Of a stretch of DNA of 64,000 nt, positions 1 to 64,000 are shown piece after piece; within the stretch, counting starts at the first letter, position 1; each line of letters begins with the position of its first letter. The notes beneath the pieces were generated by a model that saw only the letters and a list, made by a program, of their open reading frames with translations, was not told the origin of the DNA and ran no database searches. A program made the position numbers and the translations under genes. The stretch lies in contig JBBDIG010000019.1 in assembly GCA_040880525.1 (NCBI GenBank), forward strand, positions 1-64,000, read 5' to 3'. The DNA comes from Bacteroidia bacterium (GTDB taxonomy: Bacteria; Bacteroidota; Bacteroidia; CAILMK01; JBBDIG01).

Positions 1-3000
1 AACCGGATCTGGAACAACATTTTTGCGAACAGCGGTGGCGGCCCCGCAGTGTATTACCACCGGCCAAACGACTTGCAGTCAGACTACAACAATTTCTACA
101 GCACCGCCTGCAATCTGGGCCGTTATGACAGCACCAGTCCAAGTTTTCAAATATTCTACCCGGTTGACCTGGCCGAATGGCAAAGCATTACCGGCCTGGA
201 CCAGAACTCCCTGGAGGTAAATCCTGCCTTTGTAAATGATACTGACCTGCACTCCATATCCTCCATGCTGGATGGCGCAGGAATAACTACCGGGCGCGTA
301 ACCGATGATTTTGACGGCCAGGCGCGCAGCAATCCACCCGATATTGGTGCCGATGAATTTACAGGCGGGGCTGGCACCTATAGTGCGGGCACCTATTCAG
401 TGCCCACTGATTTCGGGACCATACAGGCCGCTATTGATTCCTTTAGCAAACGAGGGATCAATGGGAACATCATCCTTAACATTGCTTCGGGAACTTATAC
501 CGAACAGGTGGAGATCAAGGACATCCCGCGCTCATCACCGGCTGACAGCATCATCATCCAATCATCCACACAGGACAGTTCTGATGTGGTGATTCAATAC
601 AGCTCCACTGCTTCAGATTCTAACTGGACAGTTTTGCTTGACAAGGCTGAGGGCGTTACCCTTCAGCACCTGACCATCAGGGCCAATGGCAACACCTACA
701 GCAATGCCCTGGCCCTGGCCACAAAGGTCGAGCGGATCAATATCCAGAACAACATCATCGAAGGCCAGGACCTGAATTCTGCCCAGCGGGATGATGCAGT
801 GATCTATGGCAACGGTCTCAGTGCCACTGATCTGAAAATCATGCATAACCTCATAAGGGAAGGTTCGTTTGGTATTGATCTTCGCTTTACCAATAATACC
901 AACTGCGCCACCTCCACCAGTACATTTATCGCTTATAATGTCTTCAGAAGCAATTACAGCAACGGTATGTACATCCAGGATGTATTTTTCCTGAGTGTCA
1001 TTGAAAATGACATTACATCTGATGATGAATATACAGCATACCACGGCATTTATCTGTGGGACAATGACAGCGCGCTCATGGTGCTGGGCAACTATGTGTA
1101 TGATGTGAAGAATCTAGCCATGCGGATAGAACATACTGAAAACTCTGCGGGAAATCGCGGACTGGTGGCTAACAACTTCCTCCACTCCCGGGATAATGGT
1201 AATGGAGCCTATTTCAATTCTAACGATTACGTCGACATCTTTCATAATTCTGTTCACAAGAGCAACAATACAAGCACGTCTCAGTATGCGATCCAAATGC
1301 AGAACAGCGACAACAACAGGGTATGGAACAACATCTTCGCGAATTCAGGCGGTGGGCCTGCAGTGTATTACCATCGCAATGTCAACCTCATTTCTGATTA
1401 CAATGCTTTCTACAGTACTACCTGTAATCTTGGCCGGTTTGCTTTACCCGTATCTCCATTCACAAACTTTTTCCCGGATGATCTGGCCGAATGGCAATCT
1501 GTCACCGGCCTTGATGCCAATTCCTATGAGGTGAATCCCGCATTTTTGAATGACACAGACTTACACTCCATTTCTGCTGTTTTGGATGGTGCAGGAATAA
1601 CCACCGGGCGCGTAACCCATGATTTTGATATGCAATCCCGTGGAAACCCACCGGATATAGGCGCTGATGAATTTACCGCTGGAGGTTCTGCACTTTCAGG
1701 AACATACAGCATTCCTACTGATTTCGGTACATTCCAGGCTGCTATTGATTCATTGGTAGCCCGGGGAATTAACGGAAATGTAATCATAAACGTAGCAAAT
1801 GGTACATATACCGAGCAAGTGATCGTTCCCAATATTTCTAAAACCAATCCTGGAGATAGTGTCATTTTCCAATCTTCAAGTGGTGTGCGTACTTTGGTGA
1901 TACTTCAGTATGCTTCTTTGGTAACAGACTCTAACTACACGGTGAAACTTAAAGGTGCTGAAAGTATCACATTTCAGAATTTGACGCTGAAGGCTTTGGG
2001 TACAACTTATGGGCGGGTGCTAGAGATCGAATCGTATATCAGAAATGTGAACCTGATCAATAATGAGATTATTGGTGATAGTAGTAATTCCACTTCAACT
2101 AACAAAGCTTTGATCTTCGGCAATCCTGTCTACACTGATGATTTTACTGTATCAATGAATGCATTTACAGACGGGTCCGAGGCAATTCACCTTATTTCGA
2201 ATACTTCAGCCTGTGCTAACGAGAGCCCCATTCATGTACACGATAATAACTTGACAGATCAGTTTTCCAGAGGTGTGTTTCTCCAGCGATTTGATTTCGC
2301 TAAAGTTTGTGAGAATGACATAACCACCGCAGGGAATCACTCGACTTTTGAGGGAATTTACTTGCATACCTGTGATAGTGCAATTGAGGTTACAAAGAAT
2401 AACGTGAATGGTGGAAGAGGAACAGCTTTGCGTTTATGGGACTGTGATGCGTCTTCAGGCAAAGAGGGAAAGATATACAACAACATGCTGCAGACTCATA
2501 CCAATGGAAGTACAGTAGACATTCAGCATTGCTCATATCAGAATTTTTATCACAATAGTGTTCATCTTTCCAACTCTTCAAATAGCAACATTTACGCTGC
2601 CATCATTTGGCATCAGGGACCGATTAGAGTTGTGAACAATATTTTCTCAAATTCAGGTGGTGGACCAACCGTCTACTTTACTAATGGGACCAACATTGAT
2701 ACATCGGACCATAATGATTTTTATTGGACCGGATCCACATTTGGCCGTTGGTTTAATACGGTTGTTAACAGCTTTGGTGCCTGGCAAACTACTTCAGGTC
2801 AGGATGCAAATTCTGATACGCTGGATCCCCGGTTCGTTTCAACCACTGACCTGCACCTTACGGATTCATCACTTGCCAATATCGGAATGGATTTACTTGC
2901 TGAAGTACCCGAGGACATTGACGAGGACCCGCGTACAACCACACCATTCGTGGGAGCAGATGAATACACAGGGGCCTGTCCGGGTATTTTCACTAACATT

Positions 3001-6000
3001 AATTGGCAAAACCCGTCCTGCAACGGAGGGAATGACGGCTATGCTATTGTAACAGTGACTGGTGGGGCTACACCGTATACCTATGACTGGTCAAATAATG
3101 ACACCACTGACAGCATCGGCAGCCTGTCCGCAGGACTTTACGTGGTGACTGTTACAGACAATAATAACTGCGAGGTCAGGGATTCTGTCATCCTCAGCAA
3201 TCCCCCCGCAATAAACCTGAGCGTATCAACCACTCCGGTAAGTTGCAATGGCGGAAATGATGGCTCAGCTTATGTTTCCAACCTGACCGGAGGAATGGCC
3301 CCATACAGCTATTTGTGGAGTTCAAACGAAACCGTGGATTCCATCTTTGGCAAAACTGCTGGCGGGTACTCCTTAACGGTTACTGATTCTAATGGATGCC
3401 AGGAAACAGAAAATTTCAACATTACCCAACCCAGTCCGCTTTCTGTATTTTTCAGTCCGGTGGTAGGAGTAAACTGCAGCGGAGACAGCACAGGTTCTGC
3501 AAGGGCGCTGGTTTCCGGTGGAAATGGCGGCTATTCCTATAGCTGGAGCAACGGAGATCTCACACAAACTGCCGATAGCCTTGCTGCCGGATATCACACA
3601 GTAACTGTAACCGACTCCAAAGGATGCATGGTTGTGGATTCTGTACTGATTAACCAGCAGCCGCCAATCACCATTAACTTCAATTCCAGCAATGCCCAGT
3701 GCAACAATGATAGTACAGGTTCTGCAACTGCATTCGTATCAGGTGGGCAATCGCCATATTCCTACAGTTGGAGCAATGGCGACATGACCCAAACTGCTGA
3801 CAGCCTCCCTGCCGGTACGCACTATGTAACCGTAACTGATGTTAACGGCTGCACCGGCAATGATTCGGTAACTATAACACAGCCCTCTGCACTGACCACT
3901 TCAATTCCACATAACGATGTGAATTGTAATGGAGACAGCACCGGATCTGCCATGGTCAATGTATTTGGCGGGACATCCCCATTCAGTTACAACTGGAGCA
4001 ACGGTGAAACCACCGCGGCCATAGACAGTCTTGCTGCCGGGATATATTATGTGCAGGTAACTGACGACAATGGTTGTATGGGATCCGATTCTGTTATAAT
4101 CAATGAACGTCCGGCTTTGGTGTTGAATCTTGACTCAACGGATGTAACCTGTAATGGAGCTGCCGATGGAACCGCTACGGTATCAGTAAGTGGCGGAACA
4201 CCGGGATATTCTTACGCCTGGAGCAATGGGGACATTACGGCAACAGCCGACTCTTTGCCAGCCGGAATTTACCAGGTGGTGGTTACCGACTTTTTCGGAT
4301 GTATAGATTCAGCATCTATTCAGGTCAACGAGCCTGCAGCACTTACCATATCCATTAATAACACTGATCTATTGTGTCATGGTGACAGCACGGCCACTGC
4401 CACGGCTTCTGTAAATGGTGGCACTCCCCCCTACTCTTATCAGTGGAGCAATGGGGATGCAACGGCAACGGCAGACAGCCTCCCGGCCGGAATGCACTAC
4501 CTCACTGTTACTGATTCAAATGGTTGCCAGGTAATGGATTCAGTGGAGATCACACAGCCTTCACTCCTTTCACTTGGCCAGAACCATACAGATGTTTCCA
4601 CTTCCGGAGGCAATGACGGTTCAATCGACCTGAGCGTATCAGGCGGAACATTTCCTTATACTTATCTGTGGAGCAATAATGCCAACACTCAGGACATAAA
4701 CAACCTTACCGCGGGGCAGTACTGCGTGTTGGTGACCGATGACAATGGGTGTCAGGACAGCCTCTGCGTTATAATCAACGAGCCCGGCTGTGCCGGATTT
4801 TCCGTAACAGTCGATTCCACTGATGTTTCCTGTAATGGTGGTGATGATGGTACGGCCACGGCAGTCGTGACCGGTGGTGCCTCACCATATTCCTATAACT
4901 GGAGTAATGGGGATACGGGCATCATGGCAGATACATTGAGTGCCGGGGCTTATTCGCTCACGGTGGTTGACAACAATAATTGTAGTACCAGCACCAACTT
5001 TGTAATCAACGAACCCAGTGAATTGCTCGTAACGGTGAACGGAACCGATGTGCTATGCAATGGCGATAACACCGGAACGGCCACAGCCAATGTTTCAGGC
5101 GGAACAACTCCTTATTCTTATTCCTGGAGTAATGGTGATACAACTTCAACTGCTGACAGCCTTGACGCAGGAATGCACTACGTTACGATTACTGATTCTA
5201 ATGGGTGCATGACATTGGATTCTGTAGAGATAACAGAACCACCGGCCTTATCCGTTTCAACTTCAGGAACCGATGTATTGTGCAATGGAAACAATAGCGG
5301 CACTGCAACAGCCAACGTTACTGGCGGAACCGGCCCATACAACTATGAGTGGAGCAATGGTGATACGGGTTCAACTGCTGACAGCCTTGCTGCAGGAATT
5401 CATTATGTCACCGTTACGGATGACAATGGTTGTATGATCCTGGATTCAGTTGAGATTTTGGAACCACCTGCCCTCTCTGTTTCAACCTCAGGAACGGATG
5501 TGCTTTGCAATGGTGATAACACCGGATCAGCAACAGCGACACCATCAGGTGGAACCATGCCTTATGCCTATAATTGGAGCAATGGCGACATGACCCCAAC
5601 TGCTGATAGCCTCGCAGCCGGTTGGCATTACGTAACGGTTACAGATTCCAATGGCTGCATGGTGACGGATTCGGTTGAGATCACTGAGCCTGCTGTATTG
5701 GACCTTACCCACAACAGAACAGATGTTTCCACCAATGGCGGCTCTGACGGTTCAATTGATCTCACCGTCTTAGGAGGAACATCACCTTACTCCTATCTGT
5801 GGTCTAATTCTGACACCACCCAGGACATTTCAGGCCTTACCGCTGGACAATATTGTGTGGTAGTTACAGACGACAATGGTTGCATAGACAGCGTTTGCGT
5901 CAACATCACTGAACCAGCACCTGGCTGTCCTTCCCTGGGCCTATCTACCGTTGATACTGACGTGCTTTGCAATGGAGGCAATACAGGATCCTCCACTGTT

Positions 6001-9000
6001 TCTACTTCCGGTGGAACTGCACCGTTTACCTATCAATGGTCAAATGGCGATACCGGTACCACTGCTGATTCTCTCTCTGCAGGCGCTTATTCCGTAATTG
6101 TTACTGACGACAATGGATGTGTAGATACTGCCACCGTGAATATTTCAGAACCGGCTTTACTGACCGTGTCAGTTTCAGGAACGGATGTGCTTTGCAATGG
6201 TGATAACACCGGGTCTGCAACAGCTACTCCTTCAGGAGGCACAACGCCTTATGAATACAGTTGGAACAATGGCGATATGACAGCAACTGCCGATAGCCTC
6301 GCAGCCGGATGGCACTATGTAACCGTTACCGATTCCAACGGCTGCATAGTCACTGATTCGGTGGAAATTACGGAACCAGCGTTACTGACTGTTACGACTT
6401 CTGTGGACAATCATGTTTCCTGCAATGGAGAAAGCAATGGCATGGCCACAGCATCAGCATCTGGCGGCACAATGCCTTATGAATTCAGTTGGAGCAATGG
6501 CGACATGACGGCAACTGCTGATAGCCTTCCAGCCGGATGGCATTACGTTATGGTGACAGATTCGAATGGCTGTATGGTGACGGATTCAGTAGAGATCACT
6601 GAGCCTGCTGTATTGGACCTTACCCACAGCAGTACAAATGTTTCTACAAATGGCGGCTCTGACGGATCAATTGATCTCACTGTCACTGGAGGAACATCAC
6701 CTTACTCCTATCTTTGGTCTAATTCAGCCACCTCGCAGGACATTTCAGGCCTTACTGCTGGGCAATATTGTGTGGTCGTTACAGATGACAATGGTTGCAT
6801 AGACAGCGTTTGCGTCATCATCACTGAACCTGCACCGGGTTGTCCTTCGCTGGGCCTCTCTACTATTGATAATGACGTACTTTGCAATGGAGGAAATACG
6901 GGCTCATCCACTGTTTCTACTTCCGGTGGAGCTGCACCGTTTTCTTATCAGTGGTCAAATGGCGATACAGGAACCATTGCTGATTCCCTCTCCGCTGGTG
7001 CTTATACCGTGATAGTTACTGACAGCAATGGATGTGCAGATACCGCCACCGTGAATATTTCAGAACCGACTTTACTGACCATGTCTGTTTCAGGAACGGA
7101 TGTGCTTTGCAATGGTGATAATACCGGGTCTGCAACAACTACTCCTTCAGGAGGCACAACGCCTTATGCATACAACTGGAGCAATGGCGATATGACGGCA
7201 ACTGCCGATAGTCTCGCAGCCGGATGGCATTACGTTACAGTGACAGACTCCAACGGCTGCATGGTCACGGATTCCGTGGAGATAACCGAACCTGCTATTT
7301 TGAGTGTTTCCATTTCGGGAGTTGGCCATGTGCTTTGCAATGGTGAAAACACCGGAGCAGCAACTGCTAATGCTTCAGGAGGAACAACGCCTTATTCATA
7401 TAGTTGGAGTAATGGCGACAAGACCGCAACTGCCGACAGCCTCGCAGCCGGATGGCATTACGTTACGGTGACAGATTCAAATGGCTGCATGGTCACGGAT
7501 TCGGTAGAGATTACCGAACCTGCGTTACTGACAGTTTCTGTCTCTGTTGACAATCATGTTTCCTGCAATGGCGGCAGCAATGGAATGGCCACAGCATCAG
7601 CTTCCGGGGGAAGTAATCCTTATGAATACATCTGGAGCAATGGCGACATGACTGCCACAGCCGATTCACTGCCTGCAGGATGGCACTATGTCACTATTAT
7701 GGACGACAACGGATGTACCCTGCTGGATTCCGTTGAAATTTCAGAACCCACACCAATTGAGATTACGGGCAATGTAACTGATGAATCCAGTTCAGGCGCT
7801 TCTGACGGGGCTATAAATATTACAGTTACCGGTGGTACTGCTCCTTATGCTTTCGCGTGGAGCAACAGCGACACCACTGAAGATATTTCCGGGCTGTCTT
7901 CAGGAAATTATTGGGTGGTGGTGACCGATGACAATGGCTGCCAGGATTCTGCAGAATTTGATGTATTTGTAGGAGCGGTTGTTCCGGTTGTAAAGGTTAC
8001 TCCTTCTGACAGTATTGGTTCAGGCCGCGCAGGATATTCCACAGCCATCAGAGGCGACTGGGCAATAGCAGGTGCCCCGCTGGATACTACTTATGGGCCT
8101 AAATCAGGGGCTGCTTATATTTATCAGAAAGTTGGCGGGGCATGGACAAGCCATGACAAACTCACATCAACCTCGAACCAGTCTGGTGATAAATTCGGCT
8201 TTGCTGTGGACATTTATGATACGCTCGCCATTATCGGAGCCCCCGAGGAAAACAGCCTCGGCTTTGGTACCGGTGTAGCCTACGTGTTTGCCCGCAGGTC
8301 TGGCTCATGGGTCGAACTCCAAACCCTAACTGCTCCAACCATCAAACGTGGCGACTTCTATGGCTATGATGTGGCAATCTTTGGGGAACGAATCGCAATT
8401 GGAAGTTTTGGGGCTGATCTCTCGGGTTACACACAATCAGGCGCAGTCTATATTTATGAAAGATCTGCAGGCACCTGGGCTCACACAGAAACGCTGTTGC
8501 CAAATGACGTAAACCACAACGACTACACCGGTCTCTCCGTGGATATGTATGAAGACCGCGTGGTGGCAGGATCGCCCACCAAAAACTCAGGATTGCTCTT
8601 AAAGGCCGGTGCTGCTTACGTCTGGAAATATGATGGCGCAGGCAACTGGGCGCAGGAGGGCAAGCTGGTTTCAGGCGACCTGGATACCCGCGATTCATTC
8701 GGTATATCAGTGGCCGTTGTAGATAGCACCGTGATCGTAGGTGCTTATGGTAATGATGATGACGGCAACAACTCTGGTTCGGCTTACATCTTTCAGAAAG
8801 GTGCTAGCACGTATGCGCAAACAGGTAAACTCACCGCGAGCGATGGCGATGCCACCCATCTGTTCGGCCATTCCGTAGGCATTACAAATGACACTGCCAT
8901 TGTAGGGGCCTATGCTGATGACCACAGCGGCATCCGCTCAGGTTCTGCCTATCTCTTCGCCAACAGTGGCGGCTGGGGCCAGTTCAAAAAGCTGGTGGCA

Positions 9001-9495
9001 CCCACGCCTGGCGCGTATGAAGATTATGGATTCTCTGTGGATGCCTCTGAAGACTGGGCAATGGTAGGTGCAAAGGGCGATGGCGAAGTAGCTGCCCTGG
9101 CGGGAGCTGTGTATTTCTATCACCTGCCGTCTGTTCCCACGCCAATCCTGGTGCATCGTGAGACCAACCTTTTTGATGAGGATGGTGAAGATGCTGGAAA
9201 TGATGAAGAAAGCGCCATATCAGCTTTTGACATCGCTGAGGAAGAAGCATTTGAACGGATGTTTGATCAAATCACAGTTTATCCCAACCCGGCCCGCGAC
9301 AGGCATGACATCAACATCAGCATTCCCGAAGGCAAAGAAGCCCAGGTGCAGATTATTGATGCAGCAGGCAACTTTGTGGTAAACCGCTTTGAGTATGGAC
9401 CTATGAAGATCCACAACCTTCGGGCTGGCGTTTACTTCCTGCGCATCCAGATTGATGCACATGTGGTACACAGGAAAATTGTTGTAGTAAAATAG
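1..9495 (+). CDS. Giant T9SS-secreted beta-helix / SprB-repeat / FG-GAP protein (5' partial)
   Basis: The frame is open from the first base, so the true N-terminus and signal peptide lie upstream; 3,164 residues are visible. Order of parts: the end of one beta-helix module (to about nt 360), two full modules (about 385-1680 and 1690-2970) with VPTDF-TIQAAIDS openings and NPPDIGADEF-type ends; 22 SprB-like repeats of about 75 residues (about 3010-7960; pattern C-N-G...GG..PY.Y.WSNG...L.AG.Y.VTVTD.NGC); seven FG-GAP-like blades (about 7985-9140); and a C-terminal T9SS type A sorting domain (YPNPARD to IVVVK, about 9268-9492). The family parts suggest an outer-surface adhesin or gliding-type protein; no enzymatic site was recognised. 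The 3' end and the following UTR resemble those of the third paralogue rather than the second. The exact function is unknown. Confidence 0.93.
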   Translation, partial: NRIWNNIFANSGGGPAVYYHRPNDLQSDYNNFYSTACNLGRYDSTSPSFQIFYPVDLAEWQSITGLDQNSLEVNPAFVNDTDLHSISSMLDGAGITTGRVTDDFDGQARSNPPDIGADEFTGGAGTYSAGTYSVPTDFGTIQAAIDSFSKRGINGNIILNIASGTYTEQVEIKDIPRSSPADSIIIQSSTQDSSDVVIQYSSTASDSNWTVLLDKAEGVTLQHLTIRANGNTYSNALALATKVERINIQNNIIEGQDLNSAQRDDAVIYGNGLSATDLKIMHNLIREGSFGIDLRFTNNTNCATSTSTFIAYNVFRSNYSNGMYIQDVFFLSVIENDITSDDEYTAYHGIYLWDNDSALMVLGNYVYDVKNLAMRIEHTENSAGNRGLVANNFLHSRDNGNGAYFNSNDYVDIFHNSVHKSNNTSTSQYAIQMQNSDNNRVWNNIFANSGGGPAVYYHRNVNLISDYNAFYSTTCNLGRFALPVSPFTNFFPDDLAEWQSVTGLDANSYEVNPAFLNDTDLHSISAVLDGAGITTGRVTHDFDMQSRGNPPDIGADEFTAGGSALSGTYSIPTDFGTFQAAIDSLVARGINGNVIINVANGTYTEQVIVPNISKTNPGDSVIFQSSSGVRTLVILQYASLVTDSNYTVKLKGAESITFQNLTLKALGTTYGRVLEIESYIRNVNLINNEIIGDSSNSTSTNKALIFGNPVYTDDFTVSMNAFTDGSEAIHLISNTSACANESPIHVHDNNLTDQFSRGVFLQRFDFAKVCENDITTAGNHSTFEGIYLHTCDSAIEVTKNNVNGGRGTALRLWDCDASSGKEGKIYNNMLQTHTNGSTVDIQHCSYQNFYHNSVHLSNSSNSNIYAAIIWHQGPIRVVNNIFSNSGGGPTVYFTNGTNIDTSDHNDFYWTGSTFGRWFNTVVNSFGAWQTTSGQDANSDTLDPRFVSTTDLHLTDSSLANIGMDLLAEVPEDIDEDPRTTTPFVGADEYTGACPGIFTNINWQNPSCNGGNDGYAIVTVTGGATPYTYDWSNNDTTDSIGSLSAGLYVVTVTDNNNCEVRDSVILSNPPAINLSVSTTPVSCNGGNDGSAYVSNLTGGMAPYSYLWSSNETVDSIFGKTAGGYSLTVTDSNGCQETENFNITQPSPLSVFFSPVVGVNCSGDSTGSARALVSGGNGGYSYSWSNGDLTQTADSLAAGYHTVTVTDSKGCMVVDSVLINQQPPITINFNSSNAQCNNDSTGSATAFVSGGQSPYSYSWSNGDMTQTADSLPAGTHYVTVTDVNGCTGNDSVTITQPSALTTSIPHNDVNCNGDSTGSAMVNVFGGTSPFSYNWSNGETTAAIDSLAAGIYYVQVTDDNGCMGSDSVIINERPALVLNLDSTDVTCNGAADGTATVSVSGGTPGYSYAWSNGDITATADSLPAGIYQVVVTDFFGCIDSASIQVNEPAALTISINNTDLLCHGDSTATATASVNGGTPPYSYQWSNGDATATADSLPAGMHYLTVTDSNGCQVMDSVEITQPSLLSLGQNHTDVSTSGGNDGSIDLSVSGGTFPYTYLWSNNANTQDINNLTAGQYCVLVTDDNGCQDSLCVIINEPGCAGFSVTVDSTDVSCNGGDDGTATAVVTGGASPYSYNWSNGDTGIMADTLSAGAYSLTVVDNNNCSTSTNFVINEPSELLVTVNGTDVLCNGDNTGTATANVSGGTTPYSYSWSNGDTTSTADSLDAGMHYVTITDSNGCMTLDSVEITEPPALSVSTSGTDVLCNGNNSGTATANVTGGTGPYNYEWSNGDTGSTADSLAAGIHYVTVTDDNGCMILDSVEILEPPALSVSTSGTDVLCNGDNTGSATATPSGGTMPYAYNWSNGDMTPTADSLAAGWHYVTVTDSNGCMVTDSVEITEPAVLDLTHNRTDVSTNGGSDGSIDLTVLGGTSPYSYLWSNSDTTQDISGLTAGQYCVVVTDDNGCIDSVCVNITEPAPGCPSLGLSTVDTDVLCNGGNTGSSTVSTSGGTAPFTYQWSNGDTGTTADSLSAGAYSVIVTDDNGCVDTATVNISEPALLTVSVSGTDVLCNGDNTGSATATPSGGTTPYEYSWNNGDMTATADSLAAGWHYVTVTDSNGCIVTDSVEITEPALLTVTTSVDNHVSCNGESNGMATASASGGTMPYEFSWSNGDMTATADSLPAGWHYVMVTDSNGCMVTDSVEITEPAVLDLTHSSTNVSTNGGSDGSIDLTVTGGTSPYSYLWSNSATSQDISGLTAGQYCVVVTDDNGCIDSVCVIITEPAPGCPSLGLSTIDNDVLCNGGNTGSSTVSTSGGAAPFSYQWSNGDTGTIADSLSAGAYTVIVTDSNGCADTATVNISEPTLLTMSVSGTDVLCNGDNTGSATTTPSGGTTPYAYNWSNGDMTATADSLAAGWHYVTVTDSNGCMVTDSVEITEPAILSVSISGVGHVLCNGENTGAATANASGGTTPYSYSWSNGDKTATADSLAAGWHYVTVTDSNGCMVTDSVEITEPALLTVSVSVDNHVSCNGGSNGMATASASGGSNPYEYIWSNGDMTATADSLPAGWHYVTIMDDNGCTLLDSVEISEPTPIEITGNVTDESSSGASDGAINITVTGGTAPYAFAWSNSDTTEDISGLSSGNYWVVVTDDNGCQDSAEFDVFVGAVVPVVKVTPSDSIGSGRAGYSTAIRGDWAIAGAPLDTTYGPKSGAAYIYQKVGGAWTSHDKLTSTSNQSGDKFGFAVDIYDTLAIIGAPEENSLGFGTGVAYVFARRSGSWVELQTLTAPTIKRGDFYGYDVAIFGERIAIGSFGADLSGYTQSGAVYIYERSAGTWAHTETLLPNDVNHNDYTGLSVDMYEDRVVAGSPTKNSGLLLKAGAAYVWKYDGAGNWAQEGKLVSGDLDTRDSFGISVAVVDSTVIVGAYGNDDDGNNSGSAYIFQKGASTYAQTGKLTASDGDATHLFGHSVGITNDTAIVGAYADDHSGIRSGSAYLFANSGGWGQFKKLVAPTPGAYEDYGFSVDASEDWAMVGAKGDGEVAALAGAVYFYHLPSVPTPILVHRETNLFDEDGEDAGNDEESAISAFDIAEEEAFERMFDQITVYPNPARDRHDINISIPEGKEAQVQIIDAAGNFVVNRFEYGPMKIHNLRAGVYFLRIQIDAHVVHRKIVVVK

Positions 9496-9522
9496 TTCAT
9501 CAAATACCACTTTTTTCAGATA

Positions 9523-9557
9523 GGGCTGCCTTCATAGATGGCAGCCCTTTTCTTTTT
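9523..9557 (+). terminator. Rho-independent terminator of the first giant gene
   Basis: An 8-bp perfect stem (GGGCTGCC / GGCAGCCC) with a 9-nt loop is followed by TTTTCTTTTT, 27 bp after the stop codon. A related hairpin follows the third paralogue, so the terminator was probably copied along with the gene end. Confidence 0.85.
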
Positions 9558-9620
9558 GAGTTAGACCTGAATTTCCTCTAAATTCGACAAGTAATTTTTT
9601 AGCAATTCTTCCCTCTATAA

Positions 9621-9693
9621 GAAATACACTCGGCATCTAAAGAAGTACATTAGCGTATATTCCTCTTCCTGAATTTTAATGAAGTACATTCGG
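9621..9693 (+). promoter_or_regulatory. Three direct repeats of GAARTACAYT upstream of the second giant gene
   Basis: Copies begin at 9621 (GAAATACACT), 9642 (GAAGTACATT) and 9681 (GAAGTACATT); two are followed by CGG. The starts are 21 and 39 bp apart, roughly two and four helical turns. They lie 58-128 bp upstream of the probable start codon at 9749, where an operator or activator site would be placed. No standard TAnnTTTG box was seen here. The regulatory role is an inference. Confidence 0.3.
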
Positions 9694-9748
9694 GGCTACT
9701 CGCCCATGTTTTTTTACCATGATCTCAAATCAGTCAATATTTTTAACT

Positions 9749-12700
9749 ATGAAAACGCTTACAACTACCCTGGTACTAATGCTGCTTTTTGGCTTCACTT
9801 CAATTATGGCCCAGCCCCTGAGTGGAAGCTATAGCATAGATGCCGGGATGGCAACCGGAGGAACCAACTATCAGAACTTTACTGATGCCGTGAGCGATCT
9901 CACAACCAATGGAATTTCCGGAAATGTAATTTTCAATATCGCATCTGGAACTTATCCTGAACAAATCACGATTCCGTGGATTTCCGGCTCCTCCCCTAGC
10001 GACTCCATAATCTTTCAGTCGGCCACCGGAGATAGTACCGATGTTGTGCTCACCTATAATGCAGGCAGTTCAGCGAACTACACCTTGCAACTTGACAGCA
10101 CTGCCTACATTACTTTCCAAAACCTGACCCTTCGGGCTTCCAATCTCACTTATGGCCGGGTGGTACTTTTTACAGATTATGTGAAGAGCATTCATTTCCT
10201 GAACAACCATATTCTTGGTACAGATGCAAATGGCGCTGCAAACAGCATATTGGTTTATGGCAATAATATCGGAGGGTCCGATATTAACTTTGAGAATAAC
10301 AGAATTGAAGAAGGTGCCAATGGAATATATCTTAATTTTAAGGGGAGTTCACGCGGGACAGATATAACGATCGCCAACAATTTCTTCCTGAACAATTTTT
10401 TGAGGGGAATAGATTTGACGCGGATAAACTTTTTGGAGGTCCGCGGGAACAAGCTAACCACTGACGATGAAGCCACCGGATACATTGGAATCTTTCTTTT
10501 TGATGTTGACAGTGCCTTAAAGGTAATTGGAAATCAGGTATCTGATATAAAAAATGTAGCATTGTACCTCCAATTTTCAGAGAACTCATCAACTGACCGG
10601 GGCCTGATTGCCAATAATTTCTTCCATGCACGGGATAATGGTGATGCGGTCATGTTGATCAGGAGCAATGAATATCTGGATATATTCCATAACTCCGTTA
10701 ATCGCAGTGATGACGCCAACCAAGACGATTATGCCCTGGAATTCCAATTTGGGAATAACAATCGAATCTGGAACAATAATATCGCAAACACAGGTGGTGG
10801 GCCGGCTATCTATTATCATCGACCGGGTAATCTAACTTCAGACTATAACAATCTCAATGTGCCGGGCTGTAATTTGGGCAGGTATACCTCGCCAGTTTCG
10901 CCATTTACGGAATCCTATCCCGGCAATCTCGTTGAATGGCAGGCTACAACGGGATTAGATCCAAACTCAATTTCAGTTAATCCTGCATTTAAAAGTGACA
11001 AAGACTTGCACTCCAGTTCATTTATCCTTAGGAATGCAGGTGTAAATACCAGCCAGGTAAGTAATGATTTTGACGGGGAACCGCGCAGTAACCCACCGGA
11101 CATTGGGGCAGACGAAATAATGGGCCCCGGGCCTTATGCAGGCGGCACTTATACAGTTCCTGGTGATTTTGTCACCATACAGGCAGCCGTAGATTCATTG
11201 GCGGCACGCGGGATTGGAGGCAATGTAGTACTCAATATTACTCCCGGCACTTACAATGAACAAGTGGAAATCGGGTACATTTCCCGAGCTTCTATCAGCG
11301 ACTCCATCATCATCCAATCCTCAACGCAGGACAGTTCGGATGTGATTATCCAACATACCTCCACCCAAAGCACGGCAAATTGGACCATATTATTGGACCA
11401 GACGGAAGGATTGACCTTACAGCACCTTAGCATCAGGGCCAACAACAATACCTACGGGCATGCCTTGGTGTTAACAAAAAGGGTGGACGGCCTAAACATT
11501 CTCAATAATTCAATTGAAGGGACGGATATGAGTACCAACGGCACAGATGGCGCTCTGATATATGGGAACAATGTACTTAGCACCAGTAGCCTGCACATTG
11601 AGAGAAACCTAATGAGCGAGGGTACCCGTGGAATTTCCCTTGATTTTGCGAATAGTGCGATCTGTCTTTCCAATAATACGGTCATCGCGCACAACCAGCT
11701 AAGCGGCCATTATGATAGGGGAATTTCCATTCAGAAAGCCTTTTTTCTGCAAGTCCTGGACAATGACATTACCTCTGATGATGAATTTTCAAAATTCGTG
11801 GGCATTTACCTCAATGATAATGACAGTGCCCTACAGGTAATGGGCAATTATGTTTCCGATGCCAGGAACATCGCATTGGAACTGAGGAATTCAGATAATT
11901 CTGGAGCTAACCGGGGGTTGGTGGCCAATAATTTCGTGCACTCGACCGGCAACGGAAATACTGTTTTGGTTGACAGCAATTCTTATTTGGATTTCTTCCA
12001 TAATTCCGTGCACCAAAGTACGGGTAACGGGGCAGCATTTTTTGCCTTCGTTTTTGCCAGCGGGGATTCTAACCGGATATTGAACAACATTTTCGCGAAT
12101 AGCGCAGGAGGGGCTGCTGCATACTATGGATTGGCACCCCAGGCATCAGACTTTAATAATTTCTATAGCACCACATGTTATCTCGGCCGATACATCAATT
12201 CTTATCCTATAGATTTAGCTGAATGGCAATCAGTAACCGGACTTGATGCCAACTCCTTTGATGTCAATCCATCTTTCGAAAGCAACAGTGACCTTCACAG
12301 CCATTCATCGGTACTTGATGGGGCTGGAGTCTTTACAGGGCGTGTGCCTGGGGATTTTGATGGAGAAGCGCGCAACAATCCTCCAGATATTGGGGCGGAT
12401 GAATTCACCATCAGCCAGTCGCCCTATGCTGGCGGTACCTATACGGTTCCCGGTAACTTTGCTACGATACAGGCCGCAATGGATTCTCTTGAAAAGCGGG
12501 GCATAGCCGGTACTGTGCTTTTGAATATTGCCTCGGGCACTTACAATGAACAGGTTGAGGTAGGGTACATTGAGCGCGCGTCCAGTACTGATTCTATCAT
12601 CATACAATCATCCACGCAAGACAGTAGCGATGTGGTGATCGAATATGCGTCTATGCGTGCCGATTCGAACTGGACGGTGCTATTGGATGGTACGGAAGGA

Positions 12701-15700
12701 ATTACCATCAGGCACCTGACCATACGCGCCACAGGCACTAATTACGGGCGGGCATTGGTGTTCTCAGATCGGCTAATAGATGTGAATATCCTGAATAATG
12801 CGGTTCAGGGCACGGACTATAACGGCAATCTCACCGATTTCTCAGGAATCTTTACGGAGAAACTTGGCGCTACTAATCTTCGTATTAGAAATAACCTGGT
12901 GGAGGAGGGCGCCTACGGTATTTATCTGCATTTCAACACCTTCTCTGTATGCAGATCGGCCGATAACCTGATTGTAGCCGGCAATAAGGTTATCGGCAGT
13001 TTCGTAAACGGTATTGATGTACTCCGGGCTTCCCGGGTCCAGGTGTTGAACAACGAGGTTACTACAGACGATGACTATTGCTGCGGCAGCGGGATATACT
13101 TGTACCAGGTGGACAGCAGCCTTAAGGTTACAGGCAATTATGTGTATGATCAGCCCGGTTATGCGCTTTACCTTTTAAATTCAGATAATTCGGCCCTGGA
13201 CCGTGGGCTGGTGGCCAACAACTTCTTCCATAGCGATTCCAGTGCGGACGGGGTATTTATAAGTGAGGCGACCTATCTGGATGTTTTCCATAATTCTGTT
13301 CATAAAACCAATAACAACAGCACGGACGAATATGCCTTTGTGATCCGGGAGGGCAGCGACAATCGCATTCTCAACAACATCTTCGCAAACAGCGGTGGCG
13401 GCCCGGCAGCGTTCTATTTCCGCCCGGATGGCCTAACCAGCGATTACAATGGCTTCTTCAGTACTTCCTGCAACCTGGGACGGTACGATAGCACCGCCCC
13501 CAGTTTGGAAACCTACTTTCCCGCCAACCTCGCTGAATGGCAGGCTGTATCGGGGCTTGACATGAACTCACTGCAAGTGAACCCTGCTTTTGCCAGTAAT
13601 GCGGACCTTCACTCCAGTTCGATTTCACTGAACAATGTGGGCATGACCACGGGCCGTGTGCCCAACGATTTCGATGGGGAGGCGCGCAACAACCCGCCTG
13701 ACATTGGTGCCGATGAATATGGCCTAACGGGTGCCCCACCCTATGCGGGAACCTATTCCGTCCCGACTGATTTTGCCACCATACAAACGGCCGTGGATTC
13801 CTTTGCCAAGCGCGGCATTAACGGAAATGTGGTGCTCAATATCGCCACGGGCACCTACAATGAGCAGATAGAGATACCCAACATTCAGCGATCAGCGGCT
13901 GCGGACACCATCATCATCCAGTCATCCACGCTGGACACAGCGGACGTGATAATAGAATATGCAGCCTCACAAGCCGATTCCAACTGGACGATATTGCTGG
14001 ATAATGTGAAGGGGCTGACACTGCGGCACCTGACGATCCGTGCTATTGGGGGTGCTTATGACCGGGGCATCGCCATCCAGACCCAAGTAGAAAATGTGAA
14101 CATTCTCAACAACGCACTGGAGGGTGGCACACCACTTTATGGGAATGGGTTTTTTGACAACGATCTGATCATAGTCAAAAACCAGATAACAGCCAGCGTC
14201 AGGGCTATAGATTTCAGCTACGAATACAGCAATGCCTGTAGTAGCAATAGCAGCCTTAACCATACTGTGATAGACAGTAACATAGCTTCCAATGGCGTAG
14301 CCCTGGGATATGCCTTGAACCCAAATATCCGCTACAATGATTTGGTGGGGCCCATTAGTTTGGAGAGAGGGCAGGATGCCCTGGTGGCCAACAACCAGTT
14401 GGCAGGTGGTGTATTTGCCTTTAGTACCGTGAACCTCACGGTCAGGGACAATGAGTTAAGTTCAACCAATGGCAAGATCGGCCTAACTACCGATACGAAT
14501 ACTACCATCGCCAATAACCGGATACAGCAAGGTATATCTTCTGACGGCTCGTTGTACCTGACCATTCACGGCAATGAGATCGGCAGGGGAATAAGTGTGG
14601 ACGATGCCGAGGAAAACTTTACCATAACACAGAACCAGATATTCAATGTGGGAGGCCCTGCACTTGAAGTCAGGCGGTTTAATTATCCAAGTGACGCGTA
14701 TTTGGCCAATGGTTTAATCGCGAACAACTTCATCTATTCCACAGGCAGTGGCCATGGGGTTCATTTATATCTTAATACTTCAATTGATTTCCACAATAAT
14801 TCGGTGCATAAAACCGGCAATTCCGATCCCAACGTGTATGCATTCGTAGTGGAATTCGGAGGTGGTACTTTTGTAAAGAACAACATTTTGGTTAATAGCG
14901 GTGGCGGTCCTATCGTATTTTACTATGATGGATCAACAACATCCGACTACAATAATTTCTTCGGTTCGCCTTGCATATTTGGGCGTTATGGGGATCTTTA
15001 TCTTCCAACCGACCTTGCCGAGTGGCAGGTTGTCACAAGGCGAGAGGACGCACATTCCTTTTACGGAGATCCTATGTTTTTGAACGACAGTGACCTGCAC
15101 ATCAATATCGCTTTTCTTGATGGCGCAGGAACAAGTTTAAGCCAGGCAACAATGGACTTTGACGGTGAGCCGCGCAATAACCCACAGGACATCGGTGCCG
15201 ATGAATTTACGTATACCGGGCCAGGTCCTTATGCAGGTACTTATTCCGTTCCCACCGATTTTGCCACCATTCAGGATGCGGTGGATTCCTTTACAATTGG
15301 GGGCATGACAGGCAATGTAGTGCTGAATATTGAACCCGGCACCTACAATGAGCAGGTTGAAATCGGTCGAATACATCGCTTCTCTTCAGGAGACAGTATC
15401 ATTATTCAATCAGAAAACCAGGACAGCGCTGACGTAATTATTGAATTCGCCTCCACCTCCAGCGACTCCAATTGGACGGTCCTTTTGGCTGAGGCCCAAT
15501 ACCTGACCTTGCAACATCTCACCATTCGCAATACGGGTGGCACAACTGCCCTGGCCATACAGGACAGGATAAGGGAAGTCAATATCCTCAACAATCAACT
15601 TGAAGGGTCTGGCAGCAAGGCCTTGCATGGGAATGCAAGGATAGACGACCTCTTGATTGCGAATAATCAGGTAAACGGTATTTATATGTTAACCCCTCAA

Positions 15701-18406
15701 TGTGGCATTCATAGCAGTGCTGTTGCGATTGTTGATGGCAATATCTCTGATGAAGGGATATATATCGAGGGAATTAATATGCTCAATGTGCAGTACAACA
15801 TCGTCACTGCGGATGACTTAGAGGTGGTAGAGGCAGACACCACGTTGCAGATAATCGGAAACCATATTTATGATGGAAAGCTAAAGGTCCTCCATTCTAT
15901 CAACACTTCTTCGGCACCTGGCCTCATTGCCAACAACTTCGTAAGTGGTGGCGGGATTGACCTGGCATTTACGGCCTATATGAACATCTATCATAATTCG
16001 GTCAACAGCCGTTCTGATGCTTTCCGCGTAGCACCCGGACCTGACAACCTCGTTTACAACAACAGTTTCGTGAGTGATTTCGGTTTTGCTATTTACATTG
16101 ATGAGCCGGTGCTCCTTAATGCAAGTGTCCGCTCTGATTATAATAACCTGCTTACCAACGGAACTTACCTGGCCGCTTATGATCTTGCGGATCCATATTT
16201 TACTACTTACCCGGTTAAGTTCTATGAGGATTTGGCAGATTGGCAGCAGGGAACATTAGAAGGTACCAACTCCGTTTCCGTTAACCCTGGATATGTGAAC
16301 GATACGGACCTTCACGCCAGTTCGAGCGTCCTGAACGGGACAGGCAAGATTGTGAGCGGTGTGCCCTTGGATATTGACAAGGAAACACGCGGAACGCCTC
16401 CTGATATCGGTGCCGATGAATTTTCGGGTTCGTGCCCTGGCGCGGTCATCACTTTCACGGTCTATGGCCCGTCCTGCAACGGTGACAGCGATGGCGCTGT
16501 GAAGGCCACTGTTACCGGAGGGACACCACCTTACACCTTTCTGTGGTCCACCAATGAAACCACGGACAGCCTCGGAAACCTGTCCGCAGGTAAGTATTTC
16601 TTAGAGGTAGGGGATGCGAATGGCTGCACCTATTTTGACACTGCGGACATTGTTGACCCTGCACCACTTGGCATCACAGCGCTGGTCACGGGCGAATCGA
16701 GCAATGGGGCATCTGATGGGGCCATTGACATTACCGTGAGCGGAGGTACTACGCCCTACAGCTACCTGTGGAACAATAGCGCCACTTCCGAGGATCTATC
16801 GAATATTGGGTCTGGGAATTATAAAGTCATTGTCACCGATTCGAACGGTTGCCAGGATTCCGCTGAATACGAGGTAGACCTAAGAACCATGACGCTCGTG
16901 GTGAAAGTCACTCCCTCAAGTAGCGCAGGTTCTGGCCGGGTAGGATTCTCCACTGTAATCAATGGCGACTGGGCGATGGCCGGGGCACCACTTGATGCCA
17001 CAAAAGGCATAAAAGCAGGTGCAGTCTATGTCTACAAAAGGAATGGTGGCACCTGGACGACAAATGCCAAGCTCACTTCCAATTCCACGCAAGCAGGCGA
17101 TAAATTTGGATTTGCAGTTGGCATTGATGATACGCTGGCCATTGTCGGTGCGCCCGAAGAGAACAGCCAGGGCTTTGGTACCGGTGTAGCCTACGTGTTT
17201 GCCCGCAGGTCTGGCTCATGGGTGGAACTCCAAACCCTAACTGCTCCAACCATCAAACGTGGCGACTTCTATGGCTATGATGTGGCAATCTTTGGGGAAC
17301 GAATCGCAATTGGAAGTTTTGGGGCTGATCTCTCGGGTTACACACAATCAGGCGCAGTCTATATTTATGAAAGATCTGCAGGCACCTGGGCTCACACAGA
17401 AACGCTGTTGCCAAATGACGTAAACCACAACGACTACACCGGTCTCTCCGTGGATATGTATGAAGACCGCGTGGTGGCAGGATCGCCCACCAAAAACTCA
17501 GGATTGCTCTTAAAGGCCGGTGCTGCTTACGTCTGGAAATATGATGGCGCAGGCAACTGGGCGCAGGAGGGCAAGCTGGTTTCAGGCGACCTGGATACCC
17601 GCGATTCATTCGGTATATCAGTGGCCGTTGTAGATAGCACCGTGATCGTAGGTGCTTATGGTAATGATGATGACGGCAACAACTCTGGTTCGGCTTACAT
17701 CTTTCAGAAAGGTGCTAGCACGTATGCGCAAACAGGTAAACTCACCGCGAGCGATGGCGATGCCACCCATCTGTTCGGCCATTCCGTAGGCATTACAAAT
17801 GACACTGCCATTGTAGGGGCCTATGCTGATGACCACAGCGGCATCCGCTCAGGTTCTGCCTATCTCTTCGCCAACAGTGGCGGCTGGGGCCAGTTCAAAA
17901 AGCTGGTGGCACCCACGCCTGGCGCGTATGAAGATTATGGATTCTCTGTGGATGCCTCTGAAGACTGGGCAATGGTAGGTGCAAAGGGCGATGGCGAAGT
18001 AGCTGCCCTGGCGGGAGCTGTGTATTTCTATCACCTGCCGTCTGTTCCCACGCCAATCCTGGTGCATCGTGAGACCAACCTTTTTGATGAGGATGGTGAA
18101 GATGCTGGAAATGATGAAGAAAGCGCCATATCAGCTTTTGACATCGCTGAGGAAGAAGCATTTGAACGGATGTTTGATCAAATCACAGTTTATCCGAACC
18201 CGGCCCGCGACAGGCACGACATCAACATCAGCATACCCGAAGGCAAAGAAGCCCAGGTGCAGATTATAGATGCGGCAGGCAACTTCGTGGTAAACCGCTT
18301 TGAGTATGGACCCATGAAGATCCACAACCTCCGGGCTGGCGTTTACTTCCTGCGCATCCAGATTGATGCACATGTATACCATCGTAAGTTGGTGGTAGTG
18401 AAGTAA
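9749..18406 (+). CDS. Giant T9SS-secreted beta-helix / FG-GAP protein, second paralogue
   Basis: The start at 9749 (MKTLTTT...) is chosen over an in-frame ATG at 9719 because it gives a clean signal peptide ending ...SIMAQ that matches the third paralogue. The product is about 2,885 residues. It has five beta-helix modules (openings near nt 9818, 11140, 12425, 13735 and 15230), each about 400-500 residues and ending in a GADE motif. Two SprB-like repeats (about 16435-16890) follow, then seven FG-GAP blades (about 16900-18050) and a T9SS type A sorting domain (about 18180-18403). From 17171 to 18195 it is almost identical to the first gene, while its sorting domain is closer to that of the third. 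The product is predicted to be exported and anchored or released at the cell surface; its ligand is unknown. Confidence 0.93.
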   Translation: MKTLTTTLVLMLLFGFTSIMAQPLSGSYSIDAGMATGGTNYQNFTDAVSDLTTNGISGNVIFNIASGTYPEQITIPWISGSSPSDSIIFQSATGDSTDVVLTYNAGSSANYTLQLDSTAYITFQNLTLRASNLTYGRVVLFTDYVKSIHFLNNHILGTDANGAANSILVYGNNIGGSDINFENNRIEEGANGIYLNFKGSSRGTDITIANNFFLNNFLRGIDLTRINFLEVRGNKLTTDDEATGYIGIFLFDVDSALKVIGNQVSDIKNVALYLQFSENSSTDRGLIANNFFHARDNGDAVMLIRSNEYLDIFHNSVNRSDDANQDDYALEFQFGNNNRIWNNNIANTGGGPAIYYHRPGNLTSDYNNLNVPGCNLGRYTSPVSPFTESYPGNLVEWQATTGLDPNSISVNPAFKSDKDLHSSSFILRNAGVNTSQVSNDFDGEPRSNPPDIGADEIMGPGPYAGGTYTVPGDFVTIQAAVDSLAARGIGGNVVLNITPGTYNEQVEIGYISRASISDSIIIQSSTQDSSDVIIQHTSTQSTANWTILLDQTEGLTLQHLSIRANNNTYGHALVLTKRVDGLNILNNSIEGTDMSTNGTDGALIYGNNVLSTSSLHIERNLMSEGTRGISLDFANSAICLSNNTVIAHNQLSGHYDRGISIQKAFFLQVLDNDITSDDEFSKFVGIYLNDNDSALQVMGNYVSDARNIALELRNSDNSGANRGLVANNFVHSTGNGNTVLVDSNSYLDFFHNSVHQSTGNGAAFFAFVFASGDSNRILNNIFANSAGGAAAYYGLAPQASDFNNFYSTTCYLGRYINSYPIDLAEWQSVTGLDANSFDVNPSFESNSDLHSHSSVLDGAGVFTGRVPGDFDGEARNNPPDIGADEFTISQSPYAGGTYTVPGNFATIQAAMDSLEKRGIAGTVLLNIASGTYNEQVEVGYIERASSTDSIIIQSSTQDSSDVVIEYASMRADSNWTVLLDGTEGITIRHLTIRATGTNYGRALVFSDRLIDVNILNNAVQGTDYNGNLTDFSGIFTEKLGATNLRIRNNLVEEGAYGIYLHFNTFSVCRSADNLIVAGNKVIGSFVNGIDVLRASRVQVLNNEVTTDDDYCCGSGIYLYQVDSSLKVTGNYVYDQPGYALYLLNSDNSALDRGLVANNFFHSDSSADGVFISEATYLDVFHNSVHKTNNNSTDEYAFVIREGSDNRILNNIFANSGGGPAAFYFRPDGLTSDYNGFFSTSCNLGRYDSTAPSLETYFPANLAEWQAVSGLDMNSLQVNPAFASNADLHSSSISLNNVGMTTGRVPNDFDGEARNNPPDIGADEYGLTGAPPYAGTYSVPTDFATIQTAVDSFAKRGINGNVVLNIATGTYNEQIEIPNIQRSAAADTIIIQSSTLDTADVIIEYAASQADSNWTILLDNVKGLTLRHLTIRAIGGAYDRGIAIQTQVENVNILNNALEGGTPLYGNGFFDNDLIIVKNQITASVRAIDFSYEYSNACSSNSSLNHTVIDSNIASNGVALGYALNPNIRYNDLVGPISLERGQDALVANNQLAGGVFAFSTVNLTVRDNELSSTNGKIGLTTDTNTTIANNRIQQGISSDGSLYLTIHGNEIGRGISVDDAEENFTITQNQIFNVGGPALEVRRFNYPSDAYLANGLIANNFIYSTGSGHGVHLYLNTSIDFHNNSVHKTGNSDPNVYAFVVEFGGGTFVKNNILVNSGGGPIVFYYDGSTTSDYNNFFGSPCIFGRYGDLYLPTDLAEWQVVTRREDAHSFYGDPMFLNDSDLHINIAFLDGAGTSLSQATMDFDGEPRNNPQDIGADEFTYTGPGPYAGTYSVPTDFATIQDAVDSFTIGGMTGNVVLNIEPGTYNEQVEIGRIHRFSSGDSIIIQSENQDSADVIIEFASTSSDSNWTVLLAEAQYLTLQHLTIRNTGGTTALAIQDRIREVNILNNQLEGSGSKALHGNARIDDLLIANNQVNGIYMLTPQCGIHSSAVAIVDGNISDEGIYIEGINMLNVQYNIVTADDLEVVEADTTLQIIGNHIYDGKLKVLHSINTSSAPGLIANNFVSGGGIDLAFTAYMNIYHNSVNSRSDAFRVAPGPDNLVYNNSFVSDFGFAIYIDEPVLLNASVRSDYNNLLTNGTYLAAYDLADPYFTTYPVKFYEDLADWQQGTLEGTNSVSVNPGYVNDTDLHASSSVLNGTGKIVSGVPLDIDKETRGTPPDIGADEFSGSCPGAVITFTVYGPSCNGDSDGAVKATVTGGTPPYTFLWSTNETTDSLGNLSAGKYFLEVGDANGCTYFDTADIVDPAPLGITALVTGESSNGASDGAIDITVSGGTTPYSYLWNNSATSEDLSNIGSGNYKVIVTDSNGCQDSAEYEVDLRTMTLVVKVTPSSSAGSGRVGFSTVINGDWAMAGAPLDATKGIKAGAVYVYKRNGGTWTTNAKLTSNSTQAGDKFGFAVGIDDTLAIVGAPEENSQGFGTGVAYVFARRSGSWVELQTLTAPTIKRGDFYGYDVAIFGERIAIGSFGADLSGYTQSGAVYIYERSAGTWAHTETLLPNDVNHNDYTGLSVDMYEDRVVAGSPTKNSGLLLKAGAAYVWKYDGAGNWAQEGKLVSGDLDTRDSFGISVAVVDSTVIVGAYGNDDDGNNSGSAYIFQKGASTYAQTGKLTASDGDATHLFGHSVGITNDTAIVGAYADDHSGIRSGSAYLFANSGGWGQFKKLVAPTPGAYEDYGFSVDASEDWAMVGAKGDGEVAALAGAVYFYHLPSVPTPILVHRETNLFDEDGEDAGNDEESAISAFDIAEEEAFERMFDQITVYPNPARDRHDINISIPEGKEAQVQIIDAAGNFVVNRFEYGPMKIHNLRAGVYFLRIQIDAHVYHRKLVVVK

Positions 18407-18548
18407 TATTGCCCTAATTTCGACATCAGTTTTTAATACAAGAAATTCCTCAGTGATTAAGCATATTAAAGCGGAGCCTCAGCTCTTACGTATCTGGAAA
18501 CAACCTTAAACGAAAGCTATAATCACAAATCAACCAAAATATATCAAC

Positions 18549-21500
18549 ATGAAAACGCCTACACTTATCCTTGGATTATTCCTACTATTTGGCTTCACTT
18601 CAATTATGGCCCAGCCCCTGAATGGCAGCTATAGCATAGATGCCGGGATGGCTACTGGTGGCACCAACTATCAAACCTTTAATGATGCTGTGAGCGACTT
18701 GACAGCCAATGGAATTTCCGGCAACGTAATTTTCAATATCGCATCTGGAACTTACACCGAGCAGGTCACCATTCCGTGGATTTCCGGCACCTCTCCCACT
18801 GACTCTATAATCTTTCAGTCGGCCACCGGAGATAGTACGGATGTGGTGCTCACCTATAATGCAAGCAGCTCAGCTAACTACACCTTGCAACTTGACAGCA
18901 CTGCCTACATTACTTTCCAAAACCTGACCCTTCGGGCTTCCAATCTCACTTATGGCCGGGTGGTACTTTTTACAGATTATGTGAAGAGCATTCATTTCCG
19001 GAATAATCATATTCTGGGACAGGATGCAAACGCTGCCAGCAATACAATACTAATCTATGGAAATGCTATTAGAGGATCACATCTGGAATTCAGCAACAAC
19101 AGAATAGAAGAAGGTGCCAACGGAATATATCTGAACTTTCAGGGTAGTTCGCGTGGAACTCATATTACCATTGCCAATAATTTCATCTTAGATAACTTCT
19201 CCAGAGGAGTGGACCTTACCCGGATTAATTTTTTAAATATAATTGGAAACAAAATCACTACTGATGATGAGGCTACAGGCTATATTGGTATTTATCTTTT
19301 TGATATTGATAGTGGAATCAGGGTGGTTGGCAACAATGTTTACGATGTGAAAAATGTAGCCCTTTACCTCCAATTTTCAGAGAACTCTTCAACTGACCGG
19401 GGCCTGATTGCCAATAATTTCTTCCATGCACGGGATAATGGGGATGCTGTAATGTTGATCAGGAGCAATGAATATCTGGATATTTTCCATAACTCCGTTC
19501 ACCGCAGTGATGACGCCAACCAAGACGATTATGCCCTGGAATTTCAGTTTGGGAATAACAATCGCATCTGGAACAACAATATCGCAAACACAGGTGGTGG
19601 GCCGGCTATCTATTATCATCGACCGGGAAGTCTTGTTTCTGACTATAACAATCTCTATGTGCCGGGCTGTAATTTGGGCAGGTATACCTCACCCGTTTCT
19701 CCCTTCACAGATTATGCAGTAGCCGGGCTTCCGGAATGGCAGTCGGTAACAGGATTTGATGCCAATTCCCTTAATGCCAATCCTGCTTTTGTTAACGACA
19801 CAAATTTGCATTCATCCTCTATCGCGTTAGCGGGTGCGGGGGTATATACAGGGCTTGTGAGTGAAGACATTGACGGTCAACCGAGAAATAATCCTCCGGC
19901 CATCGGTGCCGATGAAATTATTGGACAAGTGCCTTATAGTGCTGGAACATACGCTGTACCCAATGATTTTGCTACAATACAGGCTGCCGCTGACTCCTTT
20001 GCCAGTTACGGTATTAGCGGACATGTAGTCCTGAATATCGCCCCGGGAACCTATAATGAACAAGTAGAATTTAGGTACATACCCCGTGCATCTCAAAATG
20101 ACTCTGTAATTATTCAATCATCAACACAGGACAGTTCTGATGTTATTATCGAATTTACCTCAATCCAAAGTGAGGCTAATTGGACAGTAATGCTAAAGGA
20201 GGTTGCAGGTATCACGCTGCAATACCTCACTATCAGGGCCAGTGGCACTACCTATGGCCGTGCGCTGGTTTTTGAAAAAAGAATGGAGAATATTAACATC
20301 CTGAACAATTTAATTGTGGGGCCGGATGTGACAATTGCAAATACAAATGCCTCCCTTTTTTATGGCGAAGATATTTTCAGTGCAGGCAATTTGCGTATTA
20401 AGCATAACATGATCCGGGGAGGATCGCAAGGTATTTCCTTAGTTTTTTCTAATAGCACAAACTGCATATCAGGAAGTACCATTGTCGCCAATAATATTCT
20501 CAAGAGCAATTACAATGGTGGAATTTTTATCGAAAACTCTTATTTCCTGCAGCTCCTGAAAAATACCATTACTTCAACGCACAATTATGCTAACTATACA
20601 GGAATTGAACTCATCAACAATGACAGCGCACTCGCAGTAATTGGCAACCAAGTGTACAATGTTATGAATCACGCAATGCGTTTGGAAAGCTCAGACAATT
20701 CTCCGTCAGCTCGTGGTCTGGTCTCCAATAATTTTTTCCATTCTCATGGCACTGGTGATGGCGTGGTTTTGATCAATAACCAAAATCTGGATATATTTCA
20801 TAATTCAGTGCATAAAAGCATGAATGCGGATGTGGAAGATTATGCTTTCGTTGAGCAATTAGGGAATAACAACCGCATATTAAATAACATTTTTGCAAAT
20901 TCAGGTGGTGGCCCGGCTATCAACTATGACCGTTCTGACAACCTCATTTCTGATTATAACAATTTCTATAGCACCGCCTGTAATTTGGGCCGCTACTATG
21001 ATCTGGTCATAACTGATCCGCAATATTATGGTGACCTGGTCGAATGGCAATCAATCACAGGTTTGGACAGTTCCTCTTATGCAGTCCATCCGGCATTTTT
21101 AAATGATTCAGATCTTCATACTACGTCTTTTATTTTAAATAATGCGGGTACACATACAGGCCGTGTACCAATGGATTTTGATGATGAGCCACGTAACAAC
21201 CCACCTGATATTGGAGCCGATGAATTTATTCCATCTGGCTTGGGACCATACACAACAGGCAGTTATGCAGTTCCTACTGACTTTCTTAACATACAATCAG
21301 CCGTAGATTCATTCACATTGCGTGGAATTGACGGCAATGTAATTCTAAACATTGAACCAGGCACCTATTACGAGCAAGTCAAAATATCTTCCATTCCTAC
21401 CACTTCCCATTTGGATAGCCTCGTTGTGCAATCGGCCACGGAAGACAGCGCTGATGTGACCATTGAATTTGCAGCTGCATCCAGCGATTCAAACTGGACG

Positions 21501-24500
21501 ATTTTATTGGATAATGTATCAAATTTAACGCTCCAGCATCTGACGGTCCGCGCTATTGGAACATTTAAGAATGTTTTGGTAATAAAAACCTTAGTGCAAA
21601 ATGTAAATATTCTTAACAGCAGGCTGGAAGGGGATCTACCTATTATTGGAAGTGAATTTACCGATAAAGATTTTTTAATTGCAAATAACCGTTTGCTGGG
21701 TGCATCTTCAGGTATTTTCTTAAAAATGAAAAGCAGCGAAATATGCAGAAGCAGTCTTAACAATACTACTATTTACAATAATTCATCTAATGAAATACAT
21801 GTAGAAGGCGCATTGAATCTTAAAATACTAAATAACAAAATAGCTGCTGGCGATAATGGAATAACATTACACAATACCGATAGTGGATTGCAGGTGATTG
21901 GCAATTATGTTTATAATGTAGAAAGAACGGCACTTGAAATACGAAACACCGAAAATCATGCAGACAAGCCTGGCCTTGTAGCCAATAATTTTCTTCATTC
22001 AAAAGGACAAGGACATACTTTCTTAATGTTTAACAATGAGTTCTTTGACGTATTTCACAACTCCGTTCATTTAAGTGGGGATACTGCTGACTCCAATAAA
22101 TATGCTTTTACCGTCCAATTTGATCTCAACGACCGCGTTCTCAATAATATCTTTATGAACAGCAGCGGTGGCCCTGTTGTGTGGTATGACGAGGTAGCAC
22201 TTCTATCAGATTATAATAATTTTTATGGTTCGCCCTGTATTTTTGGCCGCTTTGAAGATTTCGATTTTCCTGCCAACTTATCAGCGTGGCAAACCACTAC
22301 TGGCTTTGACCTAAATTCCTATGAGACAGACCCTAAATTTCTCAACGATACAGATTTACACGTTACTTCTCTGGTGCTCAATGGTGTAGGCACTCCGGTT
22401 TCTGTAACCAATGATATTGATGGAGAAGCCCGCGCCAACCCACCTGATATTGGTGCTGATGAATTTACGCCTGTTGGTATGCCTTATGCCGGAGGAACGT
22501 ACGCTGTTCCAACCGATTTTCCCTCCATACAATCAGCGATGGATTCTTTTGCCAGGCATGGCATAGACGGGAACGTGATCCTGAATATCGCCCCGGGCAC
22601 ATACAACGAGCAGATAGAAATTCAGTTTATTTACCGTGCTTCACCTGAAGATAGTCTCATTATTCAATCTTCAACAGGTGATAGCGCTGATGTAGTGATA
22701 CAGTCTGCTTTCACCCCTGTTGTATTAAAGGATGTTGGCGCTTTAACGCTTCAGCATTTGACACTTCGAAGTACGAACAGCTCCACTGTGATAGCATTTC
22801 AAAAAAATTTATATAGGATAAAAATTCTGAATAATTTAATGGAAAGTCTTGGTAGTACGAGTATTTATGGAGAAAACTTTCAGGCTTCGGATATTTTAAT
22901 TGCGAATAATAAATTAAACGGTGTCCGTTTCTTAATTAATAACACTTGTGCCGGGCTAAATACCAATGTAATTATTGAGAATAATGTATCCGGCAGCAGC
23001 ATTACCGTAGATGGAATTAACGGTCTGAAAATACGGGATAATGTATTGACCCAAGGTTCCCTTACCCTGAGCAATACCGATAGCGGGTTGATGGTAACAG
23101 GCAACCATGTGTATAACGGACACCCTGCGTTGACCATTAACTCATCCACTAATTCTTTAGCCAACCGAGGTTTAGTGGCCAATAATTTCTTTCATTCCAG
23201 TGGTAGTGGTCATGGAATGCATATAAGATTGGCTGAATATCTTGACCTCTTTCATAATTCGGTGAATAAGACAAATAATAGCAATAGTAACAATTACACG
23301 CTGCTAATAGAATTTGGGAGCGATAATAGAATCTATAACAACATATTTGTGAACAGCGGTGGTGGACGGGTGATGTGGTACAATGAAGAATCAAGTCTTA
23401 TTTCCGATTATAATAACTTCTACACCACGGGCAGCATCCTTGGCCGATACAACGATCCCTTCAGCTTCGGGGTGAGCTTCGATGCTGATCTATCTGATTG
23501 GCAAAGCAACTTCGGAGGCCATGACCACAACTCCTTTTCGGTTGACCCCGGCTTTGTGAACGACACCGACTTGCACGTAAGCGCAACGGAACTTAATGGA
23601 ACGGGCATAACGACTAACCGCGTAACGGTGGATTTTGACAAGGAAACCCGAGGCATTCCTCCTGATATTGGGGCTGATGAATTTATTGGGAACTGTCCGG
23701 GAGTTGTTATTTCCTTCACGATTAAAAACCCATCCTGCCACGGTGACAATGATGCATACATAAAAGTATATGTAACCGGTGGAGCAGCACCCTATCTATT
23801 TGCGTGGTCCCATGGTCAAACGGGCGACAGCATTGGAAATCTACATCCAACCCGGTACTTTCTCACCACAACAGATACGAACGGATGCAAATACTTCGAC
23901 ACAATAGATATTATCAATCCTGAACCACTGACTATTACAGCGAGTATAACGGATGCATCCGGTGCCGGAACCGCTGACGGAGCCATTGACCTAATGCCAA
24001 CAGGGGGGACACAACCATACAGCTTCCTTTGGAGCAATAACGCGACATCGGAGGATTTATCGGGCATTGATCGCGGTACTTATAAGGTGGTTCTGACAGA
24101 TTCAAATGGCTGCCAGGATTCCGCTGAGTTCCTCGTAGAGATCATATCAATTACGCCTGTGGTAAAAATATCACCATCTGATAGCTTAGGCTCAGCCCGC
24201 GCAGGATTCTCCACAGCCATTCATGGCGACTGGGCTGTAGCAGGAGCTCCACTTGATACTACTTATGGACCTAAATCAGGTGCTGCCTACATTTACCAAA
24301 AGGTGGGTGGTTCATGGACAAGCTATGAAAAGATCACCTCCACTTCTAACCAGGCAGGCGATAAGTTCGGGTCCGCAGTTGGCATTGACGATACCCTTGC
24401 CATCATCGGGGCACCAGAAGAAAACAGTCTCGGCTTTGGTACTGGTGCAGCTTATGTTTTTGCCCGAAGGAATGGCGCTTGGGTAGAACTTCAAACCCTG

Positions 24501-25661
24501 ACTGCCCCAGCCATCAAGCGTGGTGATTTCTATGGGTACGATGTGGCTATATTTGGAGATCGCATCGCTATTGGAAGTATTGGTGCTGACCTATCAGGCT
24601 ATTCCCAGTCCGGTGCTGTTTACATTTATGAAAGAACCGGTGGAACCTGGGCACATACGCATTCCCTGTTGCCGAATGACGTAAACCACAACGACTACAC
24701 CGGCTTCTCCGTAGATATGTACGGGGATCGCGTGGTGGCAGGATCGCCCACCAAAAACTCCGGATTGCTGACAAAGGCCGGTGCTGCTTACGTCTGGAAA
24801 TATGATGGCGCAGGCAACTGGGTACAAGAAAGTAAGCTGGTTTCTAATGACCTGGATACCCGCGACTCTTTCGGCATTTCTGTGGGCATTGTGGACAGCT
24901 CCGTAATCGTGGGCGCTTATGGCGATGATGATGACGGCAACAACTCCGGCTCTGCCTACATCTTCCAGAAAGGAGCAAGCACTTATTCTCAAACAGGCAA
25001 ACTCACCGCTGGCGATGGCGATGCCAACCATCTGTTCGGCCATTCCGTAGGCATTACACGTGACACCGCGATTGTTGGCGCTTATGCTGACGACCACAGT
25101 GGCATTCGTTCAGGTTCTGCCTATCTCTTTGCCAACAGTGGCGGCTGGGGCCAGTTCAAAAAGCTGGTAGCACCTACGCCTGGCGCGTATGAAGATTATG
25201 GATTCTCTGTGGATGCCTCTCAGGACTGGGCAATGGTAGGTGCAAAGGGTGATGGCGAAGTAGCTGCCCTGGCGGGAGCCGTGTATTTCTATCACCTGCC
25301 GTCTGTTCCTACGCCTATTATGGTTCAGAATGAGGAAAACCTCTTCGACAACCAGGGAAAAGAAGCAGAAGCCGGGAATGACCAGGCAATCTCAGCCAAT
25401 GAAATCACGGATGAGTACAATGCGAACCTGGACAGAATTACGGTATATCCTAATCCGGCCCGCGACAGGCACGACATCAACATCAGTATACCCGAAGGCA
25501 AAGAAGCCCAGGTGCAGATTATAGATGCAGCAGGCAACTTCGTGGTAAACCGCTTTGAGTATGGACCCATGAAGATCCACAACCTCCGGGCTGGCGTTTA
25601 CTTCCTGCGCATCCAGATTGATGCACATGTGGTACACAGGAAAATAGTTGTAGTTAAATAA
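18549..25661 (+). CDS. Giant T9SS-secreted beta-helix / FG-GAP protein, third paralogue
   Basis: The product is 2,370 residues with a signal peptide (MKTPTL...SIMAQ) and the same layout as the gene before it. Four beta-helix modules open near nt 18618, 19933, 21245 and 22480. Two SprB-like repeats (about 23695-24150), seven FG-GAP blades (about 24160-25315) and a T9SS type A sorting domain (about 25435-25658) follow. The first module is nearly the same as in the second paralogue, with long identical DNA stretches (for example around 18890-19000). The gap to the preceding gene is 142 bp with no clear terminator, so some read-through is possible. The role is inferred only from domains: a secreted surface protein. 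Confidence 0.93.
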   Translation: MKTPTLILGLFLLFGFTSIMAQPLNGSYSIDAGMATGGTNYQTFNDAVSDLTANGISGNVIFNIASGTYTEQVTIPWISGTSPTDSIIFQSATGDSTDVVLTYNASSSANYTLQLDSTAYITFQNLTLRASNLTYGRVVLFTDYVKSIHFRNNHILGQDANAASNTILIYGNAIRGSHLEFSNNRIEEGANGIYLNFQGSSRGTHITIANNFILDNFSRGVDLTRINFLNIIGNKITTDDEATGYIGIYLFDIDSGIRVVGNNVYDVKNVALYLQFSENSSTDRGLIANNFFHARDNGDAVMLIRSNEYLDIFHNSVHRSDDANQDDYALEFQFGNNNRIWNNNIANTGGGPAIYYHRPGSLVSDYNNLYVPGCNLGRYTSPVSPFTDYAVAGLPEWQSVTGFDANSLNANPAFVNDTNLHSSSIALAGAGVYTGLVSEDIDGQPRNNPPAIGADEIIGQVPYSAGTYAVPNDFATIQAAADSFASYGISGHVVLNIAPGTYNEQVEFRYIPRASQNDSVIIQSSTQDSSDVIIEFTSIQSEANWTVMLKEVAGITLQYLTIRASGTTYGRALVFEKRMENINILNNLIVGPDVTIANTNASLFYGEDIFSAGNLRIKHNMIRGGSQGISLVFSNSTNCISGSTIVANNILKSNYNGGIFIENSYFLQLLKNTITSTHNYANYTGIELINNDSALAVIGNQVYNVMNHAMRLESSDNSPSARGLVSNNFFHSHGTGDGVVLINNQNLDIFHNSVHKSMNADVEDYAFVEQLGNNNRILNNIFANSGGGPAINYDRSDNLISDYNNFYSTACNLGRYYDLVITDPQYYGDLVEWQSITGLDSSSYAVHPAFLNDSDLHTTSFILNNAGTHTGRVPMDFDDEPRNNPPDIGADEFIPSGLGPYTTGSYAVPTDFLNIQSAVDSFTLRGIDGNVILNIEPGTYYEQVKISSIPTTSHLDSLVVQSATEDSADVTIEFAAASSDSNWTILLDNVSNLTLQHLTVRAIGTFKNVLVIKTLVQNVNILNSRLEGDLPIIGSEFTDKDFLIANNRLLGASSGIFLKMKSSEICRSSLNNTTIYNNSSNEIHVEGALNLKILNNKIAAGDNGITLHNTDSGLQVIGNYVYNVERTALEIRNTENHADKPGLVANNFLHSKGQGHTFLMFNNEFFDVFHNSVHLSGDTADSNKYAFTVQFDLNDRVLNNIFMNSSGGPVVWYDEVALLSDYNNFYGSPCIFGRFEDFDFPANLSAWQTTTGFDLNSYETDPKFLNDTDLHVTSLVLNGVGTPVSVTNDIDGEARANPPDIGADEFTPVGMPYAGGTYAVPTDFPSIQSAMDSFARHGIDGNVILNIAPGTYNEQIEIQFIYRASPEDSLIIQSSTGDSADVVIQSAFTPVVLKDVGALTLQHLTLRSTNSSTVIAFQKNLYRIKILNNLMESLGSTSIYGENFQASDILIANNKLNGVRFLINNTCAGLNTNVIIENNVSGSSITVDGINGLKIRDNVLTQGSLTLSNTDSGLMVTGNHVYNGHPALTINSSTNSLANRGLVANNFFHSSGSGHGMHIRLAEYLDLFHNSVNKTNNSNSNNYTLLIEFGSDNRIYNNIFVNSGGGRVMWYNEESSLISDYNNFYTTGSILGRYNDPFSFGVSFDADLSDWQSNFGGHDHNSFSVDPGFVNDTDLHVSATELNGTGITTNRVTVDFDKETRGIPPDIGADEFIGNCPGVVISFTIKNPSCHGDNDAYIKVYVTGGAAPYLFAWSHGQTGDSIGNLHPTRYFLTTTDTNGCKYFDTIDIINPEPLTITASITDASGAGTADGAIDLMPTGGTQPYSFLWSNNATSEDLSGIDRGTYKVVLTDSNGCQDSAEFLVEIISITPVVKISPSDSLGSARAGFSTAIHGDWAVAGAPLDTTYGPKSGAAYIYQKVGGSWTSYEKITSTSNQAGDKFGSAVGIDDTLAIIGAPEENSLGFGTGAAYVFARRNGAWVELQTLTAPAIKRGDFYGYDVAIFGDRIAIGSIGADLSGYSQSGAVYIYERTGGTWAHTHSLLPNDVNHNDYTGFSVDMYGDRVVAGSPTKNSGLLTKAGAAYVWKYDGAGNWVQESKLVSNDLDTRDSFGISVGIVDSSVIVGAYGDDDDGNNSGSAYIFQKGASTYSQTGKLTAGDGDANHLFGHSVGITRDTAIVGAYADDHSGIRSGSAYLFANSGGWGQFKKLVAPTPGAYEDYGFSVDASQDWAMVGAKGDGEVAALAGAVYFYHLPSVPTPIMVQNEENLFDNQGKEAEAGNDQAISANEITDEYNANLDRITVYPNPARDRHDINISIPEGKEAQVQIIDAAGNFVVNRFEYGPMKIHNLRAGVYFLRIQIDAHVVHRKIVVVK

Positions 25662-25681
25662 TAATCAAATACCACTTTTTC

Positions 25682-25724
25682 AAAAAGGGCTGCTTCTACA
25701 AAAGGTAGCCCTTTTTATTTTTTT
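25682..25724 (+). terminator. Rho-independent terminator of the third giant gene
   Basis: The stem AAAAGGGCT / AGCCCTTTT is followed by a long T-rich run (TTTTTATTTTTTT). The sequence before it (CAAATACCACTTTTT) is shared with the region after the first giant gene. Confidence 0.8.
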
Positions 25725-25875
25725 GAGAAATAGCAACAACATTTGTATTTGAGGCAGTGAATATAACTCTTCGGAATTGGCTAATGCTTTTCTCCTGTAT
25801 TTCTATAATAATTTCATTCGTTCCAGATTTCATAATAACACATAAATTCATACGTGTCCTTATACACCTTTGATT

Positions 25876-26217
25876 CTAACAGTCCTCTCCAAATGCTTGT
25901 ATCGCGTCACGGTCGGGAACGTCCGGCCACAATAAATTAACGGAATAATAAATATAAACAATAACAAAAAGAAAGATCATTACTATATAAACCCCAGGTT
26001 TTTTAGTCCTCCATGACCCCAGGTAAATCAGGATGAATAAAATTACTGGTGAAATTAATCCTAAATTCTCGGCTAATTCTTCGTTTTCATATATTACTTC
26101 ACAACCATAAAAACTCGAATCCTGGATTCCGATAGCATCTCCACGGGTTGTATTATAAATTATAAGAGAAGCCGGAAAAATTAAAAGTATTAAAAAAATC
26201 TTTTCGAAATAAATCAT
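25876..26217 (-). CDS. Small hypothetical membrane protein
   Basis: The product is 113 residues from the start at 26217 (MIYFEKIFLILLIF...). A longer version from 26253 adds 12 residues, but its start lies inside a duplicated fragment of the exonuclease gene, so the shorter start is preferred. Three hydrophobic segments are visible: residues about 2-20, 50-67 and 76-93, the last being VYIVMIFLFVIVYIYYSV. Two Cys (one in YGCEV, one at the end in GEDC) lie outside them. I recognise no family. It stands alone between the giant-gene terminator and the duplicated exonuclease fragment. Confidence 0.6.
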   Translation of the reverse strand: MIYFEKIFLILLIFPASLIIYNTTRGDAIGIQDSSFYGCEVIYENEELAENLGLISPVILFILIYLGSWRTKKPGVYIVMIFLFVIVYIYYSVNLLWPDVPDRDAIQAFGEDC

Positions 26218-26243
26218 AACTGGATATTTAAGATTGGACCTTT

Positions 26244-26322
26244 TACTCCACATAAATCACAGCACTTTTAGGAAGAGTTGTGCCTCAGTTACCACGTCTC
26301 TGGCGCAGTAGCGGTTATGCGA
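26244..26322 (-). pseudogene. Duplicated, decayed 3' end of the exonuclease gene
   Basis: About 80 bp align in the same orientation with the last ~110 bp of the exonuclease gene at 26787-26896. The match starts in the ACTCCACATAAATCAC segment that holds the stop codon region, then an internal deletion of about 30 bp, then GAGTTGTG, TTACCACGTCT and GGCGCAGTAGCGG. It cannot encode a protein. Together with the intact gene end it brackets the VOC gene as a direct repeat. Confidence 0.75.
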
Positions 26323-26716
26323 TTTGTGCCGGCTTAATACCAGTAGCAGCAGTAACTTCAACCGTATGCCCATCCGGATCATGGGTGTCGATGGAGTGAT
26401 AAAATATGTGATCGCTGAAGCGGTATTTAATACCTTCCTTATCGTAGTGTGCTTTTACATCTTCAAGTTCATCTAATGGAACATTAAAAGCAAAATGATC
26501 TATCCCAATTCCCTGGCGCTGCAATGCCGTTCGGTTATCAGCTTCAGAGGCTGGAAAAATGGCAATACCTGTATCTCCCGCCATCAGGAAAACCGGCACT
26601 CCCTCCCATTCAGGCGGGGAGAACCGTGCAAGCTTTAACACGCGCTGATACCAATCAACCGAGCGTTTAACATCCGATACCCGAATGGCTACATGGTCTA
26701 AATGTCGTATTTTCAT
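26315..26716 (-). CDS. VOC-family (glyoxalase/bleomycin-resistance-like) protein
   Basis: The product is 133 residues from MKIRHLDHVAIRVSDVKRS. The frame stays open upstream to 26797, but those residues overlap the exonuclease 3' end and do not look like this family. The single VOC domain has the usual opening (LDHVAIRVSD, residues 5-14), a central GIDHFAFNV (about 71-80) and the closing HDPDGHTVEV, the customary site of a metal-binding Glu. His-8, His-74 and the final Glu are candidate metal ligands. Members are metal-dependent lyases, dioxygenases or drug-binding proteins; the substrate cannot be told here. The gene is bracketed by two copies of the exonuclease gene end, suggesting arrival or duplication by recombination. 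Confidence 0.85.
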   Translation of the reverse strand: MKIRHLDHVAIRVSDVKRSVDWYQRVLKLARFSPPEWEGVPVFLMAGDTGIAIFPASEADNRTALQRQGIGIDHFAFNVPLDELEDVKAHYDKEGIKYRFSDHIFYHSIDTHDPDGHTVEVTAATGIKPAQIA

Positions 26717-26786
26717 AATGTCTATTAATATTATTTTAAAACCTGTATTAAAATAAAAGAGTGACCGGTATTTTTCATAATTCCCT

Positions 26787-27518
26787 TCACTCCACATAAA
26801 TCACATCTTCTTCTTTCAGCAATTCCAGGCCGCGCATTTTCAGGAGGAGTTGTGCTACCGTTACCACGTCTTTGGCGCAGTAGCGGCTTATCCGGTCCAG
26901 ATCTCGCTCCTGCCAGTACACCCGGCCTACATCGCTGCCGTTGATATCGTCTTTGGGTGAAGGGATGCCAAAAGCAGCAGCCAGAAGCGTGAGGGAGGTG
27001 TAGTTCTTATAATCACCAAACCGCCACAACTGCATCGTGTCCAGAAGGTGGTTCAGTTCCCAGCTTTTGCGGCCAGCTACGTTCAGCATTGCGGGCAACT
27101 TCAGTCCGTTGATGAGCATGCGCCTGCCGAGATAGGGAAAGTCGAATTCGCGACCATTATGAGCGCAGAGGTAGCTGCCTTTGCCGCCAAAATGATTTTG
27201 AAGCAATGCAGTAAATGACTGCAAAAGTTGCCGCTCATCATCTCCGCAATAGCTCTTGATGCGGAAACTGTACCCGCCCTTTTCGCGTTTCAGATAGCCT
27301 GCGGAGATACAGGCCACTTTTCCGAATTCCGCATAAATGCCAGCTCTTTCGTAGAGCGTTTCAGGGCTTACCGGTTCCGGTGCATTCCGGTTCAGGAAGT
27401 TGCACTTATGGCACCACAACTCCTTGAAATTTTCCTGCAACTCTTCATAGGTGGCTTTGGCTGGAACCGTTTCAATATCCAGCACCAGCACTTTTTCGAG
27501 GTTAATATCATCTAGCAT
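26787..27518 (-). CDS. DEDDy 3'-5' exonuclease (DNA polymerase B exonuclease-like)
   Basis: The product is 243 residues and matches the predicted exonuclease family related to the proofreading domain of B-family polymerases. The acidic motifs are visible: Exo I DIET (Asp14, Glu16), Exo II HNGREFDFPYL (Asp126), Exo III YCAKD (Tyr213, Asp217), as expected for the DEDDy type. It should remove 3' nucleotides from DNA, or perhaps RNA, in two-metal fashion; the cellular task is unknown. The stop codon (TGA at 26787-26789) sits in a segment copied at 26244. It is separate from the next gene upstream (64 bp gap). Confidence 0.88.
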   Translation of the reverse strand: MLDDINLEKVLVLDIETVPAKATYEELQENFKELWCHKCNFLNRNAPEPVSPETLYERAGIYAEFGKVACISAGYLKREKGGYSFRIKSYCGDDERQLLQSFTALLQNHFGGKGSYLCAHNGREFDFPYLGRRMLINGLKLPAMLNVAGRKSWELNHLLDTMQLWRFGDYKNYTSLTLLAAAFGIPSPKDDINGSDVGRVYWQERDLDRISRYCAKDVVTVAQLLLKMRGLELLKEEDVIYVE

Positions 27519-27582
27519 TTTATCAAAATATTTGATGGTTCGCTGCCCAAATTAATAAAACACCGGCAGATGATGCATGAAG

Positions 27583-28218
27583 CTACTCCTCGGCAGTATA
27601 GGCGAGCATATAGCCGTCAATCCTTTCGAAGTGTACCTCATAATTCCTGATGAAATTGTTTTTATGGATTGTGGCCTTTAGGGTTTCCGCAGTAATATCA
27701 AAAGGATGGACTCGGATATGACTCCTGAAATTGAGTTGCCCCTGGCCATATAGCTTGAACAGGCTCTCCTTAGCACACCAAATCGCGTATAGCTGCTCTA
27801 CCTCTGTTGCGGGTTTCAGGAAATCCTGCTCCTGTGGCGTGACAAAGCGGGGGGCAATTTTCCGGATCTTATCCTTTACCATTTCAATATCAATCCCCAC
27901 CCGGCTCTTGCCGATAATCGCAGCCGCATAACAGAAGGAATGGGAAAGAGAAACCTCAAAGGGGAAATTAACCAAGGCCGGTTTACCATTTTCATCCGTT
28001 GTCATTTCAATAAAATGATCCGTTTGCAGCAATTGCCTCAGGAGCACTCGGCTACCCAGCCATTGCATTCTCCGGGACGCTCCGTTTAATGTCAGGAAAA
28101 GTGCCTTCTCCTGGTCATTAAACTGAAGATATTGCAAAAGCTCCTCTGGTGTTTCGGTGAGCTTCCAGAGACCCAGACGCGAGCCGTTATCAAGGTTTCG
28201 TATGAATTGCAGTGGCAA
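27583..28218 (-). CDS. 4'-phosphopantetheinyl transferase (Sfp-like)
   Basis: The product is 211 residues. It transfers phosphopantetheine from CoA to a Ser of carrier proteins. The diagnostic motifs are all present: LSHS (residues 91-94), VGIDIE (107-112; Asp109 and Glu111 region binds Mg) and WCAKESLFK (147-155). The length fits the Sfp class more than the short AcpS class. The start is a TTG at 28216-28218; no in-frame ATG precedes it before an upstream stop. A TTTG / TAGATTTG promoter sits 30-60 bp upstream. No carrier protein or synthase lies nearby. Confidence 0.9.
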   Translation of the reverse strand: MPLQFIRNLDNGSRLGLWKLTETPEELLQYLQFNDQEKALFLTLNGASRRMQWLGSRVLLRQLLQTDHFIEMTTDENGKPALVNFPFEVSLSHSFCYAAAIIGKSRVGIDIEMVKDKIRKIAPRFVTPQEQDFLKPATEVEQLYAIWCAKESLFKLYGQGQLNFRSHIRVHPFDITAETLKATIHKNNFIRNYEVHFERIDGYMLAYTAEE

Positions 28219-28249
28219 ATCGAAGTAGGTTGAATTTATATAACAACCG

Positions 28250-28278
28250 CAAATCTAATTGTAGAAAACTTAAACAAA
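28250..28278 (-). promoter_or_regulatory. Bacteroidota-type promoter of the phosphopantetheinyl transferase gene
   Basis: Read on the minus strand, TTTG (28275-28278) and TAGATTTG (28250-28257) are 17 bp apart, fitting the -33 and -7 consensus of Bacteroidota housekeeping sigma factors. The TTG start codon lies about 32 bp downstream. Confidence 0.6.
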
Positions 28279-28380
28279 ATGATGCGCGTTTGACAAGTGC
28301 GCCTGTGATCACTGTTTTAAATTCGCAGCCTTTTCAATTAATAAACCGGTACAACAAAATTTTTAAAATAATAGAGGGAA

Positions 28381-29295
28381 ATGAAGATCTCAGTTTCTAA
28401 AACTGGCGAGCTGGCCGGGCACCGCGATTCAATTTACTGCCTTGCCCCAGGCCCGGATACAGATAGTTTTTATTCAGGCGCGGGCGATGGATTGATCGTG
28501 AAGTGGAATCTGGCGGAGGGACACAATGGCAAAGTGGTGGCTGAGACTGAGGGGGCTGTGTATGCGATGCAATACCTGAAAGATTCGAACCGGCTGCTGG
28601 CCGGCACCAACTCCGGAGTTATAATCATGCTGGATCTGGAGGCTAATCAACTGGTGACGCAGGCGAAACTGAACCACGGCATTTTTGACCTGAAAGTTGT
28701 GCCGGGACAGGATTTCATGATCGTGGCAGGAGCGGAGGGTTATCTCAAATTGTTGCTGGTGGATACGCTTCAGGAGCTGCTCACTTTACGGCCATCCCAG
28801 CGAAATGCCCGCTGCATTGCGCTGCATCCTTCACAACCCGTTTGCGCCATAGGTTTTAGTGATGGCGATATACGCGTTTTCTCTTCTCACGACCTGAAGC
28901 CCTTCTTCCGGTTCGAGGGCCACCAATTCTCCACTTTCTGCCTGCAATTTACCCAGGACGAAATACGGCTGCTTTCCGGTGGCCGGGATGCACACCTGAA
29001 ATCATGGCTTATACACGAAGAATATGCGCCCCAACTTGAGGTGCCTGCACACCTGTTTACCATCAACAGAATTGCGCAACAACCAGGGGGACGGCTTTTG
29101 GCAACCGCAAGCCGGGATAAGTCTGTGAAAATATGGGACAGCCGCAGCTTCGAATTGCTTAAGGTAATTGACGCGGAAAAATTCAATGCCCATGTCCATT
29201 CAGTCAACCACCTCATCTGGCTTGACGAGGAAAGGCTGGTGACGGCAGGAGATGATAAAAGGATTTTAGTTTGGCGGATAATTATTGAGGAATAA
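28381..29295 (+). CDS. WD40-repeat beta-propeller protein
   Basis: The product is 304 residues with no signal peptide, so probably cytoplasmic. WD40 blades are visible: an opening TGELAGHRDSIYCLAPGP, then repeated GDGLIVKWNL, GFSDGDIRVFSS, GGRDAHLKSWLI, ASRDKSVKIWDS and AGDDKRILVWRI ends, about 40 residues apart. The size allows one seven-bladed propeller with nothing attached. Such proteins serve as binding platforms; the partner is not evident. It is read divergently from the phosphopantetheinyl transferase gene. Confidence 0.88.
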   Translation: MKISVSKTGELAGHRDSIYCLAPGPDTDSFYSGAGDGLIVKWNLAEGHNGKVVAETEGAVYAMQYLKDSNRLLAGTNSGVIIMLDLEANQLVTQAKLNHGIFDLKVVPGQDFMIVAGAEGYLKLLLVDTLQELLTLRPSQRNARCIALHPSQPVCAIGFSDGDIRVFSSHDLKPFFRFEGHQFSTFCLQFTQDEIRLLSGGRDAHLKSWLIHEEYAPQLEVPAHLFTINRIAQQPGGRLLATASRDKSVKIWDSRSFELLKVIDAEKFNAHVHSVNHLIWLDEERLVTAGDDKRILVWRIIIEE

Positions 29296-29344
29296 TATTT
29301 TGCAGATCTGAAAATTTTAATGTAATTCAGTTTTTTTAATCTTA

Positions 29345-29786
29345 TTACAACTCAATCTGTTCGGCCTTCTGACTAATCAAATTTTTATACTCCTCCTTCA
29401 TTTTATTCGGCAGAAAACTGACATCAATAAAATTCATCCAGTCAGCGATACTTCCGGCCATGCGGGAGAAAATGTTCTCTATAGCATTGGCGTCAAGGGA
29501 GAACCGGTTCATTGCTACTTCAAAATCCCTGTCGCTTCAGTTTTTTCTTCTTTCCATTTAATGTGAGGGCAAGTTCTTCGTCATCACCTTTTACGATTAA
29601 TGCCGAAGAAACCAAATCATAAGCAGGACATAGCGTATATCCAATTTCGGTATGTTTTAAAAGCGAAAAATTCTTGAGATGCATATAAGCGTAAAGGAAG
29701 AAAGTCTCCTCAACCAGGAGGGGCTTACAGTTAGCCTCTATAGTATCCAGAAATATCCGGTCGTTATTGACTACGGAGCTATCCAT
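29345..29786 (-). pseudogene. HipA-like serine/threonine kinase remnant (truncated and frameshifted)
   Basis: The reading frame from about 29786 carries YMHLKNFSLL, CPAYDLVSSA and DDEELALTLNGKKKK, all typical of the C-lobe of HipA kinases. It ends at TGA near 29520. A one-base shift continues the family sequence (SDRDFEVAMNRFSLD ... WMNFIDVSFLP ... QKAEQIEL) to the stop at 29345. The 5' half is missing: the sequence stops at the edge of the tRNA-derived array. In the usual N-x-D-x-H-x-K-N motif the catalytic Asp is replaced (AYMHLKN). No HipB partner is present. It is therefore dead as a toxin. Confidence 0.75.
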
Positions 29787-29845
29787 TTCCCCGGTCTTTC
29801 CGGTGTAATACCGGAATGCTCTGAACCAACTGAGCTAAACTCATG

Positions 29846-29922
29846 TGGGAGTTGAGGGATTCGAACCCCCGACCCTTCCGGTGTAATACCGGAATGCGCT
29901 GAACCAACTGAGCTAAACTCGT
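29846..29922 (-). pseudogene. tRNA-Val-like pseudogene (hairpin anticodon arm)
   Basis: This 77-nt unit keeps the D-arm region, T arm and 3' acceptor strand of tRNA-Val. The anticodon arm is two nt longer than normal and forms a 7-bp stem. Taken as a 6-bp stem with a 7-nt loop, the central triplet is TTA and position 33 is A rather than the near-invariant U. The D stem has a T-C mismatch (GCTC / GCGC), and the first two acceptor pairs are lost. Decoding function is unlikely. Confidence 0.65.
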
Positions 29923-29923
29923 G

Positions 29924-30000
29924 TGGGAGTTGAGGGATTCGAACCCCCGACCCTTCCGGTGTAATACCGGAATGCGCTGAACCAACTGAGCTAAACTCGT
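29924..30000 (-). pseudogene. tRNA-Val-like pseudogene (hairpin anticodon arm), second copy
   Basis: This unit has practically the same sequence as the one at 29846-29922 and the same defects: the long palindromic anticodon arm, a mismatch in the D stem and two lost acceptor pairs. It lies directly downstream of the intact tRNA-Val, one base away, so both are probably in one primary transcript. Confidence 0.65.
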
Positions 30001-30001
30001 G

Positions 30002-30076
30002 TGGGAGTTGAGGGATTCGAACCCCCGACCCTCTGCTTGTAAGGCAGATGCTCTGAACCAACTGAGCTAAACTCCC
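30002..30076 (-). tRNA. tRNA-Val(TAC)
   Basis: The 75-nt cloverleaf is orthodox: acceptor GGGAGTT / AACTCCC, D stem GCTC / GAGC, anticodon stem TCTGC / GCAGA around loop CTTACAA (anticodon TAC, reading GTA codons), T arm GGGGG-TTCGAAT-CCCTC, discriminator A. The CCA end is not encoded. It is the only apparently functional member of the array. Confidence 0.93.
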
Positions 30077-30285
30077 ATTTTACTTCATCATTTCCAAGCC
30101 GACCCTTCCGGTGTAATACCGGAATGCGCTGAACCAACTGAGCTAAACTCCCATTTTACTTCATCATTTCCAAGCCGACCCTTCCGGTGTAATACCGGAA
30201 TGCTCTGAACCAACTGAGCTAAACTCCCAATTTTAAACTAAACTCCCATTTGGAAATTCGCCTTGCTCTATCGCGAAAGCGGGTG

Positions 30286-30293
30286 CAAAGATA
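30286..30293 (-). promoter_or_regulatory. Probable promoter (-7 box) of the tRNA array
   Basis: On the minus strand the sequence is TATCTTTGCACCC, an exact TAnnTTTG box 35 bp upstream of the first tRNA-like stub. The same TATCTTTGCA appears upstream of rpsF. No convincing -33 TTTG was seen. Confidence 0.5.
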
Positions 30294-30408
30294 TGATTCC
30301 CCGGCATTCATTTCCTAATGATGCCCCAATATTCCGCCCATATTTTGCATCCGCTCAGGCTGCGACTTATTTTTATGTCATCATTCTGGTTATTTTCGTT
30401 CCCTCCAC

Positions 30409-33021
30409 ATGAGCAAATTCAAAAAAATCCTCCTCTTCGCCTCCGGATCGTTGGCCGTTTTAATAGGCATTGCACTGCTGCTGGCCTGGATATACGGCCC
30501 CGAGATTAAGCAGAAAGTGGTGCAAAAAGCCAATGAACAACTGCAGGTCGAGGTACAGGTCGAGGACATCTCTTTTTCATTCCTGAGCAATTTCCCTTAT
30601 GCCTCCGTAACTTTTAAGGATGTACAGATGCGGGAATCGTTCCCTGGTTCGGAGCAGAATCTGGCAGAAGTGAAAAGCATCAGCCTTCTCTTTAATATCT
30701 TCAACATTTTCAGTGATAATCTGCAGGTCGAAAAAATCGTGGTGGAGGATGCGATTGTTTTTCTGAGGATAGATGAAAATGGCCGCACCAATTTCGAGAT
30801 TTTTAAGGAAGATGACCAAAGCACGGCTGAAACAGATACTGTCTTTTCTTTGGATCTTAAAGAGATTTTGCTGGTGAATGTGGATCTTCGGTTTGAAGAT
30901 TTGAGCGGAGGCCAGAAGTTTAGGTTCGTGGTGGATGATGCTCAACTGAGTGGAGAATTTACAGCAGATGTATTTGATCTGGAATTTGACGGTGACCTTT
31001 ATGCTGATTATTTCCAGATAGATTCGATGAGGTTTGTAAAAGACAAGCGATTGAAACTCGCTGGTATACTGGCCGTAGAGAGCGCTGAAAAGATTTATAA
31101 AATCAAAGAGGCTGAACTGGAACTTGGTGGAAGCAAGTTCATGGTGCACGGATATGTGCAGCAACAAGGCGAAGATTATTACAGCGACCTGGAAATAGAG
31201 GGCAGGGAAACAGACGTGAAATCACTGCTGGCGCTGATTCCTGACGAATATCTTACTTCCCTGGAGGATTACGAAAGCAGCGGTCGTATTTATTTCGAGG
31301 CGCAGATAAAGGGCATTTTTACCGGCTCCGAAAATCCGGCAATAAATTTTGATTTCGGGATTGAGGATGCCACCATCAGGAATAAAGAAAAAGGAATAGC
31401 GCTGGAAAATGTGTATCTGAAAGGCAATTACAACAATGGGGAAAGCCGGATGCTCGCCTCCTCGGTGGTTGATCTTTCAGGCATAAAGGCTACGCTGAAA
31501 GGTAAAGAAATTCAGGGAGATTTCTTTCTTCGAAATTTTGATACGCCTTTTATCAAAACGCATCTGATTACGAATATCAATCTTGAGGATCTCCATAGTT
31601 TTTTGCATATAAAAGGAATCGAGGAAATGCGCGGCAACCTCTACCTTGATGCTTCTTTTTCAGGAGATACACGGAATCTTAAAGATGTTTCTTCAATTCA
31701 CAAAACCAGCCTTAGCGGTAAAGCTGTGATTGGTGATGTGAATATTATTCCTGAAAATACTCACCTCGAATTTCGGAATCTGAATGGTCGCTTTTTCTTT
31801 GACAAAAAAGATATGGTGATTGAAAACTTCTCAGGCCGGATTTCTGAAAGCGATTTCACGCTGAATGGCTTCTTCCGGAACTTTGCCTCCTTTCTTTTTC
31901 TCCCTGATAAAAAACTGGTGGTGGATGCCGATTTACAAAGCCAGAGAATTAATCTTAATGAATTATTAAAACAAGAGGTCTCCGAAGACGAAACTGATAC
32001 GACCTATAGTTTTTCATTTCCTGAATATTTGCAAATAAATTTTGGAGTAGCATTAGATCAGATCGTATTCCATAAGTTTGAAGCACAAGAAGTAAGGGGC
32101 CGGTTTAATTTTAATGAAGGCGTTATGAGAACGAACGGCCTTTCCTTTATCACGATGAATGGAAAAATGAACGTGAATGGAAAAGTATCAGAAAAAGATA
32201 AGAAATTTTATGTGGATGCAGAAGCTGATTGTACTGATTTAGATATTAAAAAACTATTTTATGCATTTGGAAATTTCGGACAGGAATATTTAATGGATAA
32301 ACATCTGAAAGGAAAACTAACGGCTGATATTTCATTGGAAGCCGTTTATAACAATGATTTTTCACCGGAATATGATAAGCTGAACGTGGTTTCAAATATG
32401 GTGGTTCGTGACGGGGAATTGATAAACTTTGAGCCGGTGACTGAGATGGCGGGTTTTATTAAAATGAAGAAAATGGAACACCTGAAGTTCGATGAACTCC
32501 GGAATGAAGTGCTCATCACCAGGCAGGTAATTACGCTGCCTCAGATGACGATCAATAATAACGCGATGACGATGAAGGTTTCCGGCACTCATAATTTTGA
32601 AAATGAATTTAATTATAAAATTGACATCAATTTATCTGAACTGCTTTTCGGCAAAAATGATCTTGGAGCTGAAAGCTACCGCGAAACTGAAAGCGATGGG
32701 CGGGGAGGAATGCATCTTTATCTCTTGATGTATGGAGATGATGATAATTATTTTTTTAAATATGATAAAAAAGAAGTGAAGCAAAGAATAGCTGAAGGAA
32801 TAAAAGAAGAGGGCCGCGAATTGAAGAATTTATTTAAGAAGAAAAAGGATGAAGCTCCACCACAGGAAACTAAGCGAACTCCGGATCCTGCTGGGGAGGA
32901 ATATGCCATTGATCCTGTAAATCCGGGAACCAACAGCCGGAATGGCCGGGAAGAGTCTGAAAAAAAGGAAGAAAGCAAAAGTGCATTTAAAAGGCTCTTT
33001 GAAAAGCCGAAGGAAGAATAA
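30409..33021 (+). CDS. AsmA-family protein
   Basis: The product is 870 residues. One N-terminal membrane anchor (residues about 8-28, LLFASGSLAVLIGIALLLAW) is followed by the usual AsmA opening (ALVEV-like ANEQLQVEVQVEDISFSFLSNFPYASVTFKDV) and a long beta-rich periplasmic part. AsmA proteins belong to the bridge-like lipid-transfer group and affect outer-membrane phospholipid supply and assembly. The last 90 or so residues are charged and Pro/Lys/Glu-rich with little order. The next gene starts 3 bp after the stop, so the two are likely co-transcribed. Confidence 0.85.
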   Translation: MSKFKKILLFASGSLAVLIGIALLLAWIYGPEIKQKVVQKANEQLQVEVQVEDISFSFLSNFPYASVTFKDVQMRESFPGSEQNLAEVKSISLLFNIFNIFSDNLQVEKIVVEDAIVFLRIDENGRTNFEIFKEDDQSTAETDTVFSLDLKEILLVNVDLRFEDLSGGQKFRFVVDDAQLSGEFTADVFDLEFDGDLYADYFQIDSMRFVKDKRLKLAGILAVESAEKIYKIKEAELELGGSKFMVHGYVQQQGEDYYSDLEIEGRETDVKSLLALIPDEYLTSLEDYESSGRIYFEAQIKGIFTGSENPAINFDFGIEDATIRNKEKGIALENVYLKGNYNNGESRMLASSVVDLSGIKATLKGKEIQGDFFLRNFDTPFIKTHLITNINLEDLHSFLHIKGIEEMRGNLYLDASFSGDTRNLKDVSSIHKTSLSGKAVIGDVNIIPENTHLEFRNLNGRFFFDKKDMVIENFSGRISESDFTLNGFFRNFASFLFLPDKKLVVDADLQSQRINLNELLKQEVSEDETDTTYSFSFPEYLQINFGVALDQIVFHKFEAQEVRGRFNFNEGVMRTNGLSFITMNGKMNVNGKVSEKDKKFYVDAEADCTDLDIKKLFYAFGNFGQEYLMDKHLKGKLTADISLEAVYNNDFSPEYDKLNVVSNMVVRDGELINFEPVTEMAGFIKMKKMEHLKFDELRNEVLITRQVITLPQMTINNNAMTMKVSGTHNFENEFNYKIDINLSELLFGKNDLGAESYRETESDGRGGMHLYLLMYGDDDNYFFKYDKKEVKQRIAEGIKEEGRELKNLFKKKKDEAPPQETKRTPDPAGEEYAIDPVNPGTNSRNGREESEKKEESKSAFKRLFEKPKEE

Positions 33022-33024
33022 GCG

Positions 33025-34182
33025 ATGGGAGCATACGAAAAGAAGAAGCATTGGAAAACGGCACTCTTTGTAGCGGCATTATTAATAGGAATTTCCTCTT
33101 TGTGGTATACCAATTATCTTGTCGAAAAATTAGCCCACGAGGAGAAAAAGCGAATTCAGCTCTGGGCCGCTGCGTACAATGAACTGATCAACCTGGACAA
33201 TGACAGTGGCGACCTCACTTTTGAAAGTGAAGTAATCAAAACCAATGAAACAATCCCGGTAATCCTGGCTGACGAAAATGATAATATTATTGATGCCCGG
33301 AACTTTGATTCTATTCCGATGCAGGATGAGGATTACCTGCGGGAGCAACTCCGTGAAATGAAAGCTGAGCGCGACCCTATCGTAATTGAATATGGAAATG
33401 GATCGCGGAATTTTATTTATTATAAAAATTCAAATCTCATTGCACAACTTACTTATTATCCATACATACAGCTTTTTGTTATTTCACTTTTTGTTATTGT
33501 TTCTTATTTGGCTTTCAGTGCTTCACGGAGGTATGAGCAAAACCGGGTTTGGGTGGGAATGTCAAAGGAAACAGCACATCAACTGGGCACTCCGATTTCA
33601 TCGCTTATGGCGTGGACAGAATATTTGAATGAGGATACATCAAGGCTCAGCAAGGAAATTTTGGTCGAAATTGAAAAGGATATTGAGCGGCTCAACATGA
33701 TTACGGAGCGTTTCTCGAAAATTGGTTCAGAACCTGTGCTGATAAAGGAAAATGTGGCCGATGCCATTGAGGAAACGCTGAGCTACCTGCGCAAGCGCGT
33801 TTCGCGAAAGGTGACGATGGAAGTAGATCCGCAGTCCCAGGTGCAAACTCAGGCTTTCATCAGCCGCCCTTTATTCGCGTGGGTGGTGGAGAATCTGGTG
33901 AAAAATGCCGTGGACGCAATGAGCGGAGAGGGCCGGGTCAGCTTCCACATAGAAGAGCGCTCCAGGCAGGTATTGGTGGATATTAAAGATACAGGCCGGG
34001 GTATTCCCAAATCCCAGTTTAATACCATATTTAATCCGGGCTTCACCACGCGGAAACGGGGCTGGGGCCTTGGCCTGTCGCTCGTAAAACGCATTGTAGA
34101 AATCTATCACAGAGGTGCCATTTACGTGAAAACCTCAGAGTTAGGCACAGGCACCACATTCAGGATAAAGCTCAATAAATGA
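33025..34182 (+). CDS. Membrane sensor histidine kinase
   Basis: The product is 385 residues. Two membrane segments (about 12-28 and 148-166) enclose a periplasmic sensor of about 115 residues. The H box is KETAHQLGTPISSL with phospho-accepting His185; the ATPase part has the N box NLVKNAVDA (290-298), G1 DTGRGI (322-327) and G2 GWGLGLSL (346-353). No HAMP or receiver domain is obvious and no response regulator lies nearby, so it is an orphan kinase here. It sits 3 bp after the AsmA gene, which suggests joint expression and a possible envelope-related signal. The signal is unknown. Confidence 0.9.
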   Translation: MGAYEKKKHWKTALFVAALLIGISSLWYTNYLVEKLAHEEKKRIQLWAAAYNELINLDNDSGDLTFESEVIKTNETIPVILADENDNIIDARNFDSIPMQDEDYLREQLREMKAERDPIVIEYGNGSRNFIYYKNSNLIAQLTYYPYIQLFVISLFVIVSYLAFSASRRYEQNRVWVGMSKETAHQLGTPISSLMAWTEYLNEDTSRLSKEILVEIEKDIERLNMITERFSKIGSEPVLIKENVADAIEETLSYLRKRVSRKVTMEVDPQSQVQTQAFISRPLFAWVVENLVKNAVDAMSGEGRVSFHIEERSRQVLVDIKDTGRGIPKSQFNTIFNPGFTTRKRGWGLGLSLVKRIVEIYHRGAIYVKTSELGTGTTFRIKLNK

Positions 34183-34196
34183 ACGGCCCGGCTTCA

Positions 34197-34799
34197 TCAT
34201 AGCAGCAATTGCGCTCCGCCCGATTCTTCAATTCCCTGGTTAAAGCAATAGCGGCAACGGGGTTCATAATGCTCCTTTTCACCGACAAGCACATGTTCCG
34301 TGTTGGGTGATTTTCGATAAGAATGGGAGGCCAGTGAACCGCAGATCACGCAAATCGCATGGATTTTAGTAACGTACTCCGCAACGGCCATAAGCTCCGG
34401 AATAGGGCCGAACGGACGTCCTAAATAGTCCATATCCAACCCCGCTACTATTACGCGCTTTCCCTTGCCGGCCAGGATCTGCACCACCCTCACCAGTATT
34501 TTGCTGAAAAACTGCGCCTCATCAATCCCGATCACCTGTGCCGGATTTTTATCATACAAAATCTCTTCGGCCATTTTTATGGAAATAGAGGAAAGCTGGT
34601 TGTAATCGTGCGAAACGATGTTCTCGCGGCTGTACCGGGTATCCATTTCCGGTTTGTAAATGGCAACCTGCTGATTCGCAATGGTGGCACGTTTCAGCCT
34701 GCGGATCACCTCCTCCGTTTTGCCGGAGAACATAGGTCCGCAAACCACTTCAATCCATCCACGAGGCTTATCTACATAAAATTTCGGTTCAAGAAACAC
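34197..34799 (-). CDS. tdk: Thymidine kinase
   Basis: The product is 200 residues. It phosphorylates thymidine to dTMP with ATP in the salvage pathway, in the cytoplasm. The P-loop GPMFSGKT is at residues 21-28, the Mg-binding DEAQFF near 95-100, and a zinc site is formed by CVICG and CRYC. This is the type II (TK1-like) enzyme with the usual length. A GTG codon at 34797-34799 serves as start; no ATG is placed better. The gene is convergent with the histidine kinase (14 bp apart), and a TATTTTTG box lies about 60 bp upstream. Confidence 0.96.
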   Translation of the reverse strand: MFLEPKFYVDKPRGWIEVVCGPMFSGKTEEVIRRLKRATIANQQVAIYKPEMDTRYSRENIVSHDYNQLSSISIKMAEEILYDKNPAQVIGIDEAQFFSKILVRVVQILAGKGKRVIVAGLDMDYLGRPFGPIPELMAVAEYVTKIHAICVICGSLASHSYRKSPNTEHVLVGEKEHYEPRCRYCFNQGIEESGGAQLLL

Positions 34800-34858
34800 A
34801 GTTCGGAAGGTTGAGATAAGTTAATGGGGTCAGGGCTATAGCGCGGGTTTACGCACTG

Positions 34859-34866
34859 CAAAAATA
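34859..34866 (-). promoter_or_regulatory. Probable -7 box of tdk
   Basis: The minus strand reads TATTTTTGCAG, an exact TAnnTTTG match about 60 bp upstream of the tdk start. The gene on the other strand has its own box at 34951, so the 175 bp between them is a divergent promoter region. Confidence 0.45.
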
Positions 34867-34950
34867 GAAAACGCAGCAAAGGAACATGGTGCTAACTATC
34901 AACCGGCTCGCATATTACCTGTTATTCCGGGCAGGCTCTTTCTCTTTCTA

Positions 34951-34958
34951 TAATTTTG
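34951..34958 (+). promoter_or_regulatory. Probable -7 box of the P/E-rich protein gene
   Basis: TAATTTTGCAG matches TAnnTTTG and lies 16 bp before the ATG at 34975, leaving a very short leader. Confidence 0.45.
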
Positions 34959-34974
34959 CAGCAAATATTTTAAT

Positions 34975-35982
34975 ATGCCAAACGACAAATTATTTGATAT
35001 CGCCACTTCACTGCTCCAGGATATTAATGAAACTTACGTACGCACCGGGAAAGAGCAGGGAGAGGTGCCAGCGCTGGAAATGGCCTTATTAAAAAAACAG
35101 GTTATTTCTTTTTATGAAATAGTATTAAAACTTGAAAAAGAATACAGGGATGAAGGAGCAGCCGGAAAGGTGAGCAGCCATATCGCAGAACTGCGGGAGG
35201 AGGTGAAGCAAATGTCAGAACATGAACCGCAGGCATTCCGGCACCAGCAGCCTGAACCTTCAGGATATGAGCAGCCCCCGGTATATGAACCTTCGGTGCC
35301 GGAACCACCGTCCACTCCTGAGAGCGATTTCACGGATGCACAGGCAGACACGGAAGACAAAACCCCGCAAGAGGAAGCCGAACCTGCGCAGGAAACAGTG
35401 CCTGACTCTACTGCGCCACGGGAAGCACCGGTAAATCAGGAGGAAGAAAAACCGGAGGAGGAATTACCGCAAAAAATTCAGGACGAAGAAAAACCCGATT
35501 TACCGCCTGAAACGGAAGAGTCGGCACCAGCAGAACCAATAATGGCAGAGTCCCCGGAAAATGAGAAAACCAAGAAGGAAGCAGCGGAAAAAGAAAAATC
35601 CGCAAAGGATGCAGCCCCCGCGAAAGAACCGGAGCAAGAACCGGCTTCGAGGCAATCCCTGAATGAGCGGTTTGCAGGACGCACCGCGCTGCACCAGCGA
35701 CTGGGAAAATCGCAGCCGGGAATGGCGGATAAATTTAAGCTCACGCCTATTGCAGATCTGAAATCAGCCATTAGCCTGAATAAAAAAATCGCCTTTATAA
35801 ATGATCTGTTTAAAGGAAACCAGAAGGAATATCGCAAAACGATTGATTTCCTGAATAAGAGCGGCAACTACAGCGAAGCCCGGTTTTATTTGCAATCGGA
35901 ATTAAAACCTAAATACGACTGGAAGGATTCCGATCCGCTTTATCTGGAATTACAGGAACTCGTACAGCGGAAGTTTCTCTGA
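34975..35982 (+). CDS. Hypothetical protein with P/E-rich central linker
   Basis: The product is 335 residues with no signal peptide. It has three parts: a helical N-terminal part (about 1-80, MPNDKLFDIATSLLQDIN...), a low-complexity Pro/Glu-rich stretch (about 80-225, predicted disordered) and a conserved-looking helical end (about 225-335, ending KYDWKDSDPLYLELQELVQRKFL). The end has NRSFNERFAG-like content (SLNERFAGRTALHQRL) and FNDLF/NKSGNYSEARFYL features resembling a family found in Bacteroidota, but I cannot name it. It is cytoplasmic by inference. Confidence 0.75.
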   Translation: MPNDKLFDIATSLLQDINETYVRTGKEQGEVPALEMALLKKQVISFYEIVLKLEKEYRDEGAAGKVSSHIAELREEVKQMSEHEPQAFRHQQPEPSGYEQPPVYEPSVPEPPSTPESDFTDAQADTEDKTPQEEAEPAQETVPDSTAPREAPVNQEEEKPEEELPQKIQDEEKPDLPPETEESAPAEPIMAESPENEKTKKEAAEKEKSAKDAAPAKEPEQEPASRQSLNERFAGRTALHQRLGKSQPGMADKFKLTPIADLKSAISLNKKIAFINDLFKGNQKEYRKTIDFLNKSGNYSEARFYLQSELKPKYDWKDSDPLYLELQELVQRKFL

Positions 35983-35988
35983 CGGCCA

Positions 35989-36933
35989 TCACCATTTATC
36001 GTGCAGCGTGAGGAAGAGGCGCGCCTGCCAGTAAAAGTTCCTGACGGGATTATCGCTGTTTATGTGGTTGAGGCCGGGCCTGATGCCGGTTTCGAGGGAA
36101 GCGATAAATCCCACATGATCTGAGAAACGCAGATATTCCTCAATGCCAACCCTGAATCCAAAAGGACGCTCGCTGTACTCATCGCCTGATAGGTCGTAGC
36201 TATTATAACCATAGCCCACCTCATCAATGAGCAGGGCAGGACTAACCATCATATCAGCAAATATTCTCCGGAACCTGAAATCCTCGTTTTCTCCAAAGTC
36301 GCTGGTTTGAATTCTGAAGTTGCGAATGGTGAATTGTGAAAGTCCGAGATAGAACGACCGCACGCGAATGTTGGTGAATTTGCGGCCGGGCATATTATCA
36401 AGAGAAGTACCGCTCGCATGTTGGATCCGGTCCAGCCGCAAATAATTGCCGGATACCACGCTCGACATATAATTGTACCCGGCCTTTATGCCCCAGGCTT
36501 TGCGCAGGCTCGATTGCGTACGATACAACCTTTCAGGATTCCTGCCTGAGCCTATGAACATGTTCAGCGCCTTTAATTTGATAGTGTCGCTGATGATCCA
36601 GGTGAGGCCAATGTCAGCTTCAAATCCGCGGACATAATCACCACGGGCCGAGTCCTGCTCTGCGGCCTCCTTTGCCCCGTCAACCACTGGAGAATAAGGA
36701 AGCTTGGCATATACATCAAAAAAAACCTGGTTTTGCCATTGATATTGAAAACCTAATGCAGCGCCTGCATCTACTTCCGCTTCGTAAAGCGAACCGATAT
36801 AGAGCGGGGCTGCCTTTATCCAGACATTGCTGATGTCGTAAGGATCATCTCTCAGGATCAGGGCATCAATATCAGATTGCGCTTTTGAAATAACTGAAGC
36901 GAAGAGCAGGACGAACGCCAGAAGTATTCTCAT
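35989..36933 (-). CDS. Outer-membrane beta-barrel-like exported protein
   Basis: The product is 314 residues with a signal peptide (MRILLAFVLLFASVISKAQS). The mature part has alternating hydrophobic/polar strands rich in Tyr, Phe and Gly (for example GAALGFQYQWQNQVFFDVYA, FYLGLSQFTIRNFRIQTSD) and ends in an aromatic residue after ARLFLTLHDKW. These traits suit an outer-membrane barrel. I recognise no specific family. The stop codon is 6 bp from the stop of the P/E-rich protein gene (convergent). Confidence 0.7.
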   Translation of the reverse strand: MRILLAFVLLFASVISKAQSDIDALILRDDPYDISNVWIKAAPLYIGSLYEAEVDAGAALGFQYQWQNQVFFDVYAKLPYSPVVDGAKEAAEQDSARGDYVRGFEADIGLTWIISDTIKLKALNMFIGSGRNPERLYRTQSSLRKAWGIKAGYNYMSSVVSGNYLRLDRIQHASGTSLDNMPGRKFTNIRVRSFYLGLSQFTIRNFRIQTSDFGENEDFRFRRIFADMMVSPALLIDEVGYGYNSYDLSGDEYSERPFGFRVGIEEYLRFSDHVGFIASLETGIRPGLNHINSDNPVRNFYWQARLFLTLHDKW

Positions 36934-37083
36934 GGATGATCTGTTAAATTTTGGGCGAAATTAAAGATTGCTGCACAGGTGAAGGTAAGGACGCATCAGA
37001 GAGGATGTGTTGATACAGCAACATTTCTTCATCTTTGTTGCGCCCTGCGTGCTTTAATACTACAATTTAAAAATCCCTACATT

Positions 37084-38031
37084 ATGAAGTTTCAAAATCC
37101 TCAACCCCTGCGGGAAGTTGCAGAAGTTTTAAACTGCCGTTATAAAGGTCCTCACGATCTTTCACTTACCGGAATCAATGAAATCCACAAAGTGGAAGCC
37201 GGGGATATTACGTTTACCGATGTTCCCAAATATTATAAAAAGGCGCTGAATTCAGCAGCTACAGCAGTGCTCATTAATAGCGAAGAACAGGAACCTGCGG
37301 CAGGGAAAGGACTCCTCATCTCCGAAGATCCTTTCAGAGACTATAACCGGCTGGTGAAGCACTTCAGGCTGCCGGCTCCCATTCCGCAGGGGAAGTTTAC
37401 GGTAGGGAAGAGCGTGACGATCGCAGAAAATACGCAGGTTCATCCGGGCGTGGTGATCGGCAATTTTGTGAAGATTGGCCGCAACTGCATAATATATCCT
37501 AACGTGGTGATCTATGATCAAACCACCATTGGCGATAATGTGGTTATTCATGCCAACAGTGTTTTAGGAGCCGATGCCTTTTATTTTAAAAACAGAAATA
37601 CGCACCACGATAAATTGATTTCCTGCGGAAACGTGATCGTTGAGGAGGATGTGGAAATTGGCGCTTCATGCACGATTGACAAGGGGGTGAGCGGCAGCAC
37701 CGTGATTGGCAAAGGCAGCAAACTGGACAATCACATCCATGTGGGACATGGCGCCATCATTGGTAAACGCTGCCTGATTGCGGCTCAATGTGGAATAGGC
37801 GGCAAAGCCATCATTGAGGATGACGTCATCATCTGGGGCCAGGCAGGAATAACGAAGGACATCAGGATCGGTAAAGGTGCCGTGATCTCTGCGCAGGCCG
37901 GAGTTTCCAAGTCATTGCCGGGAGGCAAGCTCTATTTCGGATCTCCCGCCCGTGATGCCCGTACAGCCTACCGGGAAATGGCTGCATTAAGAATGATGTC
38001 TGCCAATCCGGAAAATAAACCTGATACCTGA
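37084..38031 (+). CDS. lpxD: UDP-3-O-acylglucosamine N-acyltransferase-like protein (LpxD)
   Basis: The product is 315 residues from ATG at 37084; a longer frame begins at 36979 but its residues do not belong to the family. LpxD adds the N-linked hydroxyacyl chain in lipid A synthesis. An N-terminal uridine-binding-type domain (about 1-100) is followed by left-handed beta-helix hexapeptides (about 105-285, e.g. VTIAENTQVHPGVVIGNFVKIGRNC, IGKGSKLDNHIHVGHGAIIGKRC). His in the LDNHIHVGHG segment is the expected catalytic base. It is shorter than typical LpxD (about 340), and Bacteroidota often carry two LpxD-like genes, so this may be the second copy. Confidence 0.85.
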   Translation: MKFQNPQPLREVAEVLNCRYKGPHDLSLTGINEIHKVEAGDITFTDVPKYYKKALNSAATAVLINSEEQEPAAGKGLLISEDPFRDYNRLVKHFRLPAPIPQGKFTVGKSVTIAENTQVHPGVVIGNFVKIGRNCIIYPNVVIYDQTTIGDNVVIHANSVLGADAFYFKNRNTHHDKLISCGNVIVEEDVEIGASCTIDKGVSGSTVIGKGSKLDNHIHVGHGAIIGKRCLIAAQCGIGGKAIIEDDVIIWGQAGITKDIRIGKGAVISAQAGVSKSLPGGKLYFGSPARDARTAYREMAALRMMSANPENKPDT

Positions 38032-38049
38032 AATCAAAAGTTCCGGGCG

Positions 38050-38097
38050 CTGAAAAAAAAAGCCTCTTCCAACCATTGCTGGCTGAAAGAGGCTTCC
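38050..38097 (-). terminator. Rho-independent terminator of the lipoprotein gene
   Basis: On the minus strand, GAAGCCTCTTT...AAGAGGCTTTTTTTTT forms an 8-bp stem with a run of nine T. It follows the stop of the gene at 38122. On the plus strand it lies just after lpxD but lacks a T run there. Confidence 0.8.
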
Positions 38098-38121
38098 CCC
38101 GTCCTTTGTATTACAAATAAT

Positions 38122-38967
38122 TTATTCTGACAGCGTAAATGTACGGGTTGTTGAATTAAAAGGACCCGGTATAACATTTCCGTCCTCATCAATCAGTTCA
38201 ATCTTCACCGTGTTCTCTCCCATCGGCAAGCCTTCCATGGCGTAAGGCACCCAACGTGAAAGAATGAATTCGTTTCCATTGATCGTGGCTTTTACCTTGT
38301 TGCCATTCTGACCAAGTTCTACATTATGAAGATAAAAATCCAGCAACACCTTATCGGTTTGCTTTTTTCCTTTGTACTCGCCTTTCGGACGGCTGTAAAA
38401 AAGATGTGGATCATCCATGTTAAAATCAGGGCCACTTTTGCCATCGCCCACAGTAACTTGCCGCAACACCATCGCATTCTTATTTTTCAGGCTCATGTGG
38501 TATGACCGCGAAAGGAATGCAAGGACTACGTGCTTACCGGCTTCCATTTCCTTCTGAAATTGCGGACTATAATGAGCGGAATAAGGTCCGTTATTAATGA
38601 TGAGGTGGATGTGTTGTCCATCGGGCGAATTGGCCAGACCCATCTGATCTGCATCAGGAGTTTGCTCCCCCAAGTTGTAGTCTGAAACCTCAAACGTATA
38701 ATTGATTTTTCCGGGTTCCAGTGCCGCTCCGTCTGCAGGCTCGTTCAGTTTCAGGCTCGCATTTTCAAATTGCTTTGCCCCCTTTACGATGGAAAGCGTA
38801 ATCCCGCCTTGTTCCATAGAATTGCCACGGAAGACATTATCCATTCCAGGGCTGTCCACCGCCATTGTCTCACCTCTTTCATCTTCATCCTTCACCTTTT
38901 CTGGCGAATCGCAAGAGGCAAAAAAGATCAGGTTCAGCATCATCATCAGATAAATAGTCGTCTTCAT
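38122..38967 (-). CDS. Hypothetical lipoprotein
   Basis: The product is 281 residues. A type II signal peptide ends in the lipobox FFASC (Cys19), followed by DSPEKVKDEDERG. The mature part has a beta-rich region with PADGAALEPGKINYTFEV, a DGQHIHLIINNGPY segment and EAGKHVVLAFLSRSYHMSLKN, recalling small beta-sandwich proteins that act as copper/phosphate-type or peptide-binding domains, but I cannot fix the family. It is probably attached to the inner leaflet of the outer membrane or the cell surface. It has its own promoter (TACTTTTG at 39036) and a strong terminator, so it is a single-gene unit. Confidence 0.8.
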   Translation of the reverse strand: MKTTIYLMMMLNLIFFASCDSPEKVKDEDERGETMAVDSPGMDNVFRGNSMEQGGITLSIVKGAKQFENASLKLNEPADGAALEPGKINYTFEVSDYNLGEQTPDADQMGLANSPDGQHIHLIINNGPYSAHYSPQFQKEMEAGKHVVLAFLSRSYHMSLKNKNAMVLRQVTVGDGKSGPDFNMDDPHLFYSRPKGEYKGKKQTDKVLLDFYLHNVELGQNGNKVKATINGNEFILSRWVPYAMEGLPMGENTVKIELIDEDGNVIPGPFNSTTRTFTLSE

Positions 38968-39035
38968 AATTGAAATTTATTGGTTGTTGAAATTCAGTAC
39001 GGTTTATAATCAGTGAGTGTACAATATGTTCAGTG

Positions 39036-39043
39036 CAAAAGTA
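39036..39043 (-). promoter_or_regulatory. Probable -7 box of the lipoprotein gene
   Basis: The minus strand reads TTTACTTTTGCACTG; TACTTTTG fits TAnnTTTG and lies about 70 bp upstream of the start at 38967. A -33 TTTG was not found. Confidence 0.4.
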
Positions 39044-39103
39044 AACACAGCGGGGTGTTGTAATTTTTACTTCTTTTGAACAATGCTATGCAAATAAATT
39101 CTA

Positions 39104-40171
39104 ATGGAAGAAGAAATCAAGGATCAGGAACCGGGCGGGGAGAATGATGAATTATATGAGCATTATCGTATAAAGGTAGATCGCGGCCAACAGCCCCTGC
39201 GGATTGACCGGTACCTGACGCAGCGTATCCAGAACGTGAGCCGCAATCGCCTGCAGAATGCAGCAAAAGCAGATTGCATCCTGGTGAATGGCGAGGCGGT
39301 GAAATCTAATTATAAAGTGAAGCCTCTTGATGAAGTTTCGATCGTATTGCCGGAGCCGCCTCGGGATAAAGAAGTTTACCCGGAAAATATTCCGCTGGAT
39401 ATTATTTATGAAGATGAACATCTCCTCGTTTTGAATAAAGCTGCCGGAATGGTGGTGCATCCGGGTTTTAATAATTATACCGGTACGCTGGTCAATGCCC
39501 TGGTTTATCATTTCGATAATCTTCCCACCCATGCAAATGGCGAAATCCGTCCCGGCCTGGTTCACCGGATAGACAAGGACACTACGGGCGTAATGGTGGT
39601 GGCGAAGGAAGAATATGCCATGAGTTTTCTGGCCCGCCAGTTTTTCGACCACAGCATAGAACGCGCCTATACTGCGCTGGTGTGGGGCGATGTTGCAGAA
39701 GATAGCGGCACCATTCGCGGAAACCTGGGCCGGAGCAAGCATGACAGGCGAATGAGCCAGGTTTATCAGGAAGAGGAAATTGGCAAACCTGCCGTTACGC
39801 ACTACAAAGTGCTGGAGCGATTCACCTGGGTAACGCTGGTAGAATGCCGCCTGGAAACAGGCCGTACACACCAGATTCGTGCACACATGCGCTACCTCGG
39901 CCATCCCCTTTTTGCTGATGAACTTTATGGAGGAATGCGCCTCCTGGCCGGTACGCCCACTTCCAGGTACAAGCAGTTCATTGAAAATTGCTTCAAGCTG
40001 TTGCCACGGCAGGCGCTGCACGCCCGGTCGCTTGGATTTATCCATCCGCACTCCAAAAAGCATCTGCACTTTGAGCAAGCGCTGCCACAGGATATGCAGG
40101 CCGTGATAGAAAAATGGCGTACCTACATTAATGCAAAATTTGGAGATGCCAGGCAAACAGAAGACAACTGA
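39104..40171 (+). CDS. RluA-family 23S rRNA pseudouridine synthase (RluD-like)
   Basis: The product is 355 residues. It converts uridines of rRNA to pseudouridine. An N-terminal S4 RNA-binding domain (about 30-95, RIDRYLTQRIQNVSRNRLQNAAKA) precedes the catalytic domain, with the signature HRIDKDTTGVMVVAK and catalytic Asp157, and the later RTHQIRAHMRYLGHPL. S4 plus this length fits RluD (helix 69 of 23S rRNA), though RluC cannot be excluded from sequence alone. Cytoplasmic. Confidence 0.93.
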   Translation: MEEEIKDQEPGGENDELYEHYRIKVDRGQQPLRIDRYLTQRIQNVSRNRLQNAAKADCILVNGEAVKSNYKVKPLDEVSIVLPEPPRDKEVYPENIPLDIIYEDEHLLVLNKAAGMVVHPGFNNYTGTLVNALVYHFDNLPTHANGEIRPGLVHRIDKDTTGVMVVAKEEYAMSFLARQFFDHSIERAYTALVWGDVAEDSGTIRGNLGRSKHDRRMSQVYQEEEIGKPAVTHYKVLERFTWVTLVECRLETGRTHQIRAHMRYLGHPLFADELYGGMRLLAGTPTSRYKQFIENCFKLLPRQALHARSLGFIHPHSKKHLHFEQALPQDMQAVIEKWRTYINAKFGDARQTEDN

Positions 40172-40176
40172 ACAAT

Positions 40177-40220
40177 CATGCATAATTCATAACTCATAAC
40201 TCATAATTCATCATTCAATT
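40177..40220 (+). repeat. Short AT-rich direct repeats (CATAATTCATAACTCATAAC)
   Basis: The 44 bp between two genes is made of near-perfect 7-10 bp copies of CATAATT / CATAACT. It looks like slipped-strand simple repeat DNA. No function is claimed. Confidence 0.5.
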
Positions 40221-40224
40221 AACT

Positions 40225-42057
40225 ATGGTGCTCGAAACGCTGGACTGGCTGCTGATCGGACTTTTTGTAGCCATCACTCTTTTTGTCGGACTTAAATTCG
40301 CTGGACGGGCGGGCCAAAGCCTTGGGGAATTTTTCCTGAGCGGGCGCAAACTCACCTGGTATGTCGCAGGCTTCAGCATGGTAGCCACCACTTTCGCAGC
40401 CGATACTCCGCTCTACGTAACCGAGGAAGTAGGGCAAAACGGCATTTCAGGAAATTGGCTCTGGTGGAACATGCTCATTGGCGGAATGCTTACTACTTTT
40501 TTCTTTGCCCGCTTGTGGCGCAGGGCCGGAATCCTGACGGATCTGGAATTTATAGAATTGCGGTATGGCGGCAAACCGGCCGCTTTCCTCCGTGGGTTCA
40601 AATCAGTTTATTTGGGACTGCTGATGAATGCCGTGATCATTGCCTGGGTAAATGTGGCGCTGGCCAGCATTCTCCATGTTTTTTTCAATATTCCTGAAGA
40701 AGAAACGATATGGTACGTGGGCGGGGCGATGGTATTTGTAGCCGCATATTCCTCTCTTGCCGGGTTGTGGGGCATTGCCATCAACGATTTCATTCAGTTT
40801 GCCATTGCCATTACCGGTTGCATTGTGTTGGCCATCCTGGTTGTTAATTCCGAACAGATCGGGGGAATTGCAGGATTGCAGGCCAAGCTTCCCGAATCTA
40901 CGCTCAACTTTCTTCCCACCCTCGGAGGGGGTGATGGCGGTATGCAAAATCTTTCCATTGGTATTGCAGGATTTATCGCCTTTGTGGGGGTGCAGTGGTG
41001 GGCAAGCTGGTATCCCGGTTCTGAGCCCGGTGGAGGCGGCTACGTGGCGCAACGGATGATGAGCGCCAAAGACGAGAGAAGCTCTCAGATGGCCACTCTT
41101 TTCTTCCAGATTGCGCATTATTGTATACGCTCCTGGCCCTGGATTTTGGTCGGCCTGTGCGTCATTGTTCTCTATCCTGAACTGGAGGATGAAAACCGCA
41201 GGCTCGGCTATGTATATGCCATGAGAGATTTCCTGCCGGCCGGGCTCAAAGGGCTTCTCCTCGTTACTTTCCTGGCGGCATACATGAGCACCATTTCTAC
41301 ACAGCTTAACTGGGGTACTTCCTACCTTATCAATGACCTCTATAAAAGATTTCTCAAACCATCCATAAATTTTGCTTCTGAAAAACAAGGCGATGCCCAT
41401 TATGTCGCGGCCAGCCGTATCGGAACGCTGCTGTTGATGGTATTTGCTTTCTACATCACCACGCAAGTTACTACAATAAAGAGTGCCTGGGAATTCATCA
41501 TCCAGGGAAGTGCGGGCATGGGACTGGTGCTGATCCTGCGCTGGTATTGGTGGCGCATCAACGCCTGGAGCGAAATTGTAGCGACTGTTACACCTCTCCT
41601 CGCTTACGGCTTGTTAAAGCTGTGGGAATACTTTGTCTGGCAAAACTGGAAATTGGCTCACGGAAAAGACGAAATGGCAACAGCGGCTTTCGAAAGTGAA
41701 TATTGGTATTTTACCTTCCCCTACAGTTTTTTTATCACGGTTGCTGTGGCAACTGTAGCCTGGATCATCGCCACTTATATGACGAAACCGGAAAAACCGG
41801 AATTGCTGCGAAGTTTCTATGACAGGGTGCAGCCGGGAGGAAACTGGGGTCCGGTAGCCACCACTGAGGAAGCGAAAACCGGTGGCATCGGGTATCAATT
41901 GCTATCCTGGCTCAGCGGAATTGCCATGACGTATGCACTCCTTTTTCTGGTGGGGAATGTGATTTTCCAGCGGTGGGAAGCCGCCCTGATTACTGCGGCA
42001 ATTGCCATTGCAGGATTCATTGGCCTGCGAATCGGACTGGGTAAGAGCCGGAATTAA
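40225..42057 (+). CDS. Sodium:solute symporter (SSS family)
   Basis: The product is 610 residues with about 14 hydrophobic segments. The opening LDWLLIGLFVAITLFVGLKFAG... and SLGEFFLSGRKLTWYVAGFSMVATTFAADTP are typical of SSS transporters, which couple inward Na+ flow to uptake of sugars, amino acids or related solutes. Asn/Ser-rich residues in the AYMSTISTQLNWGTSYLINDLYKRF segment belong to the Na+ site region of this family. The substrate is unknown. An SSS-type carrier of this size with a C-terminal soluble stretch is common in Bacteroidota. Confidence 0.92.
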   Translation: MVLETLDWLLIGLFVAITLFVGLKFAGRAGQSLGEFFLSGRKLTWYVAGFSMVATTFAADTPLYVTEEVGQNGISGNWLWWNMLIGGMLTTFFFARLWRRAGILTDLEFIELRYGGKPAAFLRGFKSVYLGLLMNAVIIAWVNVALASILHVFFNIPEEETIWYVGGAMVFVAAYSSLAGLWGIAINDFIQFAIAITGCIVLAILVVNSEQIGGIAGLQAKLPESTLNFLPTLGGGDGGMQNLSIGIAGFIAFVGVQWWASWYPGSEPGGGGYVAQRMMSAKDERSSQMATLFFQIAHYCIRSWPWILVGLCVIVLYPELEDENRRLGYVYAMRDFLPAGLKGLLLVTFLAAYMSTISTQLNWGTSYLINDLYKRFLKPSINFASEKQGDAHYVAASRIGTLLLMVFAFYITTQVTTIKSAWEFIIQGSAGMGLVLILRWYWWRINAWSEIVATVTPLLAYGLLKLWEYFVWQNWKLAHGKDEMATAAFESEYWYFTFPYSFFITVAVATVAWIIATYMTKPEKPELLRSFYDRVQPGGNWGPVATTEEAKTGGIGYQLLSWLSGIAMTYALLFLVGNVIFQRWEAALITAAIAIAGFIGLRIGLGKSRN

Positions 42058-42073
42058 ATCAGACTTAAATGCT

Positions 42074-42105
42074 GGCGATTTCGGTCTTTCCCAATAATCG
42101 CCTTT
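42074..42105 (+). terminator. Possible terminator of the symporter gene
   Basis: A 6-bp stem GGCGAT / ATCGCC with a 17-nt loop and a short TTT tail lies 17 bp after the stop. It is weak. Confidence 0.3.
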
Positions 42106-42152
42106 GAATCTTATTCCAGAAGCATGAAAATTTCTAATTCCAGGCACCTGTT

Positions 42153-42275
42153 TTAATACTGAAGAGCGCCCCTGTTACGTTCGCGGAATTTGCGAAAAAT
42201 GTATCGTGCCGCCAACAGAAGTCCGGCACTATATACAAAAGAGACCAAAAGGGAGCAGAGTATAATAAGGATCAT
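42153..42275 (-). CDS. Possible 40-residue membrane microprotein
   Basis: In the 393-bp gap between the symporter and the TlpA-like gene, an ATG at 42275 opens a 40-codon frame on the minus strand. The product starts MILIILCSLLVSFVYSAGLLL, a single membrane span, followed by a strongly basic tail (RYIFRKFRERNRGALQY). This 'span plus positive tail' form is typical of real small inner-membrane proteins. No clear ribosome site is seen, which is normal in this phylum. The remaining bases of the gap hold only promoter and terminator signals. Confidence 0.4.
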   Translation of the reverse strand: MILIILCSLLVSFVYSAGLLLAARYIFRKFRERNRGALQY

Positions 42276-42396
42276 AGTAGTGTGTTTTTATCTCGATTTC
42301 AAAGCGCTAAATTAAATTAAGCCGAAGCACGGGTAAATCCAAAAAGCGCCATATCCTTACATATGATGTGATTTCAGGTTGAATGTCCGGCAAAAT

Positions 42397-42404
42397 TATA
42401 TTTG
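42397..42404 (+). promoter_or_regulatory. Probable -7 box of the TlpA-like gene
   Basis: TATATTTG fits TAnnTTTG, 47 bp before the ATG at 42451; a GTTGA segment about 18 bp upstream may be a weak -33 element. Confidence 0.4.
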
Positions 42405-42450
42405 AAAGAATTTTTCCGGCTTAAGATTATTAACCAAACTCCATATTAAT

Positions 42451-43911
42451 ATGAAAATTTACACGCTCATTTTTAGCATACTATTCTTGTCCTTTAACGC
42501 TGCGGCCGTTGAACCCAATGTCTGGTTTTCCGGCAAAATAAAAAAGTACGCAGGAGATTCCCTGTACCTTAAAGGCCAGAATACCTATGAAAGCCTAATC
42601 ACCGAACATCAGGAAATAATGGCCGTAAAAGCCGGAAAGGATGGTTCCTTTCAATTTGCCTTTCACACCGATTGGATAACTGAGCTGCATCTCTACTCAG
42701 AGAAGGGAATTATCCTCTTTGATATTTATTTGGGTCCTGGAGATTCGCTGTTTCTGGAGGTTAGAAAAGGATTGTTCAAAACAAAGCAAAGCTATCGTGG
42801 CAATGCCGCGCAGATGAATGCTTCCAGAACTCAATTTGTAGATCGGTTCTTTCGAACTGCAAAGGCGATGATTTACTATCAGAGTTACAGCGAAATGAGC
42901 CTCGATAACTTCAATCATTTTATAGATGAAAGAAGGCAGGACCAGCTTCAGTTTTGGGATAGCCTGAATGAATCCGGAATTGTATCTGCGGTGCATTCCG
43001 ATTTTATGAAGCAGGATATAAATCAGAGATGGGCTATTGATAAACTGCAGTATCTCTGGAGGCACCCAATGTCCAAAGGATCGGGCACATCAATTTTTCC
43101 GGAACCGGGCTACTATGCTTTTTTAGATGAGGCAGGGCTTTACGCAGATTCTTCTGTCTATCTCGGTTCCTATTATTCGCTGCTGAATGCTTTCAGCACC
43201 AATTTATTGTCGCGTGGCGCAAACGAGGTAAAAGAGGATGAAGAAAAACATAAAAAGATCTTTGAAAATCAGTTTATATATAAGGCTAAAGAAGGAGAGA
43301 AATTACTGGCTGGCCCAAACCGGGATGCATTTTATGCACATCAGGTAGAAATGCTCACGCAGGCCGAATGGATTGCTGATAGCGAGGAATTGGATTTATT
43401 GCTTGCCATGTATTATCAGAAAGAAACGAGTCCGGCCTTTTCAAATGTGATTGAAGCAATAGCCGGTAATTTCCGGGCAGGACTGGCCGAAGAGATCACA
43501 CCTTCCTTTGTAGTAAAAAATTTAAAAGGTGCGCCAATTTCCATTTCAGATTTCCGTGGAAGTGTGGTATATCTGGACTTCTGGGCTACAAACTGCGCTC
43601 CCTGCATCAAGGCTATCCCGGAGAGCAACCTGCTGCAGGAGCAGTTGAAAGATGAAGATGTTGTATTCCTCATCATTGCATTTGATACAGACAGTAAGCT
43701 CTGGGAAAAAATGGTAAAGGACAAAGCATTTTCCGGCACGCATGGGATTACACCTAATCAGGCTACCCGTGAATATCTCTATAAGACATTTAACTTTCGC
43801 GGTTATCCCCGATACGCCATAATTGGCAAGGATGGTAAACTCAAAACTATGAATGCGCCCGGCCCAGGGAAAGAGGCATTAAATAAAATAAAGGAGGAAT
43901 TAACGAGGTAA
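42451..43911 (+). CDS. TlpA-like thiol-disulfide oxidoreductase
   Basis: The product is 486 residues with a signal peptide (MKIYTLIFSILFLSFNAAAV). A long N-terminal part (about 20-345) has no recognised domain except beta-rich sequence like the DUF4369 region found in such proteins. The C-terminal 140 residues form a thioredoxin fold with the active site WATNCAPC (Cys382, Cys385), a cis-Pro in FRGYPRYAI and a GAPISISDFRG opening. It acts in the periplasm, reducing or resorting disulfides. Its frame ends inside a 9-bp stem that also lies between it and the convergent DUF2723 gene. Confidence 0.9.
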   Translation: MKIYTLIFSILFLSFNAAAVEPNVWFSGKIKKYAGDSLYLKGQNTYESLITEHQEIMAVKAGKDGSFQFAFHTDWITELHLYSEKGIILFDIYLGPGDSLFLEVRKGLFKTKQSYRGNAAQMNASRTQFVDRFFRTAKAMIYYQSYSEMSLDNFNHFIDERRQDQLQFWDSLNESGIVSAVHSDFMKQDINQRWAIDKLQYLWRHPMSKGSGTSIFPEPGYYAFLDEAGLYADSSVYLGSYYSLLNAFSTNLLSRGANEVKEDEEKHKKIFENQFIYKAKEGEKLLAGPNRDAFYAHQVEMLTQAEWIADSEELDLLLAMYYQKETSPAFSNVIEAIAGNFRAGLAEEITPSFVVKNLKGAPISISDFRGSVVYLDFWATNCAPCIKAIPESNLLQEQLKDEDVVFLIIAFDTDSKLWEKMVKDKAFSGTHGITPNQATREYLYKTFNFRGYPRYAIIGKDGKLKTMNAPGPGKEALNKIKEELTR

Positions 43912-43923
43912 ATCCCTCCTTTA
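43889..43923. terminator. Convergent (shared) terminator-like hairpin
   Basis: A perfect 9-bp stem TAAAGGAGG / CCTCCTTTA with a 17-nt loop overlaps the TlpA-like stop codon. On the minus strand it is followed by ATTTTATTTAA, so it suits the DUF2723 gene best; on the plus strand it is followed by TCATCATTTAATG. Confidence 0.5.
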
Positions 43924-43958
43924 TCATCATTTAATGATTTGTCTTAAAAATCCTTTCG

Positions 43959-46900
43959 CTAAGGTAATGACGGTGTGGTGCCGGAATAGCGGTCGAGGTC
44001 GGCCTGCATTCTTTCTGCAAATGCAGTTTGCCCGGCATCCTGTGCCATACGAACCAGGGAGCGCAATCCGTAAAGATTCCGCTGAATATCTTCCTGAGCC
44101 TCCTGCCTTTTTCCCGGATCGAGCGCCATGAGGTAATTCAGCTCATCTGTGTAGATAAAGTGCAGCCGTTCTGCCACTTCCTGGCCTTTCTCCTCTGCAT
44201 CGGCAGTATAGTAAAGTTCTACGATGGGGATCATAAATACATCATAAGGTACATTGCGTTCCGGCAGCACTTCCAGAGAACGGTCAAGCACTTCAATCGC
44301 CCTTTCATTTTTATTCTCCACAATAAGGGCTCTGGCAAGGCGCGCGAAAACGTTCCTGAGGTTTACGCATTGGCGCTCCAATACATTATCAACATAGAGC
44401 TCTTCTTCGTCAAGCCGGCCCCATTGAAACTTATTCATTACGTTGTCATACATCAGGTCCGTATTTATGCGGCCAGTTTGCTGATCGTAATTCTGTTCAT
44501 TTTTAATGGGTACGAGCCGGTAAGTCAATCCTTCCAGTTGGAAATAGTCAGTCATATTAATATACGCATCTGAACCGGTAGTAATGGCAAAATATATCGG
44601 CCTTTCCCAGTCATTGGTCGCTATAAGGTCGAGCACCACCAAGTCATTTTTCATCAGGGTATTCTTGCCCAGATCCCATTGCATAGAACTTACGATCTTA
44701 TCCGCGAGTTCAGCAGGCACGGTGCCATTGTCAATTACCTTCTGCTTGTTTACCGGAACACTTACCTTTTTAGTAGGGAAGTAGTAAATGGATTTTCCCG
44801 AAGCCACAGGAACCATCGTTTTCGGATTGTCATCAGCAATAAATTCGATCATTTGTTTCAGATCAACGTAGCGATCTTTTGCAATGCCGAGCTGCGGGTT
44901 TTCGTAATGAATCACATAATCACGGGTACCCTGCCGCAACTGATCAGGCGTAAATGAAAGTTTCAAACCTTTGGATTCGTTGAAATCCTGCCGCATCTGA
45001 TGCACATACCAGCTTGTGTTGAGCAGGCTCAGGTTAATCACACGCACGTCCGTTCTGATTCCCAATACTTCCTGATCGAACCATACCGGGTATGTATCAT
45101 TATCTCCGTTGGTAAATAATACGGCATCCTGCGCACAGCTTTGCAGGTAATTGTTGGCATAATCCCTTGAGGTAAAGCGGCCGGAACGATCATGGTCATC
45201 CCAGGTTTGGCTCACCATCTGGATGGGAACAAGGATGCCCAAAACTGATGCAATGAGAGCGGCTGGCGCCCATCCCGTTCGTTTGCGAAGCAGATCAGCT
45301 ATGAACAATACGCCCAGGCCAATCCATATTGCAAATACATAGAAAGAGCCTACGAAAGCATAATCCCGCTCCCGTGGCTGCAATGGTGGCATATTCAGGT
45401 AGACCCCGATGGCAATCCCCGTCATCACAAAAAAGATCAGTACTACTGCAAAACTGTGTTTGTCCCGGCTGTAATGATAAGCCATGCCCAGAAGACCCAG
45501 GATAAAAGGTAAAAAGAAATACAAATTCCGTCCTTTATCGGTCTTCATATTATAGGGCAAGTCCTTTTGCGGTCCTACCCTTCCTTTATCCATGAATTCA
45601 ATACCGCTGATCCAGTTTCCATTGTTAAACTCACCATGTCCCTGGATGTCATTTTGCCGGCCAATAAAATTCCAGGCGAAATACCTCCAGTACATGTGGC
45701 CCATTTGATATGTAAAGAAGAAGTGAAGATTCTCCTTGATAAAATTCGGTTTTCGATCCCCCTGAATTTGCGACCAATTCTTATAGAAGTTAGCATGATG
45801 CTGCTGAGGACTCCACATTCGCGGAAATACAGTCATGTCTGCCTCATTGTATTGTGGAATGACCTTATTATCAGGAACCACTACGTATTCGTCATCTCCT
45901 TTGAAATACTCATCTTCATAATCGTATTCCCTGACCCCTGCATTGTACCAGGGCCCCCTTACAAGCGGCAATTCTCCGTACTGCTCCCGTTTCAAGTATG
46001 AAATAAAGCTGAACACATCCTCCGGGTCTCCCATATCAATGGGAGGATTGGCTGCGGAACGAATTACTACCATAACATTGCTGGTATAGCCAATCATTAC
46101 TACGGTAAGTGCAATGAGCGCATTATGCAGGGCCACCATCTCCTTCTTGCGGGTGTAATAAAGGCCATAAGCCAGTGCTCCCGTCAGTATCACGAAAAAG
46201 AAAACCGCCCCTGACCAAAATGGCAGTCCCATCGAATTCACAAATACGAGTTCCACTTTTGAGGCTATCGTTGGGATTAATTGTATGACCCCAATTTGAA
46301 TCACGCCAAGTGCCACCAGGCCAAAGAGGCCGGTAATGATGATGCCTTTGACGGAAGGCTTATAAAGCCGGAAGTAATAAATATATGCCAGGGCGGGAAT
46401 AACCAGGAGTCCTAAAAGGTGGACGCCAATGGCCAGTCCCACTAAATAAGCTATAAATATGAGCCAGCGCACTGAGTGTTTTTCATAAGCCCGTCTTTCC
46501 CATTTCAGCATAAGCCAGAAAACGATGGCAGTGAAGAAAGATGAAAGGGCATAAACCTCTCCTTCTACGGCTGAAAACCAGAACGAATCACTCCAGGTAT
46601 AAGCCAGGCCGCCTACTATACCGGCACCCATTATGGCGATTAAAGTCCCTTGGCTGAGTTGAATTTTATCCTTTGCGAGCAGTCTCCATGCAATGGCGGT
46701 AATGGTCCAGAAAAGGAAGAGGATGGAGAATGCACTTGCCAGGGCAGATGAGGCATTTACCATCACCGGTACCAGGCTCTTATCCCCCATGATGTCTGCC
46801 ACCAAAGTAAACATCCGGTTCAGCATCAGGAAAAAGGGTGCTCCGGGAGAGTGTACTACCTGCAGCTTGTAAGAGGCCGAAATGAACTCTCCTGTGTCCC

Positions 46901-47012
46901 ACAAGCTGGTTGTAGGTTCGATGGTAGCAAGATAAGTAAAAGCTGCTATGGCAAATACGACCCAGCCCGTTACATTATTGATGAGGTTAAAGCGTTTAAC
47001 CGAAATTTCCAT
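43959..47012 (-). CDS. DUF2723 membrane protein, putative protein O-mannosyltransferase
   Basis: The product is 1,017 residues. The N-terminal half has about 12 membrane spans and the family opening LATIEPTTSLWDTGEFISASYKLQVVHSPGAP, whose Asp and Glu resemble the catalytic pair of GT-C glycosyltransferases. A periplasmic part of about 400 residues follows. Animal TMEM260, a member of the same family, O-mannosylates proteins; I infer a related role here, perhaps on secreted surface proteins. It is a single gene, convergent with the TlpA-like gene and upstream of (not joined to) the rpsF operon. Confidence 0.88.
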   Translation of the reverse strand: MEISVKRFNLINNVTGWVVFAIAAFTYLATIEPTTSLWDTGEFISASYKLQVVHSPGAPFFLMLNRMFTLVADIMGDKSLVPVMVNASSALASAFSILFLFWTITAIAWRLLAKDKIQLSQGTLIAIMGAGIVGGLAYTWSDSFWFSAVEGEVYALSSFFTAIVFWLMLKWERRAYEKHSVRWLIFIAYLVGLAIGVHLLGLLVIPALAYIYYFRLYKPSVKGIIITGLFGLVALGVIQIGVIQLIPTIASKVELVFVNSMGLPFWSGAVFFFVILTGALAYGLYYTRKKEMVALHNALIALTVVMIGYTSNVMVVIRSAANPPIDMGDPEDVFSFISYLKREQYGELPLVRGPWYNAGVREYDYEDEYFKGDDEYVVVPDNKVIPQYNEADMTVFPRMWSPQQHHANFYKNWSQIQGDRKPNFIKENLHFFFTYQMGHMYWRYFAWNFIGRQNDIQGHGEFNNGNWISGIEFMDKGRVGPQKDLPYNMKTDKGRNLYFFLPFILGLLGMAYHYSRDKHSFAVVLIFFVMTGIAIGVYLNMPPLQPRERDYAFVGSFYVFAIWIGLGVLFIADLLRKRTGWAPAALIASVLGILVPIQMVSQTWDDHDRSGRFTSRDYANNYLQSCAQDAVLFTNGDNDTYPVWFDQEVLGIRTDVRVINLSLLNTSWYVHQMRQDFNESKGLKLSFTPDQLRQGTRDYVIHYENPQLGIAKDRYVDLKQMIEFIADDNPKTMVPVASGKSIYYFPTKKVSVPVNKQKVIDNGTVPAELADKIVSSMQWDLGKNTLMKNDLVVLDLIATNDWERPIYFAITTGSDAYINMTDYFQLEGLTYRLVPIKNEQNYDQQTGRINTDLMYDNVMNKFQWGRLDEEELYVDNVLERQCVNLRNVFARLARALIVENKNERAIEVLDRSLEVLPERNVPYDVFMIPIVELYYTADAEEKGQEVAERLHFIYTDELNYLMALDPGKRQEAQEDIQRNLYGLRSLVRMAQDAGQTAFAERMQADLDRYSGTTPSLP

Positions 47013-47149
47013 AGGTTTTAAAATTAAGGGCCGAAATTATAAAATAAAATTACGGTACAGGGATTTGATTTTAAAGATTGACTATGAGGCGAAGTGTTCA
47101 ACGGTTTCAGGATTGTACCTGTTATAGTAAATCAAATTTGCAGGTGGCA

Positions 47150-47188
47150 AAAAAAAGGTGTCTGAACTTGTATTCAAACACCTTTTTT
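47150..47188 (-). terminator. Terminator of the rpsF-rpsR-rplI operon
   Basis: The stem AAAAAAGGTGT / ACACCTTTTTT has A/T runs on both sides and lies 19 bp beyond the rplI stop on the minus strand. It could also stop transcripts coming the other way. Confidence 0.75.
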
Positions 47189-47206
47189 CTCTCATTGCGG
47201 ATAAAA

Positions 47207-47659
47207 TCAAATTTCCTTCTCCGCTACAACGTTTAATTCTACTGTGGCTTCTATGTCGCGGTGTACCTGTACTTTAGCATGATAAGTTCCCAGGTTCTTT
47301 ATTTCTTCCACCACTGAGATTTTCTTCCTGTCCACTTCAAATCCCTGGAGCTTGAGTGCGTGAGATACCTGAAGTGTAGTGATGGATCCGAAAATCTTCC
47401 CACTGGTGCCTGTTTTTGCCGGAATGGTGATCTTGGCTTCATTCAGCTTCGCAGCTACTTCCTGAGCCTCAGTCACCACCTTTTCGCGTTTGTGGGTAGC
47501 CTGGCGCTGATTTTCTTCCACCATTTTCTTGTTGGCCTTATTAGCCGTAATGGCCTTACCTCCGGGAATCAGGAAATTTCGTGCATAACCTGCCTTCACC
47601 GTTACCACATCTCCTTCATATCCGAGCTGCGGTATTTCTTCCAATAATATGATTTCCAT
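47207..47659 (-). CDS. rplI: 50S ribosomal protein L9
   Basis: The product is 150 residues. The N-terminal domain MEIILLEEIPQLGYEGDVVTVKAGYARNFLIP holds the L9 signature and binds 23S rRNA domain V; a connecting helix and the C-terminal domain follow. Last gene of the rpsF-rpsR-rplI operon (9 bp after rpsR). Confidence 0.97.
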   Translation of the reverse strand: MEIILLEEIPQLGYEGDVVTVKAGYARNFLIPGGKAITANKANKKMVEENQRQATHKREKVVTEAQEVAAKLNEAKITIPAKTGTSGKIFGSITTLQVSHALKLQGFEVDRKKISVVEEIKNLGTYHAKVQVHRDIEATVELNVVAEKEI

Positions 47660-47668
47660 TCTTCCTGT

Positions 47669-47941
47669 TTATTTTAAAGAGTCGGCAACGAAAGGAAGCA
47701 AAGCCAGATGCCGCGCACGCTTCACTGAAGTAGCCAGTTTTCGCTGATATTTCAGTGATGTTCCGGTAATGCGTCTGGGGATGAGCTTGCCCTGTTCATT
47801 AAGGTATTTCAAAAGAAAATCAGGATCTTTATAATCAATGTACTTGATGTTGTTCCTTCTGAACCAGCAGTACTTTTTCCGCTGTGGCCTCTCCTGAGGA
47901 AGGATATTGATAAAAGGATTTTTATAATTACTTGCAGCCAT
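47669..47941 (-). CDS. rpsR: 30S ribosomal protein S18
   Basis: The product is 90 residues with [25 protein letters not shown] and the basic [28 protein letters not shown], typical of S18. It binds 16S rRNA as a dimer with S6 encoded just upstream (14 bp gap). Confidence 0.97.
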
Positions 47942-47955
47942 GATTCATTTTCTGA

Positions 47956-48339
47956 TTATACGTTCTCTTCTTCCTTTTCTTTTTCTGAGAAAGCTTTCGG
48001 TTTTTTACCTACTTCACCTTTCCTCCGCCTGTCAGCATAAACCTGAGCATATTTATCCAGTTTCACGGTGAGGAAACGCAGGATCCGCTCATCACGTTTG
48101 TATTCCACTTCAAGCTTGGCTATCAGTTCAGGATTTGCTTCAAACTCCAGCAAATGATAAAAGCCTGTGGATTTTTTTTTGATTGGATAAGCTAATTTTC
48201 TCAGTCCCCAGTTTTCTTCGTTCACGATCTTGGATTCGTGACTATTGAGGAGATCTTTGAATTTATCCACTACCTCTTTTGTCTGATCCTCAGTGAGGAG
48301 TGGAGTGGTGATAAAAATTGACTCGTAACGATTGGACAT
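47956..48339 (-). CDS. rpsF: 30S ribosomal protein S6
   Basis: The product is 127 residues. The family opening [25 protein letters not shown] and [26 protein letters not shown] are clear. The end is a charged Lys/Glu-rich tail (EKEKEEENV) common in Bacteroidota. First gene of the rpsF-rpsR-rplI operon, with its promoter at 48371-48399. Confidence 0.97.
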
Positions 48340-48370
48340 TTTCAGGATGTACCTTTAAAAAATTGAGGTG

Positions 48371-48399
48371 CAAAGATAGCAGAATTCATTATATCCAAA
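48371..48399 (-). promoter_or_regulatory. Promoter of the rpsF operon
   Basis: On the minus strand, TTTG (48396-48399), 17 bp spacer, TATCTTTG (48371-48378), then CACCTC. This is the best match in the window to the Bacteroidota -33/-7 pattern and has the same spacing as the one at 28250. Confidence 0.7.
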
Positions 48400-48439
48400 A
48401 ATTGTCGTGATTCTTTAATATCCATCTTTTAATGGAAGT

Positions 48440-48471
48440 GAACACAGAACGCGGAACACTGAACACAGAAC
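48440..48471 (+). repeat. Short repeat of GAACACAGAAC in the rpsF-dnaX gap
   Basis: Two copies of GAACACAGAAC (48440-48450, 48461-48471) flank GCGGAACACT, which also has the GAACAC core. The 272-bp gap otherwise holds only the rpsF promoter and no recognisable gene. Confidence 0.45.
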
Positions 48472-48612
48472 AAAGACCAATACATTAAATACACGGGAAT
48501 TTGGGGAACCGGTCCGGGCAAACGGCCTGGAATTTTCTAAATTGCGCCCCCGGCCGGAAGGTCATTTCAGGCTTGAACGCGCCATTTTCCCAATTTTCAG
48601 AAGCCAATTACT

Positions 48613-50394
48613 ATGGAACAATACACCGTTTCTGCACGAAAATATCGTCCCCGCAAGTTTTCGGATGTAGTGGGGCAGCAACAGGTTACTTCCACGCTCA
48701 GGAATGCGATCATGAAGGATCACCTCGGCCATTCATTCCTATTTTGCGGACCGCGCGGAGTAGGCAAAACCACGTGTGCCCGCATTCTCGCCAAAACCAT
48801 TAACTGCACCAACCGCACAGCAGAAAGCGAGGCATGTAACGAATGTGACTCCTGCAAGGCTTTCAATAATCAGCAGTCATTTAATATATATGAATTGGAT
48901 GCTGCCAGCAACAACTCCGTGGAAGACATGCGCAACCTTGTACAACAGGTGAGATATGCCCCCCAGAGCGGTAAGTACAAAACATATATTATAGATGAGG
49001 TTCACATGCTCTCTCAGGCAGCCTTCAATGCTTTTTTGAAAACTCTTGAAGAGCCGCCTTCCTATGCCATTTTTATTATGGCCACAACAGAGAAGCATAA
49101 AATTCTTCCTACCATCCTCTCCCGTTGCCAGATCTTCGATTTTCAGCGTATTCGAATAAAGGATATTACGGAGCAGTTGCAGCAGATTTGCCGGGAAGAA
49201 GGACTGGAAGCAGCAGAGGAGGCTTTGCATATCATAGCTCAGAAAGCTGATGGTGCGATGCGCGATGCACTTTCGATCTTCGACCGCATTACCAGCTTTA
49301 CCGGAGAGCAGATCACATATCAGGATGTAATCCAAAATTTGAATATCCTGGATTATGAATATTATTTTAAGCTAACCGATCAGATGCTGGAACGTGATGT
49401 GGCCGAAACGCTGCTCACGCTGCATGAGATCCATGACCGGGGTTTCGATCTTCACAACCTGCTGTTGGGGCTGAGCGAGCATTTCCGCAACCTTTTGGTG
49501 TGTAAGCATCCGGCTACCGTAAAGCTGCTTGAGTTACCGGAATCTGCACAGGAGCGCTACCGCCAGCAGGCAGAAAAACTCCCGCTTTCGCTGATCCTAA
49601 CAGCGATGAATATTCTCAACCAGTTTGAACAGGGATTTAAAGCCAGCAAAAACCAACGGCTGCATGTAGAACTTGCATTGATCAAGCTCTGTCATATTCC
49701 TGATGCACTCCAACTTGCCGGTGCTTTGCAAAATGGCGATCCAAAAAAAAAAGCTAAGCCGGTAGAGAAAACGCCTGAAAAGGAGAGCGAAAAGGCGGAA
49801 AATGTACCTTCGGACGACAGCAGCCTTGAACCTGAACCGGCTGCGCAGGCGGCCACCTCTCCTGCCGCCAAAAAGGAAAAGGAGACAAAACCTAAAATGC
49901 CTGATTCCGGAGGTGGCGCCTTTGGCTCTCTGCACGATGTAAAGCGACAGGTGAAAGCGAAGAAGCAGCAGGAGCTTGAAGAGGCAAGTGAAAACAACTC
50001 TACAGCCGAAGAACCGGAAGCGATCATCCCACTGGATCCGGAGGCAGCAACTAAGGCCTGGAAGGATTTTGTAGCGGCCAATAAGGACCGCAACAGCTTC
50101 TATTCTTTCCTGGCGGAGCAGGAGCCTGAAATAAAGGAGAACGAAATCTGGATCAGCTTGCCCAGTTCCCATCTCATCAGCATCCTGGAGATGGAGCGGA
50201 CTGAAATGGCTGAGCACCTGAAGAAAGAACTGAAGAATAATTCGCTCGTTATCCGGCACAAAAAGGTGCAATCAACTGGGATGGATACCTCCAAATATTT
50301 GGTAAATGACCGCGAGATATTTAAAAGAATGGCAGAACTGAATCCTGTCCTGAAAAAACTAAAGAGCGAGTTTGACCTGGATGTGGGATACTGA
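48613..50394 (+). CDS. dnaX: DNA polymerase III subunit gamma/tau
   Basis: The product is 593 residues. It is the AAA+ clamp-loader subunit that opens the sliding clamp during replication. Visible: Walker A GPRGVGKTT (46-54), four zinc-ligand Cys (C65, C75, C78, C81), Walker B IIDEVH (126-131) and the sensor TTEKHKILPTILSRC. The C-terminal third is a Lys/Glu/Ala-rich linker (about 375-470), then a small conserved end (EAATKAWKDFVAANKD... about 478-593). No A-rich frameshift signal needed for a short gamma form is evident beyond the AAAAAAAAA run near 49743, which is worth noting. Single gene. Confidence 0.96.
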   Translation: MEQYTVSARKYRPRKFSDVVGQQQVTSTLRNAIMKDHLGHSFLFCGPRGVGKTTCARILAKTINCTNRTAESEACNECDSCKAFNNQQSFNIYELDAASNNSVEDMRNLVQQVRYAPQSGKYKTYIIDEVHMLSQAAFNAFLKTLEEPPSYAIFIMATTEKHKILPTILSRCQIFDFQRIRIKDITEQLQQICREEGLEAAEEALHIIAQKADGAMRDALSIFDRITSFTGEQITYQDVIQNLNILDYEYYFKLTDQMLERDVAETLLTLHEIHDRGFDLHNLLLGLSEHFRNLLVCKHPATVKLLELPESAQERYRQQAEKLPLSLILTAMNILNQFEQGFKASKNQRLHVELALIKLCHIPDALQLAGALQNGDPKKKAKPVEKTPEKESEKAENVPSDDSSLEPEPAAQAATSPAAKKEKETKPKMPDSGGGAFGSLHDVKRQVKAKKQQELEEASENNSTAEEPEAIIPLDPEAATKAWKDFVAANKDRNSFYSFLAEQEPEIKENEIWISLPSSHLISILEMERTEMAEHLKKELKNNSLVIRHKKVQSTGMDTSKYLVNDREIFKRMAELNPVLKKLKSEFDLDVGY

Positions 50395-50453
50395 ACAAAT
50401 ACAACTGTGAATATATTGGAGATACTCCATGTTGGCAGGCAGCCAGGAATTTT

Positions 50454-50461
50454 TAGTTTTG
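50454..50461 (+). promoter_or_regulatory. Probable -7 box of icd
   Basis: TAGTTTTG fits TAnnTTTG and lies 50 bp before the ATG at 50512; TTGG about 20 bp upstream may be the -33 element. Confidence 0.45.
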
Positions 50462-50511
50462 CCGCCCGATTTTTCAAACAATGAACTGATAGAATTTAAA
50501 ATAAAAAGAGC

Positions 50512-51777
50512 ATGAAAGGAGAAAGAATTACCAAAGACAAGGACTGTCTTAATGTTCCTGATTTTCCCGTCATCCCTTTTATCGAAGGAGATGGTACAGG
50601 CCCGGACATTTGGAAAGCCGCGAAAAACGTGATTGATGCGGCTGTAAAAGCTGCATACGGGGAGAATCGCCAAATACAGTGGAAGGAAGTATATGCAGGT
50701 GAAAAATCTTTCAAAAAGAATGGAAGCTGGCTGCCGGACGAAACACTGGATACGTTCAAAGAATACCTTGTGGGAATAAAAGGACCGCTCACCACGCCAG
50801 TGGGTGGCGGCATTCGCTCCCTGAATGTGGCACTTCGCCAGGAACTTGACCTCTACGTTTGTCTTCGCCCTGTGCGCTGGTTCGAAGGTGTGCCCACACC
50901 GGTAAAACAGCCCGATCAGGTAAACATGACCATTTTCCGCGAAAACACTGAAGATATTTATGCCGGCATTGAGTTCATGACAGGTACGGAGGATAACAGG
51001 AAACTGAAGAAATTTCTCAAGGAGGAACTGGGTATTAATAAGATTCGTTTTCCTGAAACTTCTTCCCTGGGCATAAAACCCGTTTCAAAAGAAGGCTCCG
51101 AGCGCCTGATAAGAGCAGCCATCGAATTTGCCCTTGAAAATAATTTGCCGTCAGTGACTTTGGTACACAAAGGCAACATCATGAAATTTACCGAAGGCGC
51201 ATTTAAAACCTGGGGCTACGAGCTGGCCGAGCGCGAATATGGAAAAGAAGTATTTACCTGGCAGCAATATGATAAGCTGAAAGATGAGCAAGGAACAGAT
51301 GCCGCAAACGCTGCTCAGAAAAAGGCGGAAGATGAGGGCAAGCTGATCGTGAAGGATTCCATTGCCGATGCGTTTCTGCAACAGATCCTGCTGCGCCCTG
51401 CTGAGTATTCAGTAATTGCCACCATGAACCTGAACGGTGACTATATCTCTGATGCGCTCGCTGCGATGGTAGGCGGAATTGGGATTGCGCCCGGAGCCAA
51501 CATTAACTACAACACCGGCCATGCGATTTTTGAAGCCACGCACGGCACTGCTCCCAAATATGCTGATCAGGACAAAGTAAACCCCGGCTCGGTAATCCTC
51601 TCCGGAGCCATGATGCTGGAATATATGGGCTGGAACGAAGCCGCTGATCTGGTTTACAAAGGAGTGGGAAATGCCATTGCAAGCAAGCGCGTTACCTACG
51701 ACTTTGAACGGCTGATGGATGGTGCGACACTTTTGAAAACTTCAGAATTTGGCGATGAGGTAATCAAGGGGATGTAA
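50512..51777 (+). CDS. icd: Isocitrate dehydrogenase (NADP+)
   Basis: The product is 421 residues. It oxidises isocitrate to 2-oxoglutarate in the TCA cycle. Visible: substrate-binding [43 protein letters not shown], metal-binding [23 protein letters not shown], and [17 protein letters not shown], whose Lys-Tyr pair is the NADP+-specific form. The length fits the E. coli-type homodimer. A strong terminator follows. Cytoplasmic. Confidence 0.96.
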
Positions 51778-51803
51778 TCTTTTAAGTTTTAAATTTAATT
51801 AAT

Positions 51804-51838
51804 AAAAAAACCCGGGCCTGTTGGTACCGGGTTTTTTT
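51804..51838 (+). terminator. Terminator of icd
   Basis: The stem AACCCGG / CCGGGTT with an 11-nt loop is preceded by A7 and followed by T7. The next 250 bp, up to the lipoprotein gene at 52091, show no gene, repeat or clear promoter. Confidence 0.85.
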
Positions 51839-52090
51839 ATGGTGTATATTTATTTTAAATTTTAAAAAGAAGAGAGATAAAATAATTGAAACGTAATTTA
51901 ATAAATAGCAATTAATCAATTCAGATGGGTTGGGTGTTCATCATTCTTTTCATCAAATATTCATAGTGCTTGCCTTAACAACCCACTGCCCCACGCAAGG
52001 GGGGATTCGCGATGTGGATGCAACGCTTACCACTTTATCGGTATCATATTATTCATTAACTTTCCATCCTCAAACATCAAAAATAACCTC

Positions 52091-52759
52091 ATGAAAACCC
52101 TACTTTTCTTTTGCACAATGTTCATTCTGCTCCTCTCCTCCTGCGGTTTGTTTGAGGACGATGAAGGCCCTTTCAATCCGCTGTCTGAAGAGTTCAAATC
52201 TTATGTCTACTTCCCGGCAGGCAGCTATTGGATATACAAGGAATTGGGGAGTGGCAGGCTGGACAGTTCATACATAATTAATAGCCAGATACGCGTTAAG
52301 CATAATCCAAAAAAAGGAGGAGGACCTGAGCGCTATGAGTCCATGGGTATGCAAATAGTGCGGGAAATTATGCCAGGAAGAAGAGATACCATTATCGGGT
52401 TGGGAGCACCTTCCCCATTGAGCTTTGACAACTCTTACTACAATGGTATCGTAAGAAATAGTTATGAAGAGATAATTTACAAATATGGTGTAGGCGGCCA
52501 TCCTTATTTTGCAACCCCTGTAGACACCGGAAATGATAATGACTTTTTCAGGCTTGATATTTTTACGGTGCAGGAATCAATGGAAATTCAGGGTGTTCAT
52601 TATCATGATGTGGTTACAACCCTGCACGGTGATCCCAATGATTTAGAGGGAAATAACCCAATAAAATCAGAAATTTATGCAAAAGATGTAGGCGTTATCC
52701 GCAGGGAATATTATGACGGAAGGGTGTACGAGCTTTTGCGACATCATATTGCTGAATAA
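52091..52759 (+). CDS. Hypothetical lipoprotein, founder-like member of the tandem family
   Basis: The product is 222 residues. Type II signal peptide with lipobox LLSSC (Cys18). The mature part begins GLFEDDEGPFNP and holds YVYFPAGSYWIYKELGSGRLDSSYIIN. This F..GSYW.Y motif is shared with the five lipoproteins that follow, where it reads GSWWVYQRMDTN or GSYWVYERTDTN. Outside this motif it is divergent. Fold and role are unknown; the family looks beta-rich. It is probably on the cell surface or the outer-membrane inner leaflet. Confidence 0.8.
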   Translation: MKTLLFFCTMFILLLSSCGLFEDDEGPFNPLSEEFKSYVYFPAGSYWIYKELGSGRLDSSYIINSQIRVKHNPKKGGGPERYESMGMQIVREIMPGRRDTIIGLGAPSPLSFDNSYYNGIVRNSYEEIIYKYGVGGHPYFATPVDTGNDNDFFRLDIFTVQESMEIQGVHYHDVVTTLHGDPNDLEGNNPIKSEIYAKDVGVIRREYYDGRVYELLRHHIAE

Positions 52760-52851
52760 AAATCCTACAAAAATGTTTGATTCTTCTTTTTGTTAATTAT
52801 TGTATTATAGCTTGCAATTGCAAACAGCATTTTAACCCAAAACCCTGAGTA

Positions 52852-53574
52852 ATGAAATACCTGCTTTTCTTCTTTTTTACTGCTGCCATCATGGCCTCCT
52901 CGTGCCGCAAAGAACCTGTAGACTGCTGCGATGATGACTCCTGCCCCCATATATTCGACTGTCTTGACGACAGCTATTTCACCGATACCATCTTTAAGCC
53001 GCAGCAGTTCTTAGATTATTGGTACTTTGAAAAAGGCAGTTGGTGGGTATACCAGCGAATGGATACTAATGCCACAGTATATGATACCGTTCGGGTGATC
53101 GCCACGGTAAGGAATATTTACTGTGATTTTAACCAAGGACCCGTTTGCGCTGAAAGTGCCTTGATGAATATGCGCCATAGTAATTCCTTTTTCTTTAGAA
53201 AGGATTCGGCAAGCCTTTCCCAAATACTTGGAAGCTCCACAAATTTTAATTTGAGTGACGAATCTGTTCATTCCAATGGATATATTCATAATGGTTTTCT
53301 CATGGGCGTGGGTTCATTCTTTCAATGGCCAATAAGGATTGGAGATGAATATTTCCATGGAAATATAGTCTTAGATTCTAATGTTGTGATCACTCCTTAT
53401 GGTACATTAAGTAACACGGTTCATATTCAAATTAATTATTCAACTTCGGCAGGTGGGGAAATTTGGATTACGCGAAATATTGGTTTCACAAGGATGAAAT
53501 TTTATCCGCCCCAATCGGAGAATGACCTACCCGAAAGTGAATGGGCATTGGTGGATTATCATGTTGTGCAATGA
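52852..53574 (+). CDS. Cys-rich hypothetical lipoprotein (subfamily 1, copy 1)
   Basis: The product is 240 residues with lipobox MASSC (Cys18), then RKEPVDCCDDDSCPHIFDCLDD with several Cys and Asp residues, then DYWYFEKGSWWVYQRMDTNATVYDTVRVIATV. It is about 70% like the next gene over its whole length. The Asp/Cys cluster could bind metal or form disulfides; this is inference. The 40 bp after the stop are also repeated after the next gene, showing that gene plus spacer were duplicated as one unit. Confidence 0.8.
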   Translation: MKYLLFFFFTAAIMASSCRKEPVDCCDDDSCPHIFDCLDDSYFTDTIFKPQQFLDYWYFEKGSWWVYQRMDTNATVYDTVRVIATVRNIYCDFNQGPVCAESALMNMRHSNSFFFRKDSASLSQILGSSTNFNLSDESVHSNGYIHNGFLMGVGSFFQWPIRIGDEYFHGNIVLDSNVVITPYGTLSNTVHIQINYSTSAGGEIWITRNIGFTRMKFYPPQSENDLPESEWALVDYHVVQ

Positions 53575-53616
53575 TGAATACCAACTTTCAGATAATAACG
53601 AATTAAAACCCTCATT

Positions 53617-54342
53617 ATGAAATTATGTCAAGTATTCTTTCTCACTGTTTGTACAATACTACTGATAGCCTCATCCTGCCGGAAGGAGCCTGTAGACTGC
53701 TGCGATGACAACTCCTGCCCGTCAATTTATGATTGCATTGATGACAGCTATTTTACAGATACCGTCTTTAAGCCACAGGAATTCCTGGATTACTGGTACT
53801 TTGAGAAAGGCAGTTGGTGGGTATACCAGCGAATGGATACCAATGCCACGGTATATGACACCGTGCGGGTGATAGCCACGGTACGAACTATTTATTGTGA
53901 TGCCCGTAAATATGGCCCTACCTGCTTTGAAAGTACCCTGGTGAATATGCGCCATAGCAATTCTTTTTTTTATAAGAAGGATTCTGCGAGTTTAACGCAA
54001 ATTTTAGATTCATCGCCTAACCTTAATTTGGGGGAAGAGAAGGTTTACTCATCCGGCTATGTTCATAATGGTTTGGGTTATGGAGTAATTATGCAATGGC
54101 CTATCCGTATAGGACAAGAGTTCATTGACGGAAATAAGGTTTTAGATTCTAATGCCGTAACCACGCCTTACGGAACATTAACCAATACAGTTCATATCAA
54201 AATCAATCGAGGCATCACAAAGAAAGAGGTTTGGGTCACAAAGAATATTGGATTTACCAAGTTAAAATTGCATTCTCCTGAATCTCACCATGATCTTCCA
54301 CAGGGAGAGTGGGCATTGGTGGATTATCACATTGTGCGATGA
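53617..54342 (+). CDS. Cys-rich hypothetical lipoprotein (subfamily 1, copy 2)
   Basis: The product is 241 residues with lipobox IASSC and the same Cys/Asp cluster (PVDCCDDNSCPSIYDCIDD) and GSWWVYQRMDTN motif as the copy before it. The first 21 codons are repeated again at 54385 in a truncated copy. The spacer (CCAACTTTCAGATAA...) is the same on both sides. Confidence 0.8.
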   Translation: MKLCQVFFLTVCTILLIASSCRKEPVDCCDDNSCPSIYDCIDDSYFTDTVFKPQEFLDYWYFEKGSWWVYQRMDTNATVYDTVRVIATVRTIYCDARKYGPTCFESTLVNMRHSNSFFYKKDSASLTQILDSSPNLNLGEEKVYSSGYVHNGLGYGVIMQWPIRIGQEFIDGNKVLDSNAVTTPYGTLTNTVHIKINRGITKKEVWVTKNIGFTKLKLHSPESHHDLPQGEWALVDYHIVR

Positions 54343-54384
54343 TGAATACCAACTTTCAGATAAAAACGAATTAAAACCCTCATT

Positions 54385-54447
54385 ATGAAATTATGTCAAG
54401 TATTCTTTCTCACAGTTTGTACAATACTACTGCTAGCCTCATCCTGC
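54385..54447 (+). pseudogene. Truncated third copy of the Cys-rich lipoprotein
   Basis: The first 21 codons (MKLCQVFFLTVCTILLLASSC) and the upstream spacer match the gene at 53617 with only a few differences. Homology stops exactly after the lipobox Cys, where a REP-like palindrome begins. The remaining 670 bp of the gene are missing; the right flank of the element does not resume the gene. Confidence 0.85.
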
Positions 54448-54480
54448 GTTAGCGCGCGTTTAGCGAAGCGTAACGCGTGC
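54448..54480 (+). repeat. REP-like palindromic element, left copy
   Basis: GTTAGCGCGCGTTTAGCGAAGCGTAACGCGTGC holds CGCGTT...AACGCG inverted arms around a 10-nt centre. It is the inverted complement (two bases shorter in the centre) of the copies at 54948 and 57293. It borders the truncated lipoprotein and precedes the transposase remnant. Confidence 0.8.
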
Positions 54481-54519
54481 GGTGTCGGTTGCACCCCTAA
54501 AGTTCCTTAACTTCACGCC

Positions 54520-54933
54520 ATGTCAGAAAAATACAAATTTGACGATCCGGAAGGAATTTACTTTGTCACAACCTCGGTAGTTTTTTGGATTGACCTCTTC
54601 ACGCGGAAGGAGCTAAAGCACATCATTTTAAATTCACTTCAATATTGCCAGGGCGAAAAGTGACTGGTAATAAATGCCTGGTGTTTGATGCCAAGCCATT
54701 TGCACATGATTATTTGCACATCCGACCAACCCTTGTCTGAGATTATGAGAGATTTCAAAAAGCATACTTCGAGGGAGATTGTATCAACGCTACATGAATT
54801 CAATGAGAGTAGGAAGGAGTGGCTGTTGAACGCCTTTAGGAAAGCGGGAAAGAACATGAAAAGGGTAAAGAACCATAAGGTTTGGCAAGATGGCAACCAC
54901 CCCGAACTTTTGACAGTAGAATTGATACAGTAG
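54520..54933 (+). pseudogene. REP-associated tyrosine transposase (RAYT) remnant
   Basis: The frame starts MSEKYKFDDPEGIYFVTTSVVFWIDLF, has an in-frame TGA after YCQGEK, and continues LVINAWCLMPSHLHMIICTSDQ with the metal-binding HLH motif of Y1 (HUH) transposases, then VWQDGNHPELLTVELIQ and a stop. Active members continue with a KLDYIHNNPV segment that holds the catalytic Tyr; that part is absent. With a stop codon and no Tyr the protein is dead. It is flanked by inverted REP copies, the usual arrangement for this family. Confidence 0.88.
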
Positions 54934-54947
54934 GTTGAGGGCAAGAG

Positions 54948-54984
54948 GCACGCGTTACGCTATCGCTAAACGCGCGCCAACGGG
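54948..54984 (+). repeat. REP-like palindromic element, right copy
   Basis: 37 bp (GCACGCGTTACGCTATCGCT...) are inverted relative to the left copy and identical to the copy at 57293. It ends the transposase element; the next lipoprotein gene starts 36 bp on. Confidence 0.8.
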
Positions 54985-55020
54985 TGAGTATGAATTCTAT
55001 ACTGCCAAAAACAAAAGCAG

Positions 55021-55731
55021 ATGAAGGCATTTAAATATTTAATTATAGCGACTACAAAGCCAGTTTTTCTTATTCTTTTTTGTGCATTGCTACTCTCGCA
55101 TTGCGGAAAAAAGAACGATTGCGAAAAAGTAACTGAAGCTCCGGCAGAATTTCTTGCCCCGTTTTGGTTTCCAGAAGGCAGCTATTGGGTGTATGAACGA
55201 ACTGATACCAATGCCCTGGTCATTGACACCATGACCATCGGATTCAGGAAAATGAGTTATGAAACGCTTGCTGACCATGAGGCTTTTAATCCTTGCTACA
55301 TGGATTATTTGATACGGTACGACCATAGCAATGACCTTTTTAACGTGCCTGGACTTGACTGGGGTAATGAAGTATTCACGAGCCATCATAGTTCAAGTCG
55401 CTGGACATGGAAACATAGTGGTGATGGCCGGAGTGGAGGAATGGGGTTTATTTTCAGGTGGCCTCATATATTAAGAGACACGATTATGTTTTCTTCCAGC
55501 AGCAGACACACCATCTACATTCAACTGACGGATACAAGTGTGGTAGTTGAAGCAGGGAGTTTCTCCCAAAGCTACCTGATTAATAAGCACTTTAAAGATT
55601 ATTCCAGCGCTGATTCGGTTAATATTGCTACTGCACTGAAACAAATAATTGTGAAAGATCAGGTTGGCATACTGGCTTTTGAGTATGTGGATGGAATGCG
55701 CTGGGAACTCGCAGATTATAATCTAAAATAA
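55021..55731 (+). CDS. Hypothetical lipoprotein (subfamily 2, copy 1)
   Basis: The product is 236 residues with lipobox LLSHC followed by GKKNDCEKVTEAPAEFLAPFW and PEGSYWVYERTDTNALVIDTMTIG. The N-terminal 75 residues are nearly the same in the next two genes. The middle (MSYETLADHEAFNPCYMDYLI) matches copy 3, while the C-terminal 80 residues (TDTSVVVEAGSF ... DYSSADS) match copy 2. The family role is unknown. Confidence 0.8.
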   Translation: MKAFKYLIIATTKPVFLILFCALLLSHCGKKNDCEKVTEAPAEFLAPFWFPEGSYWVYERTDTNALVIDTMTIGFRKMSYETLADHEAFNPCYMDYLIRYDHSNDLFNVPGLDWGNEVFTSHHSSSRWTWKHSGDGRSGGMGFIFRWPHILRDTIMFSSSSRHTIYIQLTDTSVVVEAGSFSQSYLINKHFKDYSSADSVNIATALKQIIVKDQVGILAFEYVDGMRWELADYNLK

Positions 55732-55794
55732 ATTAATAACTAATTTAATTAATTATGGCTACTTCATTACACAACTCCTTATCAAAATAAGCAG

Positions 55795-56505
55795 ATGAGT
55801 ACATTTAAGACATTGATTGTAGCGACTACAAAGCCAATTTTTCTTATTCTATTTTGTGCATTGCTGCTCGCGCATTGCGGAAAAAAGAACGATTACGAAA
55901 AAGTAACCGAAGCTCCGGCAGAATTTCTTGCCCCATTTTGGTTTGCCGAAGGCAGCTATTGGGTGTATAAACGAACTGATACCAATGCCCTGGTCATTGA
56001 CACCATGACCATCGGGTTCAGGAAAATGGACGCGAAAAACTCTGTGTACCAAGATACCTATAATCCCTGTGAGATCGATTATCTGATAGGGTACGATCAC
56101 AGCAATAGCATCTTATTCCTACCTGGCACTGAGCGAGGTGGAGAATTTTTTATAGGCCATCATCATTCAGGGAATTGGACGTGGAAACACAATGGAGATG
56201 GCCGGAGTGGAGGAATGGGTTTTATTTTCAGGTGGCCTCATTCATTAGGAGACACAATTAAGTATTCTTCCACCAGCAGACACACCATCTACATTCAATT
56301 GACGGATACAAGTGTGGTAGTTGAAGCAGGGAGTTTTCCTCAAAGTTACCTGATTAATAAGCACTTTAAAGATTATTCCAGCGCTGACTCGGTTTACATT
56401 GCTACTGCACTGAGACAAATAATTGTGAAAGATCAGGTTGGCATACTTGCTTTTGAGTATGTGGACGGAATGCGCTGGGAACTCATAGATTATAGTTTAA
56501 AGTAG
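55795..56505 (+). CDS. Hypothetical lipoprotein (subfamily 2, copy 2)
   Basis: The product is 236 residues with lipobox LLAHC. It shares the constant N-terminus with copies 1 and 3 and the C-terminus with copy 1, but its middle (MDAKNSVYQDTYNPCEIDYLIGYDHSNSILFLPGTERG) is its own. Copy 1's free Cys in KKNDCEK is Tyr here (KKNDYEK). The leader before its ATG (ACTTCATTACACAACTCC) is repeated before copy 3. Confidence 0.8.
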   Translation: MSTFKTLIVATTKPIFLILFCALLLAHCGKKNDYEKVTEAPAEFLAPFWFAEGSYWVYKRTDTNALVIDTMTIGFRKMDAKNSVYQDTYNPCEIDYLIGYDHSNSILFLPGTERGGEFFIGHHHSGNWTWKHNGDGRSGGMGFIFRWPHSLGDTIKYSSTSRHTIYIQLTDTSVVVEAGSFPQSYLINKHFKDYSSADSVYIATALRQIIVKDQVGILAFEYVDGMRWELIDYSLK

Positions 56506-56562
56506 GTTTTAAAAATAAGTCATTGTTACTTCACTACACAGCTCCTTACCAAAACAAAGCAG

Positions 56563-57276
56563 ATGAGAATATTCAAACCATTGATCATAGCGACTACAAA
56601 GCCAATTTTTCTTGTTCTATTTTGTGCATTGCTGCTCGCGCATTGCGGAAAAAAGAACGATTGCGAAAAAGTAACCGAAGCTCCGGCAGAATTTCTTGCC
56701 CCGTTTTGGTTTGCAGAAGGCAGCTATTGGGTGTATGAACGAACTGATACCAATGCCCTGGTCATTGACACCATGACCATCGGGTCCAGGAAAATGAGCT
56801 ACGAAACCTTTGCTGACCATGAGGCATTTAACCCCTGCTATATGGACTATCTGATTTCGTATGTCCATAGTAATGATCTCTTCAACCTGCCGGGAACTGA
56901 CCGGGGGTTTGAGGTCTTCACGAGCATCCATTTGGCAGGTCAGTGGACCTGGCAGCATGATGCCGAATCTTCACGTGGATATATTGGGTTTTTATATAAA
57001 TGGCCCTATTCCTCAGGGGATACTATTATGCTGAGCAAAGCAGGAAATAGTTCTTGGTGGGTGGATATTACGGATACCAATAATGTTTCTTTGAAAGCGG
57101 GAGACTTTAATCATGCTGATGTTATTTCGGTACATTTAAATAATTATTCAAGAGCCGATTCGATCAATATCGGGGGGGGCTACAGGCAGTTGATCATTAA
57201 AAAGAATGTTGGCATCCTTACCATTGAATATGTAGACGGAATGCGCTGGGAACTCGCAGAATATAGTCTAAAATAA
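56563..57276 (+). CDS. Hypothetical lipoprotein (subfamily 2, copy 3)
   Basis: The product is 237 residues with lipobox LLAHC. N-terminus as in copies 1 and 2; middle as in copy 1; the C-terminal 80 residues (WWVDITDTNNVSLKAGDFNHADV ... YSRADSINIGGGYRQ) differ from both, though the end YVDGMRWELAEYSLK is again shared. It stops 17 bp before a REP copy. Confidence 0.8.
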   Translation: MRIFKPLIIATTKPIFLVLFCALLLAHCGKKNDCEKVTEAPAEFLAPFWFAEGSYWVYERTDTNALVIDTMTIGSRKMSYETFADHEAFNPCYMDYLISYVHSNDLFNLPGTDRGFEVFTSIHLAGQWTWQHDAESSRGYIGFLYKWPYSSGDTIMLSKAGNSSWWVDITDTNNVSLKAGDFNHADVISVHLNNYSRADSINIGGGYRQLIIKKNVGILTIEYVDGMRWELAEYSLK

Positions 57277-57292
57277 ATTTTCTAATACCTTA

Positions 57293-57329
57293 GCACGCGT
57301 TACGCTATCGCTAAACGCGCGCCAACGGG
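57293..57329 (+). repeat. REP-like palindromic element, third copy
   Basis: These 37 bp are identical to 54948-54984, in the same orientation. The two direct copies bracket 2.3 kb holding the three subfamily 2 lipoproteins. The following short ORF opens inside this element. Confidence 0.8.
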
Positions 57330-57336
57330 GATCGTA

Positions 57337-57717
57337 GTGTTTGACAAGGATGGTGTTCCAATTATCAGTAATAGAGGCGAAGGATGCCAAATTACAGCGA
57401 GAAATAAGCTAAAAGATCTGGGCATAGTAGAATTTCAAATACCTGACGGAACAAATCCGGGAGTTTCAAGTCTTGATTCTTTATTTGCGCGGGTCTCTAA
57501 TATAAATAAATCCGCATTGCACAATGAAATCGGGTATGATTATACTGTAGTCTACACGTGGGCAAAATATTTACCTGAACATTCAATTGAAATGATGGAG
57601 GCCGTAAACGAAGGATTAAGAGAAAACAAAGCAAACGTTTTATTGATTTCTCTCAATCTTGATTTCATAGATACATGGACAAATGGGAAAGTTGGGGATA
57701 AAATAGAATTAGATTGA
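57337..57717 (+). CDS. Short hypothetical protein, probably 5'-truncated
   Basis: 126 residues from a GTG at 57337; the frame is open back through the REP copy to 57286, so the native start was probably lost where the REP joined. The sequence (VFDKDGVPIISNRGEGCQITARNKL ... VVYTWAKYLPEHSIEMMEAVNEGLRENKANVLLISLNLDFID) has no signal peptide. The look is that of a C-terminal fragment of a larger cytoplasmic protein. I recognise no family. It may not be expressed. Confidence 0.45.
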   Translation: MFDKDGVPIISNRGEGCQITARNKLKDLGIVEFQIPDGTNPGVSSLDSLFARVSNINKSALHNEIGYDYTVVYTWAKYLPEHSIEMMEAVNEGLRENKANVLLISLNLDFIDTWTNGKVGDKIELD

Positions 57718-57853
57718 ATGCTAAACAAATTCCAATATCGCTATTGTTCATAGCTCGTCAGGTACGATTAAATAACCTGAAATTTAAATCAAATAACGAT
57801 TCACTAAGTTGTCTGAGGTTACATAGAACTTATAGAGGGTAAATAGGTTTAAG

Positions 57854-57861
57854 TATATTTG
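57854..57861 (+). promoter_or_regulatory. Probable -7 box of the DUF2254 gene
   Basis: TATATTTG fits TAnnTTTG, about 70 bp before the start at 57929. No clear -33 TTTG was found. Confidence 0.35.
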
Positions 57862-57928
57862 TTCCGGTTCAGTAAAGTTTGCTGAAACATCTTAGAATCA
57901 TATTAAGCACAAACCCATGATTTAGAAA

Positions 57929-59260
57929 ATGAAAAAACTATTGTTTAAATGGAGTGAATTAAAAGCAACTTTTTGGTTTATTCCTGTTATCATAATCATC
58001 CTTGCAATTTTGCTGTCAGTTGTGCTGGTGTATATAGATGGCCTCCTCAATTTTTCACAAGAAGGTTTAGGTCGTTTCTTTTTTGTAAGCAGTTCGGATT
58101 CCGCCCGTAGTATTTTAACTACGATTTCCGGTGCAATGATGGGTGTGGCAGGAACTGTTTTTTCTATCACGCTGGTAGCCCTGACGCTTGCTTCTTCGCA
58201 ATTTGGCCCGCGGCTCATCAAAAACTTCATGTATGTCCGGCTGAATCAGGTAGTGTTAGGTTCATACATTTCTACCTACCTTTATTGCCTGCTCGTTTTA
58301 AATGCAATAAAAGAAGGAGACAATTATAATTTCATTCCTTCCATATCCATCCTTGTGGCAATAATAGCCGCCATAACAAATATTATATTATTAATAGTAT
58401 TTATTCACCAAATTGCCGTCAGCATTCAAGCGGATAAAGTTGTAGCTGAAATTTCAGAGTTTATCTCTAAACAAGTAAAAACGTTGTTTCCTGAAAAGAT
58501 GGAGGATGAAAAAGAAAATAACGAAAGCATTGATCCCTCTGCTATTATCTCAGGTTATCAAAACAGGATTGCTATAAAATCACCTAAAAGTGGCTACTTT
58601 CAGTATGTAGATATCGATGCTCTGTTAGAAATCATAACTAAGCATGACGCACTGATTCAGTTGCATTACCGGCCTGGAGCGCACCTGGTGGAAGATATGG
58701 AAATAGGATTTCTCGTCACTAATGGCAATTGGACCGAAAATGAGTTGGTAAAAATTACCGATCAATTTGTAATCGGGCGAACCAAGACCTCCCAGCAAGA
58801 CCTTGAATTCTCAATCCACCAAATGGTCGAAATAGCCGTGCGAGCCCTATCTCCCGGAGTTAATGATCCATACACGGCCATTGCATGTATTGATAATCTT
58901 ACTGCTACCATGTCCTATTTAGTACAAGCTAAATTTCCTTCTAAATATCGTTTTGATGAAAATGACAATCTCAGGATAATTGCTGACACCTTGGATTTTG
59001 AGGGTGCTTTGGACGCGGCTTTTAATCAAATTAGGCAGTTTTCCGGAGGAAGTCCTGCTGTAATTATAAGGTTGATGGAAGCCATGATTACCATTCATGG
59101 CTTTACAAGAAAAGAAAATTATAATAAAGCAGTAATCAGGCATGCCGAAATGATTTTAAGAGCAGGGAAGGAAACAATAAAAGAAAAGAATGACATTGAT
59201 GATTTGAGGACAAGAGCGGAAAGTATATTAATAAATGAAGGACCATTGGATACAACGTGA
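57929..59260 (+). CDS. DUF2254 membrane protein
   Basis: The product is 443 residues with four membrane spans in the first 170 residues (about 16-38, 68-92, 112-128 and 142-165), then a soluble cytoplasmic part. It has the DUF2254 signatures SGAMMGVAGTVFSITLVALTLASSQFGPRLI and VEIAVRALSPGVNDPYTA. The function of this widespread family is unknown; some members are thought to be channel-like or regulatory. Single gene. Confidence 0.88.
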   Translation: MKKLLFKWSELKATFWFIPVIIIILAILLSVVLVYIDGLLNFSQEGLGRFFFVSSSDSARSILTTISGAMMGVAGTVFSITLVALTLASSQFGPRLIKNFMYVRLNQVVLGSYISTYLYCLLVLNAIKEGDNYNFIPSISILVAIIAAITNIILLIVFIHQIAVSIQADKVVAEISEFISKQVKTLFPEKMEDEKENNESIDPSAIISGYQNRIAIKSPKSGYFQYVDIDALLEIITKHDALIQLHYRPGAHLVEDMEIGFLVTNGNWTENELVKITDQFVIGRTKTSQQDLEFSIHQMVEIAVRALSPGVNDPYTAIACIDNLTATMSYLVQAKFPSKYRFDENDNLRIIADTLDFEGALDAAFNQIRQFSGGSPAVIIRLMEAMITIHGFTRKENYNKAVIRHAEMILRAGKETIKEKNDIDDLRTRAESILINEGPLDTT

Positions 59261-59375
59261 TTTAAGCATCATGCAGACTGAATCGCCAAAATTGATCAGT
59301 TGCTCTCTATACGGGCAAGCAATGGCAGATTAAAAGTTTTTAATAACTTGCGGTATAAACTTTAAAACATTAGGT

Positions 59376-59741
59376 ATGAAAACAACACCGGCACACGATG
59401 AGCGTATGGCAAAAATGACATTTGCATCGGTATATCCGCACTATATCACAAAAGTTCAGAGAAAAGGCAGAACGAAAGAAGAGTTGCATCAGGTGATAGA
59501 GTGGCTTACCGGTTTTGATGAAAATAAACTGCAGGAACTCATTAATGAAAAAGCCACATTTGAAACATTCTTTCAGAAAGCAAATTTAAACCCCAATGCC
59601 CACCTTATTAAAGGCGTAATTTGTGGCTATCGTGTTGAAGAAATCGAAAATCCGTTAACTCAACAAGTAAGGTATTTGGACAAGGTGGTTGACGAATTAG
59701 CGAAAGGTAAAAAGATGGAAAAGATATTACGATCTGCGTAA
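59376..59741 (+). CDS. DUF2200 family protein
   Basis: The product is 121 residues, cytoplasmic. The family's opening ERMAKMTFASVYPHYITKVQRKGRTKEELHQVIEWLTGF and KGVICGYRVEEIENPLTQQVRYLDKVVDELAKGK are clear. The family is known from many bacteria but has no assigned function. Confidence 0.9.
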   Translation: MKTTPAHDERMAKMTFASVYPHYITKVQRKGRTKEELHQVIEWLTGFDENKLQELINEKATFETFFQKANLNPNAHLIKGVICGYRVEEIENPLTQQVRYLDKVVDELAKGKKMEKILRSA

Positions 59742-59897
59742 AATGATAGTTAGAAGCACTGCTATCCGCAGCGCATATAGATTATGATGGGGGATGGGTA
59801 TTTAAGCAACGCTATACCAGGAAACATAAATTCTAATCAATGAGTGAAAAACATTAATGATTTTGTCGTAAAATCAAATTATCACTCTATAAACCAA

Positions 59898-60076
59898 CAC
59901 AGCCCAGGGTTTAAAGCGTGGGCTGTGAATTGGAATCACTACACATGAAATCGCTTCAACGGTTTTATTGGATTGAAGCCAGAAGTAATACAATCATTGT
60001 TCAGACGACTGATAGAACCCTAAAGCATTCCATAAATTGAAATACGAGTTGAAACCCCGCCCTGTAAAAGGACAGG
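59898..60076. repeat. Cluster of three palindromes in a 350-bp gene-free gap
   Basis: Stem 1: CACAGCCCA / TGGGCTGTG (59898-59906, 59919-59927). Stem 2: GCTTCAA / TTGAAGC (59953-59959, 59973-59979). Stem 3: CCTGT / ACAGG (60061-60065, 60072-60076). None has a T run. They resemble relics of palindromic mobile elements or structured RNA. The rest of the gap (59742-60091) shows no reading frame. Confidence 0.5.
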
Positions 60077-60091
60077 ATTTACATTCCAGTT

Positions 60092-60544
60092 TTAATGACT
60101 AAACTCGAATTTCCGTATAGTCCCGTTATCCTGTGGTTCTTCGGCAATAAGTTTCTCTGAGTCAATACTCACCATATTCCAGGTAAATCCAGAGCTCTGT
60201 GTCATAAAGTTTACTCTGAATTTCCCTGCTGCATCAAATTCCCATGTGCCACTAACTGATGGAAATCCGGGATAGGTAAAGGAATAGGTTTTGTCCCGGT
60301 TTATAGTATAATAAGCCGAGATCAGTGGATGATCAGGATCTTCAACTCCGTCATCATAAACCTTTTGAATCACCCAGGTCTGGTCTGCAAAAAGCATCAA
60401 AGTGTCCGGGCCGTTCGTTGTAGTATCCGGATCGTTAACAGTAGGATCCTTGACGGGAACCGGAGTTTCTTCCTTGGAGCAGGCGGCAAAAGCCATCGCA
60501 ATGATGACACTAACAGTCAAAATAGCAGTTGTAATCTTTTTCAT
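60092..60544 (-). CDS. Lipocalin-like lipoprotein
   Basis: The product is 150 residues with lipobox FAAC (Cys22) followed by a Pro/Thr/Asp-rich linker (SKEETPVPVKDPTVNDPDTTT). The rest is a short lipocalin-type barrel pattern: TWVIQKVYDDG, SAYYTINRDKTYSFTYPG, SGTWEFDAAGKFRVNF and SIDSEKLIAEE. Such proteins are very common in Bacteroidota and of unknown ligand. Confidence 0.82.
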   Translation of the reverse strand: MKKITTAILTVSVIIAMAFAACSKEETPVPVKDPTVNDPDTTTNGPDTLMLFADQTWVIQKVYDDGVEDPDHPLISAYYTINRDKTYSFTYPGFPSVSGTWEFDAAGKFRVNFMTQSSGFTWNMVSIDSEKLIAEEPQDNGTIRKFEFSH

Positions 60545-60737
60545 AATTTTTAATTTTTGTGTTTGTTATATTGAGGAGACATTTATACTGACAAAGCCGT
60601 TGCATCACCCCCTTCTTAAAAAGTCTTAATAAAAACTAACTAAAGTAAATTATAATTCAAATCTTTTGAATATACCCGCCTCTTCAACATCCTGTTTTAA
60701 TAGCAGAAATTTATTATATTCGCCAGGTAATAATTTT

Positions 60738-61034
60738 ATGGGAACCTGGCAAATCTCATTTTCAGAATCCGTGGCCCAGCGGGGCGAAGCCTGCCCTGGA
60801 TGGCTGATGCGAATATTTCAGGAAGAAAGACAATGGACCAGTGAAGGAATGGTGGGGCATTGGGAAAGCCTTGATACAGAAAAAATGGTCTTTGCAACCT
60901 TACGCGGAGAGTATTGTAAAATAGAATGGGATACGTTTCAACGGTATCATAAAAAAGTACGACCCCAAACGGACACAATTACCAATGAGGTTTTTAAAGG
61001 AAATGCAATGGAGGATTTTGCGGGTCTCTCATAA
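60738..61034 (+). CDS. Small hypothetical protein
   Basis: The product is 98 residues from ATG at 60738 (MGTWQISFSESVAQRGEACPGWLMRIF...). A TTG at 60666 in the same frame is a less likely start. It holds GHWESLDTEKMVFATLRGEYCKIEWDTFQRYHKK, without signal peptide or known motif. Being divergent from the lipocalin-like gene, it has a separate promoter. No family recognised. Confidence 0.5.
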   Translation: MGTWQISFSESVAQRGEACPGWLMRIFQEERQWTSEGMVGHWESLDTEKMVFATLRGEYCKIEWDTFQRYHKKVRPQTDTITNEVFKGNAMEDFAGLS

Positions 61035-61106
61035 TGACCGGCATACGATTGAATCTCAATGAGAACTAAAATGCACCTAAAGTGTATTTCGCTAATACAA
61101 TAAAAC

Positions 61107-61619
61107 ATGATTAAAATGAAATCAACCGTACATCTATTCCTTTTGAGCATAATTACAGTAAGTTGCTCGGTTTTAAAAACAGATAAAAGCAATTTATCTG
61201 ATAACGAAAATAATCCCGACAGCAAGCCACAGATCATAACATCCCTGACATTTCAAAAAGGTGATGCCGAACAGGCAATGAACTTTTACGTAAGTTTATT
61301 TGACAATTCCAAAATTATTAACATCCAACGTTGGGGTAAAGACGGACCTGGGAAAGAAGGTTCAATTATGCAAGCTACTTTTGAGTTGAATGGGCAGATA
61401 TTTATGTGTAGTGATAGCCCGCCCGTACACGACTGGGATTTCACGCCTGCTGTTTCAAATTACGTTGAATGTACGAATGAAGCAGAAATCAAAAGGCTTT
61501 TTTCCAAACTATCAGAAAACGGAGCGGTAGCAATGCCATTAGACAACTATGGCTTCAGCCAAAATTTCGGATGGGTTATAGACCAATTTGGTGTTTCCTG
61601 GCAATTGAATTTACAATAA
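61107..61619 (+). CDS. VOC/PhnB-like domain lipoprotein
   Basis: The product is 170 residues. It opens with a lipoprotein signal (MKSTVHLFLLSIITVSC, lipobox TVSC), then a linker of about 20 residues, then a VOC domain of the PhnB / 3-demethylubiquinone-methyltransferase-like type (ITSLTFQKGDAEQAMNFYVSLF, GQIFMCSDSP, FGWVIDQFGVSWQLNL). This domain is usually cytoplasmic, so an exported, lipid-anchored form is unusual. The substrate is unknown. The start is either 61107 or the ATG at 61116. Confidence 0.82.
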   Translation: MIKMKSTVHLFLLSIITVSCSVLKTDKSNLSDNENNPDSKPQIITSLTFQKGDAEQAMNFYVSLFDNSKIINIQRWGKDGPGKEGSIMQATFELNGQIFMCSDSPPVHDWDFTPAVSNYVECTNEAEIKRLFSKLSENGAVAMPLDNYGFSQNFGWVIDQFGVSWQLNLQ

Positions 61620-61704
61620 ACAAACAACGATCCGCCATCAGCACCTAAGAACCCTAGTTACTCTAAACCCGGACGTTGTCATAATTTTTACAAAAACAAC
61701 CAAA

Positions 61705-62670
61705 ATGAAATATTTAAGCCTATTATTGTTAATTATCATTCCATTTTTAAGCTTCGGGCAGACTGAAAAAGAGGTTTCCCAAAAGGTTTCAGCGCAATTT
61801 GAAGAGTTTTATAATTCAGGAGAATATCAAAAGATTTTCGATCTTTTCTCTGCGGAAATGAGAACGGCACTACCGATTGAACAAACAATCGACTTTTTAA
61901 AAGGACTCAAGAGCCAAGCGGGAAAAATAAAAAAGCGAGAATTTATAAAATACGAAAATGGTACATACGCCTCTTACAAGACAAATTTTGAACGTGCTCT
62001 TTTTACTGTAAATATCTCGGTGGATAAAAATGCCAGAATTAACGGCCTGCTTGTTAAGCCTTTCAAAGAAAGTAACCTGCCAAAACCTGATAGGAATAAA
62101 ACTGAACTGGTTTTGCCATTTGAAGGAGAATGGACTGTCTTTTGGGGTGGTGACTCAAAAGAACTGAATTATCATGTAGAAAACGAGGCCCAAAAAAACG
62201 CTTTTGATTTTATTATAACAGACGAAGGAGGAAAATCATACAAAACGGACGGAAAAACTAACCAAGATTATTATGCGTTTGGTAAAGAGCTGTTTGCACC
62301 TTGTGATGCAGAAGTAGTATTAGTTGTTGATGGGATAAAAGACAATAAGCCCGGGGACCTGAATCCAATTTATGTTCCTGGAAATACAGTAATTCTAAAA
62401 ACCAATAATAATGAGTATTTGTTCTTTGCTCATTTTAAGCAGAATTCTGTTGCAGTAGAACAAGGACAAAAAGTGAAACAAGGAGAGCTTTTAGGTCTTT
62501 GTGGAAATTCCGGCAATTCATCAGAAGCACATTTGCATTTTCACATTCAAAATGTTGAAGACATGAATAAAGCTACTGGGATGAAATGTTATTTTGACGA
62601 AATATATGTGAACGGAGAATTAAAGAAAGACTATTCGCCAATAAAAGGAGATAAGATTAAAAACGAGTAA
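61705..62670 (+). CDS. DUF3887 plus M23 (LytM) peptidase
   Basis: The product is 321 residues with a signal peptide (MKYLSLLLLIIIPFLSFGQ). An N-terminal DUF3887-like domain (about 22-125, KIFDLFSAEMRTALPIEQTIDFLKGLKSQAGKI) precedes an M23 metallopeptidase. Zinc ligands are visible: His and Asp in YHVENEAQKNAFDF, and HLHFH (the second His). The family cleaves peptidoglycan cross-bridges. It may act in cell-wall turnover, or on peptidoglycan of other cells. Confidence 0.9.
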   Translation: MKYLSLLLLIIIPFLSFGQTEKEVSQKVSAQFEEFYNSGEYQKIFDLFSAEMRTALPIEQTIDFLKGLKSQAGKIKKREFIKYENGTYASYKTNFERALFTVNISVDKNARINGLLVKPFKESNLPKPDRNKTELVLPFEGEWTVFWGGDSKELNYHVENEAQKNAFDFIITDEGGKSYKTDGKTNQDYYAFGKELFAPCDAEVVLVVDGIKDNKPGDLNPIYVPGNTVILKTNNNEYLFFAHFKQNSVAVEQGQKVKQGELLGLCGNSGNSSEAHLHFHIQNVEDMNKATGMKCYFDEIYVNGELKKDYSPIKGDKIKNE

Positions 62671-62694
62671 ATAACCACTGAAACCAAAAAAGAC

Positions 62695-62702
62695 TAACTT
62701 TG
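62695..62702 (+). promoter_or_regulatory. Probable -7 box of the small membrane protein gene
   Basis: TAACTTTG fits TAnnTTTG, 28 bp before the ATG at 62730. Confidence 0.4.
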
Positions 62703-62729
62703 ATTCGCTAACCAAATATACAAGATATT

Positions 62730-63158
62730 ATGAATCCATTATTAAGAAACATCTTAGCCGTAATTGCAGGATGGATTGTCGGCAGTTGTGTCAACCTGGG
62801 CTTAATAGAACTTGGACACCTCATTTTTCCGATAGGGGGCATTGATCCTAATGACATGGAAGCCTTAGCGTCCGTTATGCCGGGTCTGGACTTCAAATAT
62901 TTTGTTTTTCCCTTTTTAGCACATGCTTTAGGAACATTGATTGGAGCGACCGTTGCTGGTTTAATTGCAATAAAGTACAAGATGCGGTTTGCTTTAGGGA
63001 TAGGGTTGTTATTTTTTATGGGAGGAGTTCTTGCCAGTATTATGTTGCCAGCTCCCACCTGGTTTGTGATTACCGACCTGATTCTGGCATATATACCAAT
63101 GGCATGGATGGGTGGTAAACTTGCCACAAGGATGTCAAAAACTGAATCGGGCAATTGA
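62730..63158 (+). CDS. Four-span hypothetical membrane protein
   Basis: The product is 142 residues with four hydrophobic segments: about 8-28, 52-76 (FKYFVFPFLAHALGTLIGATVAGL), 86-104 and 109-126. The loop contains PIGGIDPNDMEALASVMPGLD. It belongs to a type of small membrane protein often seen in Bacteroidota, with no known role. The gap after it (63159-63414, 256 bp) shows no gene or clear signal. Confidence 0.75.
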   Translation: MNPLLRNILAVIAGWIVGSCVNLGLIELGHLIFPIGGIDPNDMEALASVMPGLDFKYFVFPFLAHALGTLIGATVAGLIAIKYKMRFALGIGLLFFMGGVLASIMLPAPTWFVITDLILAYIPMAWMGGKLATRMSKTESGN

Positions 63159-63414
63159 ACAAACTGTGACTTACAGCTCTTTGCAAGGGCGATTTTTAAA
63201 ATTTCATGCACAAGAAGGACGGGCGCAATCCTGGTTTTGATGCCTGTGGTGCCAGGAAACCCATAGTTGGCCAGAAAGCACGCCCGGCCTGGTGAAAAGG
63301 ATTGGGATACAAAATTGCCTTTATACGGCCTTGTCAGCGGAGAACTTTAAATTGCAACATGGGGGAATCTGTTTGTTAACCTTGTGATAGTGAAAATACA
63401 AAAACGAAAGCAAA

Positions 63415-63891
63415 ATGAAAGAGACAATCCTTATGTCAGTTACAGTTTCATTTGTAGTAATAGTGACTCTGATAGCCTTAGCCTTTCAAAAAGGAGGTTC
63501 TGCAACAAGTACCTGTTCTTCCCTGTTTGTAACATGTAATGCAACATGCGATGGAACTTACATCTATTCAACAGCCAACTGTGAAGGCAGTAGCTTATTT
63601 CGCGACTGTATGTGTGATGGCTTAATGAAAAATGAGATTAAATTAATTAGCGCTGATTCTATTCAGCTTAAAAACATTAGTAGATTTATTGACTATGCTT
63701 CAGCGCTAGAGACATCGCACAAAAAGAATCTTGTGATTAACCTGAATAAAATCAAAAATGCAATCAAAAATGAAGATTATAAAAATTATAAAAGTGGCAT
63801 TGAAAGATTCCATGAGATCTCCAGCCAAATTTCAGAAAAAGAGAGGCACTTGCTATATGACAGGATAAAGGAACATACCACACAACAATAA
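63415..63891 (+). CDS. Cys-rich exported hypothetical protein
   Basis: The product is 158 residues with an N-terminal membrane anchor or signal (VTVSFVVIVTLIALAF). Six Cys follow within about 40 residues (STCSSLFVTCNATCDGTYIY ... NCEGSSLFRDCMCDG), then a helical, Lys-rich C-terminal half (about 75-158). The Cys cluster suggests disulfides in an exported domain. No family recognised. The last 109 bp of the window, after its stop, show nothing. Confidence 0.65.
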   Translation: MKETILMSVTVSFVVIVTLIALAFQKGGSATSTCSSLFVTCNATCDGTYIYSTANCEGSSLFRDCMCDGLMKNEIKLISADSIQLKNISRFIDYASALETSHKKNLVINLNKIKNAIKNEDYKNYKSGIERFHEISSQISEKERHLLYDRIKEHTTQQ

Positions 63892-64000
63892 ATAAACGTC
63901 AGGCCGCTCAATCTCACTTCGGTTGTACATTATCGAAACTTCGCTCTTGTAGCAAACCATGTTGAAGCCGTCCTGCATTTAAACTGTTGTCATTAATAAT

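Follow-up and report, generated by a model that had tools for sequence, protein, structure and literature searches.

Probable repeated gene conversion among three tandem genes for giant type IX-secreted surface proteins in a Bacteroidia genome

Three neighbouring genes for giant surface proteins, paralogues that all end in a type IX sorting domain, have probably undergone repeated intragenomic gene conversion, the latest event involving about 1 kb shared by genes 1 and 2. All three are arranged head to tail on the plus strand at the start of contig C19, within a stretch of 64,000 nucleotides (the window) from a 60-contig draft assembly of a Bacteroidia bacterium (3.80 Mb, 98.4% complete). Gene 1 (positions 1 to 9495; 3,164 aa here) has no 5' end on this contig, as the window begins within it, and encodes about 22 SprB repeats, seven FG-GAP repeats and a T9SS sorting domain. 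Gene 2 (9719 to 18406; 2,895 aa) encodes beta-helix modules, two SprB repeats, an FG-GAP propeller and a sorting domain, and gene 3 (18549 to 25661; 2,370 aa) follows the same plan. The C-terminal end of all three products consists of FG-GAP repeats (PF14312) and the type IX sorting domain (PF18962), with the SprB repeats upstream. PF18962 scored above its curated cut-off of 27 bits in all three (75.6, 38.2 and 37.5 bits), as expected of type IX secretion cargo. Genes 2 and 3 encode hydrophobic N-termini, as judged by eye. The combination of SprB repeats and T9SS points to Bacteroidota.

The end of contig C11 carries a 359-codon frame that runs off the contig, and its last 55 bases recur as the opening 55 of C19. 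This contig end appears to hold what gene 1 lacks at its 5' side (the first 341 codons), and by arithmetic the C11 and C19 parts give a full length of 3,505 codons. The SprB array of gene 1 (5041 to 7691) contains internal repeats of its own, for example 5241 to 6608 against 6150 to 7523 (81% over 1.4 kb), a likely sign of past duplication or exchange inside the gene.

Direct comparison bore out the preliminary description of a near-identical block in genes 1 and 2. Positions 8260 to 9284 in gene 1 and 17171 to 18195 in gene 2 (plus strand, offset 8,911) are identical at 1024 of 1025 bases. The sole mismatch (C at 8313, G at 17224) has 53 exact bases on its left, and the remaining 971 bp (8314 to 9284 and 17225 to 18195) are an exact match. 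Synonymous divergence between the two copies was 0.004 (one change in 244 synonymous sites, 95% interval 0.0001 to 0.023), and each copy was at dS 0.73 from gene 3, whose counterpart (24432 to 25450, plus strand) lies outside the recent tract and is identical to either copy at 837 of 1,019 positions. To the left of the tract, over 8060 to 8259, identity between genes 1 and 2 was 67.5%, dS was saturated for this pair, and the other two pairs were at dS 1.9 to 2.2. The tract is thus bounded within diverged homologous genes, silent sites included, which is the mark by which gene conversion is recognized.

The tract accounted for 182 (ungapped) of the 559 polymorphic columns in a three-gene alignment over 7560 to 9495, and at 181 of these 182 columns genes 1 and 2 agreed. 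A recombination test of the three C-terminal regions gave a longest run of agreement between genes 1 and 2 of 171 sites, whereas none of 10,000 permutations exceeded 19, so chance clustering was excluded. Purifying selection alone, maintaining the likeness of the propeller and the sorting domain, would be in keeping with a dN below dS in most segments that had a finite estimate. However, the identity within the tract extends to silent sites, which are saturated immediately beyond it. Because dS is 0.004 inside and saturated on the left, selection on the protein was ruled out for the tract of genes 1 and 2, and as an explanation for the likeness it is extremely improbable.

The two ends of the tract differ. 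Both had been described as abrupt, and the left end is (12 mismatches in 8205 to 8259), but on the right the two genes remain identical at 172 of 180 positions (95.6%) over 9285 to 9464, and identity collapses only at 9465 (17/31, or 54.8%, from there). The tract was also said to cover most of the FG-GAP propeller and the linker before the sorting domain. It does so: it starts inside FG-GAP repeat 2, away from a domain boundary, takes in the repeats up to number 7 and the linker, and stops 8 bases into the sorting-domain match.

The C-terminal part was modelled with AlphaFold2 (mean pLDDT 72, six sequences in the alignment). In the model, a run of strands was counted by eye as seven four-stranded blades, followed by a low-confidence linker (residues 406 to 462) and then the sorting domain. 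The tract would start at approximately residue 115, within blade 2, and end where the sorting domain begins. A Foldseek search matched the predicted C-terminal part to integrin alpha chains (PDB 5es4 and 3v4v, best E 2.8e-14). The predicted fold is like that of the integrin alpha-chain beta-propeller, whereas sequence identity was 11-15% among the top matches listed. An integrin-like propeller would be compatible with a role in binding or adhesion.

Just downstream of the tract, the sorting-domain segment (9285 to 9464 in gene 1, 18196 to 18375 in gene 2 and 25451 to 25630 in gene 3, all plus strand) is homogenised in all three genes and older. Pairs are 95.0-97.8% identical at dS 0.08 to 0.25 with no amino acid change, and the last 101 bp of the gene 2 segment match gene 3 exactly. 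The other 20 of the 23 sorting-domain matches in the genome are only 28-43% identical, so the likeness within the array reflects no genome-wide constraint. The sorting domain of gene 2 had been described as closer to gene 3. This held by a small margin (4 differences of 180, against 8 between genes 1 and 2 and 9 between genes 1 and 3) and failed in the last 31 coding bases, where it is genes 1 and 3 that are alike (28/31). The preference involves few sites and no significant run (p = 0.94), and this lack of significance counts against the conversion reading. The only significant run outside the tract joined genes 1 and 3 at 9465 to 9478 (p = 0.003, same run test).

The end of gene 1 and the first part of its 3' UTR (9465 to 9557, plus strand) resemble gene 3 (25631 to 25721) at 28 of 31 and 49 of 60 positions, and are unlike gene 2 (54.8% and 43.4%). 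The affinity of the gene 1 3' UTR to gene 3, also proposed earlier, was upheld for about 60 bp, where genes 1 and 3 agree at 49 of 60 positions, genes 1 and 2 at 23 of 53 and genes 2 and 3 at 23 of 51. Successive segments therefore differ in their closest pair, which is genes 1 and 2 in the first, genes 2 and 3 (weakly) in the next, and genes 1 and 3 in the last.

Towards the 5' end, two further islands of low divergence join gene 2 to gene 3. The first (9782 to 10200 in gene 2, 18582 to 19000 in gene 3, plus strand) is at dS 0.32 beside saturated dS, and ends in 124 exact bases at 10076 to 10199. The second (10579 to 10840 and 19379 to 19640, plus strand) is at dS 0.28; saturated dS precedes it, over the stretch between the two islands (10201 to 10578), and dS of 1.8 to 2.2 follows it (1.84 directly adjoining). 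Alternating low and saturated dS within one gene pair is what older conversions would leave. The alignments thus showed tracts of different ages that join different gene pairs. The mosaic exchange proposed in the preliminary description is well supported and was extended by the two islands and by the unlike ages of the tracts. Its other element, recency, is less certain, and given the k=55 assembly considered below the tract of genes 1 and 2 is likely, but not proven, to be recent.

A mosaic could also arise by unequal crossing-over in a two-gene ancestor, which would leave a third, chimeric gene (gene 2) with its upstream portion from gene 3 and its downstream portion from gene 1. The 5' end of gene 2 is indeed nearest to gene 3 (78% over 1.8 kb) and its tract nearest to gene 1. 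The two sides of such a junction should be of the same age, yet one was found at dS 0.3 to saturated and the other at 0.004, and the 3' flank of gene 1 would have been carried into gene 2, yet 9465 to 9557 is unlike gene 2. Given this large age difference between the sides of the mosaic, and a 3' flank that stayed behind, a single unequal crossover is a poor fit and very unlikely to account for the pattern. Unequal crossing-over may be the source of the old growth of the array, rather than of the tract.

To gauge how far the assembly bears on these identities, 300 bases at each end of all 60 contigs (120 tips) were compared. Thirty-three of the 120 tips have their terminal 55-mer in common with another tip, the overlap of any pair never exceeds 55 bases, and between the end of C11 and the start of C19 it is exactly 55. 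Because tips share at most 55 bases, we infer that the assembly is a k=55 short-read de Bruijn graph that stopped at many repeats, and k=55 in turn suggests metaSPAdes as the assembler. As described in the accessible part of the source, metaSPAdes collapses bulges more aggressively than the isolate mode and threads repeats with strain paths (PMC8021871).

An assembler of this kind might have merged alike but non-identical copies into one consensus and written it twice. At 971 bp, the repeat greatly exceeds k, and no 16S rRNA gene was found in the assembly. Only 53 bases separate the sole mismatch from the tract edge, with no shared 55-mer to its left, which places it beyond the reach of simple merging; by chance, a single mismatch would lie at most 54 bases from an edge about 1 time in 10. 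Moreover, no pair of copies in the window has a lone mismatch flanked on both sides by 55 identical bases. These features would fit merging, and since a k=55 graph holds the 971-bp repeat as one segment, the 99.9% identity of the tract is taken as an upper bound, as isolated differences within that repeat could have been merged away. Nevertheless, copies must already be very alike to merge, and therefore collapse would lower the recency of the homogenised tract and not its existence; the tract stands, perhaps older. The sharp left boundary, with its 12 mismatches in 55 bp, sits in an uncollapsed part, and the older islands of genes 2 and 3, at dS of about 0.3, carry differences and so do not come from collapse, except perhaps for the 124 exact bases. 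We therefore consider a purely assembly-made tract quite unlikely, and prefer gene conversion.

The array contains four repeats of at least 55 bp (971, 124, 101 and 59 bp). The number of graph orders that fit it is one if only the 971-bp repeat was unresolved, two with the 971- and 124-bp repeats, and five with all four. If the 124-, 101- and 59-bp repeats were spanned by reads or pairs, the order of the array is forced, because one order alone uses every segment. Mispaired exits of the repeat were set aside, given the single path through the array when the 971-bp repeat alone is unresolved, and this single path also argues against an assembly effect. The 55-mer at window positions 1 to 55 and at the C11 end (L064, 9143 to 9197) occurs in the assembly at these two ends only. 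Because this break-point 55-mer is confined to the two overlapping ends, the graph probably had a further branch at the break in gene 1, either a strain variant or an unbinned copy.

Other origins of the tract were considered. The G+C content of the tract (52.1%) matches that of the gene 3 counterpart (51.9%), and there was no sign of foreign origin. Three long copies were found in the draft assembly, all within the long open genes of the array, together with one 40-bp match elsewhere. Programmed antigenic variation, in which silent cassettes supply one expression site, was rejected on finding no silent partial copies elsewhere in the draft assembly.

Relatives were searched at several levels, the genus- and family-level comparison sets consisting of the window's own genome alone. 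Within the order, at least one match at E <= 0.001 was obtained in every one of the 12 genomes (including its own), and outside its own genome the strongest had E 5.7e-47 and 38% identity; most of the matches listed span only the SprB end of the query, and no orthologue of the array was found in the other 11 genomes. Within the class, 4 of 395 genomes, including its own, had a match at E <= 1e-40, with three candidates scored per genome. The 23 named loci match mostly the first 140-230 query residues, on the SprB side. An unconverted, ancestral state was seen in no relative among the genomes searched (12 in the order, 395 in the class), which counts against the conversion reading. A scan of 55 loci for direct repeats (at least 150 bp and at least 85% identical, loci below 2 kb skipped) gave seven with repeats, most of them inside one frame, and two of the seven (L132 and L142) represent one contig with the same repeats. 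In none of the 55 did the repeats clearly represent a comparable tract joining adjacent giant genes.

Under gene conversion, the paralogues would trade segments via homologous recombination between copies. Genes 1 and 2 retain identical stretches of 45-50 bp with gene 3, and a RecA-type pathway, which we infer, could initiate in short stretches such as these and transfer a patch. The latest event would have copied about 1 kb between genes 1 and 2, a patch reaching from within the second propeller blade to the beginning of the sorting domain, without exchange of the flanks. Before it, other exchanges would have linked the 5' regions of genes 2 and 3 and made the sorting domain alike in all three genes. 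The left flank hints weakly at gene 1 as the donor: gene 1 matches gene 3 at 155 of 200 positions there and gene 2 matches it at 141 of 200, a difference that is not significant (Fisher p = 0.14). Such exchange would probably keep the propeller, linker and export/anchor end alike as the beta-helix and SprB parts diverge. A bolder proposal, which we regard as unlikely, is a live recombination system in which conversion keeps a shared cassette of propeller, linker and sorting domain uniform and moves 5' modules between neighbours, with the beta-helix and SprB parts diversifying and one population carrying differing mosaics. If this were true, variants in the sample would account for the contig break in gene 1.

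Two other repeat regions were noted in the window. At 29789 to 30233, on the minus strand, approximately five tandem tRNA-Val-like copies surround one good tRNA-Val (anticodon TAC, 30001 to 30076, Rfam 75.8 bits). Two copies are full length and the rest shortened, and the anticodon arm is swapped for another hairpin. ARAGORN called two of the copies 'tRNA-Stop (tta)', with an Rfam score of just 33.4 bits, and they look like decayed or recombined tRNAs rather than suppressor tRNAs. The 78-bp unit had some match in 7 of the 12 genomes of the order, the best outside its own genome at 83%. The second region, 52091 to 57276, holds six tandem genes (222-241 aa) with no Pfam match at E 0.001. At least some of these are paralogous: identity between neighbouring stretches reaches 84%, and exact repeats are as long as 70 bp. 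Conversion may for this reason be acting there as well.

That neighbouring paralogues in bacteria undergo gene conversion is well established, and the event itself is ordinary. A documented example is the tandem pair PE_PGRS17 and PE_PGRS18 of Mycobacterium tuberculosis (PMC1762029; PMC12046097). In the parts of these sources consulted, the pair resembles the present array in being adjacent paralogues for repetitive proteins in which a bounded tract has been made identical, leaving a mosaic. It differs in that converted and unconverted states are known from many strains, whereas here a tract of about 1 kb comes from one draft genome of another phylum with another secretion route. Nearer in phylogeny and export are the rgpA, kgp and hagA genes of Porphyromonas gingivalis, which, as far as the accessible text goes, have identical segments within and between genes that automated assembly was unable to resolve fully (PMC5266723). 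Portions of a second source give the catalytic domains of RgpA and RgpB as 97% identical and their propeptides as 76% (PMC10319874). The gingipain and haemagglutinin genes share with the array the type IX-secreted surface proteins of Bacteroidota and (near-)identical segments in otherwise different genes; in contrast, their products are adhesins and proteases rather than FG-GAP propellers, and the accessible text does not describe them as one three-gene tandem array (PMC5266723). Searches of the open-licence literature, in which absence carries little weight, returned no paper on FG-GAP, SprB and type IX secretion together, for concerted evolution of Bacteroidetes adhesins only a Helicobacter review, and for ectopic intrachromosomal gene conversion in bacteria no paper with a bacterial title.

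The array illustrates a general hazard, in that near-identical repeats in k=55 drafts can seem more recent than they are. If long reads confirm the tract, the three genes would be a clear example of gene conversion affecting type IX-secreted giants, in which a single array holds tracts of several different ages.

Follow-up and report, generated by a model that had tools for sequence, protein, structure and literature searches.

A tandem array derived from tRNA-Val(TAC) lies within the 64,000-nucleotide stretch of a Bacteroidia genome analysed here (the window), and with moderate confidence we read it as derived from, or a relic of, a tRNA-associated GIY-YIG element that is common in this bacterial class, with the nuclease missing. 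We call the array a derivative or relic since it keeps the partial tRNA copies and their palindromes while the nuclease is absent. This reading is built on the layout of the loci, their recurrence in related genomes, the palindromic character of the marks, a nuclease phylogeny that tracks tRNA isotype, an empty site in a congener and the absence of the nuclease from the window. Cutting of the tRNA gene, duplication driven by its repair and an immunity conferred by the palindromes would be the steps connecting these observations.

The palindrome-marked array in the window

The array occupies the minus strand in the order stub, A1, A2, intact tRNA-Val(TAC), F1, F2, F3 (Table 1), with one intact gene and five partial copies spaced by 76-78 bp. 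As an earlier note on this DNA had described, all five partial copies contain one and the same palindrome, TTCCGGTATTACACCGGAA, as the content of their anticodon arm, two of them (F1 and F2) retain the T arm, and a stub of a further 5'-end, GGGAGTTTAG, is found beyond the first unit. The 19-mer occurs exactly five times, against 0.03 occurrences expected even with three mismatches, and has no exact match outside the array in the 3.8-Mb genome. F1 begins immediately 3' of the intact tRNA, with no intervening gene. In A1 and A2 the T arm has been exchanged for another tail, as the earlier note had claimed; this tail, however, measures 22 nt rather than 24 nt and is identical to the intact tRNA's own leader (CTTGGAAATGATGAAGTAAAAT), and it therefore marks a duplication of leader and 5' half, not a foreign piece.

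Table 1. Features of the array and of the adjoining hipA piece, with coordinates in the window.
Feature	Position	Strand	Basis
Stub of another 5' end, GGGAGTTTAG	30247-30238	-	Sequence
A1, 5'-type partial copy made up of acceptor 5' strand, D arm, palindrome and GGGTCGG	30228-30175	-	Sequence, repeat family D1
A1 palindrome TTCCGGTATTACACCGGAA	30200-30182	-	Sequence
22-nt tail CTTGGAAATGATGAAGTAAAAT after A1, same as the leader of the intact tRNA	30174-30153	-	Sequence, repeat family D2
A2, second 5'-type partial copy	30152-30099	-	Sequence, repeat family D1
A2 palindrome	30124-30106	-	Sequence
22-nt tail, second copy, which is the leader of the intact tRNA	30098-30077	-	Sequence
Intact tRNA-Val(TAC), sole complete unit	30076-30001	-	ARAGORN; Rfam tRNA 75.8 bits
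F1: T arm kept, palindrome in anticodon arm, acceptor top and D stem broken	30000-29923	-	Rfam tRNA 33.4 bits
F1 palindrome	29972-29954	-	Sequence
F2: built as F1	29922-29845	-	Rfam tRNA 33.4 bits
F2 palindrome	29894-29876	-	Sequence
F3: tRNA 5' part and palindrome, cut right after the palindrome	~29844-29798	-	Sequence
F3 palindrome	29816-29798	-	Sequence
hipA C-terminal pseudogene piece adjoining the array	29523-29693	-	Amino-acid identity of up to 68-70% with intact HipA of other genomes

The hipA piece had been described as fused to the last unit, which did not hold: HipA homology is clear only over the segment listed in Table 1, and the ~100 nt between the last palindrome and that segment (29694-29797) are open in the HipA frame and without a HipA match. 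As a source of the hairpin hipA was rejected, because its intact relatives fail to align over the piece adjoining the hairpin. Elsewhere in the window, tandem repeats of ~225-228 bp extend over 5041-7664.

The partial copies depart from a working tRNA at several positions. F1 and F2 have lost the first two acceptor pairs, a D-stem mismatch (GCTC/GCGC) occurs in A2, F1 and F2, and the arm of F1 and F2 has 6-7 bp with an A at position 33, compared to the 5-bp stem and U33 of an anticodon arm, in agreement with the lack of U33 reported earlier. In a covariance search with Rfam, a check that the earlier note had advised, the intact gene scored 75.8 bits, compared to 33.4 bits for each of F1 and F2. 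Judged by their sequence, the partial copies are not functional as tRNAs, a conclusion that for F1 and F2 follows from the broken acceptor top and D pair, the lack of U33 and the low tRNA score. ARAGORN labelled both as tRNA-Stop(tta), and a suppressor tRNA with the anticodon UUA was ruled out by the missing U33 and the broken acceptor and D stems.

A non-decoding RNA product had also been suggested. One such structured RNA would be a Y-RNA-like molecule in which T arm, acceptor hairpin and D arm are closed by paired palindromes. The palindrome would be able to pair locally or between units, and positions 29894-29795 match the YrlA family (RF02553; 34.4 bits, E 3e-5), with which they share a T arm, an acceptor hairpin and a D arm in circularly permuted order. 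This score, however, lies at half the family cut-off of 69 bits, and similar matches occurred in 7/14 control genomes, E. coli and B. subtilis included, as well as in the ordinary Thr/Gly/Tyr genes of the relative G010, because tandem tRNAs in general place a T arm, acceptor strands and a D arm side by side in a way that resembles a permuted tRNA. Searching the window genome for the partner protein (TROVE/Rsr/Ro60, PF05731) gave 0 matches. The cut-off, the control genomes and the absent TROVE gene rule out a YrlA or Y RNA identity, and, with the acceptor and D stems of the units broken as well, we regard a functional RNA of any such kind as very improbable.

Marked copies and a companion nuclease in related genomes

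To place the array among its relatives we compared 395 genomes of the same class as the window genome. A tRNA-Val search of this sample led first to G311 and G135, where the partial copies have another palindrome as their anticodon arm, and a pattern search then gave palindrome-marked tRNA-Val copies in 9/395 genomes from 6 families. A second pattern, which did not require a palindrome, returned solely palindromes (TCCCGATACAATCGGGA, TCCCGCCTAAAGGCGGGA, TTCCGACTAACAGTCGGAA and others) and one ordinary tRNA-Val(GAC); two further genomes with marked copies were G046 and G139. The search of tRNA loci in relatives that the earlier note had proposed thus found palindromic arms recurring, nearly always with another sequence, and among tRNA-Val marks the palindrome differs at nearly every locus. 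The exact 19-mer of the window matched other genomes and viral contigs only outside tRNAs. The position of the palindrome and its flanks, in turn, are the same in the window array and in the marked copies of other genomes.

Within a locus the marks agree: 5'-type (A) and 3'-type (B) copies carry identical or near-identical palindromes in G311, G142, G379 and G046, with a paired T-A to C-G change between A and B in G379 and one internal mismatch in the G311 palindrome. That the arm was fixed as a unit before duplication, one of the earlier proposals, fits the window, but in the wider sample the arms are nearly all different. We compiled 40 palindromes with pair counts, a hand-picked list that we do not take to prove covariation, since its members were chosen for perfection. 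At locus L070 of G135 (6046 and 6413), each marked copy has two palindromes, the first in the anticodon arm and the second in place of the T loop.

Nearly all marked tRNA-Val loci include a small ORF, which follows the intact tRNA and its terminator and precedes the palindrome-marked 3' copy. Its product is a protein of ~85 aa with a GIY-YIG domain (PF01541), and this companion nuclease was detected in 164/395 genomes at E<=1e-12. Of about 90 nuclease loci inspected, 83 had enough sequence to be scored. In 69/83 a tRNA lies no more than 200 nt upstream of the nuclease, with 12 tRNA isotypes involved at nuclease loci, and in 45/83 a 3' tRNA copy, called by a strict 22-nt match, follows downstream. 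In 39 of these 45 copies a stem pairs perfectly over at least 6 bp, compared to 6.7 expected from dinucleotide-preserving shuffles. The palindrome usually takes the place of the anticodon arm (Val, Arg, Lys and Ala copies), stands directly 3' of CATA in tRNA-Met copies and is found in the T loop or variable region of others; replacement of the anticodon arm is thus true of the window and of most Val loci, not of the whole family. Nuclease units can themselves be tandem, as in G282, where three occur at 369 bp. At a further locus (L172; G117 C9:905000-911000), ten near-identical GIY-YIG units with 457-bp spacing lie downstream of a tRNA-Met.

Compared with this element, the window array has the marked partial copy beside an intact tRNA and no nuclease between them. 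Nothing in the window matched the nuclease better than E 0.2, with no match near the array, and the family has 0 members in the window genome at 1e-12, so the array's membership is argued from its anatomy. G089 resembles the window in having a marked copy while not being among the listed nuclease carriers. The window's own genome does contain, at L100 (G000 C10, ~37897-38121), a GIY-YIG gene situated between GTCATTCTGA..TCAGAATGAC inverted-repeat copies, with no tRNA.

The architecture is also present, with other palindromes, in many genomes including the single-contig genome G142, which makes it extremely improbable that the array is an assembly artefact of a repeat-rich or strain-mixed sample. 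Its copy number might still be mis-assembled, as the longest exact repeat among the copies is 111 nt and the genome is in 60 contigs.

A more serious question is whether the palindromes require a nuclease at all. Under neutral decay, tRNA genes would duplicate in tandem through ordinary recombination and the dead copies would collect REP-like palindromes, which spread across these genomes and lodge in stem-loops, the nuclease being a neighbour or one of several users of the site. CCCGAT..ATCGGG palindromes are indeed dispersed in some genomes (58 in G270, 35 in G089 and 33 in G135, compared to 0-2 for the reversed control), and in G270 two stems of the RNase P RNA gene (L132, C29, 1812-2207) are built from palindromes of this CCCGATAG..CTATCGGG type; the window array, moreover, has palindromes without a nuclease. 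Yet the window palindrome occurs nowhere else in its genome as an exact match, marked copies go closely with the nuclease gene (the 39/45 above), and several kinds of palindrome, TCCGYC at tRNA-Met and TCAYGC at tRNA-Pro among them, differ from the CCCGAT type. We therefore consider neutral decay unlikely, if far from negligible.

Nuclease phylogeny and an empty site

In a tree of 72 nucleases, built on few columns, with many unresolved forks and a query set drawn from Val loci, tRNA isotype required 21 changes, compared to a mean of 44 and a minimum of 37 under shuffling, while host family required 55, compared to a shuffled mean of 60 and minimum of 56. The nuclease phylogeny thus follows tRNA isotype and not host family. 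One supported group unites 18 Met-associated nucleases from 12 host families, and single hosts carry distinct nuclease lineages at distinct tRNAs.

Comparison of close relatives revealed an empty site. G135 and its congener G104 have the flanks and both tRNA-Val genes in common, and G104 is without the two tandem 367-bp units of nuclease and marked copy found in G135. Between G025 and G220, the upstream flank goes with the intact tRNA and the downstream match continues from the marked copy. Movement between cells gains no backing from our searches of phage and plasmid collections, both of which were without nuclease relatives.

The earlier note had taken the array as a possible site for integrating mobile DNA. 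This gains support in kind, with marked copies accompanying a GIY-YIG nuclease at tRNAs and a congener carrying the empty site, although the array has little likeness to the usual integrase attachment (att) site. tRNA genes are common att sites, and the core GGTTCAGAGCAT-palindrome-GGGTCGG forms direct repeats flanking the intact tRNA, as might be left by successive insertions and excisions of a tyrosine-recombinase element using the anticodon arm. The eight neighbouring proteins, however, include no integrase domain, the companion at other loci is a GIY-YIG nuclease, and the palindromes vary between hosts, all of which renders such an origin very improbable.

A candidate mechanism and its known counterparts

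If the array derives from the GIY-YIG element, we propose the following course of events. The nuclease would cut the tRNA gene for which its lineage is specific, and recombination with a sister or donor copy would mend the break and preserve one complete tRNA. What is left of the broken gene, the 5' portion in A units or the 3' portion in B and F units, would persist alongside as tandem repeats, and the palindrome in these leftover copies would remove the cutting site, possibly giving immunity, and so end the cutting of the locus. The window would have kept the duplicated pieces of tRNA with their palindromes after losing the nuclease gene. One argument against disabling as the reason for a palindrome is that plain mutation would disable a copy too. 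The marks may instead be supplied by a separate palindrome-spreading process, given that CCCGAT..ATCGGG palindromes are dispersed also in G270, which is not a listed nuclease carrier.

The closest described system is SegB, a free-standing GIY-YIG homing endonuclease of T-even phages that cuts tRNA genes and that, in phage T6, drives the tandem amplification of tRNA-Tyr together with segB (PMC13096335). In the bacterial loci, too, the nuclease gene neighbours tRNA genes, tRNA and nuclease are amplified in tandem, and at the junction the 3' end of the nuclease gene resembles the tRNA 5' part in sequence. They differ from SegB in that they are chromosomal, their nuclease lineages follow isotype, the nuclease lies 3' of the tRNA terminator and the partial tRNA copy is marked by a palindrome; in addition, cutting is here a proposed activity. 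Association with a tRNA, as at a SegB-type locus, is seen at the sister loci (the 69/83 above), and the window array has no intact nuclease gene. The nuclease matched phage homing endonuclease families weakly. Its best match of solved structure is a UPF0213-type GIY-YIG protein (BH0048, PDB 1zg2; E 2e-7), which is similar as a small stand-alone domain but does not count as a match in function.

Another parallel is offered by REP palindromes with their RAYT enzymes (PMC3733652, PMC2817692), where short palindromes dispersed through a genome are linked to a small enzyme that processes DNA. In contrast, the enzyme here belongs to another family, and the palindrome is fixed inside a tRNA copy, differs at nearly each locus and, in the window, is not dispersed. 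Searching the open literature for an element combining tRNA, GIY-YIG nuclease and palindrome returned nothing beyond SegB, and searching for the palindrome letters returned no relevant paper. The widespread arrangement of tRNA, GIY-YIG nuclease and palindrome-marked copy is thus apparently undescribed.

Tentatively, we extend this to a broader possibility: that a large share of this bacterial class harbours, beside its tRNA genes, a large and so far undescribed family of homing nucleases specific for tRNA isotypes, each insertion of which gives the host an intact tRNA and leaves a marked copy as an immunity or recombination mark. Such loci might grow and shrink by nuclease-driven tandem duplication, and the window might represent the state after loss of the nuclease.

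An odd tRNA array has in this way become a lead on a common, seemingly unreported association of nuclease, tRNA and marked copy. If cutting is confirmed, selfish nucleases would be maintaining and duplicating tRNA genes in cellular chromosomes, many pseudo-tRNAs and odd 'tRNA-Stop' calls would be explained, and a set of small nucleases would be at hand, their lineages distinguished by the tRNA that they target.
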